Source of the DNA: Sinonovacula constricta | Taxonomy: Eukaryota > Mollusca > Bivalvia > Cardiida > Solecurtidae | Length of the DNA stretch: 64,000 nucleotides | NCBI GenBank assembly: GCA_007844125.1 | Contig: CM017562.1 | Coordinates: 63,905,138-63,969,137 of the forward strand | Direction of reading: 5' to 3' | In this document: in pieces, positions 1 through 64,000 of the stretch | How the letters are laid out: every line of letters begins with the position of its first letter | Numbering within the stretch: the stretch's first letter is position 1 | Made by a program: the position numbers and the translations under genes | The notes under the pieces: generated by a model | The model's input: the letters and a program-made list of their open reading frames with translations, nothing else | Told to the model about the DNA's origin: nothing | Database searches by the model: none

Positions 1-170
1 GAGGAAGACCCCAGACAAATGATGTCTGGGTAGAAGCACCTGCGCACCGCAGGTCAGCCGGAAGAGCTTCTCACATCCTTCGCCCCAAATTGGACTCGAA
101 CCTACGCGGTGAGAGGCTAAGCAGTCAGGAGGAGTTACAAATCGGCGATTCTACCACTACGCCATGGGGC
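1..170 (-). repeat. tRNA-derived SINE
   Basis: On the minus strand a tRNA-like head starts near 170. It has an A-box-like stretch (150-164 on the plus strand) and a B box (GGTTCGAGTCC, complement of 92-102), the two internal RNA polymerase III promoter boxes. The tRNA-unrelated body that follows, toward position 1, contains 'TTCTACCCAGACA', also found in the SINE at 35698. The body continues to the window edge, so the 3' end is not seen. The head carries extra bases between the boxes, so it is not a functional tRNA gene. Confidence 0.7.
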
Positions 171-1091
171 ACCCTTTACCAGACTAGTATGTGATTTTCA
201 AGCACAAAGATAATGTTTTTTTTTTAATTTTTGAATAATCTTGTTTTAAGTAATGTTGCTGCATTGTTTTAACATCTCTATATTGTGGTCCAATTGTGCT
301 CCAGGGATATTTGCTGCAACTAGTTTATTTAAATGTACACAACATTATACAGATCTATATAATACTCAGTAACGCACTGTGTTACCTCTTATGAAAACAT
401 TCATATACCAAGGACCAAAAAAAAAAAATGAGATCGGACGTTTATAACCAAAATCTTAAAATGACCCGGGTTGCAATGTTTCTCCTTTGACCTAATGAAT
501 AATCGATGAACTATGAATAGCCCATGGATGTAATTTTCACTTATGTTTTTTATCAGATAGCTTTTAAAAAAATAATTCGGTTTCGAGTAAAGTATAGTTG
601 ATTTGTAATGTAGCTGTATGTTATGGGTGAAAATAAAATATTTGCTTGTTACAGCTGTGACGGCTGCTGCGTCACGTATCACGCCGTATGGCAAATGCCA
701 AATAACCTCTCCTGGCAACAAATTGACGCATCACTTTTGAGTGATACTGAAACATAGGCGTAGGAGCGCAATAAACTGTGATTAATAAACATGGCAGGAA
801 ATCGGCGCTATTTCAGTAGAGAGGTGTACAATTGACAAACAAGTACTTAAGGGAAAGACTACTAGTTATTATGTAAGTGTCAACATTTTCAAACTTAAAC
901 TTGGATGTCCGCTACCTAATTATATTATTATACAGAAATAAACTTTCTAAAACAATGCAATTTATAAGAGAGAGATGAAAGCTTATTTACTCAATACTAA
1001 TACCTTAATAATGTATTTTGACTAAAACAACAGGTCCGACAACATAGAACGATTATGTAAGTTTAATTACAGAAGGTCGAAACCAAACAAC
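171..1091. other. host flank, no gene seen
   Basis: AT-rich sequence between the SINE and Polinton-A. The longest reading frame (about 106 codons, minus strand, 401-721) has no recognisable domain and low-complexity codon content, so I treat it as chance. Confidence 0.5.
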
Positions 1092-1097
1092 GATTTT

Positions 1098-1209
1098 AGT
1101 AGGGTAAAAAACAGAGGACAATTTGCTCCCGGGAGCAAAATTGTCCTATGGCTCAGGGGAGGTTAATCGTACTCGCGGAATACTTCGGCGTTACGCGTTT
1201 ACGTCCCTT
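1098..1209 (+). repeat. Polinton-A left terminal inverted repeat
   Basis: This 112-bp segment matches the reverse complement of 32276-32387 with scattered substitutions. It contains a near-perfect palindrome (1115-1147) centred on CTCCCGGGAG. The host duplication GATTTT lies immediately outside at 1092-1097. Confidence 0.95.
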
Positions 1210-1562
1210 AAAAGATAAGATTGGGTTTTATAAAAGGGTTTGATTATAGAACATTAGTAATAAGTACAGAAACAAAAAGTTTTAATTAAGTCTTGGAACT
1301 TGACTGTATACGGTGAAGTGTATCTTCTTAGAAACAGTGAACTAGACAAAGCGGAATTGTTTACAACGAGCAAGGTGGTATATTCTATTGTTTCATTTGT
1401 GATGTTGGTTTTTATCGAGGTCATAAACAAACAATGCATTGGTTGTATATGTAGAAAAATGGTCCAAAAAATTGAATATTCTTAAAAATGATTTGGGTAT
1501 AATGCAAGCAATGTGAACATTTATCAAGTATTGTTTTGAACCCGTTTAAATACTAATTTCAA
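1210..1562. other. Polinton-A left arm, non-coding
   Basis: AT-rich spacer between the left TIR and the first gene. A 61-codon open stretch (1300-1485) lacks an ATG and any domain. No other feature seen. Confidence 0.4.
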
Positions 1563-1967
1563 ATGGATGACAGAATAACAGTGATGTTTCTTGACTTTTA
1601 CTGGTCCTTTTCCTATGCCGAGGAGGTGATTAAGACGATGCGTTCTATGTACAACAGAAATACTAAAGGTTTTCATAATGAAGGACTATTGCACACGGAT
1701 TACCTTGTTTTGGATATATTGAAAACCCGCCAATTAGAAAACCATTTCGATGAGATTATTGCATCAGTTAATGATAGCGCTGTTTTAGAAAAGTGGGAAC
1801 AATATGTATCGAATCTAAATATTTCTCAACAGCTGTTATATATGTATCGTTTAAAAGTTACATGTGCTGAATGGAGACAAACAGATATGAAGTCACACTC
1901 ATGGAAGTTTAAATTGATTGATGTGGTATCGCGTATGTTTAAACTGGAGTCTCGGTTTGTGAAGTAA
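1563..1967 (+). CDS. hypothetical Polinton-A protein, 134 aa
   Basis: Uninterrupted ATG-to-stop frame, first of the plus-strand late module and about 150 bp ahead of the packaging ATPase. I do not recognise a family. The protein is soluble-looking, with no signal peptide or membrane segment, and has several aromatic and charged helical stretches (for example 'EKWEQYVSNLNISQQLLYMY'). It has no obvious counterpart in the second Polinton. It is one of the few frames here without a visible lesion, which at this length could be chance. Confidence 0.5.
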   Translation: MDDRITVMFLDFYWSFSYAEEVIKTMRSMYNRNTKGFHNEGLLHTDYLVLDILKTRQLENHFDEIIASVNDSAVLEKWEQYVSNLNISQQLLYMYRLKVTCAEWRQTDMKSHSWKFKLIDVVSRMFKLESRFVK

Positions 1968-2125
1968 AGTGCAATATTGGATACATTTGGAACGATTTTG
2001 GAACATTAACGTGTTAAATATAAATAAGATTGCATATGCGATTATCTTTTTGTTGAATGTGACATAAAAGCAATCTCTTGTATGTGAGTGCTTTTTTGTT
2101 GTGGTAAATTATCGAACTAGTGATT

Positions 2126-2783
2126 ATGGCAAGTGTATTAAAACTACCTGTTCCTCACACCGCAATGATTTGCGGTCCAACATCTTGCGGTAAAACAACA
2201 TTTATCTTTAAAGCTTTAAAATATTCTGAACGATTATTTGAACAACCACCCTTTGGAATATATTACTGTTTCGGTGTATATCAGCCTACGTATGATCAGA
2301 TGAAATCTGAAATAAATAACACTGAATTTATTGAAGGTTTACCTACAAAAGATTTATTACAATCATGGAACATACAGGAACCTGGGCACAAAATATTAAT
2401 AATGGATGACTTGCTTCAGAAAGGAGGCAAAAATGAGGATTTGGTGGACATATATTGTCAACTATCGCATCATTTTAATTTTACATCTTGGTTTGTGACC
2501 CAAAATATATTTAATCAAGGGCTACGAACCATAAGTTTGAATACGCATATTTTTGTCATTTTTCGAATATCACGTGATGCCTTGCAGGTCCAAAACTTTG
2601 GACGACAGATATTACAAGGTCAAAACGCCTTTTTTTATGGATGCTTACAATAAGGCAACTTCTAAAAAGTACGGTTATTTGCTTGTTGACTTATCTCCTC
2701 ACACGAATCCGTTGTACAAACTGCGGACACACGTTCTACCAGGAGAAGTAATACGTGTATTTCTACCACAAAAAAGAAAATGA
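2126..2783 (+). pseudogene. DNA-packaging ATPase (FtsK/HerA, A32-like), frameshifted
   Basis: Polinton/adenovirus-like genome-packaging ATPase, which in this family pumps DNA into the capsid. It shows a Walker A loop (GPTSCGKTT) near residue 14, a Walker B strand (ILIMDDLL) about 80 residues later and a sensor-like 'FVTQNIFNQG' segment. ATG at 2126 is preferred over an upstream non-ATG opening. The frame is lost in a run of T near 2628-2635 and the homologous C-terminus continues in another frame to 2783, where its stop overlaps the next ATG. The N-terminal zinc finger and proline linker of the Polinton-B version are absent. Confidence 0.9.
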
Positions 2784-3103
2784 ATGAAATTAAAAGGCGA
2801 GATGGACATTTCTTAAGTCTACTATTGAAGACAGATAAGAAACAAAGAATGGCATTAGTGAAAACTGTTCGGAGCACTCAGCTTCGACCCATTGTTCAGA
2901 TTGTGTATACTGTGCTAATGGGAAGTCGCACATTGCCCGAAAAGATAAAAAATGAAATGCGTAAGCATAGAATTCTTATTCGTCAATTTATTGCCAAGGA
3001 GCTTACACTAGGCAACAGGAAACGCTTGCTGGTTAAGCATCTGGATATATTTCTAGTTTTGTTGCGAGTCATAAAAAAGAGCTCTAAATGGCAGAAGAAC
3101 TAG
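2780..3103 (+). CDS. small basic late protein, 107 aa
   Basis: Its ATG overlaps the ATPase stop (ATGA) and its end overlaps the next gene, a compact viral-style arrangement. It is Lys/Arg-rich and helical, with a 'KKQRMALVKTVRSTQLRPIV' segment that resembles the proteins at 48057 and 49452 in Polinton-B in sequence pattern and position. Small basic proteins at this place are common in Polintons. A capsid-core or scaffold role is possible but unproven. No domain I can name. Confidence 0.6.
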   Translation: MNEIKRRDGHFLSLLLKTDKKQRMALVKTVRSTQLRPIVQIVYTVLMGSRTLPEKIKNEMRKHRILIRQFIAKELTLGNRKRLLVKHLDIFLVLLRVIKKSSKWQKN

Positions 3104-3480
3104 TGTTAATACCAAAGCTACAATATGATCATCTTTTAAAAAAAGAAACTATCATCCAGTCAAAATCATTCGTTGAAGAAGCGCGTGAAAACAAACGCGA
3201 ATCTCGACAAAACGACGAAAATAAAGATTTGTGTTCTGTTTCGCAAGAAAAAAGCAATCAACATAGTGGTGGAAATAGTGGTGAACATAGTGATTTGGCT
3301 AAAGTCTCAACAAACAGTTGTATTATCGGATCGGATATCGCTATCTTAGATGTGGATAAAACTAAAAGAAAGTCTTTAAAAAGACCTTTTGTGTTGAAGA
3401 AAATGTCAGAAATGAATTTCGGACTTCAAAAGATGCGTCGTGCTTCTACCTCGAACAAGTGGATTAACTATAGAGTATAA
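3088..3480 (+). CDS. late protein with VLIPKLQYDHLL motif, 130 aa
   Basis: Overlaps the preceding gene by 16 nt and ends 10 bp before the integrase. Near the N-terminus, 'VLIPKLQYDHLL' matches 'VLLPFDKYQRLI' of the gene at the same place in Polinton-B. The middle is polar and Ser/Lys/Glu-rich, probably disordered, and the C-terminus is basic. The family recurs in Polintons but I cannot assign a function. Confidence 0.55.
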   Translation: MAEELVLIPKLQYDHLLKKETIIQSKSFVEEARENKRESRQNDENKDLCSVSQEKSNQHSGGNSGEHSDLAKVSTNSCIIGSDIAILDVDKTKRKSLKRPFVLKKMSEMNFGLQKMRRASTSNKWINYRV

Positions 3481-3490
3481 ATTTTCTAAT

Positions 3491-4590
3491 ATGGAAAAGG
3501 ATGAGAAACTAAAACGTTATTATTTTAAAGCATCAAATGCAGCTGCATTTTCGGACCCGCACAAACGTTTTCAAGCAATACAAAAACGATATCCCGGTGA
3601 GTACTCTTTGAACTACATAAGACGATGGTTAAGTAATCAAGACTCATATGCTCTTCAACGTCCAGTTAGATATCGTTTTAAAAAGGCAAATGTAAGGGTT
3701 TCACATATAAATGAACAGTGGGATATCGATTTACTATCCATGGGAAACATCGCATCTGATAATGATGGTGTGCGTTTTTTGCTCTGTAGTATAGATATCT
3801 TATCGAGAAGATTTTAAGTACAACCACTTAAAGATAAAACAGCCAAGTCGGTTATAAAAGCTATACAGGTTATTATCAGTGTAATAAAACCTAAAAAGAT
3901 CCGTGCAGATCGAGGATCAGAGTTCGTTAATCAATGGTTCAAGAAATTTATAAAAGACAATAATATTTATTTCTTCACAACCCAAAATCCAACAAAAGCA
4001 AACTATGTAGAGCGAGTTCATCGTACTTTGAAGACTACGCTTTATCGATTGATGAAAAAAGACGTTCCTACAGGTATATTGATGATCTGAGTGACGTCGT
4101 TGCCAGCTACAACAACTCACCACACCGATCCTTAGGGGGCTTAGCGCCCAATGAGGTTAATGCAAATAACGAAGCTGACGTATGGGCCTTTTTGTACTTG
4201 AAGAAAACAAAAAGTACCAAACCTAGCCGAAAGTTTACCTTTAAAATCGGTGATCTTGTTCGCATCAGCATTTCAAAACGACAATTTAAAAGAGCATACG
4301 ATGAACAGTTTACTACTGAAGTATTCAAGATATACAAAAGACGCTTTGTGCAGGGCATACCAATTTACGAGTTGAAAGACCTTCAGCAAGAACCTATTCG
4401 CGGTCTTTTTTACAGTAACGAACTTCAGATAGTGCACAAAGATCAATTCAGTTTATGGTTAATAGAACGAGTTTTACAATGCCGTCGACGAAACGGTAAA
4501 CTTCAACTTTATGTCAAGTGGGAAGGCTTTCCAAAGAAATTTAATAGTTGGATAAATACCGAAGACGTAAGTGACACCTTTAATAGATAG
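3491..4590 (+). pseudogene. retroviral-type integrase with chromodomain, broken
   Basis: The integrase inserts element DNA and makes the 6-bp target duplication. An N-terminal region is followed by an RNase-H-fold core with the D,D,E residues in 'WDIDLL', 'RADRGSEF' and 'YVERVHR', then a C-terminal chromodomain ending in 'YVKWEGFPKKFNSWINTEDV' (about 4510-4569), thought to guide chromatin targeting. A TAA interrupts the frame at 3815-3817, and a frameshift between about 4060 and 4090 moves the rest, including the chromodomain, to another frame. Same position as in Polinton-B. Confidence 0.92.
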
Positions 4591-4608
4591 TGGCTTTTAC
4601 CATCAACT

Positions 4609-5041
4609 ATGGATCGATATATATTTGTGAGCAGCACGGATAGTTACTCTTTCTTTAACGATAATAGAGCAAACAGATTTAAAGTGCGATTGAATAGAAC
4701 TTTAAATTTGTGTGGTGAATGGAAAGTAGCATTACTTGAATTTAGAGCGACTTCTAAACTAAAAAAAAGGTCCAAATAATACTGAAGAAATAGACATTTA
4801 TTCCGACTTGTGTAAGGAAACAATTGTATCTGGCGAAGAAAGACCAGTACTTCGTCGTTTAAAAGCCAATCAAAACGATGGATGGGATTATATGTTAGCG
4901 AATCCGTTTTATATTCCCGTGAAAAGAAAAGAAGTAAAAGAATTTGAAATCTATATAAGATCGAGTGCTGACGATGAATTGGCAAAGCTTGTTGAACCCG
5001 TGCATCTTACACTTCATTTGCAGAGATATCCATTCCTCTGA
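4609..5041 (+). pseudogene. penton-like minor capsid protein, frameshifted
   Basis: The N-terminus 'RYIFVSSTDSYSFFNDNRAN' followed by 'LCGEWKVALLEF' is the pattern of Polinton single-jelly-roll minor capsid proteins, which form the capsid vertices. A frameshift lies in an A-run near 4760-4768 and the C-terminal half continues in another frame to 5041. It sits between the integrase and the core protein, as in Polinton-B. Confidence 0.75.
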
Positions 5042-5050
5042 AAAGAAAAC

Positions 5051-5454
5051 ATGAAGTTATATGTACCAAACCCTCAGAAGTGGGTTGACTTCTTTAATCG
5101 CTTCAGTAATGGCGAACATTAAACCAATATGGTTCTGGGAGACGTCATCGTGTAATCACTGTAGAAAGTAATAAAAACGAAGATTTATCTGATTGTCAGA
5201 TTAAAGCTGTGGTACCTGCGGAACAGACAACAGCTCAGGCTAAATCGGAACTAGAGCGACAGCTCAAAAATCCATCAAAAAGGTCTGACATGATTTATAA
5301 ACGAAGTAGACGTCGAGCTAGACGTATTAATAAAAAAGGAGCTGGTAAAAGAAAGATTAGAGGAGCAAAGGTACAACTAGGAGGAAGAAAAAAACGGACC
5401 AAATCAGCAAGACGGAAGCGTAAAACATCGATTGAAAAAAAGAGACATATTTGA
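5051..5454 (+). pseudogene. basic core-like protein, frameshifted
   Basis: Begins 'MKLYVPNPQKWVDFF', a start I associate with a conserved Polinton late protein located before the major capsid gene. The middle has an 'AQAKSELERQL' segment, and the last 55 residues are extremely Arg/Lys-rich, like DNA-binding adenovirus core proteins. The opening frame stops near 5122 and the remainder is in another frame. DNA condensation in the capsid is inferred from composition and position. Confidence 0.65.
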
Positions 5455-5478
5455 TCTTCACTGATTTTTACCATAGAG

Positions 5479-6804
5479 ATGTCGGTATTCAATGAATCTT
5501 TGTTCAGGGAAGGGGTTGTTTCTGAATTAGCCCTTTTTGATTCACCTAGTACGCAGACCAGTGTTATCGATGAATATTTGAAGAAATAAGACCACTATCA
5601 CAGGTATCATCGTAAAGTCGGGTGGAATTCAAAATCAATGGACAAAATTCAATGGATTATTTGGATTTAAAAAATTCACAAATATACGTGAAAGTTAAGA
5701 AACACGATGGTTCTAATTTATCTACTGAGAAGGTAGGACCAGCAAACCTCTTTCTTCATTGTCTATTCTCATCGGTGGAAGTGACCCTACAAAACAAAGC
5801 CAGTTTTTCGTGTAATTACTACCCCTACCGAGCCTACATTCAAACTTTATTGAACTATGGAGACGATGCTCTATCACCCCAAATGCAAACTCAGGCATGG
5901 TGTATCGATGATGCGGATTCACCAGGTGTTACAGATCCAGGCGGTCCTAACCAAGGTCTCTATACCAGATCGGATTGAATTTAAATAATCTAAAACATTG
6001 GACTTTCAAGGACCCATTTTTCACGATATATTTGCGTTGAACCGGTACCTTTTGAATCAAGTAGATGTACAAGTGAAGTTTTATAGAACGCCGGTATCTT
6101 TTGCTCTGCTAGCTGCAGATTTTAATACCGATTTTGAAATAGATGTATTAGACATATACATTTTAGCGAGAAAAATAAGGGTTAATCCAGCTGTAATCTA
6201 TGGTCACTCTCAAATACTTGATAAAATAAATGCACTGTATCCTTACAAAAAGGTCGACTGTCGGTCACAGAGCATTGCTACAGGTAGTACATCATTCAAC
6301 TGGGAAAATATGTTTCAAGGTAAAAGACCGGAGAAAATTGTCATCGGATTTGTTAAAAGCACAGCTCTAAATGGGACTTACACAACCAATCCGTTCAACG
6401 TTGAGAATCTAGGAATTCATCAGATTGCCGTATACGTCGACGGTCTTCCCGCGGGTGGTAATCCACTAAATCTTGACTTTACCACCCCCTTTGGTTCTAT
6501 AAGCAGAGCTTACAACAATGTTATGTTGAGTTCCGGAATATGGAGTCAAAATGAAGGAATAGGATTAACCCGAGCGCATTTTATATCCGGATCATCGCTT
6601 TTCGTCTTCCAGTTAGAACCCAACTATACACATCATGGGGAGTACATGTCGCTTTTAAAGAATGCAAATGTGCGCCTCGAAGTTCGCCTCAAAACAAGAT
6701 TAACTGGTAAATATACATATTCAGTGATTTGTAATTGCGTTTTTTACTGTCTGTACGTTACTATTTTAAACGGATGTAAATCTAAGTTAAATCATTTCTT
6801 TTAG
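5479..6804 (+). pseudogene. major capsid protein (double jelly-roll, hexon-like), broken
   Basis: The order and motifs match Polinton major capsid proteins: 'MDYLDLKNSQIYVKVK' near the start of the first jelly roll, 'NNPLHS'-type region as 'NLFLHCLFSSVEVTL', 'INALYPYKKVDCRS', and 'TALNGTYTTNPFNVENLGI' in the second jelly roll. The frame has a TAA at 5587-5589, another stop near 5978 and frame changes. The last 35 residues do not resemble the Polinton-B protein, so the true C-terminus is lost or displaced. Confidence 0.9.
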
Positions 6805-7111
6805 TCCAATTCGCTTATCAAGACTAAAATTATTTATAAACAATTTCGAGAGTTCTATAATCAATTGATCGGTATTCCAAGTAACTATGTTCATCGATAA
6901 GTTGGACCGAGCAGACCTATTTTAATTGAAGTTTTACTTTTTGTTTGCTCTCTTATAGTGTAAGTTTATGCAAAAAAAATATTTTATGTCATATCCAATG
7001 GAATAAAGATCATTCATATGTTATTGTTTCAGAGCCCATGAGCTGCATAGCCTAAAGCGAGACACCTGGTTACTTCGAGATCAATAAAGAAAGGGATATA
7101 ATACTATCATA

Positions 7112-7601
7112 ATGAATACAACCCAACTACAGTGTATGATTCGGTGTGATCCAGTTTTAAAACATAACATTTCTGGAGTCTTCGCTGCTGATCAATTGCA
7201 AAATGTGACATTGAACACCGGATTTATCGCAAATACGGATGATTCCCCATTCTAAATCAGGGAAACATTGGTGTGCTTTTTATATCGATGAGAACGGACA
7301 TGTAGATTTCTTTGATAGTTATGGACGTCTTCCGAGATGTAATAGTAGCTATTTTGACACATGGTTAAAGAAAAATGGGAGTTCAGTGACTTTGAATTCT
7401 ATTCAGCTCCAAAGCAATGAATCTTTTGTATGCGGTCTATATTGTATTTTATTTTTGCATCAAAGAATAAGCGGTTACACATTAAACGATTTTGTTAAAT
7501 GTTTTTCTACTAACCATATTGTTAATGACATATTTGTATATAATATGCTTACTAAAGCTTTTGATAAATGTACTTCAAACAAAGATGTCTTTAATCAGTG
7601 A
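7112..7601 (+). pseudogene. adenovirus-like (C5/Ulp1-type) cysteine protease, frameshifted
   Basis: Capsid-maturation protease of the adenain type. The catalytic neighbourhood is visible: 'GKHWCAFYI' (His), 'DFFDSYG' (Asp), a Gln in 'NSIQLQSNESF' and 'VCGLYC' (Cys). The first about 44 codons from ATG 7112 are in one frame, and the rest, from about 7240, in another. Last gene of the plus-strand module, converging on the polymerase gene. Confidence 0.87.
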
Positions 7602-8239
7602 TTTCGTAGTATCACATCGTCATAATAGTGTACATGTATTTTCCAAATATTGATATAATCATGCATTTTTATCTTTCTGTATATATATATATATCTTAAA
7701 TGCAAATAAAATGTTATTTGTATCTCTTTGTATATACGTATTAGCTCTGTATAACCTATGTATCAATAAACGTAAAAAAAAAAAAAATATCAGACTTAAA
7801 GTGTTTTGCTTTTATTTCCTCTTTTAGCATACAACGTGATTACAAACTATTTAGATACAAAATGTAGACAAGTATATTTTCACTATAATAGTTTTTTTTA
7901 ATATCTCATTTGTTAATGTTCAATTGGATTATATTTTCTTTTTTATAATATATGAACATTGTTAGTCGAAAGAGCGTAATACAAATCACTTGTCTACTTA
8001 TTTATCTGAAAGTTGGTAATTGGGTGGGGGGTGGGGGGTGAAACAACAAATATACATTTATCGTATTTTATTATACCATAAGGATTATAAGAAAGAGGTA
8101 CAATATATTGAAATAATGCAAATATAAAAACACATTAATTTTAACATCAATATGAAGAAATCCACATATTATCGTTAGTCATTGTGAATAAAACTGTCAT
8201 CAATTTTGACAGGACTTTGTCACATCATCAGTGATTGTA
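7602..8239. other. convergent 3' region in Polinton-A
   Basis: Between the plus-strand protease and the minus-strand polymerase. It holds two AATAAA-type polyadenylation signals (about 7707 and 7766), a short TA repeat (about 7680), a homopolymer A run (about 7773) and a GGGGTGGGG cluster (about 8025). No coding evidence. Confidence 0.5.
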
Positions 8240-8487
8240 TTAACTGGGGGAGTCATTGTGAACACGATCATGCGTCGAAACTGATAATTCTGCCGTGTTT
8301 TGTTTACCCTCGATTTTATAGTGTCTATGGGCCCGTCTTACTAACCTTGCGTACGCAAGATTTCACCCTAAGTTTTGCGTACGTTCAAACTTACGTTCAA
8401 TTGGTGTCTTACTAAACTTTTGTAACTTACGATCAGGCAGAAAATTGAACGTAACTTTACGCACGGTCTAGACCTTGCGTAAGTGTC

Positions 8488-11400
8488 ATGGCGGAATTCA
8501 TTCCAATTTTCAACGCGTCGATTGTAAATCACAGAAATGATCGAGTTTTCAGAGAAAGACCAGATATTTTGGCCATGTATCGAGATGTTGAAATAGTCTC
8601 TCGATACAGATTGAACAAAGCAACGATACAACATCTGATTGCGTTGGTAGATGCTGATTTAAGACCGAAAACCAACAGAAGCCACCCTGTGTCGACGGAG
8701 GTTCAGGTGCGTCCACACTTTATTAAATTTATTTATTAGTTTAAATGCGTTTAATTAAAACTTTTCGGTACTATACGGATATGTCCTGTACTTTTTGCAC
8801 TTACCATAGGTTGCGGTTTTTACTGACAGGAAGTAGAATCTGTCAAAATGGCGAATGCTCATGGTGAACTTGAGGAACGCTTACATTTTAGTTTTCTGTC
8901 CACTTGGAATATGAAATAATTTCTGGAACAGGATTGAAGTGTTCAAGATAACAATGGTTTAATAAATTTAAGATTATGCTATGCTGAAGGAAATTTCTAC
9001 TGGCCACCAAGCGTCTTCATGTCTGCCTTTTTTTTTTTAAATTAAATGATCTAACCAAACGCAATTTGAAAGCACCGAAAGCTTGAAGGACACGCCATTA
9101 GATTATATGTTTGAGCTCCTGCTTATTATTTTGTTTTTGTATTTTATTAATATACAATACCAAAATATAGTGGGTATTCATACATATAAAACGTCATTGA
9201 TGATGGAGTTGGAACCTTATTATTGTTGGATTGTTACAGTGTTACATATACAAATTTTATTTCCAGTCGGTAAGTATTCAAAAAGTAACATATGGTATGA
9301 TAGCCTTTGACAGACAATATGTAGGGTTTGTATTTACTTTTTTATTGCTATTACTATTGAGCAGATGTATCTCTTCAAATGATTTACTTCACAGGTACTC
9401 TCTGGCCTTCGATACCTTGGGAAGGGAGACTTTTTTTCCGAGGTTTCAGACCTTCATGGCATATCAAAGGCCACCTCTGCTCGGCTCTTCAACGCATTCA
9501 TTGCTAGTATCAATAGACGAGTCAATACCATCAGGTTAGAATACCAAAGATTTGTGTTCAACAAATTTTCATACATTGTAATGTCTACTTGAAGTTATAT
9601 ATGATTTTTATTATTGTAACACTGAAACTTCATTAATATTTTAATAACATAATAAACAAACTAAACCAAAGATTGCAAAATTGAAACTCCTCGTCTTATA
9701 TAAGGCAATGGAGATTTAAAGTGACTATTTCACATTTTACTGTAAACTTTTAATCAGCCCTTTTTCTTTTCTGACAATGAAAAAACAACAATGGAATATG
9801 TTACTGTTCTACTTTAAAAAAATCTTGTTTCAACTTTCTTTTGGCTCTATCTTAGTAAAAGCATGAGTCTGAAGTGTGAAAGGTGTTTATATGTTATCAA
9901 TGCTTTATTATTTGCTTTATTATTTGCGATAAATTGGACCTTTAAATTGTTAAGGAGATTTAATTTCATGTGACGGGTCGTGGTGGGAGTAAAATTTAAT
10001 TGAAAACCCAGTCTGTGCAAGGTTTAGATACTTTTAATTTTTTTTTATGCTGTACGAAGAAAAACCTGAGAATAATAATAAACACAATAATTAAATACTG
10101 CCACATTATCAATTGGCGGAGATATTAGAATTTAGAATTTAGCAATACAAATATTTGCGGTAACAAAACAGACATGAACCAGTTCAAACAATACAAGTAA
10201 AAAATATAAATACACCAATGCAATTGCAATATAAATACTACAATAACTTACCAAACAGAACTGGTCATTTATCAATTGTGTAGATACCACTGTTGTATAA
10301 GTTATACATAGAGCACTGCTATAAAGCAAGTTATACATTATTTTACTGAATTCTCTTTCAAGAATTATCAAAACGTTCAAGTGTACATAAGTTGAGTAAA
10401 TGAGCTATTGTCGCAACGTGAGTGGCTGTAGCAATGTTTGATGGCAAGAATTGTGGTAAAAAAGAAAACTCCTAATAACATTTTAATATAACTGCTGGAC
10501 ATAAATCATAATTCCTTGTTAAAGATTTTCAATAAATAAAAATGTAACAATTCTGGACAAACATGTTTTTTGTATAATTTAACAGATTCCCAACAACAGA
10601 AGTTGAGAAAAAGCAAGCAATGTGCCAATTTTACAAGTTGGCTGGGATGCCTGGGGTGTTAGGTGCTATTGATGGAACATTAGTTCCAATCATAGCACCA
10701 AAGCATGAAAGCCAAGTATTCATATGCAGAAAACAGTTTTGTGCGATCAACGTACAGGCTGTTGTTGACAGCAGCATGAGGTAATGAAATGTCATAATAA
10801 TTTTCTGTTTAGGGTTAATAGTTACCAATCACTGAATAAGCAATATGCTTACAGATAATTATTTTTGAAACATGTGAAAAAGTCAACATTATTATCGAAC
10901 AGGATTGATTAAATTTACATTGTATATTTTAATGTAACATATTTGTATTGTAGCCCTTTCCATCATAGTGCATGTATAAGATTTAGAAAGTTCTTCCCAT
11001 TTCGTTTATTTTTTTAAATACATTATTTTCAATCTGTTATCATAGATCCTAGTCAATTCATTTTACATATAAACACAGAAATGTATGATTTATAGAACAG
11101 TAAATTGCATTAAAACCGAACAATGATCATAATTAACTTCCATTGGAAGATTTTGCAGGTACAGACTAAATAACTATGTTGCAGTATTCAAATTGCTTAA
11201 TACACATGCATCCATACAATAACAGTAACAACACATAATGGTAGTGTACCATACACTAACATATGTACTGTAATTTAATTCAAACAGAAGCATTATGCAC
11301 ATGTCTACTTTCATCAGGTTTACTGATGTGGTTGCCAGGTGGCCAGGATCACAGCACGATGCTGCAATATGGAATTCCTGTGCACTGAAGGTAAGTATAT

Positions 11401-12848
11401 TGCAAGCAAATGATGTACATGTTTGTTGAAAAAACACTTAAAATACATCATTAAATGAACATATACTCATATGCATCATATAATTTTTTTTTAAATCACA
11501 TCTTATGTCTTGTCTTTAAATTAATTAAGTCAAACATTGAACAGCATATATTACATGATAATAGAACATAATTTAACCTGCTTAATCATATAAGTGCAAA
11601 CATTTCAAATTACAGTAACACAAAACTATAAATAAATCTTTATCTTTCTCCTTCTCTCTATCTCTCTCTCTCTTTCTAACAATACATACATAAAATATAC
11701 AGTTAGTAACATTTGATAAACTTTTCAAACTTAATAGATTAAATAATTAGCCTCGTAATTTAATTTATCCTTTATATTAAAACTCTACTTCACACAGTTT
11801 AGTGTTTAAGTTGTCAATTAATGCATATATATAAAGGTATGAAAATAATTTATAGTGAACATTTTTTTATTTAATGCGTCTTTTGTATAATTATTACCTG
11901 CATTAGCCATGCAGTACCGGTAATTGTAATTTAACATTGAACTTATTCACATGATACAACAAGCATTATGCAAGGTTCTGACAATTATTTATGTCTACTC
12001 TAGACACACATGGAAACTCAAACCAGTGGGTACATGTACTTGCTAGGAGATAGTGGCTACCCACTAAAGCCCTATCTTATGACACCTGTACTTAATGCCC
12101 AATCCCAGGCAGAAGAACGGTACAATGCCAAGCATGCTAAGACACGGGTAGTGGTGGAAAGGGCATTCGGGGTGTTGAAATCTAGATTTAGGTAACTATT
12201 TAAAAGTAATAAAATAACTTGTTCTCAACAACAAAAAAATGAAGTTATCTTTATAAAAAAATAAACTATATTCAATTATGGTGAGTACAGTAAGATTAAG
12301 ATGACCAACAAGTGGATGTTATGAGAGGAATACTCTATACATATGTCTTAATAGAACCACTAGCTCACCAATGGAGATATGGATGTCCTTCAAAAACATT
12401 TGTCCTAAAAAGACTTATAAAAATGTTGGTTCAAACCATCCAGTTCATCAAACCATTGTATATCTCCAACAATATCAAACATGTAAATTCGTTACTTTTT
12501 TGCAATTTTGACAGTAAATTTATCCAAAAATTTATACTTCTTTCTTAATAATGATTTGATTCACAGAGGCATATCAAATGCTTTTGAGTTGGAAATCTGG
12601 AAATTAATGTTGTTGTTTTTTTCAGATGCCTACACAAGTCAGGTGGCTGTCTTCCCTTTAGCCCAGATAAGGCATGTCATGTAGTGACAGCCTGCATGAG
12701 ACTACACAACTTGTGTATTGACCAAAACATTCCTATACCAGATAACTGTGAAATGGCCAATGAAATTTGCAATACTGACATTGTGGAAGAAAACAACAAT
12801 AATCCAGGCCAAACAATAAGGAGATCATTAATAAATAGATTGCATTAA
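8488..12848 (+). CDS. HARBI1-like Harbinger transposase, six exons, 345 aa
   Basis: Predicted exons 8488-8706, 9395-9534, 10586-10780, 11318-11390, 12004-12191 and 12626-12848, all with GT-AG boundaries and matching phases, giving 345 aa, close to vertebrate HARBI1 (about 350). The HARBI1 landmarks are present in order: N-terminal 'RYRLNKATIQHLIALVD', helix-turn-helix-like 'VSDLHGISKATSARL', first Asp in 'GVLGAIDGT', second in 'LLGDSGYPL', and Glu in 'VVVERAFGVLKSRFR'. These form the DDE active site that cuts and pastes the element. Start ATG lies about 140 bp inside the left terminus. No stop or frameshift seen. Confidence 0.93.
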
Positions 12849-13464
12849 ATTGAGATAGGGTAGGATAACATTTATTTTGAGTCTACAAGTTTTCAACAAG
12901 TAACATAAGCTTAAATGAGCCTTTTCACCCAACTTTCAATTGAAAAGCAGTTTCATTTCTACCAGTTTCTCATACTTCTCGATCGAGATTATGTGACATA
13001 CGTTAAAGTGTTAACCTCCAGTCATGATGAATAAAAACCATTATGACTTGTAAAGGCGTAAATGCTCACAATTTTAATATGCGTAAAATGTTGGAGAACA
13101 TTTGCTTAATTGAGGGAGTTTATTTAAGAAAATCACTATATTATTTGAAGTCACAATCTTTCCAAGTAATTTGCCAATAGATATCCAGTTTTTTACTATC
13201 ACTATTACATTTTATTAATTAAAACATTTTGTACAAGGTTAAGCCACAACAAGGTATCTTAACAAATGGATTTGCACATATTATTGAACACATAACTTCA
13301 GAAATTCAGTAGTGCTTTGTTGTATTTGAAAAGTTAATCAATTAAAGCTATGAAAAGTCTAAAACATACAAGTATCTAAAGAAAACGATTTAGTAAATCA
13401 TTTATTGCAGGTACTTAAAATCGCAGAACCATGTCTTGACGTTTCAAATTTGTATTTGTAATGT
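12849..13464. other. spacer between convergent Harbinger genes
   Basis: AT-rich, about 0.6 kb between the transposase stop and the Myb-like gene stop. Probably the two 3' untranslated regions. Nothing else seen. Confidence 0.5.
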
Positions 13465-16400
13465 TTAAAGCTTAATCACTGGTGAAACAGAAAATACATT
13501 GTTCTCTTGTTCTGTCAAAATTTGTAATGAAATATTTAATTTCTTCAGTTCAAATAATTGTTTTTGGGCCAACAAGTTTGCTTCCTTTAAAATGTTATTT
13601 TTCTCCCTCAAAATTTCAAGATGTTCTTCTTCATACTTTACTTTCATGTCAATTTTCTTCTGCATTAATTTAATAACTTTTTCTGAGTAGTCTGTTGTTT
13701 CTGAAAGGAAATTATTATTACATCATTAGTAAATGCTGATGATTTGTAAACAGAACTATGTCATATCATGTTATATGAATTATGTGTTATCTTTATAGTC
13801 ATTTATAAATATACAAGTTCATTTAATCTTTGTAAAGATTATTCTGCATTAACCATGTTTGTAAATATTAAGTTACTATGTAAATATATGTACTATATGT
13901 AACATATGTAATATGGACATCTTATACACAAGTTTTGTCAATGGATTTTGCTGTTACACTCTTGCATATTAAATATGTGATGGCATAATGAGGCATTAAA
14001 TTGGTATATGAATCATATTAACTAATTCTAGTTGCACATATGCTTGCATGTAATGTTCAATACATGAAATGTAAAGCTTGACTGACATAGGTACAAAAAT
14101 GATTGCAAAGCAACATCTGGTGAAATGCATCATATTCAATTGTCTATTTGTGTCTGCACCCTAGCCTGTACAAATATTTTCCAATAGGTACATCTGCCTT
14201 ATAATATGCAGTTTGACAGTGATTCTACCTATTAACTTTGAAGGATGTGTCTTCACATATTCCAACTGGACTTAAATATAATGAATATAATTGTGTAAAT
14301 ATTTTTAAACACATAAGAAAACATTTAAAAATATATTTATTTATTATATTGAGAAAAAACCCCACAACAACTCCCATTATCATTGATCTAAAAACAGATC
14401 ATACATATTTCACATATCTATGCTCATAAAAAGACTAAAAAAAACTAAGAATCTCCATTGAAATTTAAATAAAACAATCTTTCTCATTACCAGATTGACT
14501 TTGTCTCTTCCTGGGTGTTCTTTTGAATGCAGATTCTGTTCCAAAAACAAACAGCAAATATATTATTGAATGGCAGCACTGTACACACTATTTTTTGAAA
14601 GATGTTTCTTTAAACAATATATAACAAATTGCAATTCAGCACTAGTCATTTTTATCTTTATAAGTGCATGAATGTCGTTAGAGAGACACAATGGAACAGC
14701 TTTACAATATTTTATCACCATTCTATGTTGGCTTAGAAGTATTTTGTTGTAAAATTTATATACATTTTCATTGTCTTACCTTTGAAGATAGATGAATTAC
14801 ATTTATCTGCCACCAAATCTGTTAGAGAACAGGTTTCTTCTGAAGTAAAACATAAAAAGATGCAAATAATATTATCTTGTTAATTAGTTAAAACCCTATA
14901 CACTATACGGACTATGTTCAAAATTTACTTATGCAAAATTGTTGATTATATTAAAGAAATTTATTTTAAACTGATTTTTATATGCATAAATTGTTTTATC
15001 TTTTTTTAAATTCATTTGTTTAATGTTACAGTAGAAGTAATCTTTGATTTTTAATGTAAATATACATACCATGACTTGTGGATGGCAAAGGGGTCTCTGA
15101 AAATAAGAACAGTGTGTATTTGTTACATGACATTATATAATGTCATATATTGTCTTTTTTATTGTCCCTTCTATTAACATTTCATTGTTGTTTGTGTTTT
15201 ATAATTTTATTAATTTGTTGTATTTGGCATAAATAATTGTATTGGAAACATTCTATTTTGCTATTATGACATCCTTTCAATTGTGCTGAATTCATAGAGA
15301 TTATATAATTTAGTTTAAAAATTACTAATATTAACTTACCATCTTCAGGTTCTTTTTCGTGTCCTTGCATCTCTGCAGCACAAGTGTCTAACCATTAAAA
15401 AAGTTAAAAAAACAAAAAAATAAAAACATTGTTTAGACAAATTATACAAACAGAAACACATAAAAGTGAATTTATATAATGATGTTTTTGATTGTTATTT
15501 TTATACAAACTTAACATAGTACAAATGTTATTAGTTTAAGAGTCCTACAATAAAGAGATTTAACAATTATTTATGTTGTTATTGTTACATTGCACAGACA
15601 ATTATGGTCATATTGTCTGTGCAAATTATTGTCTTGGTCACATGGAAGGTCAGCTGGAAGATCCCCCAAAATGCAAGTTCCAGTATGAGACTGATGGGTT
15701 GCAATTTGACATTGGTCGACCCACACAATTATTTAACATCGGTTTTAAATTTTATTTCAGATTATTTAGTACAGACATTTACATTATATTGTAAATCATC
15801 TTGATGACATTTTTAAATTTTACCAAATTTGGCATGTACATAGCTTTCTAATTAAAAGGATGCTGGTGCACAATTAAAAACTCCATGCAAATAATACCCC
15901 TTACAAACATACCTTTGCAATGCAGAACAGACTAGTTTTCATAGTCAGAATTTCATTTTTAAAAACACAATATATTAAATAAACTCATCATCAGTGCTTT
16001 TACTGAAGTAAATTGATGCAGTTTGTTTCTGAAATTAATCTGGTCATCAGTCATTTAACAGAGTTTAATTGGCAATATAATTTAATGTATAAAGTAATTT
16101 TCAAATGCCCCTTATTTACTTCAATAAAAAATATATTAGCACTGACCAAGTAGATGTATTTAAAATTGAAAACCAACCAAAAAACAGGTCCCCATCTGGT
16201 ATGATGCCATCAATTGCTGGCCCTGGGATGCACGTCAGTATCTGTATTGATAACACTGTTATTGATGATTAAGGAAAATCAAAAGTCAAATAAAGAATGT
16301 TGTAAATTTAACTATAGATATACAGAATATAAAAAGTAATTTTTACGTATAATCACAACAACAGAAAATTATGGAAAATACAACAACTATATCTTCTATA

Positions 16401-17436
16401 TGATGTTTATAGTAAGTAACTGACCTTCTCTTCATAATCCCTAAAATGACCAGCAGGAGGCCCTCCGCCTGTCAGTCGGGCATGGGATTTCATTTGAATG
16501 GCCTTCCTCTTTGTAGCACACTGTTAACAATTCATTTTTTATTTAAAATTTGACAGTACATCATTTTAAATGTTTCGCATCGTTCAAGTACTCATTACAC
16601 ATAAACATCAACAAATAATCCTGCTTCATACTGTTTTTTTTTAGTTACATTTCAAATTTTAATTTTAAATCAACAACTATTATCATTGAACTTGATCCTA
16701 AAAATGTTTTTTCCCTCAACGCATTAATGGTATTTTCATAGATCTTATTCATAGAATTGAGGATGAAACTTGCCTTAAGGTCAGACCATTTTTTCTTGGC
16801 CTCCTGCCATGTCCTTACAACCAAACTGATGCTGCTAATTCTGAAATCATTTAAAATTAAACAATAACTTGATCTTACTAAATTGTTTTACACTATAAAT
16901 TAAACACATTAAAACAGGGATTACATTATGAAAGTAAAGTCACTAAAATAATATTTCATATTTAAAAACTTCAGCTATTTAATAGTCAGTGTGGTTATAG
17001 TAGATCTCAGTGTATTTATCCATCAAGTAACTCCATTAAAAATAGTTTAAGTAACCCTCACCATAAATGAATAGTTTTAATTCCATCTTCATATATATTA
17101 TGTGTAGTTCATAAATAACACTTTAAGCCACAGTATCCATACAAACTGTACTCACCGTAACTGAATATAGACTGTTATTTTGATAAAGATATTTTTTTCA
17201 TGATTTTTTTTATAAAATTTCTTCATCTCAGTAGTAATATAAATACTCATAAAAAATTAGAATACGTAAGAAATCAGATAGCTCTGTACTTACTGGTTGG
17301 CACAATCTCGCCAAAAGGCATTCCTGTCCCCTGCACGGCCTGCAGAAGAAAGTGCAACTGGAGCGGCAGATACTAATTCAATAAGCATATTTGTTTCCAA
17401 CTCACTCCAGTTGCTCTTTCTTTTTTTTTCTTCCAT
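13465..17436 (-). CDS. Harbinger Myb/SANT-like accessory protein, nine exons, 261 aa
   Basis: Predicted exons (minus strand): 17436-17294, 16840-16774, 16520-16425, 16241-16178, 15387-15340, 15096-15070, 14839-14780, 14535-14491, 13700-13465. Phases match throughout. The first three exons encode a Myb/SANT-like trihelix module ('WSELETNMLIELV', 'WQEAKKKWSDLK') followed by 'LTGGGPPAGHF', typical of Harbinger second proteins that bind the termini and help the transposase enter the nucleus. The C-terminus is a Lys/Glu/Leu-rich coiled coil (last exon). The second intron appears to use a GC-AG boundary (AAG|GCAAGT) and several exons are only 27-64 nt. Confidence 0.85.
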
Positions 17437-19892
17437 TTTTCCCCTCTCTCTAACTTCGTAAATCTTATTGCTAAATACAGTAAATGTCGTCTGTCAAAAT
17501 CTGACAGCTTTTCGCGGAATTTCTTCTTTTTGAAGAGTACTCGTTTCACTTCCGGTGTCCGTGACTTGCGATTGCAAACGTACGAAAAGTGACGAACTTA
17601 CGCAATTTTAGTAAGACGGACTTACGTTCAATCGTATCTTGTAAACGTAACTTACGTTCATGCGTAAGTTAAGAAATGTTAGTAAGACGGGCCCTATATG
17701 CGTAGCTTTCTATTGCATTGAGTAGATACCTTTTATCATCAAATGCGGAAAGCCCAGTATTTCTTACATATTTACCGAACAGGCAGTGATCATAGCTACG
17801 TATTAAATTCGTGCCTGACAACATCTGACTCTCTCAAAATAATACATCTTTGTAATGTTTAATATCATGTTTCACTGTCGTTTTTGCTACACCCTTCAAA
17901 CGTTTTTCGACGGAACCGTCTTCGCAAATAAAGCAGTACATTTTTGATCTTAATCCAACAAACTGCGAAATAGGAATAGCATTTGTTTCATCTTTCATTT
18001 TACCGAGCACTTTTTTTATTGATATCACTATGTAAAGGATGATGTTTCGGATAATCAGATAGATCGTACGCGCTTTGATCGCTCTGCATGTCACGATATA
18101 TATCTTCAGCCTCACAATAGAACAATAACGAATCAGTATCTGTCATTTGAAGTTGAGCACGGTTTCCGTATTTCCTTTTAATCTTGTTATACCAAAAATC
18201 ATACATGATAACTTTGCTAAGATCCAGAATGCAAAATCCGCAGTAACTCGGTTTACATAACAATACCTTACATTTCAATAATTCTATCGCCACGAGGTCT
18301 TCATTGAATATTGTAGCGTTTTTGTATGTAGGTTTTGCAGTTAATTTTATCAGTCTATCTGCACTGTGAATAAGTTCAATCTGTTTATGTTCGCGCACAT
18401 TTTCCATCGTCTTTCCAAAGACTGAAACATTCATGAGCTTATAGAAGATTTTCTGGAAATCTGACTTAGATTTCTTTCGCATTTCCGCATTGAATTCTAT
18501 GTATGACTTCATCCATGGCTTTTGTCGAAACCGAAGTACTCTATGCACATTTTTCAAGCGCATACCTAAGCGAATGTATAACTGCAGATTTCTATAATGG
18601 AGTATATAGTTATCTTTGTCTTCTAACGTTGTGAATAACTTTTCTACAACGGCTCTCGATGGAAGTGGTTCATTTGTTGTCTTTCCGTGCAGTTTGCGCA
18701 GCAAGTGTTGATTCCTTCCCTTTTTATAGAGGAATAAAATGCCTCTTTTTCGGGAATATAAAAGACATCAGATTTGTCAAAACAATCCATGTACTGATAA
18801 GGATAAACACCCTTTCGTAAAAGCAATTTAATTTTATCCGAATCTGAAAACTCGGATGCTACATGCGGAAAGGCTTCAATTCCATCCTTGTTTAAATCAC
18901 TGACTAAGGACTCTAAACTAGATGGTAAGAATCCCAGACTGTCGAGAAAGCGCAGATCACCGAGCGAAAAACTTACATAAGTTTCAGTATTCTGCGCGAT
19001 GCAATTTAGTTTTTCGTTCTTAAACATGCCAATGGCTTGACAAAGAATATTCCCATCAAATCTTTTCAAATTGTGAAAGAAAACGCAAATGTGCTTTGTT
19101 TGTTTACACAATAAATAACAAGTATTGTGTGCTAGCCCTATGAATTTCCCGGTGATGTGGTTGTGATGCCTAACCAGGTTTGGCTTATCGCATAAACCAA
19201 AGTCATTATTACAAATACAACATGCAGTCGCTGTATCAATGATGCGCTGCTCCTTCTCGCCAATATCCATCGGCTTGACGTTGCTCATGATTTCACGAAT
19301 CCATTTCTGTTCCTCTAATAGACATTCAATCAACTTTCGAGCAGCGTCAGGGCCTCTATAAATCACTGTTGGTTTGGTAAAATGTGCATCTTCGCACACC
19401 ACCTTATATCCAAATCCACAAACTTCGAGCAGCGTAGTTTTTTCTGTATGTTGATACTGTGGATTGGGTGCACATCTAGACAATCGAACATTGATAGTTT
19501 TAAAGTCAGCATATATTACAAAGCTAACAGGTAGTGTTCTTTGATAATCTTGAAACTTAAGAATGTTTTCACCCGGTTGTGGCAATATCGCCATCTGGGG
19601 ATGTGCTCTTCAAGCAAGCGTTCTTTAGAATAGCCATGCAAGCAATAACAACAATAATGTAATTGTTGGTTATATTTCTTCGTTCTGGAAAGGAACCGAT
19701 TCAGATCAGTGATTAAACAAAAGTGTGTAATATTACTACATTTCACCCACAACAAGTTGACATGATGCGTTCCCTTTGTTTTCTTCGTAATTCTTAAGGG
19801 AGGATATTATTATCTTCATATGTAAACACGTTTACAGAAATGGTAGGATTCAACGTTTCAAATGTACCTATTTGCGACAGGACAACTGGATA

Positions 19893-22800
19893 AAACTGAA
19901 ACTGAAACTGTTTTATTTGCTTAAACGCCTATTTCTACATATAATACATATTCAATGGCGTTGTACAATAGTATATCAGAACATTAAAAATAATAAATAA
20001 ATGTAGTTTAAGAATGATAAAACAATTAACTCTAAATCTAAAACATGTTATCAAAAGTAAAAGAAAGTAATGTTATTTAAAATAATTAAAAATATGGCTA
20101 TATTATTAAAGGACATGATAAAAGACATGAAAATGTTACTTGGATAATAAAGAAATTGTAAAATTAGATATTCATTACAGAATTAATGCGCAGAAAAACA
20201 TTGTCTCTTAGTTCACTGCTTAGTGTTTCTACACTTTACTGACTTTGACTAGAAAAGATTAAAATAGTCTCTGAAGAAATGAGTCTTCAAGTGTTTCTTG
20301 AAACTATCAACTGATGAGCATTGTCTGATATTTAATGGAAGATCATTCCAGAGTTTTGGGCCGATTGTACTGAAACTTCTGTCGCTGAATGTTTTACACT
20401 TATTAAAAGGCACTTCATAACTGTCAACCGAAAATGAGGATGATCTCAGAGAACGTTTTTGAACTTTAGGTGTAAGCAGGTCATTCAAATACGTTGGTGC
20501 ATTTCCAACGCGACAGTTGTACATGTATACAAGAATCTTGAATTGTATTCTGGCCTTGATGGGCAGCCAGTGTAGATCGTATAGTGCCTGCTTAGAACTG
20601 TCACTTTTCCTACAATTCAATACTAGTTTGGCACACATGTTTTGAATTCGCTGTAGTTTTGCAATATCACAGTTTGAAATACCGTACAAAATCACGTTGC
20701 AATAGTCTAAGTGAGAAATAACGAGTGAGAGTACAAGAGTTTCTGTTGCATCTTGTGTAAGGAATTTGCGAATATTTTTTATGCGAAAAAAGCTCAACAT
20801 AGCTGTTCGACACTTTATCTTGATGTGATGTTTGAAAGTCAGATTTTCGTCCAAAAATGCCCCTAAATATCTGATTGTATTTTGTCGTTTGATCTTATCA
20901 CCACAAATATTAATTTCTTCTTTAGACAGTTTACGCAACTGAGGAGCACTTCCGAAAATTATGTGTTCAGTTTTTGAAGAATTCATTTTCAATTTATTAC
21001 TGTTCATCCAATCATTTGCTTGTGTTGCGAACTCTTCTAGTTCCGCAATGGATTCGGCCTCGAGAGCGGGTGTAGGTTTGAAACATTTGCTGGCAGTATG
21101 ATCGTCGGCGAAGCCGTACACGGAGATGGTAGGCGGAACAATGTCAAATATGGTCCCTGCATACGCGAGGTAGAGCCACGGCCCTAAACAGCTTCCTTGG
21201 GGGACACTGCACGTAAGATCGCGTGCTGACGACATTATATTGTTCACACTTACGCGACAACTCCTGGGTCGCAGGTACGAGTCTAACCAGTCGAGTACTA
21301 CTCCACAGATACCATACTGACGATTTAGAACGCCGAGAAGAATGTCATGATCGACGGTATCAAAAGCTGCACTTAAGTCCAATGCTATTAATGCAGTTAC
21401 TTCTTGATTTTCCATGGCAGCAAGAATGTCATTTACAAGACGAAGTAACGCTGATTCACACGAATGATGTTGTCGGTACGCTGATTGGTTCTTTGGAAGG
21501 AGATTGTGTTCATTTGCATGTTTGTTAAGGTAGAATAATGCTGCCTTTTCAATTAATTTCGACAGAAATGGTAGGTTGCTCACTGGTCTGTAGTTAGAAA
21601 AAATGAGTTCGAGTCCAAGTTTTTTCAACAGAGGTCTAACTATTGCCTGTTTCCAATTTGGTGGAAAGACACCTTGTGACAACGAAAGATTCACTAATGT
21701 GGTAATGATGGGAAGCAGTTCAGTCACAAATGACTTCAACACTTTCGTCGGCAAAACGTCAATTTCGCATGATTTTGTTTGCATGGAATTAATCATTTTT
21801 TTCACATCATTTTCACTTAAGGTTCCAAATTCCTCGAATTTTGGTACATCTTTCGGCAATGGTTCATAGTTCTTATGATGTTTTAGGTTGTCTCGTATTT
21901 TCTCAATTTTGTTCATGAAAAAATCTGCGAATTTATCAGCTAAACTGTTTTCGTTGTCGACGGTCGGCATTGGATTTTCGGACTTTCCGCCGGTGAGATC
22001 TGTCACGAAGTTGTAGAGTTTCTTGGAATCTCCCTTGAATGCGAGCACTTTCTGACTAAGTTTGCGTTTCTTTTCAAGATTTAGTTCATAATTGTATTTA
22101 TTCATTGCATTTTTGAAGATTTCATAATCATTTGGATTTTTGTGTTTTCTCCACATGCGCTCAGCTTTGCGTAGAATACTCTTTGAGTGTTTTATACTCC
22201 CAGTAAACCATGGCTTCGGATTTCGACAAATAACTGTTTTTTCAATTTCAGGTGCATGTTTATCGACGATAACCTTCATTTCGGATTCGAAAAGTTCCAC
22301 ATATTCAGTAACTGATTCACTTTCAATTTTTATATTGGTAATATCACTGGCAAATTCTGAGCGATCAATATCTTTAAAGTTTCTGTATATGATGGATTTG
22401 CTGATAATGTTCTCTTTTTTCACTTTTGTGATGACTTTCACTACACGGTGATCTGAAAGAAATGGACCAGGTTCACATGAGACTAGCTCAACACCATTTG
22501 CGACCTCTGTGATCACAAGATCGAGACTTTGACCGAACACTTGCGTGGGGAAATGTACATGTTGTTCTAATCCCATAGCACACAAACAGTTATTAAATTC
22601 TGAAATAGCACCGGTGTCATCGTGTATATGAAGATTGAAATCCCCCATTGTCAAGAGGTTTTGATATTTTGAAACAATGTCTTCCATAAATTCAAAGAAG
22701 TCTTTAACAAATTGCAGAGGTGTAGCCAATGATGGGGGTCTATAAATTCCTACACAATTTATGGTAATGTTTTTGAATACCAATTGCCATATTCCGTACT

Positions 22801-24010
22801 CGAAAGTTTGGGTCGCGCCGGATTCTTTTTTCCGCATATTGATGGTTCTTTTACAAGTCAAAGCAATACCGCCGCCAACACGATTTTTACGATTTGCAAC
22901 ACTGAGTTTATAACCATTTTGGTTTAAATCTGATGTTTCAAAGTGAGATTGTTTGTCATCTGAATACCACGTTTCCGTCAAAAGCGCAAAATCAATATTT
23001 TCCTCACGAAGCAATTGTCCGACTAGTACATCTTTGTTGACTACTGAATGGCAATTTAATGTTAAACATGTCACATTTTCTCTGAAATTACTTAGGTCAT
23101 TTTGTCGTTTTGGGTATACTAGGTTTGAGATATTCACACCAAGTTGTTTCATTTGTGGTGTATTACTTTTGGATGTTTTGGTTCCAGATCTACAACCTCT
23201 AAAGTTCAAAATACCCATACCTTTTAATCTTGCCAATAATTGCTGATCAGGTAAAATCCATTGTCTGGGCATTGATCTATATTTCAATAGTTCACTTGCA
23301 CTGTATATTTTGATATTGCCCCCAGGATAATCCATTGTGTAAACTGAGAAGGTGTTCACTAGATTATGATGAAATCTTTTGTTAAAATCCAATTGTTTTA
23401 GACACAAGTACTCCACAAATGCAATTAGTAATCCAAATACAAATGCCCGATTCATAATGCTCACCTATCTTTTTAGTGCCAGAACAAAAATGAAGTCAAT
23501 GCATAGTCTAGAAACCACTTAAAATCTAGTTTTTATAAGAGACTCAATTTAGCAGACTTTCACACTTAGCGCTCAACACAGCCTATTACCGACACAAATA
23601 AAAGTTTAAAAAGTCACGCAGTTTAAAAAAAAGTCAAGTTTTAAAATTACGAATAGATAAAATAATCGCTTTGCAAATAAATTGTATAAAAGAAATAAAA
23701 GTTTACCAAAGTCAAAATGGTAGCCAACACTGGATTCATGCGCTGACCCTTTTATGTTTGAGATAGTCCAAACAGCATGCGCTGATATTTTCTTGTTTAT
23801 ATGGTCAGAATTTTTTTTCAAGTCGAACTAAAATTGTTAACTGCCGAGAAACTACTTAACTACTTATTTTGAAATTAAACCACAATCTTGCACACACATT
23901 CACACACACCTATGTCAATTCCTAACTAAAACAGAGCAATATATAACATACAAAGAAATATAATTTGTGAGAGCATATAAATGTGCAGCCAACACTTGGC
24001 GCATACGCTG
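19893..24010 (-). mobile_element. CR1/L2-like non-LTR retrotransposon
   Basis: About 4.1 kb inserted in the Polinton-A polymerase gene. Polymerase coding sequence resumes directly at 24011 and 19892, with ATA on both sides as the only candidate target duplication. The 3' end (19893-19912 on the plus strand, read as complement) is a short TTTCAG repeat rather than poly(A), as in CR1/L2-group elements. One long ORF fills most of it. The first about 270 bp contain two related segments ('CAGCGTATGCGCC' and 'CAGCGCATGAATCC'), suggesting a duplicated 5' UTR unit. Confidence 0.9.
20249..23464 (-). CDS. LINE polyprotein: AP endonuclease plus reverse transcriptase, 1071 aa
   Basis: Uninterrupted ORF. 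After about 130 residues without a known domain comes an apurinic-like endonuclease: 'LTLNCHS' (about 134), 'LLTETW' (about 161), 'GDFN' (274) and 'SDHR' (337). The reverse transcriptase shows 'NYRPVSNLP' (624), 'ALDLSAAFDTVDH' (694), 'SVPQGSCLGP' (753) and the catalytic 'FADD' (785). The C-terminal 'LWNDLPLNIRQC' block is usual for CR1/L2/Nimb-type elements. The endonuclease nicks target DNA and the RT copies the RNA in place. The open frame suggests recent insertion. A separate ORF1 was not seen. Confidence 0.95.
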   Translation of the reverse strand: MSIMNRAFVFGLLIAFVEYLCLKQLDFNKRFHHNLVNTFSVYTMDYPGGNIKIYSASELLKYRSMPRQWILPDQQLLARLKGMGILNFRGCRSGTKTSKSNTPQMKQLGVNISNLVYPKRQNDLSNFRENVTCLTLNCHSVVNKDVLVGQLLREENIDFALLTETWYSDDKQSHFETSDLNQNGYKLSVANRKNRVGGGIALTCKRTINMRKKESGATQTFEYGIWQLVFKNITINCVGIYRPPSLATPLQFVKDFFEFMEDIVSKYQNLLTMGDFNLHIHDDTGAISEFNNCLCAMGLEQHVHFPTQVFGQSLDLVITEVANGVELVSCEPGPFLSDHRVVKVITKVKKENIISKSIIYRNFKDIDRSEFASDITNIKIESESVTEYVELFESEMKVIVDKHAPEIEKTVICRNPKPWFTGSIKHSKSILRKAERMWRKHKNPNDYEIFKNAMNKYNYELNLEKKRKLSQKVLAFKGDSKKLYNFVTDLTGGKSENPMPTVDNENSLADKFADFFMNKIEKIRDNLKHHKNYEPLPKDVPKFEEFGTLSENDVKKMINSMQTKSCEIDVLPTKVLKSFVTELLPIITTLVNLSLSQGVFPPNWKQAIVRPLLKKLGLELIFSNYRPVSNLPFLSKLIEKAALFYLNKHANEHNLLPKNQSAYRQHHSCESALLRLVNDILAAMENQEVTALIALDLSAAFDTVDHDILLGVLNRQYGICGVVLDWLDSYLRPRSCRVSVNNIMSSARDLTCSVPQGSCLGPWLYLAYAGTIFDIVPPTISVYGFADDHTASKCFKPTPALEAESIAELEEFATQANDWMNSNKLKMNSSKTEHIIFGSAPQLRKLSKEEINICGDKIKRQNTIRYLGAFLDENLTFKHHIKIKCRTAMLSFFRIKNIRKFLTQDATETLVLSLVISHLDYCNVILYGISNCDIAKLQRIQNMCAKLVLNCRKSDSSKQALYDLHWLPIKARIQFKILVYMYNCRVGNAPTYLNDLLTPKVQKRSLRSSSFSVDSYEVPFNKCKTFSDRSFSTIGPKLWNDLPLNIRQCSSVDSFKKHLKTHFFRDYFNLF

Positions 24011-25162
24011 ATAGTCTATACCCGACATATTAAACTCTGACAGATATTGCGTATAATGATCGACATTTTCTGGAAACTGATCTGCAGGATGTAATGATGC
24101 GATTATACAGTATAGGAAGCATTTTTCATCTCCGTTTTCAATGCTCAAAACTGAACCACTTCTGGCTAAAGATTCTGGAAGAGTTATGTATGTAGATCCT
24201 GTCAACGGTCTGTACAATGTAGTGTGAATATCCAGATTCATCACTTTGCTCACATACCACCCCGATCCTTCTCTGATATATTTTTCTAAAGATGCAAACA
24301 TTTTCTGCATTGCCTCATTTAAGTCATGTACGTTCATATCATTCGCGGATACTGCGGAATAGGTTCTACTCCTGAAATAAACCGTCACGGTTTGTCGATG
24401 ATCAACGTTGTCACGCTGTAATTCAATATGAACACACAAATTCCATTTAATTCCATGTAGCTCTTGTAATCTACGTTTTAAGTACGTCCATATCTGTTCT
24501 CTTATATTCGCCAAGAAAGTAAGCATGTCATATTTTTCATTGTCGTTCGCATAAATGGATCTTTTTTGTACTCTTTGCTTTAATGCATTGTGATCCTCGA
24601 CTCTATTACTTTGTCCAACGTCATGGTTACTTTGCTCAAGAGTCCTATCTCGTTTACCACGACTTTTATCTCCCTCTACTGATGCAGATGCTGTTGCTTC
24701 GGAAATTCCTCCCTGTTGATTTAATGGATGTCTTTCTTCAACGGGGTGAAAAAGGGTGGAGTAGTCTTCGAAAGAGCAATCACAATGCCGACAAGAATAC
24801 GATTTACGGATCGAAGACTCGTGCACTTGTTTTCTGTGTCGATTCAATCTTAATTGACTTGAAAATGTTTTCATACATATTCCACATATTCTCTTGTCGT
24901 TAGATGGTAACTTTTTCATCGATTTGTTATGAATGTGACGATAGTGACGAACAAGATTCCACCGCGTGGAACATGCTTGTTGACACATGTTTCATTGATA
25001 TTTGACAATATGTTTCAAGAGATGACGTTTCAATGCCGCTTTATTTAACACATATTTTCCACAATAGAGGCAATTAAAAAGGGTAGATTGTTTTTGGTTC
25101 TTTTTACCTTCTCCACTTTCATTGTGCTCTGCCATTTTGAATTTATATTGACAGATATTGTT

Positions 25163-25516
25163 TTAAAAGAAATATTCTCCAAGTGAAAATACGAGTGGGT
25201 CTGTTTGACGTTGCTGTTCTTCTTTTTGTGCTTCTTTCAAAGCTTGTTCCTCTTTTGCTCTATAATACCAGTCCTTTATAGGCGATTCTGGTGATATAGT
25301 CCATACATCGAGTAAAATATCTCCTTCGCATAGAAATTCATTGTCATTTAAACAGCTGTTTCTCCTAGATGTCCGCACAGTTTTTTTCTGTTTTCTTGTT
25401 GTACTTTGTTTATGTTTGATACTTTTTAGATGACAATACCACCAATATACTGAAAGTCTTTTGTTACATATGAAACAATATTTAGTTCGTAATCTCATTG
25501 TATACCATTTAGACAT
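25163..25516 (-). CDS. small U1-type zinc-finger protein, 117 aa
   Basis: Lies 28 bp upstream of the polymerase start on the same strand. The N-terminus has 'YCFICNKRLSVYWWYCHLKS' followed by His-rich residues, a CxxC...HxxxxH finger like that of the next gene upstream, then a basic stretch and an acidic, Gln/Glu-rich tail. Nucleic-acid or protein binding is likely; the specific role is unknown. Open throughout. Confidence 0.6.
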   Translation of the reverse strand: MSKWYTMRLRTKYCFICNKRLSVYWWYCHLKSIKHKQSTTRKQKKTVRTSRRNSCLNDNEFLCEGDILLDVWTISPESPIKDWYYRAKEEQALKEAQKEEQQRQTDPLVFSLGEYFF

Positions 25517-25620
25517 GACACCATCAAAGCAACGCTTTCTTTATTTTCGCAAAAAAAGTTAAAAACATCCAAGGGCATGCGTACACATTTTGATCCACGA
25601 CTAATGGCTATACTTATCCC

Positions 25621-25761
25621 CTACTTTTTTCGTCGAATGATTAGCAGATATGAGTTTTCTATACGACACGTAAATATTCTTTTAGTTACATCATAATCTA
25701 CATAATCGAACTCCAAGTCATTCAAGGCGGAATCGATAGATTCAAGTTGCGCCTGTGCCAT
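25621..25761 (-). CDS. small acidic/hydrophobic ORF, 46 aa
   Basis: ATG at 25761, overlapping the end of the upstream zinc-finger ORF by 20 nt and ending about 105 bp before the next one. The protein is acidic in its first half ('SALNDLEFDYVDYDV') with a short hydrophobic, basic end. The compact overlap is the main argument that it is real. No family recognised. Confidence 0.35.
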   Translation of the reverse strand: MAQAQLESIDSALNDLEFDYVDYDVTKRIFTCRIENSYLLIIRRKK

Positions 25762-26260
25762 ATTTTTTTTTCTTATGGTGAGATGTATTGAAAAGTTTTT
25801 CTTTGTAAACAGCCTCTAGTTCATGAAATGGTATGGTATACGCGATTATTTTGAATTTCTTAATGTCCTCGTCTGATATCTGTGGTAGAAATTCATCCTT
25901 TTGATTTATATCAAACAGAGTGAGATCAAAATCAACGATTAAGTCATTTTGTGCTTGCTCTTCATGTTGGTTGGGCGATGGTAGATCCTTAAATATTTGT
26001 TCAAAAGTCTGAAATGACAGAAGTGATTCTGGATTTGTAATTGGGTCTGGTATTTTATTTCCAATAGTATTGTTTTCAATATCCACAATTTCACGTTTGT
26101 CGATTGTGATTGTTTTAGACTGTGTGCTTATATTAAAACAACCTTTCTTTAAACATTTACTTAAGTGTTTATTACTTGTTGAATGTTTAGGCCAGTACCT
26201 TGAAGTTACTTTCTGTTCACAGAAACTACAATATTGATAATCGACGTTTGATTTATACAT
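25742..26260 (-). CDS. zinc-finger protein, 172 aa
   Basis: The N-terminal 'YCSFCEQKVTSRYWPKHSTS' with following 'NKHLSKC' is a CxxC...HxxxxH finger of the same style as the 117-aa protein, suggesting duplication within the element. The remainder is acidic and Ser/Thr/Asp-rich, with 'FDLTLFDI' and a terminal Lys/His-rich patch. A transcriptional or packaging accessory role is a guess. No lesion seen. Confidence 0.6.
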   Translation of the reverse strand: MYKSNVDYQYCSFCEQKVTSRYWPKHSTSNKHLSKCLKKGCFNISTQSKTITIDKREIVDIENNTIGNKIPDPITNPESLLSFQTFEQIFKDLPSPNQHEEQAQNDLIVDFDLTLFDINQKDEFLPQISDEDIKKFKIIAYTIPFHELEAVYKEKLFNTSHHKKKKYGTGAT

Positions 26261-26314
26261 CTTGTTTCAACATCCTTACTTGTATAACGGTCTTGATTTA
26301 TTCACTCATCAACT

Positions 26315-27404
26315 TTAATACGGGTGATATCGTTCACTTTCGACTGTGAATTTGTCCGACTTTACAGGGATCCACTGTTTATATTGTTCAGGTTCCTGTT
26401 GCCGTGGTTGTTGATGTTGCAGTTGTTGTTGCTGCAGTTGTTTCTGTTGCAGTTGTTCCGTATGCCACTGGCTTTGAAAATATCCCGATATCTGAAATAA
26501 CGATTAAAAACAGAGTTGATAATCCACAGCTACTTTTATTTTAAAGTAAATCGTTTATAAATTATAACGTTTTATTAAAGATATTTTAACATCCTTACTC
26601 GTCTCATTACTGTCTAAGCAAGCATACAAGTTATAGACAGTATGCAGTTCTGATTGATGATTATACATTAAAGACTCTTATAAGGTTATATACGCTAAGA
26701 ACACAATAGATCTTTTTTTGTAAGTTCTTTTGAACAATTTAATGCACGAAGAAATCATACACAACCTAAATGTGTATGAGAAAAATAAAACAAACTTTAT
26801 ATAAAGTGTAAAGGAAATAAACGATAAGTATTACAGTATCAAAAACGGTAACGCAAATAATATATATGGGAGACTACTTCATTAAAATTTGAAAAAAAAA
26901 CTGTATAAACTCGTTACCTCCCTTAGAAGTTGCATGTTTTCTTTTACACTCTTAACATAGAAGACATTCGAAAATTATAATGACATCATCATTTCGTTCA
27001 TGAAACAATTTGTTGTTCAAGACATTGTAAAATAGTTTTATATAAACTAAAGAAAGTAATTATATACACAACATTCTGCATAGTAACTTTAAATAAAGAT
27101 AGTGAACAAGTATTACCTGTGGCTGAAGCGTTTGATAATACCCCTTTTTCTCGGAGGTATTTATAACATCTCTTAACTTGAGTGCGTCGTCCATCTTCAA
27201 CGTAATGCTTACAGACTTCTGCATATCACATTCTCCGTTTTCATAACACCGACTGGTGTCGTTGATATAGCAATTCACTCGCTGGTCTTTCCTCAATGTA
27301 ACGTTTTTACAATAGCATATTTTAGCTTTACACTTATGGGCAAACCCTTTGCATCTTTTCTCACGTCCATGATGTTCGAAACGAAACTTTATGCACTGTG
27401 ACAA
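26315..27404 (-). CDS. two-exon Cys-rich / Gln-rich cargo protein, about 154 aa
   Basis: Exon 27404-27117 (donor CAG|GTAATA) and exon 26491-26315 (acceptor TTTCAG) join in phase 0. The first exon encodes a Cys-rich domain ('KCKAKICYCKN', 'CYINDTSRCYENGEC') and a basic N-terminus. The second is strongly Gln-rich and ends 'FTVESERYHPY'. The first exon is preceded by an acceptor-like TTTTTGCTAG, so more upstream exons may exist. Not a known Polinton core gene and no named family; it could be captured host sequence. Confidence 0.45.
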
Positions 27405-28103
27405 CTAGCAAAAACGACAATGCATCTACACATATTCTGCAAGAGATATATTTACAGTCGGAACCCCGATTCTAGAACAAAGAATAAACTATTCTTTAAA
27501 AAAAATATATATTCATACATTCTAACATAACTGAACAAAGATCAGTCTTTTCTTCTTTCATATGCATATTAATTAAGATACTTTTTTTCTGTTTAAACGA
27601 ACAATGATGGTGATTATGAAGCAAAATATAAGTACGTGCTGACCTAACTTACATCCATGTGATAAAATTAGATTTTACTTTATTAGCGTATGAAAGAAGA
27701 AGGTGTTTATCTTTGTTGATATTGTATATTGTGGGTCAGATACAACGACCTACATAGATCACTTAACATAACCCGTGACGGGTAATCCCGATCAAGATTA
27801 GATTACTGTCTCGGTTAAGTACACTTGCTTTCGAATATATTAATATATAATGAAAAATTGCGAAAACTCTCCCGAATATCAGTTAAATGATTAAATAATA
27901 AAAAGTAATAGATACATAAATATTCAGTCCTTTTATTTCCGAAATATTTTTATAACACACCCAATCTCACTAAATTAATCAGCTAGAACGAACAGATTTT
28001 CACGCGAATGTTATTTCTACGCAATCACAGACTCCCTCCCGACTCCATTTTTCGCGGGAAAAAGAGCAAGTCGCAAGAAAGAAAAAAAAAGTAAACAAGA
28101 AAA
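27405..28103. other. Polinton-A right arm, no gene seen
   Basis: AT-rich sequence between the Cys-rich minus-strand gene and a possible plus-strand secreted ORF. No domain or repeat recognised; upstream exons of either gene could lie here. Confidence 0.35.
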
Positions 28104-28343
28104 ATGCATTTTAAAAGTAGAGGCTTAATCATCTTGGCTGTCATGGTTGCAGCTATACACGCCTGCATACCAATGGAAGAGGAAGTTTCTTGTGAAGAAA
28201 CGTCCGAAGATTGCAGCATATATGTGAGTGAAGGGGCGTCCTACTGTGTGCGCAATATTGCACCAATCAGCTCTATGACACGACTGACAGTCAGAAACAT
28301 CTTATATCTTATATATATGTTTGCAATATGTACTGTATTGTGA
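28104..28343 (+). CDS. possible secreted peptide exon
   Basis: ATG-initiated frame with a good signal-peptide pattern (basic start, 'LIILAVMVAAIHACI') followed by an acidic segment with Cys residues. A GTGAGT donor-like sequence follows codon 40 (about 28224), so the true exon may end there and continue elsewhere. It is the only plus-strand candidate gene in the right arm of Polinton-A. Function unknown and the 3' part is uncertain. Confidence 0.35.
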   Translation: MHFKSRGLIILAVMVAAIHACIPMEEEVSCEETSEDCSIYVSEGASYCVRNIAPISSMTRLTVRNILYLIYMFAICTVL

Positions 28344-28572
28344 TGTTAATTTTATAATAAGTTAAATAGTGTTGCAGTTTACTTTCAAAATAATACGCAG
28401 TTTAATTTTTAAGATGTCAGGGGAAAAAATCATTACATTTTCTGTATCTAGTTTCACTAACTTGTTCATTAATACTTTTTGTAAAAAAACAACAATAAAA
28501 AGAAACAAGAGTGATTGTGTCTATTTTATTTTCCATTTATCTGAATTATAATTATCTGTACATTTCTAACTC

Positions 28573-29700
28573 TTAATGATATCGAGCTTGTTGTAGAGTA
28601 GTTTAAAAAAGTAATTAAGACACATTATGCTATTTATATAACAAGAAAGTGCAATTTCAACAAAAATAACAGTGATGTTTCATTTCATTGGTATTGTCCT
28701 CATAATCATCATCTCATTGCCATTGTTTTTTTTCTTTTTGTCATGTTGTTTTTATGCTTTTTATGTATAAACATTTATTCTTTTATAGGAAATATAGACA
28801 GTGGGTAAAAGTTAAACACTTGGTTTGTTTTAAAACTTAACGATGTTGTTAAAATCACAATGATATAGAGCTTGTTGTAGAAAAGTTCATAAAAAGATTT
28901 CAAACATTTTATGCTATTTATTACCCAAGAGAGTGCAATTTCATTTAATCTTTTGAACAGTGATTTTTTTTTCATTTCATTGATCGCATCATATCATATA
29001 TTTTATTGTATGTATCTTGTAATCATCATTATCTTGTTTACATTTTTTTTCTTTTTATTGTGTTTTAATGTTTTTTATGCTTAGACATTTGTTTGTACTC
29101 TTATAAGAAATGTGTTTGGTTAAAAGTTATATAGATTTAGTAAATTGTTTTCTGTTTATTAACATGTACTTTTATAAACTTTTGGCTTTGTTTTAAAACT
29201 CCACCAAAGAGAGTGTCTACTACAAATATGTTATATTTACATTTCTTTTTGCATAATACTATCACAATGATATTGAGTTTGTTGTAGAAAAGTTCGAACA
29301 AAAACAAAAGACATCAGACATTTTATACTATTTATTAAACAAGAAAGTGCAACTTCAACAGTGATTTTTTATTTCATTGATTTTGTCACATCATGCATTT
29401 TATTACATGTATCTTGTCCTCATCATCATCTCATTGACATTGTTTTTTATCATGTTGTTTTCATGTTTTTAAACATAAACATTTGTTTGTTCTATTATAA
29501 GAATGTGGTTGGTTAAAAGTTCCATAGATGTAGTAAATTGTTTACTGTTTATTAACTAAAAGTTCCACAGATGTAGTAAATTGTTTTCTGTTTATTAACA
29601 TGTATTATTTTTTTTAACTGTTGGTTTGTTTTAAAACTTCACCAAAGAAAGTGTTTACTACAAATATATACTATTTACATTTATTTTTGCATAATACTGG
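28573..29700. repeat. three diverged direct repeats
   Basis: A block beginning near 'GATAT-GAG-TTGTTGTAGA' and running through 'GTGCAA-TTCA' and 'TTTCATTTCATTG' occurs at about 28573, 28858 and 29265, with spacing of about 285 and 407 bp. The copies differ by many substitutions and small indels. The 3' portions ('GTTTGTTTTAAAACTT') also recur. Non-coding, AT-rich. Confidence 0.6.
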
Positions 29701-29940
29701 GAAAAAAAAATTAAAAACATTTAATATTGTTGAACTTTGTTACATTTATGTATGTTTTGAGAAATCAAACACAAAAAAATAAAACAGGATTATATATGAA
29801 GTATAAGACATTTAATGAAACGTTTTAGAAATAGTTTGTGTAATGAACACAAGAAATACAGAGAATATATTTGAAATGAGACAATTAATTAAACATGTAA
29901 CAATATAATTAATTAAACATGTAACAATATATACATATGA

Positions 29941-31370
29941 TCAATGTTCTCCATTACGAGGTAATGTTCTAAGACTCGTCTGTTCTGAAAAACAAAAAAT
30001 TAAAAAACGAGTTGGTTTATTAAAAAAACAACAACATCAAAACACATACTTACCACATGTAGAACCATGTAACTATATTCTTTAGTAGTAGCATATTTAA
30101 AAAACAACACTATTTGTAATATTTTATTAGAAAATGATGTATTGTGATAACAACAAGGATTTCATTAGATGTGTATAACTTCATTGCGATTTAGCAGTGT
30201 GTCTCCTTTAAGCTTACTAGACTTTGATCTTAGACCATCTTGATGCAGGTGAATGTAGAAAAAACTGATTAAATTTCTTAAGAAAAAAGAATTGTGTAAA
30301 TTGCACTTTGAATGCAAAGGTAAATATATGTTTAACTCTTGAACAAACTGAGATGAAGTTCAATCGCTCAAGTTCTCTGATTTTTAAGATTATTTATTTG
30401 ACCAAACTGATTCTAGTACAATAAATGTTTAGTGACTCATTGTCTAAAAAAGTCTATTGTCATCTCTTTAGATAAATGCTTAATTACGATAAATTTACTT
30501 AATAAAATGATTTTAACAGATGTATTCTTTTTTATTTCTAGCCCCATAAACAATATGAAATCAATGTTCGAGTTGTTAAAATATAAACGATTGAAAAAGA
30601 AAGGAAACTAATTGTACATACCTTCGCCTTTGAGCTGGCGGGGGACTGCAATTTGGGGTATTCTTATCATCTTCATCTTCTTCCGGCTTTAAAAAGTAAA
30701 TATTGTCAAAATTCAACTACGAGTATTTCAATCTTGGATAACACATAACACTAAAAAGATGTTCAAGCGCTTAAATTATCTGCATTAAAGATACGACATT
30801 GTATGGTTAGATTATGATTCCTGACGAAAATAAATATAATGGTAAAAATGAATTCATGATTTAGTGATGTTAAAAAATCCTCAAAATAACATTGCTTCAT
30901 TAAAAAGCTTTCATCACTCATATTTCAATTTTATTCAAATTGTTAATAAACAAATGTGAAATCATTATACAAGCTGAAAAAAAAGAAAAGAAAAATAAAC
31001 ATAAAAAACAGAATTGTATATAGCTTTGAATCGGAGGACTGTACATCAGAAGAGAATTTGAATCACTGTAGTCATCATCATCGTCATCATCATCATCCCC
31101 GCCTGATGCTTGATTTAATATATTTTCTGCGTCTCGAGTTCTTTCTAATAAATTCTCCAACGTTGCAAGGCGCGAACGGAGAGAATTTATGAATCTATCC
31201 ACCTCTGACAACGTTGGAGCATCAGTTGTTACGGGGATGTTGGATGTCCTACCGTTGTTTTCGGATCTCAAAATCTCCCTAACCTCCCATATGAAATCAG
31301 CAGACAATCGCTGCTGATTATTTAGCATTTGTGCCAGGAACTGCACTATTGCAATGAGCTGTTGAATCAT
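29941..31370 (-). CDS. three-exon acidic coiled-coil protein, about 144 aa
   Basis: Exons 31370-31045, 30686-30622 and 29984-29941 join in phase (326+65+44 nt) with GT-AG boundaries and end in TGA. The first exon encodes helical, Leu-rich segments ('MIQQLIAIVQFLAQMLNNQQ', 'FINSLRSRLATLENLLERT') that look like coiled coil, then a run of nine Asp. The short downstream exons are basic. Unspliced, the frame continues into a hydrophobic stretch, which I think is intron read-through. No known family; candidate Polinton-A cargo. Confidence 0.45.
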
Positions 31371-32275
31371 GGTGTTTTTGCGAGTATGAAGTTTTTCACT
31401 GTGAGTTTGGTTCTTTAATAATGCAGATTTTATAGGTAAGTAATTACAAATGTATAGGGTACTCTGGGCGTTCTTTCCGTGGTCATCTTCACCTTCTTTC
31501 AGAGATCAGACACCAGTGTCATTTTCGTATATTATTAATCTCGCTAGATCGTATCTGAGATGATAAATTAGTTGATGGATTTAATATCACGTTTACACTT
31601 AGACATTTTGCAACAACCTACCGTGAGAGGTCGGAATCTAATTAAGAGCAAGCCGGGTTCATACGTTCCTACCCATTTCAATATACCTCTCTGTTTTTTG
31701 GGGGTTTTTTTACACGTGGATGGTAAACCACTGTTACATAGGGCACCGTTTTTTTTTTAAAGTCTCAGCCGAAAGGTTTGGTCCTATGCGGAATTTAAAC
31801 TCACGACCCAGGATCACAGTCGAATGCGTTACAACTCGACCACTTAAACCAGTAAGATTCGTAACACATTACCTAGTTTGTATAGTGTATTTGAACAGTT
31901 AGCAAATTAGATGCTATTCTATTAGCACATATACATTAAATATTTTTAACATCAAGTAAACTAATCAACACAAACTAAATTTAAATAACAAGTATACATC
32001 AAGCTCAGTGAGATGTTTAAGTACATTCCACTCCATTAGCCGTTGATCTTATGACGTTTTTAACGTTACAGTTTACAAACAGCATAAGACTGTTAATAAA
32101 ACAAACGCAAATACACACATGTATCATTTAGAATCTTAAACGCGTTAACCACATATGATTTAAAGCTTTGAACAAATCAGGATCAACACATTCTTCTGGT
32201 TATACTTATATTTTACTATTTAATTCGACCATGCAGTGTCAGATCATTCAACATACTTCGGGTACATATACAAAC
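31371..32275. other. Polinton-A right arm, mostly non-coding, with degenerate tRNA-SINE-like patch
   Basis: Around 31783-31856 (minus strand) a stretch resembles a decayed tRNA head: 'TGGTCGAGTTG' like an A box and 'GAGTTTAAATTCC' like a B box, about 40 bp apart. No body can be matched. The rest is AT-rich without features. Confidence 0.35.
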
Positions 32276-32387
32276 AAGGGACGTAAACGCGTCACACCGA
32301 AGTATTCCGTGAGTACGATTAACCTCCCCTGAACCAGAAAACAATTTTGCTCCCGGGAGCAAATTGTCCTCTGGTTTTTACCCTACT
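32276..32387 (-). repeat. Polinton-A right terminal inverted repeat
   Basis: Inverted copy of 1098-1209 ending in CCCTACT, followed by the target duplication GATTTT at 32388-32393. It has its own near-perfect palindrome around CTCCCGGGAG (about 32332-32374). Confidence 0.95.
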
Positions 32388-32393
32388 GATTTT

Positions 32394-33583
32394 CTTATAT
32401 TGTAAATATGTTTGGCAGTTTTACCTTACTCTTATCTATACTATACAATCTTAAGGGAACTTCAAGCGGTCAATCGATCGTCATTCTTTTAAATCAGCAT
32501 TTAAATTTCTTCCTTCTGACGTGCAAACCTCTTGTCATGAAGAAACATTTACCGAATATGTACACACACTTGTTTACATTATTACTCCATCTTATTACTC
32601 ATCGAACACATTTTACATATAATAAGCAATATTTCGATTTCACTGATGGCTGCAGTTTGTTTAAAATATTAAATTGTACAAGGAAATACATGAACTATCT
32701 TAATTATCTGTACCACAGACTTAAGCAAATTGTTAGGCGATCATTTATAAATCTCTTTTATCAGAAGTCAATTTGTAGGATAGTGTGTTACAAATACCAT
32801 TAAAGTATATATTAATTTAATACATATTTTCAAACGAGTCTAAATTTTAATAACACTATTATTTGATACACTAATTAATTTGTAAAAATTGGGGCCTTGA
32901 TCCACTAGAAGGCTAGGTAGCCAGCAATAAAATGTTTGACTATCTGAGAAAGAGCTAAAGGTAACAGTACTTTATTAATTAATTGAAATATATCTCCACA
33001 TCGTTTTTTGTTGTTGTTGTTTTTGTTAAATTGTCATAAAAAGCACATAGTTATAGATTTACTTTATATCTTAATTTAAGCACATATATCAAGCATTTTA
33101 GTTGAAATCTGTCCAACCAAAAATCTGCAGTATGTACGTTAAAAATAAATCTTTTCTGTGTGACATTCTCGAACTTACATTCTCAGGACACCGCCTCAAA
33201 ACCTAAATCGTTGCTACGCGCCTGTATAACACGGATGTTACATGTGTATCTACTTAGTCATTAGAGGTACATGCAGTGGATATGTACGGAAGTAACACAA
33301 CCTAAAACTTGCCAATCGCATTAAAGGAAAACATAACCCATTTTTCAGACACACAATTTTATTACCCGGAAGTACTCAATTATTCTCTTATAACTGCATT
33401 TCAACCTCTTAGCAAATAGTAATGTATGCGAAATATTTATTAATCCTAATTTTTAATTATATTACAATTTCAGTGAGAAATACTATAGTTCCAAAATTAT
33501 AGGTCAGATGTAACATTCAATTACTAGTTCATTTGATTAAATAAATAAATAAATAGTACTTTACTCAATGCTACAGTAGTAAA
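32394..33583. other. host intergenic, no gene seen
   Basis: A 131-codon plus-strand frame (32408-32803) begins near the Polinton boundary but has no domain, and its Leu/Tyr/His-rich composition follows local AT content, so I do not call it. Nothing else recognised. Confidence 0.45.
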
Positions 33584-35263
33584 CATGTTCGATGTATAGT
33601 TATCAGTGTCTATGCTAGGTTTTATTTGTGGCATGTTCGATGTATAGTTGTCAGGGGCTATGCTAGGTTCTATTTGTGGCATGTTCGATGTATAGTTGTC
33701 AGGGTCTATGCTAGGTTTTATTTGTGTCATGTTCGATGTATAGTTATCAGGGTCTATGCTAGGTTTTATTTGTGTCATGTTCGATGTATAGTTATCAGGG
33801 TCTATGCTAGGTTTTATTTGTGTCATGTTCGATGTATAGTTATCAGGGTCTATCCTAGGTTTTATTTGTGGCATGTTCGATGTATAGTTATCAGGGGCTA
33901 TGCTAGGTTTTATTTGTGTCATGTTCGATGTATAGTTATCAGGGTCTATGCTAGGTTTTATTTGTGGCATGTTCGATGTATAGTTATCAGGGGCTATGCT
34001 AGGTTCTATTTGTGGCATGTTCGATGTATAGTTGTCAGGGTCTATCCTAGGTTTTATTTGTGTCATGTTCGATGTATAGTTATCAGGGTCTATGCTAGGT
34101 TTTATTTGTGGCATGTTCGATGTATAGTTGTCAGGGTCTATGCTATGTTTTATACGTGGCATGTTCTATGTATAGTTGTCACAGGCTATGCTAGGTTTTA
34201 TTTGTGGCATGTTCGATGTATAGTTGTCAGGGTCTATGCTAGGTTTTATTTGTGTCATGTTCGATGTATAGTTATCAGGGTCTATGCTAGGTTTTATTTG
34301 TGGCATGTTCGATGTATAGTTGTCAGGGTCTATGCTAGGTTTTATTTGTGGCATGTTCGATGTATAGTTATCAGGGTCTATCCTAGGTTTTATTTGTGGC
34401 ATGTTCGATGTATAGTTGTCAGGGTCTATCCTAGGTTTTATTTGTGGCATGTTCGATGTATGGTTGTCAGGGTCTATGCTAGGTTTTATTTGTGGCATGT
34501 TCGATGTATAGTTATCAGGGTCTATCCTAGGTTCTATTTGTGGCATGTTCGATGTATGGTTGTCAGGGTCTATGCTAGGTTTTATTTGTGGCATGTTCGA
34601 TGTAAAGTTGTCAGGGTCTATGCTAGGTTTTATTTGAGGCATGTTCGATGTTAAGTTGTCAGGGTCTATGCTAGGTTTTATTTGTGGTATGTTCGATGTA
34701 TAGTTGTCAGGGACTATCCTAGGTTCTATTTGTGGCATGTTCGATGTAAAGTTGTCAGGGTCTATGCTAGGTTCTATTTGTGGCATGCTCGATGTATAGT
34801 TGTCAGGGTCTATGCTAGGTTTTATTTGCGGCATGTTCGATGTAAAGTTGTCAGGGTCTATGCTAGGTTCTATTTGTGGCATGCTCGATGTATAGTTGTC
34901 AGGGTCGATGCTAGGTTTTATTTGCGGCATGTTCGATGTATAGGTGTCAGGGTCTATGCTAGGTTTTATTTGTGGCATGCTAGATGTAAAGTTGTCAGGG
35001 TCTATGCTAGGTTTTATTTGTGGAATGTTCGATGTATAGTTATCAGGGGCTATGCTAGGTTCTATATGTGGCATGTTCGATGTATAGTTATCACGGGCTA
35101 TGCTAGGTTTTATTTGTGGCATGTTCGATGTATAGTTGTCAGGGTCTATGCTAGGTTTTATTTGTGGCATGTTCGATGTATAGTTATCAGGGGCTATGCT
35201 AGGTTTTATTTGTGGCATGTTCGATGTATAGTTATCAGTGGCTATGCTAGGTTTTATTTGTGT
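33584..35263. repeat. 48-bp minisatellite, 35 copies
   Basis: 1680 bp equal to 35 units of 48 bp, starting CATGTTCGATGTATAGTT. The unit length is a multiple of three and is free of stops in one frame on each strand, so long open frames appear in both directions (minus strand: 16-residue unit MPQIKPSIDPDNYTSN; plus strand: WHVRCIVVRVYARFYL). Unit variants are mostly single substitutions. There is no signal peptide, promoter or unique flanking domain, so I annotate it as repeat DNA rather than a gene. Confidence 0.93.
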
Positions 35264-35697
35264 GTACGTCTGGGTTTTGGTCCTTTGATTACCAACTGTG
35301 CAAACTATGACAATACTGGGTCATACATACATTGAACTATTGGTGTATGAATTGCCATTAGACATGTTGACACTTCATTTCAAGAACAATCTAACCACCT
35401 CCTTTGAGAGTTTTCTTGTATCTTTTATTTTTTACTCATTCTCTTTATGTGCTTATTTGAATTCATCTTTTACGCCCTGTCGTACAAGGTATATTCCAGG
35501 ATATTCCAAGTGCATGTTGGTGAGCACACAACATTATTTGCATATACGTCTTTTCAACAGCCTAATGCAATTAGACTTAGATTTCATTACCACACTTTAA
35601 AATTACACATGAAACAACCGCATTGTTTAAACATTTGTCACCGTGTAGGTCACATTAATATTCAACCGTACAATGAAATTGTAACATGAGCGTTTGG
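35264..35697. other. host intergenic, no gene seen
   Basis: Short overlapping open frames without domains between the minisatellite and a SINE. No other structure recognised. Confidence 0.4.
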
Positions 35698-35900
35698 TGG
35701 CGCCCGTGGCCGAACGGTTAGCGTCGCTCACTTGTAACTCCTCAGCCCCTCACCGCGAGGGTTCGAGTCCCGGTCGGGGCAAAAACTTGAATTTTGGGAG
35801 GTTTTCCAGTTCATTTGCGGTGCGCCGGTGGTTCTACCCAGACAGAAGTCAGGGACATTCCTTCACCAGTAATTAGCTGGACGTCGCCAATATAAACATG
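35698..35900 (+). repeat. tRNA-derived SINE, second copy
   Basis: tRNA-like head with A box 'TGGCCGAACGGTTAG' (35707-35721) and B box GGTTCGAGTCC (35760-35770), closing with a GGGGC end. The body has 'GCGGTGCGCCGGTGGTTCTA' and 'CCCAGACAGAAGTCAGGGA', clearly related to the SINE at 1-170. The 3' end is not sharply visible. Confidence 0.75.
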
Positions 35901-36488
35901 AATGTGTCGGTGCGAGATAACAAACAACCACGGCTGCATATAAATAAAATCAGCGACGTTTGTATAACTGCCGTTCATTCTCAATCGAGGGAATGGCAAT
36001 CACTACTCGCAATCGGGCAAACAGCGAAGTCCAAACTCACCAAAATAAGGCGTAAGGTAGGTTATCAATGGTCTTGTTGTTGTTTTTCACATAGAATCAA
36101 ACATCTCTGCAAACAGACGATGTTTTATATTTCAGACCCTTCACTAGAATTGTTTCCTTGTATTTCAGTATCAAAATAAGACTTCGATGAAAATTTTAAA
36201 CTAAAATGCATAGATATGCTTTAAAAGAAAAAAAGAGAAGAAAAACCTCATTTAAAGAGACATTAGCTTTATAGCAAGACAATGTTCACATGGACATTCA
36301 TGTTTGCACTTAATTCAATAAAGTTTCAAGTATTGTCATATTAGACACTATGGATTCATTTTCTATGAATTAATTAAGTGCGCAATTATATCATGTGACA
36401 CGGCAAATGACTAAAATCCACAGTAACGAATTGCGTCGCACATAGAGTAGGTGCAGTAGCGGTAAATAACTTCTTGGTGACGGTGAAG

Positions 36489-37826
36489 ATGGAAACTCTG
36501 AATAATGTTTCAAGTGAAATGGACATTTTGGAAGATATCGCGGCGAAGAAGATCAATGAGTTTGCGCCAGTAATAGCGTATGTTGCTTTTGTTGTAATAT
36601 GTGGATTTCTTGGTAACATCGTGACGGTGGCTTATTATGGATTCAAGATCCAACGTAACAACACCACCGTATTCATTTGTGCCCTCGCCCTCGTTGACGC
36701 CATAACGTGTGTAGTGACGTCAGATGAGATCATTGAGCTGTGTTATGCCGTCACGTTCACAAGCAGAATTGGGTGTCGGTTTATGTACTTTCTAAACCAC
36801 ACTTGTGTCTCCGCATCTATATTGATTCTGTTCTTCATCGGGGTCGATCGTTTTCGAAAAGTATGTTTTCCTTTCTCGTGGCAGTTTTACATTACAACAA
36901 CAAAACGGTGTATTTTTGGTATCATCATCTTCGCAATCTCTTTATCAGCAAGAGATTTTGTGATTCTTGACATTGTAAGAGTCCCGATCCAGAACGGAAC
37001 TGTACGCGCCTTTTACTGCACACACACGAATGACGCAAACCTGAAGCCTGTCGTGAAAGCATTCCAGATGGTCGACGCCACTATCGTCGTCTGCGTGATT
37101 ATAATTCTCGTCATCATGTACAGCCTGATGGTTCGACAGATATTCGTTAAACACAATGCAGTCACGAAAGCAAGTCAGAAACTGGAAGGCGAGTCCACTG
37201 TAAGCAGTCAGGGAATGACAGGAAATACGAACCTTGCCCTCGAGCACGCCTGTCGCATGGAGTCATCGAGCGGTGGACAGTGTGTGACAGACATAGAGGT
37301 GTCATTGTGTCCACCGGCCACTGACTCCACCTGCCACTCTCTCCATCGGCCACTGTCTCTACCGGCCACAGACTGTACTAGCGACTTTGTCCAAAACAAA
37401 GACCCACCTAGTGAACAGAACGAAACCAGCTTTGTTGACAGTGGAATTGTCTATAGCGGTAACCAACAACAGATGGATATAACAGCTAGTAACAAGTCCG
37501 TTATTCGGAATCATCCACGTCCCCTGCCCACAAAGAACACCCAGAATAATGTGACAGTGTCAAGTAGAATCGAGCGGCAAATAACACTGATGATGGCAGC
37601 TATAAGTTCTGGGTTTATTCTCAGTTTTGTCCCTTATTTTGTGGTGAACCTGGCAGTGAAGCTGACGTCTGACACGAGTGAGAGTGAACTCAGTGTGGGC
37701 ATCCAGGTAGCGCTCAGGTCCTACCTCCTGAACAGCGCCATCAACCCATTCATAATCTGTCTCTTCAACTCAGGCTATCGCCGCTTTGTTGTTCAAAATA
37801 TCAACAAGTATTGTCGGCGCCGTTGA
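36489..37826 (+). CDS. orphan rhodopsin-like (class A) GPCR, single exon, 445 aa
   Basis: Intact seven-transmembrane receptor. TM1 carries the GN motif in 'GFLGNIVT' (39-46), TM2 'ALALVDA', TM3 starts after Cys96 and ends with 'DRFRK' (120-124, a DRY variant). Cys177 in the second extracellular loop can bond Cys96. TM6 has 'FILSFVPYFVV' and TM7 'NSAINPFIICLF' (NPxxY variant). There are N-glycosylation sites near the N-terminus and a long polar third intracellular loop of about 140 residues. I choose ATG 36489; upstream in-frame codons lack an ATG. The ligand is unknown. Only clear intact host gene in the window. Confidence 0.93.
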   Translation: METLNNVSSEMDILEDIAAKKINEFAPVIAYVAFVVICGFLGNIVTVAYYGFKIQRNNTTVFICALALVDAITCVVTSDEIIELCYAVTFTSRIGCRFMYFLNHTCVSASILILFFIGVDRFRKVCFPFSWQFYITTTKRCIFGIIIFAISLSARDFVILDIVRVPIQNGTVRAFYCTHTNDANLKPVVKAFQMVDATIVVCVIIILVIMYSLMVRQIFVKHNAVTKASQKLEGESTVSSQGMTGNTNLALEHACRMESSSGGQCVTDIEVSLCPPATDSTCHSLHRPLSLPATDCTSDFVQNKDPPSEQNETSFVDSGIVYSGNQQQMDITASNKSVIRNHPRPLPTKNTQNNVTVSSRIERQITLMMAAISSGFILSFVPYFVVNLAVKLTSDTSESELSVGIQVALRSYLLNSAINPFIICLFNSGYRRFVVQNINKYCRRR

Positions 37827-38956
37827 ATGTTGCATATCACCTTGCACGGTTCTGTTTTTGTAACAAAGAACATGTCCGGATGAACAATTTCGTACAAATA
37901 CCACACATTTATATTTAGGTAATTATGCTATTAATGAGATAGTGACAATTTTCATATATCTAACGCTTGGAGTTTTTAACTGGTGATGCGTTGTTATGTC
38001 ATGTAGGCTCATTTTCTTTGTTAAACAAATGTTTATTTCGTTGTCTCTTCGGTTTGTGTTTACATCTTCATGAATTTGCGAAACAATTTTCAGAACATAT
38101 CACACAAGCATTTAATTTATGAAACAATTCTTTAATAACAATGTTTTGTTGCATTAAGTTTGTATATGGGTATATTTTATTGGTGAGAGGTTTGTTTAAA
38201 ACGACATGAAACATTATAGGAAATAAATTAACGTTCACCACAAAGATGCTTGCCTAGTGGCCATGAACCAAAAAATTGTTTACCGTTAATAATTTACAAA
38301 ATAGTATACATTGTTTGTATCTTAGAGCATCGAAAAGTTAAATATAGTAGTTCTTGTCTGAAATTGTCATATTAAATTTCCTACACGACAGTTTGTATTT
38401 TGTTGTTTTTTGTTTTGCTAATAATTATTATACATTTTATTTATTTTTGCGAAATAGCTAAAACCGCCACGCATGTTTCGATTCAACTATTAAAATTCAT
38501 CAACAAAATGTAAACACTGAGATTTGAACCAGTGACAGCGTGCCTTAAGGGCTTAGTTACCAGGCGACGATGACGCTCAATATCTGTTGTAGTATATTGT
38601 TCAATTTGCATAGCTAGTATTTAAGTACATTTAAAGGCATCACTGAATGCGTTAAAACTATAGCATATGACTTATAAAATAGAGCGGATCTAAAATCAAC
38701 AATACCCTCCCAACCCCACCCCCAAAACAAAAACAACAACAAACCCAAACATCGCCCGCCCCCCCCCCCCCCCAAAAAAAAAACAAAACAACAACAACAA
38801 ACAAACAACAACAACTCAACAACAACAAACAAACACAACAACAACAACAACAACCACAAAACACGCACAAAAACAACAACAAAAAACAAACAAAAAACAA
38901 ACAAAAACACAACAAAAAAACAACAACAAACATTTCAAGTAATAAATTAGTTTACT
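37827..38956. other. host intergenic with CAA-rich low-complexity tract
   Basis: 38698-38935 is low complexity: A/C-rich with many CAA units and a C homopolymer of about 17 at 38757-38773. Open frames read through it on the minus strand are composition artefacts. A weak tRNA-like patch (about 38521-38575, minus strand, GGTTCAAATC as B box) may be a SINE remnant. 38951-38956 (TTTACT) is the left flank of Polinton-B. Confidence 0.5.
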
Positions 38957-39165
38957 ACTACAAAGGGGTCACTTTGGGGCTAAAACAGGAAATGACTTAA
39001 GTGCTTCTTAAGTGGGTATTGACGTCATCAGCGTTAGGCGATGTCACGCTGGTATGAGTCATACTTAAGTGGGTCACTCCTTCTTGAAGTGGTTATTGAC
39101 GTCACGCGATCACCTAAGTACCAACGCCACATTAAAATGACGGTTATTTTAAATCGAACCAATGA
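38957..39165 (+). repeat. Polinton-B left terminal inverted repeat
   Basis: Matches the complement of 55651-55858. It contains TGACGTCA (about 39019), TGACGTCAC (about 39099) and ATGAGTCAT (about 39056), which equal CRE and AP-1 consensus palindromes, plus repeated CTTAAGTG blocks. Confidence 0.93.
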
Positions 39166-40459
39166 GACGTCACTTCAGAGGACCGACGCTACTCGGTAAC
39201 GACGAATACGTTTTTAAAACGATTGGCCGAATGTCAAAAACTTCCCGTTCAGCGTTTAAATTCATTGGCGATAGCGCGTCTAGCGTACGTTAAATGGTCC
39301 GTTAACCTCAAGTACCACTTAAGGTCTTTATATAAGAGACGCAAAGAGTCGTCTCGAGTCATACGTTTTAAATCGCGCACGCTGACGTTATTATATTATC
39401 AGACCTTATATAAGATTATATTTAGAAGATATCATCGAACGAGTAAGTAATTTTTATCATATTTGTATTTAAATATTTAATAAGACGACACACTAATAAA
39501 TATACATTCATACTATACTACACACAATCATTATAAGTGGGGGCACACACAAAACCGGATACTAGTAAAGCGAGTTAATGATGTCCTATTGTTACACAGT
39601 GTACTTAAAGCTCTTAGTGATACACTCATTCAGTGAATATCGACGGTCAACTGGTTATTTTATTATACATGTATTTCCTGGTCAGGGCATTATATTGAAA
39701 TATATTCATCTTACGTTACATATAAAGCAGCTTTAATTATCACATTTTATTGTATGTACTTGTATTTTCTGATTAAGAGAGTATATATCGAGAAATATAT
39801 TTGTCATGTGTTACATTTTCGATCAGCGATTTAACAGATTCTAATCAATTATGAACATTTTGGCTGATAAAACAATACAGAGAGCGTGTATGTACATTCA
39901 GTAATAGTGTATTGAACAACACCAGCCACAAAGTTAGACAGCAGTTTTTAGATGAAAATTTTAAAAAAAAAGTTTACTTTAGTATTAGTAATTTCTATTT
40001 GCACTAATCACGTTTGAACGGAAGTACAATGTGCCATTATGTTTTTTCATGCTGTTTATTAACCTTTAAATAATAAAAGGAAAAAAATAGAATACACATT
40101 TTATTGTTTTAGTTTACAGTATAAAGAAACAGAATGGGAATATAAAACATTATTGTAGAGTTAAACACTGTCATACTACCATTATTCAGTAAGAAAACCC
40201 TGCCTGAACTTTTTTTAAAATAAAAATGAGCTAATTATGACATTTATCGTATAATTTTCCATTGTTTCTATTATTTTATTTTAAATAACCATAAACTTGA
40301 CTTATCCAGTAATATAATCCTTATCCATACAGTAGAGTTTTATATTAAAACAAAATTCATTTTCATATTACACTTTTAACAAATTAAAATCCATTAAACC
40401 CTATAATTATGGTAAAGTAATCCAAATGAGTCACACATTAAAGTTCATTTTCCATTCGT
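39166..40459. other. Polinton-B left arm, no confirmed gene
   Basis: A TATA-like TTTATATAAGAGAC lies at 39328-39341. A 75-codon Arg/Lys/Leu-rich frame (39223-39450) follows the TIR but has no recognised domain and starts upstream of the TATA-like box, so I do not call it. The remainder is AT-rich. Confidence 0.4.
39331..39338 (+). promoter_or_regulatory. TATA-like box (TATAAGAG) in left arm
   Basis: TATATAAGAG next to the left TIR. It shares TATAAGAG with sites before late genes of the same element (49413-49420 and others). The gene it would serve is not clear. Confidence 0.35.
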
Positions 40460-41116
40460 TCATTTTTTGTTTGTTTTCGTCGGTACCTGGATAAGATTTT
40501 TCAGTTTAGTGTACTGAGTCTTCAGCAGAGCCAATGAGTAATCAAGGCTCTCGATTGTTTCTCTTAAGGCCTCTATTTTAATTTTCAACTCTTCATCCTT
40601 CCATTGTATTAAACTCATCTGAAACGAAAGCAAACATTGTTGTTTTTTTCACAAAAATATTAATAATTAAACAAGAAAAATACATATCAAATTTTTCGAA
40701 TAATTTTACAAGGATAGTATTTCAAAATATATGCGCTTAAAATATATAGAATGAATTAATATTTTTACAAACAAGCATGCTACCTACCTCCATATATGAA
40801 TATGCCGATGTTAGCGAATAAGATTCGTTACTCAGAGGTGTGCTCGTAACCATTGGTTCAAAAAGCTTCCTCTTTACCTGAAAAAAACACACACACACAT
40901 AAAAAACACAAAAAATATTATATATTATAAGTACTTATTAGTGAGACATATATTCTCTAACTATATGTATTCCAGTATCCTTAAATTGAAAACATGTAAA
41001 CGAGTAAAGGTAAGGAATAATAAACTTACATCATTATCTGTTATCCTTAACGGGGTTTCCTTTATCTCCGTACTATCAGCAATGGTAATTCTCTCACCAT
41101 CGAAGCTTCTTATCTG

Positions 41117-41160
<44 letters not shown>

Positions 41161-41434
41161 CATATATTACTACTCTTGGTGTTTCATTCTGTAAGTATAA
41201 TAAGTACTATGTAAACATTGCCATTTATCAGATTTTCTAAAGCATACTTATCCTTAATATAAATCGTAATTCATTTGTAAAATAAACGGATATTATTTAA
41301 CAATTAATTCCGTCGCCTTTATAGTACATAACTCCAAACAACTAATTTATAATTAAAACAGAAACATAATAAATCACACACGCACACATATACAAAAAAC
41401 ACACACAAAAAATATATATTACTTGAGAATCCAT
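40460..41434 (-). CDS. four-exon small coiled-coil protein, about 114 aa
   Basis: Predicted exons 41434-41423 (only 'MDSQ', start within CCATGG), 41113-41030, 40877-40788 and 40618-40460, all phase 0 with GT-AG boundaries, ending in TGA. The last exon ('MSLIQWKDEELKIKIEALRE' onward) is a charged heptad-like helix. No family recognised. It is the only minus-strand gene in the left half of Polinton-B. The 12-nt first exon is the weakest part; an AT microsatellite lies in the first intron. Confidence 0.45.
41120..41153. repeat. (TA)n microsatellite
   Basis: About 17 TA units within an intron of the small minus-strand gene. Confidence 0.95.
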
Positions 41435-41599
41435 GGCTGTAAACACTCTGTGTAACATTAAATGTGATATAAATTAGTGAGAGATTAATAAATCGCTGGT
41501 CAGTTTGAGGACTTCCTGAGTCCAAGTCAATAGCCATATTTCCGGGCATTTTCCGATTTGACCCGTAATAATCTTATCCTATTCATATAAATCAATCAC

Positions 41600-41759
<160 letters not shown>

Positions 41760-41828
41760 GAGTTGTAATGAAAGGGACATAATCTACTTTTCACCTATTT
41801 CTTACCGAGTTGCTTTTCTTTTACTATA

Positions 41829-42382
41829 CACTCAACCACCTTTCTAATTGGCCACTTTTATTTTTTCTGATTCCTCGACATCTACAAAACCAATTTCGTT
41901 TAAATTTTTCAGCCTTTACTTCCGATGTATTTTAATATAGAAATCCGAACAAATTAGCTACTTTTCTGTCACGTTGTGATGTGCAGTTATTTCTTTGTTA
42001 ATTACGCCATTTCCGGTACGACGTCATAATTTAAAATTCGCAAACTCTTGAAAATTGGTTAATTTTATTTCTATAAAGAATGTCATTGCGTAAAAACATT
42101 TTACATTGCGGGAGTCCACGTATTTAATTGTATTTCACTTATTTAGCCATTTCGTTTAAATGGACATTGTTATAAGAATAATGGTATTTTTGTATTATTT
42201 ATATAATATAATTTTTGTCAAAGAAACAACACTATTGTAAATTAAAAATTATTTAATTCTCACGTATACCAACAAACTCATATTAAGTCTTTGATATCCG
42301 ACTCTTCATTGTTCTATCAATTTAATAATATGAAAACTATTTCACTTTATTTAAAGTGGCCAATTAGAAAAGTGGCTCAGTG
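41829..42382. mobile_element. 554-bp MITE (Tc1/mariner-type ends)
   Basis: Imperfect terminal inverted repeats of about 33 bp: left CACTCAACCACCTTTCTAAT followed by TGGCCACTTT; right is the complement with a few changes (ends CAGTG). TA flanks both ends (41827-41828 and 42383-42384), the target duplication of Tc1/mariner elements. The interior is AT-rich and non-coding. It ends about 55 bp before the PolB start codon and may affect its promoter. Confidence 0.8.
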
Positions 42383-42437
42383 TAAAATAAAATCACTGAT
42401 GTCGTTTATTACAAACTGTATATATTTTATATAAGAT

Positions 42438-45400
42438 ATGGCCCTCGAAGACATCGTTGCCGCCATAATAGCCGAAGGTGTCACGGCCCAAGAGTTTCTA
42501 GATTTTTTCACGGACCTCGGCATGGGTGAACATCCGTACATCGTTGACATTACGCAACAACTCACCTTGGACGAAAAAATTCGAAACCCAGGGTCCCCGG
42601 TCCCGGAGTGTACGATGGAAGACTCGGACCAATTGCTGACCCTCAAATCTCCCGCCCCCGAACAAGATTTCGAGCCATGGTCCCCTAGAATGGTGGCTGA
42701 GGTCATTGTCCAAGAAGAGTTGGTCTCTTTGTCTCACGCCTGTGTTCAAGACGGTGAATTTAGGTACACACGTTTTTCAACATTACGTAATATTAACCAT
42801 ACCATTTGTACATCTCCTATAAAGGTACGATTAAGAAAACATCTTCTGATATAAGATTACAAACTCATATTTTATAAGTTGTTTACTACGATATCACTGA
42901 TCCGAGTGCTGCTTTTTTATTTTAAACATCTCATGTTTTATTTACAGGCGCGGCAAACGTTTTACTTTTCCCGATGTCGGACCGATTTTCCGGATATCAA
43001 TCCTACCGGACACACCTAGAGACCCACTCCGCTACTTCGCCGGTAACAGGACCGTCTAGTTCGCGTGACGACTCAATGGAGACAGATCACGGTCTACGGT
43101 AACTGACCACCCAATGCAAGGGGTCTGCGCTGAAAGTTCGACACAGGAAGGCAGCGCCGATGAACCGCCATACCAGATCGAACTCTCAGGGATGCGACGC
43201 TTCTCTCGGACTGTGGCCGTAGAAAAAACGTACAAAGTACGTTTTAATGACCAGTGGCAGGGGCAACGACTCGGCGATCTGCGGCAACAACTACATCGAC
43301 TCTTCGAGCAACTGTTGGTTAGGGCCAGAGAGGGTATCAATGACAACGACCTATTGAGAGTAGTTATACGTCACGACGCCCTCAATAATGCCATGGTTAT
43401 CCCTTTGATGAAGGAAGGGGACCTAAACGTGGAAAAGATCTTGTCCAAGATCGAAAACGTCCTGCAAAGCGAGGAAACTTTGGCCGTGGACGATTCTTTT
43501 CAAGGTTAGTATAAAATAAACTACAACAACAATAGCAATAATAATAATAATAATAATAAATGAAACGTACAAAAATGATATATAGACTTTAAAGAATCGT
43601 ACATTTTTGTTACAGTGATGGTCGGATCTCTGCACGTACCTCAGGGTGGATTCAGATGGCGAATCACTAAACTGACAGGCCCGGATAACTCAATCCATAA
43701 AAAAACCTCCATGGTTCAAATCGTCAACGACGATCAGTTCTGCATGGCGAGGGCCATCGGCGTAGGATTCAGCAAACATTGCGTGGTCCCGGACGAGGAA
43801 TGGCGACACATTAAAAAAAGCCAACAACTACAAAACTTATCCAGAAATTGTAGTGAAAGAGGGGAAAATCAAGGCTTCAAAAATATCAAAAAGAAGAACC
43901 GCCAGGAGCAGAAACAGTTGGCCGTCCTCCTCTGCAGAAAAGCCGGAGTCCCGACAGACCGTCCCGGGTCCCTCAACGATCTGCCCATCTTCGAGAAAGC
44001 TTTGCAGGTGCGGATCGCCGTGGTGGCGGCGTCTTTGGGCAACAAATTTATCAGGGTACCTGATAACGACCACGAAAATTGGCCTCTGATTTATTTGTAT
44101 TTGGTGGATCACGAAGGGGTCAGCCATTTCCACGCCATTGTCAACATTGCGGGCTTTTTCAGCGCCATTTATTTCTGCGAGAGGTGTTTTTAGCAATATA
44201 ACGAAAACACCAAGCACCGGTGCGAGACGACCTGCTTAACGTGCAAGAGTCAGAACTGCCCGGAAACTGACGTCACCATGTCTTGTAGGTCATGTCATAT
44301 GGTCTGTAGGTCCCTTGAATGTTTCGAACGTCACCTCGTGAAAAGAACCAGGAAGAACGGCAACAAAGGGGACGTGACTCTCTCGCAATGCGACGAGTTC
44401 TGGCGGTGCACAGCCTGCAAGAAAGTCATCAATAGGTTCAAGCGGCCGGTGGAACTGCATGATTGCGGGGAATGGATGTGCAAATGTTGCAAGTCCTGGG
44501 TCACTGGGGAGCATTAGTGATACCTGTTTCCTGAAGAGCCCAAGAAGCCCGTCAAAAAGTTCATCTTCTTTGATTTCGAGGCTACCCAAGACACTCTCGC
44601 CCAATGCACTGAAGGTTATGTCCCCGACGAGAATAACAAATGTCAAGGATGCTTCAAATCGTGGTGCGGACAGCCCAGACACGTGCCGAATTTTGTGGTA
44701 GCCCAAACGGTCTGCGAGGATTGCAAGGACATCAATTTGACTCCCTACTCTAAATGCGCCGTTTGCGGGAGCAGATGTACGAAATGCGACGCCTGGGATA
44801 AAGAAAGCGAAACTTCTGTACACCCCCTTGCCCTAACACGTGCGGTTGCCGGGAAGTCATATTCCAAGGAGATAATACGCTTGAGCACTTCGGGAACTGG
44901 TCGTTTAGTGCACAACATAAAGACGTCACGGTCCTGGCTCACAACATGAAGGTATTGCATTTGATTACTAATACAGGTATAAACAATAGTATCTATTTAA
45001 CATATTATCGGAAATGACTTTTTGTAAATGGATTATCAAATAATAATTGAACATTGTAATGTAATAGTATTTCTGTTTCTATTTTTGTAGGGCTACGATG
45101 GCGTGTTTCTCCTAGAATACCTGGTGAACAATAGCATGAGACCCTCAAAGGTGATTTATAACGGATCGAAAATCATGTACATGGAGGTGTCCAAGGGTCT
45201 ACACATCCGGGTATTGGATTCCCTGAACTTCCTGCCCATGAAATTGGCGACACTACCCAGCGTAAAGAAATGGAGTCCTACTGCCGTTCTGGCGTAGAAA
45301 TCTTGAGAAGGGCGTGTCTGCAATTCAGACAGTTGATGTTGGATGCCACCGAGGTAGACCCCTTCCAGTACGTCACCATCGCCAGCGTCTGTATGGGGAT

Positions 45401-48010
45401 CTATAAGACGAGGTAAGCGCAAATACCTTTTTACAAGCTTACTTAGTACAAAACTAAACATAAAATTTAGATCATCATTTTCGTCGTTTAAATTAAACTC
45501 GTACAAATAATATCATGTATTATCGTTTTTTCTAGGTTCCTTGAAGCCAAGTACAACGCCACCCTGACATATCCAGTAGGCGTCCTCGGTCCTTACAAGA
45601 GTATCGTTAAAAAAAACCTAGTGGCTGGCTGGTATTTGACAAACGGACCGATGATTGGAAACCGCTAAACCAGGGTGCCGAAGTATCGAGCAAGAAGCCG
45701 ATTCGATCCAACATAGCCCAGATAACCTCCGAAGGCTACGTCCAAAGGGATAACTTCAGCAAGGCCTCCATCCAGTGGCTAGAGTAAACTATGGAACTCG
45801 CTCGGAGGAGAGGAGAAACCTTACGCATCGAGCACGCTTTAAACGGTGGCGAAGAATACATCTTTGGGACCCGTTACAAGGTGGATGGTCGAACCGACAA
45901 GACGGCCTATGACTTCCATGGTAGGTTTTAAAAGTATAAATATCTAATCTATCTATAACTGTTTTGGTTATGTACGGACAGCAGAATATTAACGTTATCT
46001 ACTCTTTTTTTCTATGTTGTTTATGGCACGGTTGTCCCGAATGTTTCCCAGACAGAACCGTCAAGAATCCCAAATCGGGTCAGAGCATGAATCAGTTGTA
46101 CGCTCTGACCCAAATCAAGAGAAAAGCGCTGACCCAGGACCTACGCTACGACTACGTATGCATATGGGAGCACGACTGGGTCAAGATGGTCCGGGAGGAT
46201 CCGGATGTCAGCGACTTTGTGGCGGGACTCGATATCCAGGATAGGCTAGACCCCCGTGAATCCTTCTTCTGAGGTCGTACCAACGCCGCCAAACTCCGCT
46301 ACACGATCAAGGAGGGGCGGGGGGGGGGGGGAGAAAGTCAAATACGTCGACTTCAAGAGGTAATTATACCGATTGATTATTATTTCATTTTTGTCCATGC
46401 ATATTACATTGGTGCTAATATTTAACCTATTAAATTATTTTCTATTTACAGTTTGTATCCCTATGTCAACAAATACAGCCGGTATCCCGTGAGCCATCCC
46501 GAGCTGATCACGAGCAACTTTGGCGATATAAAGTCTTACTTCGGGATTGCCAAAGTTAACATTCTGGCACCCCGAGGTCTGTACCATCCTGTCTTGCCAT
46601 ACCGGTCCAACGGTAAACTCAAGTTCCCTCTGTGTAGGACCTGCGCCGATACGGAAAATAGGACAGCCTGCAGCCACAAGGATGACCAGAGAGCTTTTGT
46701 GGGTACTTGGTGCACCCCAGAAATAGAGAAAGCCCTTGAGAAAGGATACAAGCTCATAAAAATCTACGAGGTACCACTGGAACGAGTCCACCCAGTACGA
46801 TCGGACCACACAGAAAGGAGGATTGTTTGCCAGTTATGTAAACACCTTCCTGAAGTTCAAACAGGAAGCGAGCGGCTGGCCCGAGTGGTGTAGGACCGCA
46901 GAAGACAAAGAAATCTACGTCCGTGAATATTTTCGGAACGAGGACGTCCAGCTTGACCTTAACAACATTAAGAATAATCCTGGTCTGAGAGCTCTAGCTA
47001 AACTTTGTCTGAACAGGTAAATATATAAATAAACGTCCATGTATTTATACACACGCTTCAAATTAATTTTGAATAACTCTCTCTCGTTCAATTCCAAGTT
47101 ACTCCTTTTATTTTGTTAATTACTTTAGCTTCTGGGGGAAATTCGGGCAACGGCTCAATCAAGGGGTCTGCGAGTTTGTGAACGCCTCAGAGTTGGACAA
47201 ATTCTACAAAGTGCTGACAGACCGTACCAAGAAGGTAAGGGATTTCCATATCATCAACGAAGAGAATCTTCATCTCGAGACGAGCACCAGACTGGTTTTG
47301 TGCCGGAAGACATAAAAAACCAACATCTTCCTGGCAACCTTCACTACGTGCTGGGCTCGACTCAAGTTGTACGGCGTCCTATACTACGATACCTCGGTGA
47401 CTCGGTGATCTACGTGAGCAGACCCCTACAGTTCGACCCACCATTGGGAGGTTATTTAGGTAATTATCGTATTAGCAAATTCTTCTAATTGCTTTCTTTA
47501 TACTTTCAATTTTCAATATAATAAATATTCGTATTTGTCGATCAATGCAAATGTTGAAAACTCGTTCTGATATTTTTTTTGCAGGAGAACTTACCGACGA
47601 GCTGTACCACGGAGACTACATCGTGGATTTCGTGAGCGGCGGACCCCCAAAAAAACGCATACACCACAGCGAAGGGCAAACAGACGTGCAAGATTCGAGG
47701 ATTCAGCCTGAACTATACGAACGCTCAAATCCTTAATTTTGACAGCGTCCGAGACACGGTGGGTCACGTCAGCCCTTTGAAACCATCGACCTACAGCAAA
47801 GTACGACAACAGAAAAGGAAGCAACAGGTTGACGAGGTCGAGCAACCATCCCCCAAAGTCATTGTCGTCACCAATCCTTCCAAAAATTCAAGGGACAAAT
47901 TCAGCAATCTTATATACAATAAACTAGAAAACAAACGGTACCGAGTAGTTTATGACAAGAAGGTGATTCTGTACAATTACGACACCCTTCCCTACGAGTA
48001 TTTAAGTTAA
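42438..48010 (+). pseudogene. Polinton DNA polymerase B, nine exons, broken
   Basis: Predicted exons: 42438-42763, 42948-43504, 43616-44951, 45091-45412, 45536-45920, about 46013-46359, 46452-47016, 47129-47459, 47585-48010. It has the N-terminal region typical of Polinton PolB, exonuclease 'FIFFDFEATQD', 'HNMK' followed by 'GYDGVFLLEY', Cys/His 'WHGCPECF', palm motif A (Asp at the end of exon 6 and 'LYPYVNKY' in exon 7) and motif B 'FWGKFGQR'. Lesions include TAG at 44191-44193 and 44515-44517, TAA near 45787, TGA near 46270, several frame changes, and a short local duplication in palm motif C near 47390. The exon 6 acceptor lacks an AG. It would replicate element DNA by protein priming. Confidence 0.9.
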
Positions 48011-48017
48011 TAAGAGG
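48008..48017 (+). promoter_or_regulatory. TAATAAGAGG junction motif (PolB end)
   Basis: TAATAAGAGG overlaps the PolB stop as two TAA codons plus GAGG, 40 bp before the next ATG (48057). Identical sequence at 48406 and 51145. Confidence 0.5.
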
Positions 48018-48056
48018 TGGTGGTGTGTAAACCAATACATATAACAGCGGATACAA

Positions 48057-48408
48057 ATGGAACATTCCAGAGTAATTAGACATTTGAACTTTTTGGCTTC
48101 CCCGAGGAAACCCAGAGGTCGTCGACGGTTGCTTCGAAACATGACGGTAGACCAGACGGAGGCCTTATGCGATGTGACGAAGCGGATTGTCGATGGAACC
48201 ATCGTTTTATTGAGAAGCGACGTGAGAATCTTCGAAGAGAAAAAGTTTGTTGTTACGATCCTTGGCTTCGAATAGGGTCTGTAGCCGCAGAAAAAAAGAA
48301 CTGTTAAAAACGCAGTCAACACTGACACCCGTTCTTTTGAGGGAAGTATACGTGGTACAAACGATCGCCGGCGAACTGAGAAGGGTCAGAGAATCCGCGG
48401 AACAATAA
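48057..48408 (+). pseudogene. small basic late protein, frameshifted
   Basis: Opens with Arg-rich 'SPRKPRGRRRLLRNMTVDQT' and a helical middle, similar in pattern to the proteins at 49452 and at 2780 in Polinton-A. The first frame ends near 48275; a related continuation ('AEKKELLKTQSTLTPVLLRE') lies in another frame to the TAA at 48406. Probably a paralogue of the 49452 gene. Function unknown. Confidence 0.5.
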
Positions 48409-48415
48409 TAAGAGG
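48406..48415 (+). promoter_or_regulatory. TAATAAGAGG junction motif (before ATPase)
   Basis: Second identical copy, again overlapping a stop codon, 24 bp before the ATPase ATG at 48440. Confidence 0.5.
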
Positions 48416-48439
48416 GACGTAGTTAAAAGATAACACATC

Positions 48440-49363
48440 ATGATCATTATGAATCTTTGCCCGGAATGTCGACGTCCTTTTTCCAGAAGAGACGTCATGT
48501 TACGTCATCTGAGAAATCTACACAACGATATACCTCCTCTGTCTTCAAAAAGCACGCCGTCGCCACCGCCAAAAGTGCCTTTTGTCCCGCCGCCGCCGCC
48601 AGAGGAATATATACAGAACACGCCGCCGCCGCCGCCGCCGCTAGAAGTGACGTATACGCCCCCGCCGCAGGAAGTGGCGTACATGACGTCGCCGCCGCAA
48701 GAATATATACAGAACACGCCGCCGCCGCCGCCGCCGCCGCAGGAAGTGACGTATACGCCGCCGCTGAGGGATATCAGTCTCTTACCGTTTGAACCTTGTT
48801 CCAGTATTATGGTGGCAGGACCGACGGGTTCGGGAAAGCCGAGATGGGCGTTTACCTTTCTTCAACAGTTGAATGTTTTGTGTATGACGCCTCCTCGCAA
48901 GATTTTGTACTGTTACGGCGTCTACCAAGATCTGTTTGACGAGATGGAAAGTAGCCTTCCCAACTTCACGTTACATAGGGGATTACCGACCTCGGAGGAA
49001 ATCGAATCATTGGCTGGAGGCGTGCACGACCTCATTATTTTGGACGACCTTATGCACGCCGCACTAGGTAGTACGACGACGGAACTTTTGTTTACCCAGG
49101 GATGCTACCACAGAAAGCTCAGTGTGGTGTTTATTAACCAAAATATTTACGGTCAAGGAAAATCGGCCAGAACCATCGCCCTCAACTGCTGGTATATGGT
49201 TCTCTTTAAGAATATTCGCGGTACGTCCCAGATACAGACCCTGGGACGACAGCTTTTTCCGCGAAAATCCAGATCCCTGACTGACGCGTTCGAAGACGCC
49301 ACGAAAAGACCTTTCGGTTACTTGATGATAGATCTGTCTTCCCGTGGATTGGACGAGTATTGA
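48440..49363 (+). CDS. packaging ATPase with N-terminal C2H2 finger and proline linker, 307 aa
   Basis: Open frame. Residues about 5-28 form a C2H2 zinc finger ('LCPECRRPFSRRDVMLRHLR'). Residues about 33-110 are a proline-rich linker built from repeats of 'PPPPP', 'EVTYTPPP' and 'EYIQNTPPPP'. The FtsK/HerA-type ATPase follows, with Walker A 'GPTGSGKPR' near 127, Walker B 'LIILDDLM' near 198 and 'FINQNIYGQGK'. The residue after the Walker A Lys is Pro instead of Thr/Ser, which should weaken Mg-ATP binding. The finger and linker are absent from the Polinton-A ATPase. Role: loading DNA into the capsid. Confidence 0.92.
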   Translation: MIIMNLCPECRRPFSRRDVMLRHLRNLHNDIPPLSSKSTPSPPPKVPFVPPPPPEEYIQNTPPPPPPLEVTYTPPPQEVAYMTSPPQEYIQNTPPPPPPPQEVTYTPPLRDISLLPFEPCSSIMVAGPTGSGKPRWAFTFLQQLNVLCMTPPRKILYCYGVYQDLFDEMESSLPNFTLHRGLPTSEEIESLAGGVHDLIILDDLMHAALGSTTTELLFTQGCYHRKLSVVFINQNIYGQGKSARTIALNCWYMVLFKNIRGTSQIQTLGRQLFPRKSRSLTDAFEDATKRPFGYLMIDLSSRGLDEY

Positions 49364-49410
49364 CTTAGAACCAACGTTTTATTAGAAGATGACGCCATCG
49401 TTTACAAATG

Positions 49411-49420
49411 TTTATAAGAG
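49411..49420 (+). promoter_or_regulatory. TTTATAAGAG motif before small late gene
   Basis: Located 48 bp after the ATPase stop and 31 bp before the ATG at 49452. It shares ATAAGAG with the other junction motifs and has the spacing of a TATA box with a short leader. Confidence 0.45.
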
Positions 49421-49451
49421 TCATCGGTAACCAGCCGCAAACCAATCTATC

Positions 49452-49790
49452 ATGAGTCGTTTAATGAAAGACCAGTGGCCGTACTTTCAACTGTTTATTT
49501 CAAAGACCACCGGTTTCCAGAGACAACGTCTTCTAGAAACTATCACCAACGATCAACTGAAAGCTTTGGTTCAGATAGTGATCAATTTTCTCAAGCGCGT
49601 ATTGACGGCGAAGCCGGCCGCGCTATCTACATTGGAGAAACACAAATATCTGTTTAGACGAATTGCCGACGAGAGAGTTGCTTATAAAAAAAAAAGAACT
49701 TGCTTCGAAAACGTCAGAAAACTATAACCAAATTGCTCGAAGCCGTAGCTCCGATCCTAAAAGCATATCTACGATTAGTGCGGTGCAAAG
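49452..49790 (+). pseudogene. small basic late protein, frameshifted
   Basis: N-terminus 'GFQRQRLLETITNDQLKALV' is the counterpart of the Polinton-A protein at 2780 and directly follows the ATPase as there. The frame changes in an A-run at about 49686-49695, after which helical, Lys/Arg-rich sequence continues in another frame to about 49790. Function unknown. Confidence 0.55.
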
Positions 49791-50013
49791 GTCCGTGTTA
49801 CTTCCGTTTGACAAATACCAACGTCTGATCGGACATAAGCCCTTGACGAAGAATCAGGATAAACAGCCAACCCTCTACACGGAAAACGTCAACAAGCACA
49901 GACAAGATCCTGTCCAGAAGATAAGACCACCGGGTATACCGGCTGCGAGGAAGGAACGGAGAAAGAAGCGACAGATCAAAACTTCCAACCTGAAACCGTG
50001 GATAGACGTGTAA
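49663..50013 (+). CDS. late protein with VLLPFDKYQRLI motif
   Basis: Counterpart of the 3088 gene in Polinton-A: 'VLLPFDKYQRLI' near 49796 and a Lys/Arg-rich C-terminus ending just before the integrase ATG. The first third of the open frame overlaps the previous gene and is probably not real coding sequence, so the true start is unclear. Function unknown. Confidence 0.5.
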   Translation: MPTRELLIKKKELASKTSENYNQIARSRSSDPKSISTISAVQRSVLLPFDKYQRLIGHKPLTKNQDKQPTLYTENVNKHRQDPVQKIRPPGIPAARKERRKKRQIKTSNLKPWIDV

Positions 50014-50015
50014 AG

Positions 50016-51147
50016 ATGGCCGAATGGAAAAGATACCTAGAGAAGATATATTTTGATCCGAGCAATCCCGGAAGTTTCGCAGGGCCTGAAAAATTGTATA
50101 ACCTGGTGAAATCCGAAGGAAAATTTCGCGTGGGAAAATACAAAATCGCTCAATGGCTGAGGGACCAGGAAGCTTATTCCTTAACCAAAGCGACGAGACG
50201 AAAATTTCAGCGATCCAGAGTTGTCGTAGAAGGACTGGACAGCCAGTGGGATATGGACCTGATGGATATGAAGGATTTGGTCAGTGATAATGAAGGTTAT
50301 CAATACGTCTTAATCGCCATCGACGTGTTCTCTAGATTCGCATGGTGCGCATCTGCGAAAAGTAAAGCCGCTAAAGACGTCGTCACACCCATGAAAGACT
50401 TGCTGCAAGGGCCGAGGATACCGAAAGTCATCAGAACGGATAAAGGGAGAGAAATTAGCAACAAGGATGTTTCTACATTCCTGAACAGCAAAGGTATACA
50501 TCATTTTTGTGCCCAAAATACCGAAACCAAGGCTAACTACGTGGAAAGACTCATCAAAACGATTAAACATAGATTGTATCGTTGCTTTATCAAGAATAGG
50601 ACCCGAAAGTACATTGATGTCCTATCGGAAATCATCAACAGTTACAACCATACCAAACATTCCAGTCTCGGACAAACTCCAGCATCCATCGACGAGAAGA
50701 ATGAACACGAAAGCGTATACGAACAGTACCTCATTCGTCAAAAACGAGACGCGCGAAAGAAAAAGAAGACATCTAAGAAAACCAAACCAAGACCCTACGC
50801 TCTCAAGCTAGGTCAAGTGGTTCGAGTGACGCACATTAGAAACGTGTTTGACCGAGAATATTCTCAAAAAATGGGCGGGAGAGGTGTTTAAGGTGAAATG
50901 ACGATTCAGAAGAGAGGGACTTCCGGTTTACATTCTAGAAGACTGGTCGGGCGAAATCATAAAAGGTACTTTTTACGAAGCGGAACTTCAGTCAGTAAAC
51001 GTCGATGAAAACACTGAATATTTCGTAGAGAAAGTGTTGAACAAAAGGAAGAAAAATAAGATGTCGGAAGTACTAGTCAGATGGCTGCACTGGCCTAAAA
51101 AGTACGATTCGTGGATACCGGAAGAAGACTTGAAATTGTATCATTAA
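50016..51147 (+). pseudogene. chromodomain integrase, frameshifted late
   Basis: The core is complete: 'WDMDLMDM' (Asp), 'RTDKGREI' (Asp) and 'NYVERLIKT' (Glu) with about 35 residues between the last two, a retroviral-type D,D(35)E catalytic domain. Frame lost near 50875-50890; the C-terminal chromodomain ('VLVRWLHWPKKYDSWIPEED') is in another frame ending at TAA 51145-51147. It would integrate the element with 6-bp duplications. The stop overlaps a TAATAAGAGG motif. Confidence 0.92.
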
Positions 51148-51154
51148 TAAGAGG
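51145..51154 (+). promoter_or_regulatory. TAATAAGAGG junction motif (integrase end)
   Basis: Third identical copy, overlapping the integrase stop and 28 bp before the ATG at 51183. Confidence 0.5.
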
Positions 51155-51182
51155 CGTGAGACAACAATCGAAACAAAACAAC

Positions 51183-51448
51183 ATGGAAAGAAATAATAGC
51201 CAAGAGTGGCGGTTGTTCGGTAGCCGGGTACCTAAAGCGGAAATCGTGTACATTTGCCAGATAATCATCGTCTTCGTGATCATCGTGACCCTATCGTAAA
51301 CCTGTCGCTAAAGAACGGGAACCCGGAGATGTGGATCAGCTTACTTTGCAGCACCATCGGGTACGCCCTACCTTCACCGACCTTGAACGATGGAAAAACA
51401 TTACCTATTTCTCAGCAGCGAGCAGTCGAAGGATCAGTTTCCATCTAA
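51183..51448 (+). pseudogene. small two-helix membrane protein, frameshifted
   Basis: First segment 'VPKAEIVYICQIIIVFVIIV' is a transmembrane helix. A second hydrophobic segment ('MWISLLCSTIGYALPSP') lies downstream in another frame, with a frame change between about 51260 and 51300. Polintons and adintoviruses often carry a small protein with this layout near the capsid genes. An envelope, entry or membrane role has been suspected for such proteins but is unproven. The tail overlaps the minor capsid start. Confidence 0.6.
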
Positions 51449-51794
51449 TCATCCGGGAGACTTCACGGTGGAGTTACCATACACCTACGATCTAGATGGA
51501 CGTTGGATATGCGCTCTAAAGGAAATATAGATACCTTTACGCGACGACATCGTGTTCGTTTGTGCGGACATGTGCGTTGAATCCTACGCTGAGAATACCA
51601 TGGTACCAGTTCTGAGGGCCTTGCAGAAAACGTCGGGTAAAAACGTACTGACCTATTTTCTATACGAGAATCCGATGCACGTGACAGTGAAAGAGAAGAC
51701 ATTGAGCCGAGTCAAAATATTTATAAGAGACAGCGAACTAAAACCTATTTCATCCGACAAAACCGTGAGGTGTTCCATTCAGTTGACAAAATAG
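51390..51794 (+). pseudogene. penton-like minor capsid protein with in-frame stop
   Basis: N-terminus 'HYLFLSSEQSKDQFPSNHPG' and 'YDLDGRWICALKEI' match the Polinton minor capsid (single jelly-roll) pattern. A TAG at 51528-51530 (codon 47) interrupts an otherwise single frame to 51794. Located between the membrane protein and the core protein. Confidence 0.8.
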
Positions 51795-51826
51795 AAGTAG
51801 AGAAATAGCAAAGACATTTTCAACGC

Positions 51827-52069
51827 ATGGCAGAAGGAAAGATTAGCCCCAACCACAGAGGACACTGGATCGTGGACGAAATACAAGTAGTAGGCCAAAC
51901 GGAAAAACCGAAACTCAAAATGGTCACACCCGTGGCTCAGGACATTGAACTCGCCAAATCCAAACTGAGAGAAGATAAAATGAACCAAAAAGTTTATAAG
52001 AGGAAGCCCGCCACCATACATAGACCTGCCAAAAGAGCGAGATACGCGACTGACGTATTTACTCGATAA
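51827..52069 (+). CDS. basic core-like protein, 80 aa
   Basis: Open frame ending 3 bp before the major capsid ATG. It has 'VTPVAQDIELAKSKLREDK' and a basic C-terminus ('RKPATIHRPAKRARYATD'), comparable in place and composition to the 5051 gene in Polinton-A but much shorter and less basic. Probably a DNA-associated virion protein; inferred from position. Confidence 0.6.
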   Translation: MAEGKISPNHRGHWIVDEIQVVGQTEKPKLKMVTPVAQDIELAKSKLREDKMNQKVYKRKPATIHRPAKRARYATDVFTR

Positions 52070-52072
52070 AAC

Positions 52073-53328
52073 ATGGCTTCTTCGAAGCACGACGACGATT
52101 TGGCTTTATTCGATTTACCAGAAGTGGAGACGGCGACGCAGAAAAGAGAATGGCTTACCGTGAGACCCATCAATCAACTCAAGCCAGGTGCCGCCATAGA
52201 ATTTAACGTTCCCGGCACATCTCTGAATTACATAGATCTCAAGAACCTGATGCTTTCGATAAAGCTTAAAATCGTCAAGGCGGATGGTTCCAACCTCACC
52301 CAGACAGACAAAGTGGGTCTAACGAACAACCCACTACACAGCATTTTCTCCCAAGTGGACATCAACTTGCAACAACATCCGACCACCGAAATTGGCGCGA
52401 ACTATGCCTACAAAGCATATCTGGACACGCTGTTGGAATGCGCGAATCAGCACGAGTTGGACTGTCAGCTGTTTATAAAAGACGATGGTGGTCTTGATAT
52501 GGACGACCCTGATCCTACAGGGAGAAACAACGGATTGTATTTGAGAGCCATAAACAATGTTTTTAGTAAGGAAATAGACCTCACGGGACGTCTCCACGTG
52601 GATATTTGTCAGCAAGATCGATTCATTCTGAACGGGGTTCCCGTGTCCATCAAACTGTGGCAAAATTCGGACAGATTCAGACTTTTGGCGAAGGACGGAT
52701 TAGAAAACTACAGGATTCTCATCACGAAATCTTCTTTAAAAGTGGCTTTAGTCAAACTGAATCAGATGTCATGCTAGCTCAAGCTGACGTCATCAAGACC
52801 ACTGACGCTCTGTATCCTTACAGTCGTTCCGTGATCAAGACCTACGCTGTTCCGCAAGGTCAATACTCGTTTACCGCCAGCGATATGTACTTGGGAGAAG
52901 TCCCCCAGCAACTAATAGTGGGTGTAGTGGAATCTGCCGCGGCTAACGGATCTTACGTCAAGAATCCTTTCAACTTTCAAAACTTCAACTGCACGTACGC
53001 CGGATTTTTTATGGACGGTCAGTCGGCACCGTCGGAACCGTTGCAACTCAATTATAAGAGCGACCAGTTTGTGGAAGCGTTCGAGCGATTGTATTGGGAT
53101 CAACTTCAGAGAGCCGTGACCATTACCAGACGCTATTTCAAAGATGGCTATTGTCTGTACGCGTTTAGACCTAACGGCGACGTCAAGGACAGACCGGAAG
53201 AGCGAGCCCACACTCGTCTAGAACTCAAGTTTGCTGAACCGCTTCCAGTCACGTGTACGGTGATCGTGTACACCAGGTTCCCTGCGCTCATGCGCATCAA
53301 CGAAAGTAGACACGTTACCTTGGAATGA
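52073..53328 (+). pseudogene. major capsid protein (hexon-like), one frameshift
   Basis: Double jelly-roll major capsid protein. Landmarks: 'FNVPGTSLNYIDLKNLMLSI', 'NNPLHSIFSQVDINL', 'LYLRAINN', 'TTDALYPYSRSVIKTYAVPQ', 'ANGSYVKNPFNFQNF'. The frame changes once, between about 52690 and 52770; the C-terminal half runs to TGA 53326-53328, overlapping the protease ATG. Over 400 residues in total, the usual family size. Confidence 0.92.
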
Positions 53329-53744
53329 TGAACGGAAACCAAATTACAGCGGCTTTAAATAGCGATCCAGTTACCCGAAAAACGTTCGGAGGCGTCCTCG
53401 CGGCGAACGAATTGAGGACGGTGATAGGACGACGACCAAAACTGTTTGTGGTGAATACGGACGTCAGAGGCATGTCGGGAAAACATTGGACGGCATTTTA
53501 TTTTCCAAAAACCGGACCTTCAGAATTCTTTGACTCTTTGGGGCATAGACCTGAACATTATCGGCGAACGTTTAAGTCAAACTTGATCCAACACGGTCCT
53601 CATTATATATACAATAGAATTCGTGTTCAACCTTACAATACCGAGACGTGCGGACAGTACTGTATTCAGTTCTCTAAACTCCGATGCCGCGGATGGTCTA
53701 TGAAACGAATTGTTAGATATTTAAGGTGTCACCCTTTTAATTGA
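53325..53744 (+). CDS. adenovirus-like cysteine protease, intact, 139 aa
   Basis: Open frame whose ATG overlaps the capsid stop. All catalytic positions of the C5/Ulp1 fold are present: His54 ('GKHWTAFYF'), Asp70 ('EFFDSLG'), Gln102 ('VQPYNTETC') and Cys109 ('TCGQYC'). It is expected to process capsid proteins during maturation. Shorter than adenain (about 200 aa) but normal for Polintons. Confidence 0.92.
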   Translation: MMNGNQITAALNSDPVTRKTFGGVLAANELRTVIGRRPKLFVVNTDVRGMSGKHWTAFYFPKTGPSEFFDSLGHRPEHYRRTFKSNLIQHGPHYIYNRIRVQPYNTETCGQYCIQFSKLRCRGWSMKRIVRYLRCHPFN

Positions 53745-54543
53745 CAAACTTGTTTTATTATGTATGTTATAAATTTGACGTATTGTTTGTATTTTGGAAA
53801 GACGTTTCATGTATATTATATTTGTATATTATATTTGTATTGACTTTGAATTTATATTTGTGCCTTTTACTTTATTGAGTGTGTGTGTGTGTGTGTTAAA
53901 GTTTAATTGTGTTAAATAATCGCTAAACTTTGCTTTCGATGAAACTAAAAAGTTATATATTTAGGATCCAACTCTTTTTGTTACTGTGTGTATAAAAACG
54001 TACTGTTACAAGTGTTTCGTTTCATGTATATTGTATTTGAACTTACTTTGATTTGATTGTAAAAAAATCATTCCCTTGTATTAAGGTGTTAATAGTAAAT
54101 TCCGGTTCTTCATAGTATATGTGTATTAACTTTAAATTTAATGCGCATGTACAAGATGTTATAGTTGTATAATGTATTTTTTGTATTGTATGTTTTGTAA
54201 ACTTATTAACTCGTATCATTGTGTAAATGGTGTATGATTATATATTCTCTCTAATAAAAATCATCGAGACTGAAACGTATTGTTTTGTTTTTATTTATTA
54301 AAAAATACATTAACACTCATGTCTCGGATTAACGAATCGGCTTAAGTAATTCTAAAAAATACATTAAAATTCTAAAAAATACATTAAATATAATGTTTAA
54401 CGAGACTTGAGGTGATTTCGTGAATACGGATCATGAAATTCAATAAAAATAATAACAAAAACTGAGTATAATTATATTTATCTTATTTATTTACCCCGCT
54501 CAATACAGTACCTTGGGGATTAGGGCGGTCCCCCTTCGGCACT
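53745..54543. other. convergent 3' region in Polinton-B
   Basis: Between the protease and the minus-strand TBP-like frame. It contains a (GT)n run (about 53879-53896), a polyadenylation-like AATAAA (about 54252) and short repeats of 'TCTAAAAAATACATTAA' near 54350-54388. No coding evidence. Confidence 0.5.
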
Positions 54544-55053
54544 TTATAACAATGGTAATTCTATCAAAATGGGTATACACGTATCATGCAAGTGTTTTAA
54601 ACGCTTAATACCGGTCATTAGTACGGATCCGGTATGAAAACACGTAAAATGAATCGAGTTTTTGGTAAACATGGCGGCCGGAAACAACTCTGGTTCGTAA
54701 TGTCCGTCGTAATAACGAACCACTTTATATAAATCCAAAGGTCCGTCCACTTTGAATGAAGCCGAAATCGTAATCACTTTGACGTCTGATAAGATGACCT
54801 TCTATCCTAGAATTTGTATGCGTCGGGCGTAGCGTCTCAGTCTTTTCTTGGCCTCCGCAACGTAGCCGATTCTACCATTTACTTGTATTTATCCGGTAGA
54901 AAACACCGTACAATGTCCACCGATTTTGGCATGTTCCCATATGGCGCCGGAATATTTGGCTGGGTCGAAAATAATGTTTGTCGTTTTATTAACAAAACGT
55001 TTTAAGTCAATGGCGCAATTAAGGCGTCCGGAGCACACTACGTTGTTGATCAT
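54544..55053 (-). pseudogene. TATA-binding-protein-like gene with two in-frame stops, 169 codons
   Basis: One reading frame from ATG 55053, 1 nt after the PC4-like stop, to 54544, interrupted only by TAA (54889-54891, codon 55) and TAG (54802-54804, codon 84). It has two TBP-like repeats. The first contains 'NNVVCSGRLNCAIDLKRF', 'FDPAKYSGAIW' and 'RLRRYARRIQ'. The second contains 'PLDLYKVVRYYDGHYEPELF', 'PAAMF' and 'SVLMTGI', comparable to the 'YEPELFPG' region and the glycine-ended strands of cellular TBP. The length is near the about 180-aa TBP core. TBP binds promoter TATA elements and nucleates transcription initiation. Sequence is far from a metazoan TBP, so a processed host copy is unlikely. 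Confidence 0.75.
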
Positions 55054-55054
55054 T

Positions 55055-55543
55055 TTACCAGTTCATGTATTCGTTCGGATTACACTCGGAACACCTGAGA
55101 TAGCCTTGCTGATTAGCGTGGTCGCTTTGAAAGAGACACGGCACGACGCTGCTGAGTTCTGGTACGGCGGATCCCACCTCGGGAATGAATCGTTTAACTT
55201 CTTCGTACTCCAAGGGCCTCATACACAATCCTTTCTTGCAAGGTACCACTTCGTCCTGAGGCTTCCAATACTTTCGAAAGTCCACGCAAGGGTTGTCCGC
55301 CTTGACGGTACAATACACGTTACCGCCCAAGTGGGTTTGGTACAGTTTGCCCTCTTTCAACGCTCCATCTATGTACTTCAAACTGTCAACGAGACATTTT
55401 CAGCGCATTAACGTTAAGCTGATCCCTTTCTTGGTCGGTTTATCGTTGTCCCACTCTCTTAGGTCCACTCTCTTTTCACCGTTCCACTCGCTGACGGTGA
55501 CCTGTCTGCCGTTACCCAAGGCGAAACACGAACTGTTTTCCAT
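55055..55543 (-). pseudogene. tandem PC4-like transcription coactivator, in-frame stop
   Basis: One frame of 163 codons from ATG 55543, with a TGA at 55400-55402 (codon 48). The first module resembles the PC4/Sub1 ssDNA-binding fold ('GRQVTVSEWNGEKRVDLREW', 'DKPTKKGISLTL'). A second copy follows ('CVDFRKYWKPQDEVVPCKKG' then 'VKRFIPEVGSAVPEL'). The C-terminus has 'LRCSECNP', a partial zinc-ribbon-like element. PC4 proteins bind melted or single-stranded DNA and assist transcription or replication. It lies directly upstream of the TBP-like frame, as if co-transcribed. Confidence 0.75.
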
Positions 55544-55650
55544 AATGACGCGAATGTCTAACTGATACAGAGGCAGCCGCCGGTGCTCCTTCTTTTAATA
55601 CAACTATTAACGTGACCCCAATTTTTATTGGCTAGCAATTTCTACAACTT

Positions 55651-55858
55651 TCATTGGTTCGATTTAAAATAACCGTCATTTTAAAGTGGCGTTGGTACTT
55701 AGGTGATCGCGTGACGTCAATAACCACTTAAGGAAGGAGTGACCCTCTTAAGTATGACTCATACCCGCGTGACACGCCTAACGCTGATGACGTTAATACC
55801 CACTTAAGAACCACTTAAGTCATTTCCTGTTTTGGCCCCAAAGTGACCCTTTTGTAGT
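55651..55858 (-). repeat. Polinton-B right terminal inverted repeat
   Basis: Inverted copy of 38957-39165. TGACGTCA and ATGACTCAT palindromes are retained, while one of the TGACGTCA sites has mutated. Flanked by TTTAAT (55859-55864). Confidence 0.93.
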
Positions 55859-55864
55859 TTTAAT

Positions 55865-56786
55865 GTGCGCTCAAATTTGCTTCACTTTTCTAAATGTCTT
55901 TGTCGGACATGAAATTTAACCTGACGTATGTAAATACTTGCTTTTTGTTCGCTTAAGCCAGTTTGCCTATATCAAAAACAATTAACAAAACCTTTAACCC
56001 TATTTATGAGAATTTGGGAACATATTCAGCATTTAATTTTAGTAAATATTTTTGTGACCTCTACCTCAATTGTTAGACAGTACAAATCGCGAAAATTCGC
56101 CCTTAATGTCTAATCTTTCTTTGTCAATAAAATAGCACGACGTGTTAAAACAGATACCGAGTCAGAGCGGATTACCCGGATGATATAACGCGATCTCAAA
56201 AGTAAGTGATCGCGCGCTTTAAAAGTTTAAAAAAAAAGAAATAAAAAAAAAGAAGAAAAAGCTAACTGTGCAGTGTTGATCAGATAGATTTAGGACATAT
56301 ACACAGCATTTCGCGGGATCTTGTTGGGTACCAATAATTAACATGGTTGTTTGAGAAAAAACTGTCGGATACCACCTATATATATATCTATTCTGAAATA
56401 ACAAATTGTCATTAATCTTTCGTATTAAGATGATCTCGGCAAATATGTGGAGAGGTTTACATATTTTATTTGGCCATTTTTACAAACAAAAGCAACATGT
56501 ATATATGACCATACACTTATACATTTTACCATTTATTATTTCCTTATTTCCAAACGATGTAAAAATTAAACACATTTTTATTAATCGTTCATAAAACAAT
56601 TTACGACTAAGCTTAATTCGTCAAACGTTCAAGTCAATCAATGTTGATGTGTTTCTATTTATGTAAAACGATGTATTACCTAACTTACTGTAAGTGTGAG
56701 GAATGAGAGGTAGCCCCTCGGAATGCCGGGCTGACTGTTCCATCTGGTCAGATGTCACTATCACTGTACTCAGCTGTTACCATGAC
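55865..56786. other. host intergenic, no gene seen
   Basis: AT-rich with an A/G-rich tract near 56230-56260. Short open frames only. Confidence 0.4.
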
Positions 56787-56854
56787 TATAAAAGGGAGAT
56801 CGTTGGCAATATTTGGACACATTTCGGCTATCAACAAACACGGTAACAGTCCAG
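56787..56854 (+). promoter_or_regulatory. TATA box and untranslated first exon
   Basis: TATAAAAG at 56787-56794 is followed about 30 bp later by a plausible start site, then a leader ending in CCAG|GTAACT (exon end 56854). A matching acceptor (TTTCTAG) precedes 57125, leading into the signal-peptide exon. Confidence 0.55.
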
Positions 56855-57182
56855 GTAACTGTTCATTTATTGAAAAGTTTAAAATTTTCTGATTTAAAAA
56901 CGTGTGTTTATTTTTTAATTATATTATAGTATGTGTGTGTATTTTAGAAGTAGCTGTTTGTTTACACCATGAAATATTTTCCCTCTCTCGAACATGACTC
57001 TACTTTTACTTATCACAGTGCAATTTAATGTTAATTTTAACTTTTAACACCAGGCGTTTTTTACCGAAATTTCGATTTTATTACTTCAAAAGATTTAACA
57101 ATTGCAATATAATCCCATTTCTAGGCACATACCAACAACTAGACCTATTTTGAAGGTATAATTGTTTATCTAACCAAATTTT

Positions 57183-58551
57183 ATGTTAAACAATTTCAAG
57201 ACATTGATGATGAAGTTGCTGTACATGCTACTGCTGCCAACAGTGGTGACCCTAGCCGTACTGGGCCAGTCCGACTTCCGGCTTGACAGCCCTCTGGATC
57301 CCCATCTGCCTGAGGGTGACGGGCCCATTTTCAGGGGCTCACAGAGAGGTAAACAGTATTCTTACATATACCGTATTTTGCTGAATATACCTCGTGACTT
57401 TTTTCTTTAGGATCAGAGCATGCGCGGTATCATCCAGAGCGGGGAATTTACTAACATCTTAACGTGTTTTGGTTGGGCAGCATGTCTCTAAAAATCTTTT
57501 GCTATGATCTCCCTTCTGTTATTTGCACTATTGCCATACAATTACAATAGTATTCATGAACGTATTAATCAAATTCGTTTTTGTACAAGGAATGTCATAA
57601 TATCTTATTGTTGGTCTAGTTATCGGGATTTCTGCAGAAAGCGTCTGAAAATGTTGATCGATATTCTTCAGTAAAACTTTTTACGAGAATCTGTTTGTTA
57701 ATATACTTCCTACGTGCCTCGCTCTCTACACAGCCCCTCACAATCTTGTCATAACATGTCGTTATGACAACTTTAGGTGATTGTAAGCAAATGTACAGTA
57801 AATAGTCTTCAGCGAGGAGTTAGGTTAAATAAGATTAGTGATGTCCGGTTTGTAATAACTTGATGCACTGAAGGTTACTCGCCTCTTATCTTTATTATCA
57901 GTGAGTCCATCAAAGAAAGCACCCATTTTTCTTCCTGCTCCCATTCATCTTCTCTGACTCTCTCCTAAGTTTCTCCATAAATTCTGGGCTTGCACTATGC
58001 GACCAACAAAGAGTCAGTTGTTGTTGTACCGCTAAGCGAGGTGGATTATTAATCCATGAATAGGTGTTATACAACACAGGTCACGCTGAATTGGTACAGA
58101 AATGCAATTGGTACATGTTTGACCTGAGGATACGGCTTCATGACACTTACGTTTTGGCAAATATGTTGCCCGGTATATACTGCTGCGGGGTATTTATTAC
58201 CAAAACTTAAAATAGGCTTTGCGGGATATTATCCAAGGTGGGTTTATAATATGCAAAACACGGTAAATATATTTGTTTTTGTATTTCTCAGGAACATCGT
58301 ATTCTAATTCTAAGTGCTTCTAACAGCGACACATTGTATGATGTTCGAGTTTATGGTCTAACGTTTTTCTGCTCTTACAGAGTGCCGGTTCAAGCCAAAA
58401 GAAGACTAACGATGCCAATTACATTGAGGTGACTGCGTGGACATATCATCAGGGAAGGTGCCGCCAGATCAGCGGATGTTACTCCTTCCGGGACCGTAAT
58501 GTTTTCCACAGGCGCCGCACATGTAACTGGGTTTGTAAGTACTCCAAGTGA
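57183..58551 (+). CDS. small secreted protein gene, Kunitz-like exon out of phase
   Basis: The exon with ATG 57183 encodes a signal peptide ('MKLLYMLLLPTVVTLAVLG') and a Pro/Asp-rich segment, donor after 57348 (phase 1). The next exon begins after an acceptor at 58380. In one frame it encodes 'AWTYHQGRCRQISGCYSFRD' and 'RTCNWVC', a Cys pattern like the C-terminal half of a Kunitz inhibitor domain but with altered loop lengths. In the phase required by the first exon, translation stops after nine codons. So either the splice model is wrong, an exon is missing, or the gene is a pseudogene. A GTGAGT donor near 58547 could extend it. Confidence 0.4.
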
Positions 58552-59406
58552 GTTTCCCGCACATTACATCACTGCTTTGAGTTGATTGGTCGACGGATGT
58601 GGAATTTGAATAAAATATTACTAACTCAAGCACTGTGTTCTTATCATATATTACCATAATAATTCAACATGATTAACCAAATTATGCAATTGGCGTAGTT
58701 TCACCCGTAAGGTGTTTGACTGCGGTTAACGGTGTCGCCCTTTAAGACTTCGTCAACAAGACAATTTTGCACGTATAAAACTATAAGGTAGCGCATGGAC
58801 CTTACGACGCTGACATGAAAGTTTAAAAAATAAAAGGTTTGATACAAATATGTCGATGTTGACTCTGGGTGTAGGATAATGACAAGTCTATTGCCAGGGG
58901 CGGATTTAGACAGGTGAGGACCCGGCACACGCAACCACACCCGAAAAAACAAGCTGACTAAAAATACATAGAAATTAAACTTGATTTTGATAAATCAACT
59001 CAAAATTAAATGCGAGAGTTTGAAGCTAAATTTCATATCATGAGATAGTGAGACAAACTACTGCAGCATTAATAACATCTACAGACACAAAAAGCCCCTC
59101 TTAAGTAAAATCCTGGATCCGCCTCTGTAGCCTTGTTAGGTGTCATTTCGGAAAATATTTGAAATATTGATACAGGTTTTTGGTCTGGATTGCTTCAATA
59201 GTGTCAATGAGTGATATAGAAATGTACAGGAGAAGGAGTTCAAGCAACATTGGACACATTTATCATGACAAATATTTATTGTTACACAAGTAACTACAAA
59301 ATAACAGTTCAATAAGCAAGGTAACACTAACAATTACATTCATACAATATGTTTCTCTTAGGTTGATAAAATAACAATCACATAACAATCTTGTCAAACC
59401 ATTTGG
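58552..59406. other. host intergenic, no gene seen
   Basis: No domain-bearing frame. The minus strand has AATAAA-type signals around 59270, so this could be the 3' end of a minus-strand transcript unit extending to the right. Not certain. Confidence 0.35.
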
Positions 59407-60400
59407 AGGTTAACAATTATTGTTCACAACTATTTAAATGTAAACAGAATAATAAACAACTTATTCACATATAGGCCATATGAATAGAACAGTTAGACAT
59501 TGTTCTTCATGCAAAACTAGTTCTTCTATTGGAAATGAGCAATTAGTCTCAGAGAATAAACAATCAAATAACATCAACACTAAAATCATTTATTCAACCA
59601 AAGTATTATGAAATGTTTGGCCTAACAAATCATTGCACTGTTATTAATCAAGTTTTTGTTAAAGTATTTGATTGAACAAACTGAAACAACTGCCCAATGT
59701 TAAACTTTTTTTTTCTACACTTTTTAATTTTTTGAAAAAAATTACAACCTTGGCTGAACTATTATAAATTCAAATACATCTGCATTCAATTTCATTTTGA
59801 CAAAAAAATGCCATACACTCAACTCCCTGGAATCAACAAGCAACACGCCAATATACAGGATATAAAATAAGTGCCACATTTACAGAGAAAACTTGACACT
59901 TGTACAATGAGGTTAACAATTATTGTTCACAACTATTTAAATGTAAACAGAATAATAAACAACTTATTCACAGATAGGCCATATGAATAGAACAGTTAGA
60001 CATTGTTCTTCACACAAAACTAGTTCGTTTATTGGAAATGAGCAGTTAGTCTCAGAGAATAAACAATCAAATAACATCAACACTAAAATCATATATTCAA
60101 CCAAGTATTATGAAATATTTGGCCTAACAAACTATTGCACTGTTATTAATCAAGTTTTTGTTAAAGTATTTGATTGAACACACTAAAACAACTGCCCAAT
60201 GTTAAACGTTTTTTCTTCTACATGAAAAAAAAATTAAAACCTTGGCTGAACTATTATAAATTCAAATACATATGCATTCAATTTCATTTCAACATAAAAG
60301 GCCATACACCAAACTCCCTGGGATCAACAAGCAACACGCCAATATACAGGATATAAAATAAGTGCCACATTTACAGAGAAAACTTGACACTTGTACAATG
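59407..60400. repeat. 503-bp tandem duplication
   Basis: 59407-59909 and 59910-60400 are two consecutive copies starting AGGTTAACAATTATTGTTCA and ending before 'TTGTACAATG'. They differ by scattered substitutions and about 12 bp of indels, so the duplication is fairly recent. Non-coding. Confidence 0.93.
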
Positions 60401-63400
60401 ATGTTAGCCAGTATATATAGATAAAGCAATTGAATGTCGGATTGTAACATAACACATGGACATAGTATCTTAAATGTATGACACCAACCAAACATAATTT
60501 AGATCTAAGTTACTAGGTTCACACATTATAGTCCCTAACAATAATCAAGCTAATTTTAAGATAATAGGGAGTGGTAGTGTATAATAGTTTGCACCCATAC
60601 ATCATATATGTTGCTTTTTATAACCTTCTTCCAACACTAACATGGAACTAGTAAATGTTGGATACTCTGAGGTATTGGTGCAAAGTTAAAAATAGTGATA
60701 AACACAGATCCTTAAAACTGACTGACACAGAAACAGTTCAACTAATTAAGGCACTTACGATGACAGATGATATTGGAGACATAATACAGTAAGCAGAGGT
60801 GATTAGTCTTGTAAAAATATGCTGCAAAGGTCACAAATTCTGTGGCAGACAAATAAGGTTTTACATCTAAATAATCAATACAAATCCCCATTGCATTATT
60901 AAAGGAAACAAAAATCGTGAGTTTTTCATGATTTACACAACAGAACTAGTGGAGCAGTCTGCTTAATCAAAAGTATGATTGCATCTATGGCCAGAAAACA
61001 TTAAAAAGGCCTACTGAAAATATATAAGGATGTACTTAAAATAGTAAAATTGTCAGATGCCACCTGAAACAAAACAGTCCTGATCATCTTGATTGTAGAA
61101 CTGATATAATTGTTTTATAGCTTACTAATGGTTTACAAAACTATAACAAACACTTTACAAGATTTAATGTTTCACATAATTTGGACAGATAGAATGCACT
61201 TTTTTATACTTTGTCCTCCAAGGTGTTTTTAATGCAGCCTGTGAAACTATCAATAAACTATTTTTTTTTTATCCATTAGTATAATGGTTAAACTGCTGTG
61301 ATAAATGCCTGTTTATATATATAAAAAAGTAAAATTCCCAAACAAATACCTGTACAGAATTCTTTCTTTAGGGTTTTTCGTGCCTAATTACAAGGCAAAC
61401 ATACAATGTTAAATTTAAGAGACATTGATTCAGGTATGTATTTAAAATCTATATTTCTTACACTTAAATGTTGACAAGTCTAGAGTGACTTGACAGAACA
61501 AGCATGGGATTTTTGCTTAAATAAAACTGATTGAATATATACATTTTGATATAAAAAAATGAAATCATAACAAACTTTTGCTACTTGGATGAATCTTATA
61601 ATTGTCTGTAAAAATAAAACACACCTGAACAAATTCAAGCTTAATGATTTACTTAATGTTTAAGCTGGAGTCATGCTGTTGACCAAAGTCTGAAAGGTCA
61701 AGACAAACCATAACACAATTCCTAATTGTACGATCAAAATGTCTGTTCATTTAAACCAGTTTTTCCTATCAGTTTAAAATGTAAAACATGTGGTGAATGG
61801 CCAACTAACTTTACACAAAAGAACATGTGGTTTGTTTGTGAGCACTTGAGGTAGGCGTGAACAGAAACTGTCATATTGTAATAGAGGTTGTTTTTACATA
61901 CAAACTATGCACATAGTATCTAACAATATTGGTGGACAAATGATCATTTTGGCATTTATTTACAGCAACTGTTACATTTTGTATTGCAACCTGTTTCCTT
62001 TGCCTTTTCATGAATATTATTGGTTTGAAAAACATGGTCACCTGCTTATATGGTTCCTACCAAAACGCACATAACAAAGGAGACACTAGTTGGAGAAACT
62101 GTACATACATGAGACTATCAGGCTATCACATATATAGCATCACAGGACATGGTAAAACATAACAAAAATGAACATAGTACCATTTTGATAAAGGAAATAC
62201 TGTATCAAGAAGATCATAGATATTGTTTAAGCGTGTTAACATTTCTAACACTCTGATTGGTCAAGATCAGCCTAGTACTCTAATCTGACCAATCAGAGGC
62301 ATGAGAATATATGAATGGACCCCAGATCTACTACAGAAACCAAACCAAGATACACTTTATTTAATTATCATAAACATTCAATGATATGCAATAATGTCAC
62401 AAAGTTTCTATTATACAATTCTAGAACAATAACCCTTTTAGTCTGATACAGAAATAAATAAAACAAGTATATGTAGACACAATCATATTTACACAAGGAA
62501 TTATTTCTTATAATTAGCATTAAAGCAGTGCACATGCAGCAGATTTCCAATACCAGAAGATTGAATTCCTAGTCAAATACAACAGTAAAGCTTCGAACTT
62601 GAGTTAAACAGTTTCTAGCCTCTAAGAAGAAAGTTGATCAGGCCTAGGTAAATAGTGTAGATCCAAGTCAGCTCAGACTAGAAACTGTCTGAACAATTAG
62701 TTGTATTTGAAAACATTTGATGATTATGGTTACATATACATTAACTTCTCTAACAAACACATAACCAACTCCACTAATAAATAGAGGCCTTTTCCTTCAA
62801 GTCAACACTAATAAATTTAGTGTGCAATCATTTTTGTGCAAGGAGACATTAATGAGTAGTCTCCCCTGAATAATCCCTAAATGCAAGCAGGTCATTTCAT
62901 TTGTTTTACTTGGTTTTTATGCTTGTGCTCTTGTGGAGTGTATGTTGACTTTCCTGCCTTTCTTGTGCTAGCCAGGTAAACCACCATCAACAAACACTTC
63001 CGTTTTCTTTTTTTAAATAACAAATCTCTGTAAATATTTAAAGGTATTTTAACTTATATTAATGAAAAAGTAAGAAAATTCACTGTTTGTAATTGCAATA
63101 TCTACAAAAAACAGCGAAATACAAAAATGTCAAATAATTCCAAGTAAAACAGCCTGTCTACTGTTTGGAATACCTCTGATCAAGGGAGACAATTTCCATT
63201 TCACCAATGTACCCCATACCTAGTATTAATAACTGCGAAAATGAAAATTGTCAGATGACATATATTAAAAAGAACTCTTAGCTTGCTTGCTATGCACAAA
63301 CTTGGTCAGTCTGAAGCAAATGTAGATCCAGATCAGCTGGCAACACTGTCTGTTTAGGATCTACACTTTCAGCTGCTGAATCTCTCCTTTGCAAGTATAT

Positions 63401-64000
63401 GGAAGAAGATGTCCAAGAATTAATATAGTTTAACCTAAATGAAGCATGTTAATTGTTAAAATGATAAACACTTTATTTGAAGATGCTTAAATGTATTCCG
63501 TAGTAATGACATGCAATGAGTATAGTGAGTTAAGCAGTATAACACTGACACAGTTATGTACATATACACCTTTATATCAACATATACATCTCAGTCATAT
63601 CTGTATGAAACAAAAGGCCAGTCTCCAACAAAATCTAACAAGAGCTGTTTGGGACAGTCAGCTCAACTTTTCTACATGTTGGAGAGTATAATGAAAAGTC
63701 TAAGCCAAAAAAAGGATATAGCTCTACAACTGCCACTGTCCTTTTAAAATGGGGTTTTGCTTTTGATAGAAATCCAAGTTTGAAGTGAATATCTTCAATG
63801 TTGTTTGAAAAATAGACCAGAACAAAAAGTTAACATTCATGTTGACAAGATTGTCAGGACAATGGCTCTACTTTTTGTCTTCTTTTAAGATAAAAATGTA
63901 AGAAATGGGTGAAGTGGTTGCTATCATCATCTCTTGTATATACCAAACTTGAGAACAGAAAACCTTGCCTTGTTATTCTAGTTGCATATATATGTATTGA
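60401..64000. other. AT-rich region without recognised genes
   Basis: No frame over 66 codons and no domain. CTCTGATTGGTCA (62251-62263) and its exact complement (62286-62298) form a 13-bp inverted repeat with CCAAT boxes. 62608-62618 and 62678-62688 form an 11-bp inverted repeat. The region may be a long 3' UTR or intron of a gene outside the window. Confidence 0.4.

Follow-up and report, generated by a model that had tools for sequence, protein, structure and literature searches.

The window, that is, the whole 64,000-nucleotide stretch of Sinonovacula constricta DNA analysed here, contains a 16.9-kb element, Polinton-B, at 38957..55858, whose limits were taken from the alignment of its TIRs and from its flanks. 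The left TIR (38957..39165, plus strand) and the right TIR (55651..55858, minus strand) are identical at 199 of 209 positions (95%). The element is flanked by TTTACT (38951-38956) and TTTAAT (55859-55864), which agree in five of six bases and are probably a 6-bp target duplication with one mismatch.

On the plus strand lie the probable remains of a DNA polymerase B in several frames (43069..48007; DNA_pol_B_2 at 46453-46893 with an E value of 4.1e-5, below the cut-off, the other pieces being recognised by eye), a putative packaging ATPase (48440..49363, named by eye, with a weak AAA match only), an integrase with a chromodomain (49998..51144; rve 4.2e-13, Chromo 8.5e-9) that is broken near 50890, a putative major capsid gene split by a frameshift into two ORFs (52073..53328, named by eye, with no Pfam match), and a protease-type gene, PRO (53325..53744; Peptidase_C5 E 0.0099, below the cut-off). 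The names MCP, ATPase, PX, PY, penton and VI, as used for these elements, are presumptive, having been assigned from motifs typical of such genes. Convergent with PRO, on the minus strand, are a TBP-like gene (54544..55053) and, next to it, a tandem PC4 gene (55055..55543). Since breaks also occur in the frames of the polymerase, capsid and integrase, the stop codons found in the TBP-like gene fit a general decay, and the Polinton-B of the window is a decayed member of a TBP-bearing lineage.

Several other features of the window deserve a brief account. The TIRs of Polinton-B carry TGACGTCA sites of the CRE type at 39020, 39097 and 55712 together with repeated CTTAAGTG words, which suggests that host factors may act on the ends of the element. 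The stretch 39451-42380 is AT-rich (26.6% GC vs about 45% in the genes of the element), includes a TA microsatellite, and is probably a later insertion. Another pair of inverted repeats (112 nt, 93%) surrounds a Polinton-type gene set at 1098-32387 and also encloses a LINE-type ORF of 1071 aa with an RVT_1 domain (20249-23464, minus strand). A rhodopsin-type GPCR in a single open frame (36474-37826; 7tm_1, E 2.3e-24) sits between both Polintons, and at 33524-35335 there is a tandem repeat of the DNYTSNMPQIKPSID type in which both strands have long open frames.

The TBP gene and its PC4 neighbour

An earlier note on this DNA, made from the letters alone, had described a 169-codon minus-strand frame with two TBP-like repeats inside the TIRs of Polinton-B, and this description holds in every part. 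The frame of 169 codons plus a stop is enclosed by the aligned TIRs, the HYEPELFPAAMF that the note had placed in the second repeat is there, and the two stops it had reported fall at codon 55 (54889-54891) and codon 84 (54802-54804); the other five frames of the same stretch have 7-12 stops each. Introns in place of the stops were considered and rejected, as the frame is continuous, and equally long, in related copies. The reading hung on a match to the TBP profile, and the match is significant. When the pieces between the stops were searched separately, codons 1-54 matched PF00352 with an E value of 9e-9 and 35.5 bits (profile positions 4-58 of 85) and codons 85-169 with 3e-8 and 33.8 bits (2-74 of 85), against a curated cut-off of 22.9 bits; the Pfam search with the middle piece of 28 aa gave no hit. 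With both halves independently above the cut-off, and with intact relatives that align over the whole length, the frame is, by sequence, a TBP. Among solved TBP structures, the C-terminal piece is best matched by archaeal TBP (E 2.2e-8; yeast TBP 2e-4), and the matches of the N-terminal piece are weaker (best E 0.0017). The predicted structure of one piece alone, at a pLDDT of 50, was too poor for use.

The PC4 (p15) gene was overlooked in the earlier note. It ends one base before the start of the TBP gene on the same strand, and consists of domain 1 (55403-55543), a stop codon (55400-55402), domain 2 (55058-55399) and the gene end at 55055, so that the window copy is broken by one stop between its two PC4 domains. 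Domain 1 matches PF02229 with an E value of 3.6e-14 (52.4 bits vs a cut-off of 25), and domain 2 falls below that cut-off (E 2e-4 to 8e-4, 19.4-21 bits). The order is the reverse for PC4 matches in the PDB, with E values of 2.6e-4 for domain 2 and 0.015 for domain 1. The structure model of the PC4 piece was again too poor for use.

Copies, history and selection

Related Polinton copies with TBP were sought in the same genome (1.22 Gb) and proved to be many. The 47 TBP matches merge into 29 loci, which comprise the host TBP, with an exon read on C3, a TBPL1-like gene on C8, with an exon containing YEPELHP, and 27 others. Of these non-host loci, 22 were examined (30 loci fetched, less 5 second halves of genes already counted and 3 host loci, leave 22 distinct ones), and the counts of TBP genes and promoters given here include near-identical copies. 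PC4 adjoins TBP in 21 of the 22. In 13 the TBP frame is uninterrupted and 168-174 aa long, with 9 different proteins among them.

Two arrangements can be told apart. In the B-like one, to which the window belongs, PRO is convergent with TBP-PC4 (9 loci); in lineage 2, PC4, TBP and INT follow one another on the same strand (6 loci). Five B-like copies have 1-4 nt between PC4 and TBP; in two copies of lineage 2 the spacing is 351 and 380 nt. One locus, L032, has an open frame at 1180-1740 that starts like a lineage-2 PC4 and runs into TBP, a fusion read by eye that apparently arose by deletion. In 9 of the 22 loci, all of them B-like by arrangement or sequence, a TIR was located next to the pair. 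We also considered whether TBP-PC4 might be carried by a nested insertion of non-Polinton origin; this was rejected because PRO or INT is repeatedly the neighbour of the pair, as is a TIR in those nine distinct loci. Polinton-A, which served as a control within the window, had no TBP or PC4 match to the Polinton-B pieces. In IMG/VR no relatives were found for the C-terminal TBP piece of the window, its integrase or its PC4 piece, and none for yeast TBP either. A YEPE-x-FP DNA pattern retrieved 11 contigs there, 0 of them with a TBP frame, and integrase and capsid DNA patterns had 0 matches in IMG/VR, the integrase pattern being one that does match the window.

The relationships of these genes point to an old association. 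Six Polinton TBPs make up one side of the TBP tree (support 100/99, with a long-branch warning). Their identity to yeast, fly and animal TBP is 26-32% and to TBPL1 27-33%, which bears out the earlier note's judgement that the gene is too divergent for a recent host copy; between the two Polinton lineages the identity of TBP is 41-46%. In the midpoint-rooted integrase tree, 11 TBP-bearing rows stand on one side and 12 TBP-free rows on the other (100/100); the tree was built from 40 regions that yielded 25 integrase frames, or 23 rows after two identical rows were dropped. Among the capsid-type loci listed, TBP lies within 15 kb of 18 out of 125 (150 of 198 candidates were scored, and the 150 rows correspond to 125 loci). 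The TBP clade, the integrase split and this restricted occurrence together indicate that TBP marks one lineage, and they are consistent with a single old acquisition of TBP rather than a recent copy from the host.

TBP and PC4 are under purifying selection. The dN/dS of TBP (Nei-Gojobori) is 0.164 at a dS of 1.31 for L024 vs L015, 0.18-0.25 among the TBPs of lineage 2 and 0-0.10 for closely related B-like pairs; that of PC4 is 0.077 at a dS of 2.88 and 0.07-0.19 for close pairs, with the caveat that dS between lineages is saturated or nearly so. These values bear directly on the idea that the two are passengers, picked up from the host by chance and of no use to the element. The broken TBP of the window would suit such an origin, as would the 9 of 22 distinct loci that lack a full uninterrupted frame. 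Against it stand dN/dS values of 0.16 for TBP and 0.08 for PC4 at dS above 1, the pairing of PC4 with TBP in all but one of the loci, and the retention of the pair in two lineages whose TBPs have diverged so far; we regard the passenger idea as very improbable. Several intact copies under selection suggest instead that these Polintons help to switch on their own genes. On balance we favour the explanation that a Polinton lineage long ago acquired TBP and a tandem PC4 and keeps both as a viral transcription module.

Putative promoter motifs and a possible transcription switch

A candidate promoter signal is found in Polinton-B. The word ATAAGAG occurs there eight times on the plus strand and never on the minus strand (the mean for shuffled sequences is 1.3, and 0 of 500 reach 8), and the longer WTWATAAGAG seven times (mean 0.16). 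Six of the eight copies precede genes: at 48010..48016, 40 nt before a 72-aa ORF; at 48408..48414, 25 nt before the ATPase-type ATG; at 49414..49420, 31 nt before a 91-aa ORF (PX); at 51147..51153, 29 nt before a short ORF (PY); and, within the upstream frame in both cases, at 51723..51729, 97 nt before an 80-aa ORF (VI-like), and at 51996..52002, 70 nt before the capsid-type ATG. The other two lie in the left subterminal region (39332..39338) and within the capsid-type gene with no close start (53054..53060). Of the nine start regions of Polinton-A, one has ATAAGA and none has ATAAGAG.

It should be pointed out that ATAAGAG was first spotted by eye and tested afterwards, and that two starts were added to the "homology" list after the sighting. 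A word search of the window corrected for all words gave P values of 0.0005, 0.0155 and 0.0535 for 6-, 7- and 8-mers with the fixed list of starts, 0 of 2000, 0.0005 and 0.0025 with the list that includes the two later starts, and 0.054, 0.051, 0.558 and 0.066 for 6- to 9-mers in 180-nt windows. As these P values vary between 0.0005 and 0.56 with the list and the word length, the other copies weigh more in the case for the motif.

In 10 B-like regions of 5.3 kb, falling into two clusters, ATAAGAG occurs 59 times in sense and 0 times in antisense, mostly at matching offsets, vs 6 and 5 times in 23 regions without TBP. The motif precedes the same genes in two B-like sub-lineages, where 8-10 bases of the 10-mer are conserved in each of six pairs of sites, compared with agreement at 4-11 of the next 25 bases; the pairs were aligned on the motif itself, and the first pairing is uncertain. 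Lineage 2 has a different word, GTAAGAA, with 35 sense and 0 antisense copies in five regions, where it precedes integrase, penton-like, VI-like and capsid-type genes. In the 23 TBP-free regions it occurs 16 times in sense and 14 times in antisense, and 7 of the sense copies are in L059, a lineage-2 relative in which no TBP or PC4 was seen within 5.3 kb. Dense motifs are thus limited to the TBP-bearing lineages and L059. Two TBP carriers, L051 and L057, have only 1 and 0 copies of ATAAGAG, and sense-only 7-mers at 6-7 copies are found in TBP-free regions as well. The PC4-TBP unit itself has another kind of upstream region: in the 300 nt before nine PC4 genes, near copies among them, ATAAGAG and GTAAGAA are both absent from 9 of 9, a TATA-like sequence is present in all nine, and TGACGTCA in the five B-like ones.

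The protein may tell us something about how such motifs could be read. Residues were read from the alignment of the six Polinton TBPs, a piecewise alignment to yeast TBP having been discarded since the internal repeat misaligned it; the base-contact, inserting-aromatic and TFIIB-facing positions are those generally given for TBP. YEPELFP is kept in 6 of 6 proteins, and the four inserting aromatic positions are kept in all but for one Ser in L021. Two of the four Asn/Thr base contacts are changed in 6 of 6 rows (Thr to Asn in repeat 1, Asn to Thr in repeat 2). This pattern suggests that the Polinton TBP may still bend DNA and meet TFIIB while reading a changed sequence. A kept TFIIB-facing loop with changed base contacts would also be expected if TBP and PC4 were aimed at the host, as a decoy that reduces host transcription by sequestering TFIIB or blocking host promoters. 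We consider such a decoy quite unlikely, because the inserting aromatics are kept (with the one Ser excepted), as expected for a DNA binder, and because the viral genes have a repeated motif of their own.

Under the transcription module that we favour, the PC4-TBP unit would be made early by host factors, from a host-type promoter near the end of the element. The viral TBP, with a DNA-binding PC4, would then recruit TFIIB and Pol II of the host to those virion-gene promoters that carry the motif, and the result would be an early-to-late switch in an element where no gene for an RNA polymerase was recognised. That TBP reads ATAAGAG and GTAAGAA we infer; for lineage 2 it is a guess, because GTAAGAA is not TATA-like and a TAAG initiator is equally possible. 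Indeed, the motif might be read by a host factor or be a TAAG-like initiator, with TBP-PC4 serving replication, packaging or some other role. The TAAGA common to the two motifs agrees with this, as does the lack of TATA character in GTAAGAA, and PC4-type proteins are known to bind single-stranded DNA. Yet dense motifs occur only in the TBP-bearing lineages and their close relative L059, and we find this alternative doubtful. The fullest version of the module, in which an animal Polinton clade has its own Pol II initiation system, with early TBP and tandem PC4 reading lineage-specific TAAGA late promoters and TBP and promoter having co-evolved, is tentative, and we hold it to be possible rather than probable. 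If true, it would give an element that lacks an RNA polymerase a minimal means of switching from early to late transcription.

Comparison with known systems

Polinton-B resembles other Polinton/Maverick elements in its TIRs, its probable 6-bp target duplication, its rve integrase with a chromodomain, and the probable remains of polymerase B and of an adenovirus-type protease; it differs from them in carrying TBP and a tandem PC4. The earlier note had known of no description of TBP as Polinton cargo, and in the literature searched, a scope outside which the adintovirus paper lies, no report of either TBP or PC4 in this role was found. Nor did that literature yield a description of gene control in Polintons, for which a selected TBP-PC4 pair and lineage-specific motifs now offer direct predictions. 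Here a small virus-like element would bring general transcription factors in place of a polymerase, and its lineages may provide natural TBP-promoter pairs for the study of how TBP specificity changes.

Mirusviruses are likewise DNA viruses with a TBP gene, which is reported for 59% of their genomes (PMC10132985), and TBP has also been reported in mirus-like insertions of an alga. Mirusviruses differ in being large plankton viruses of the HK97 fold, and the likeness is one of description, not of sequence. Cellular TBP and TBPL1 share with the Polinton protein the two repeats, the YEPEL loop and the inserting aromatics, whereas the Polinton TBPs have changed base contacts and form a separate clade.

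The late promoters of baculoviruses have the sequence DTAAG, and the ATAAG or GTAAG core upstream of virion-type genes in Polintons is similar to it. The reader in baculoviruses, however, is a viral RNA polymerase, and none was recognised in Polinton-B. Herpesviruses have TBP-like late factors that bring host Pol II to late promoters. These are very divergent and work in a multi-protein complex, and they are likened to the Polinton TBP by description only; in joining a viral TBP-like protein to the host Pol II, they offer a precedent for the cascade proposed here.
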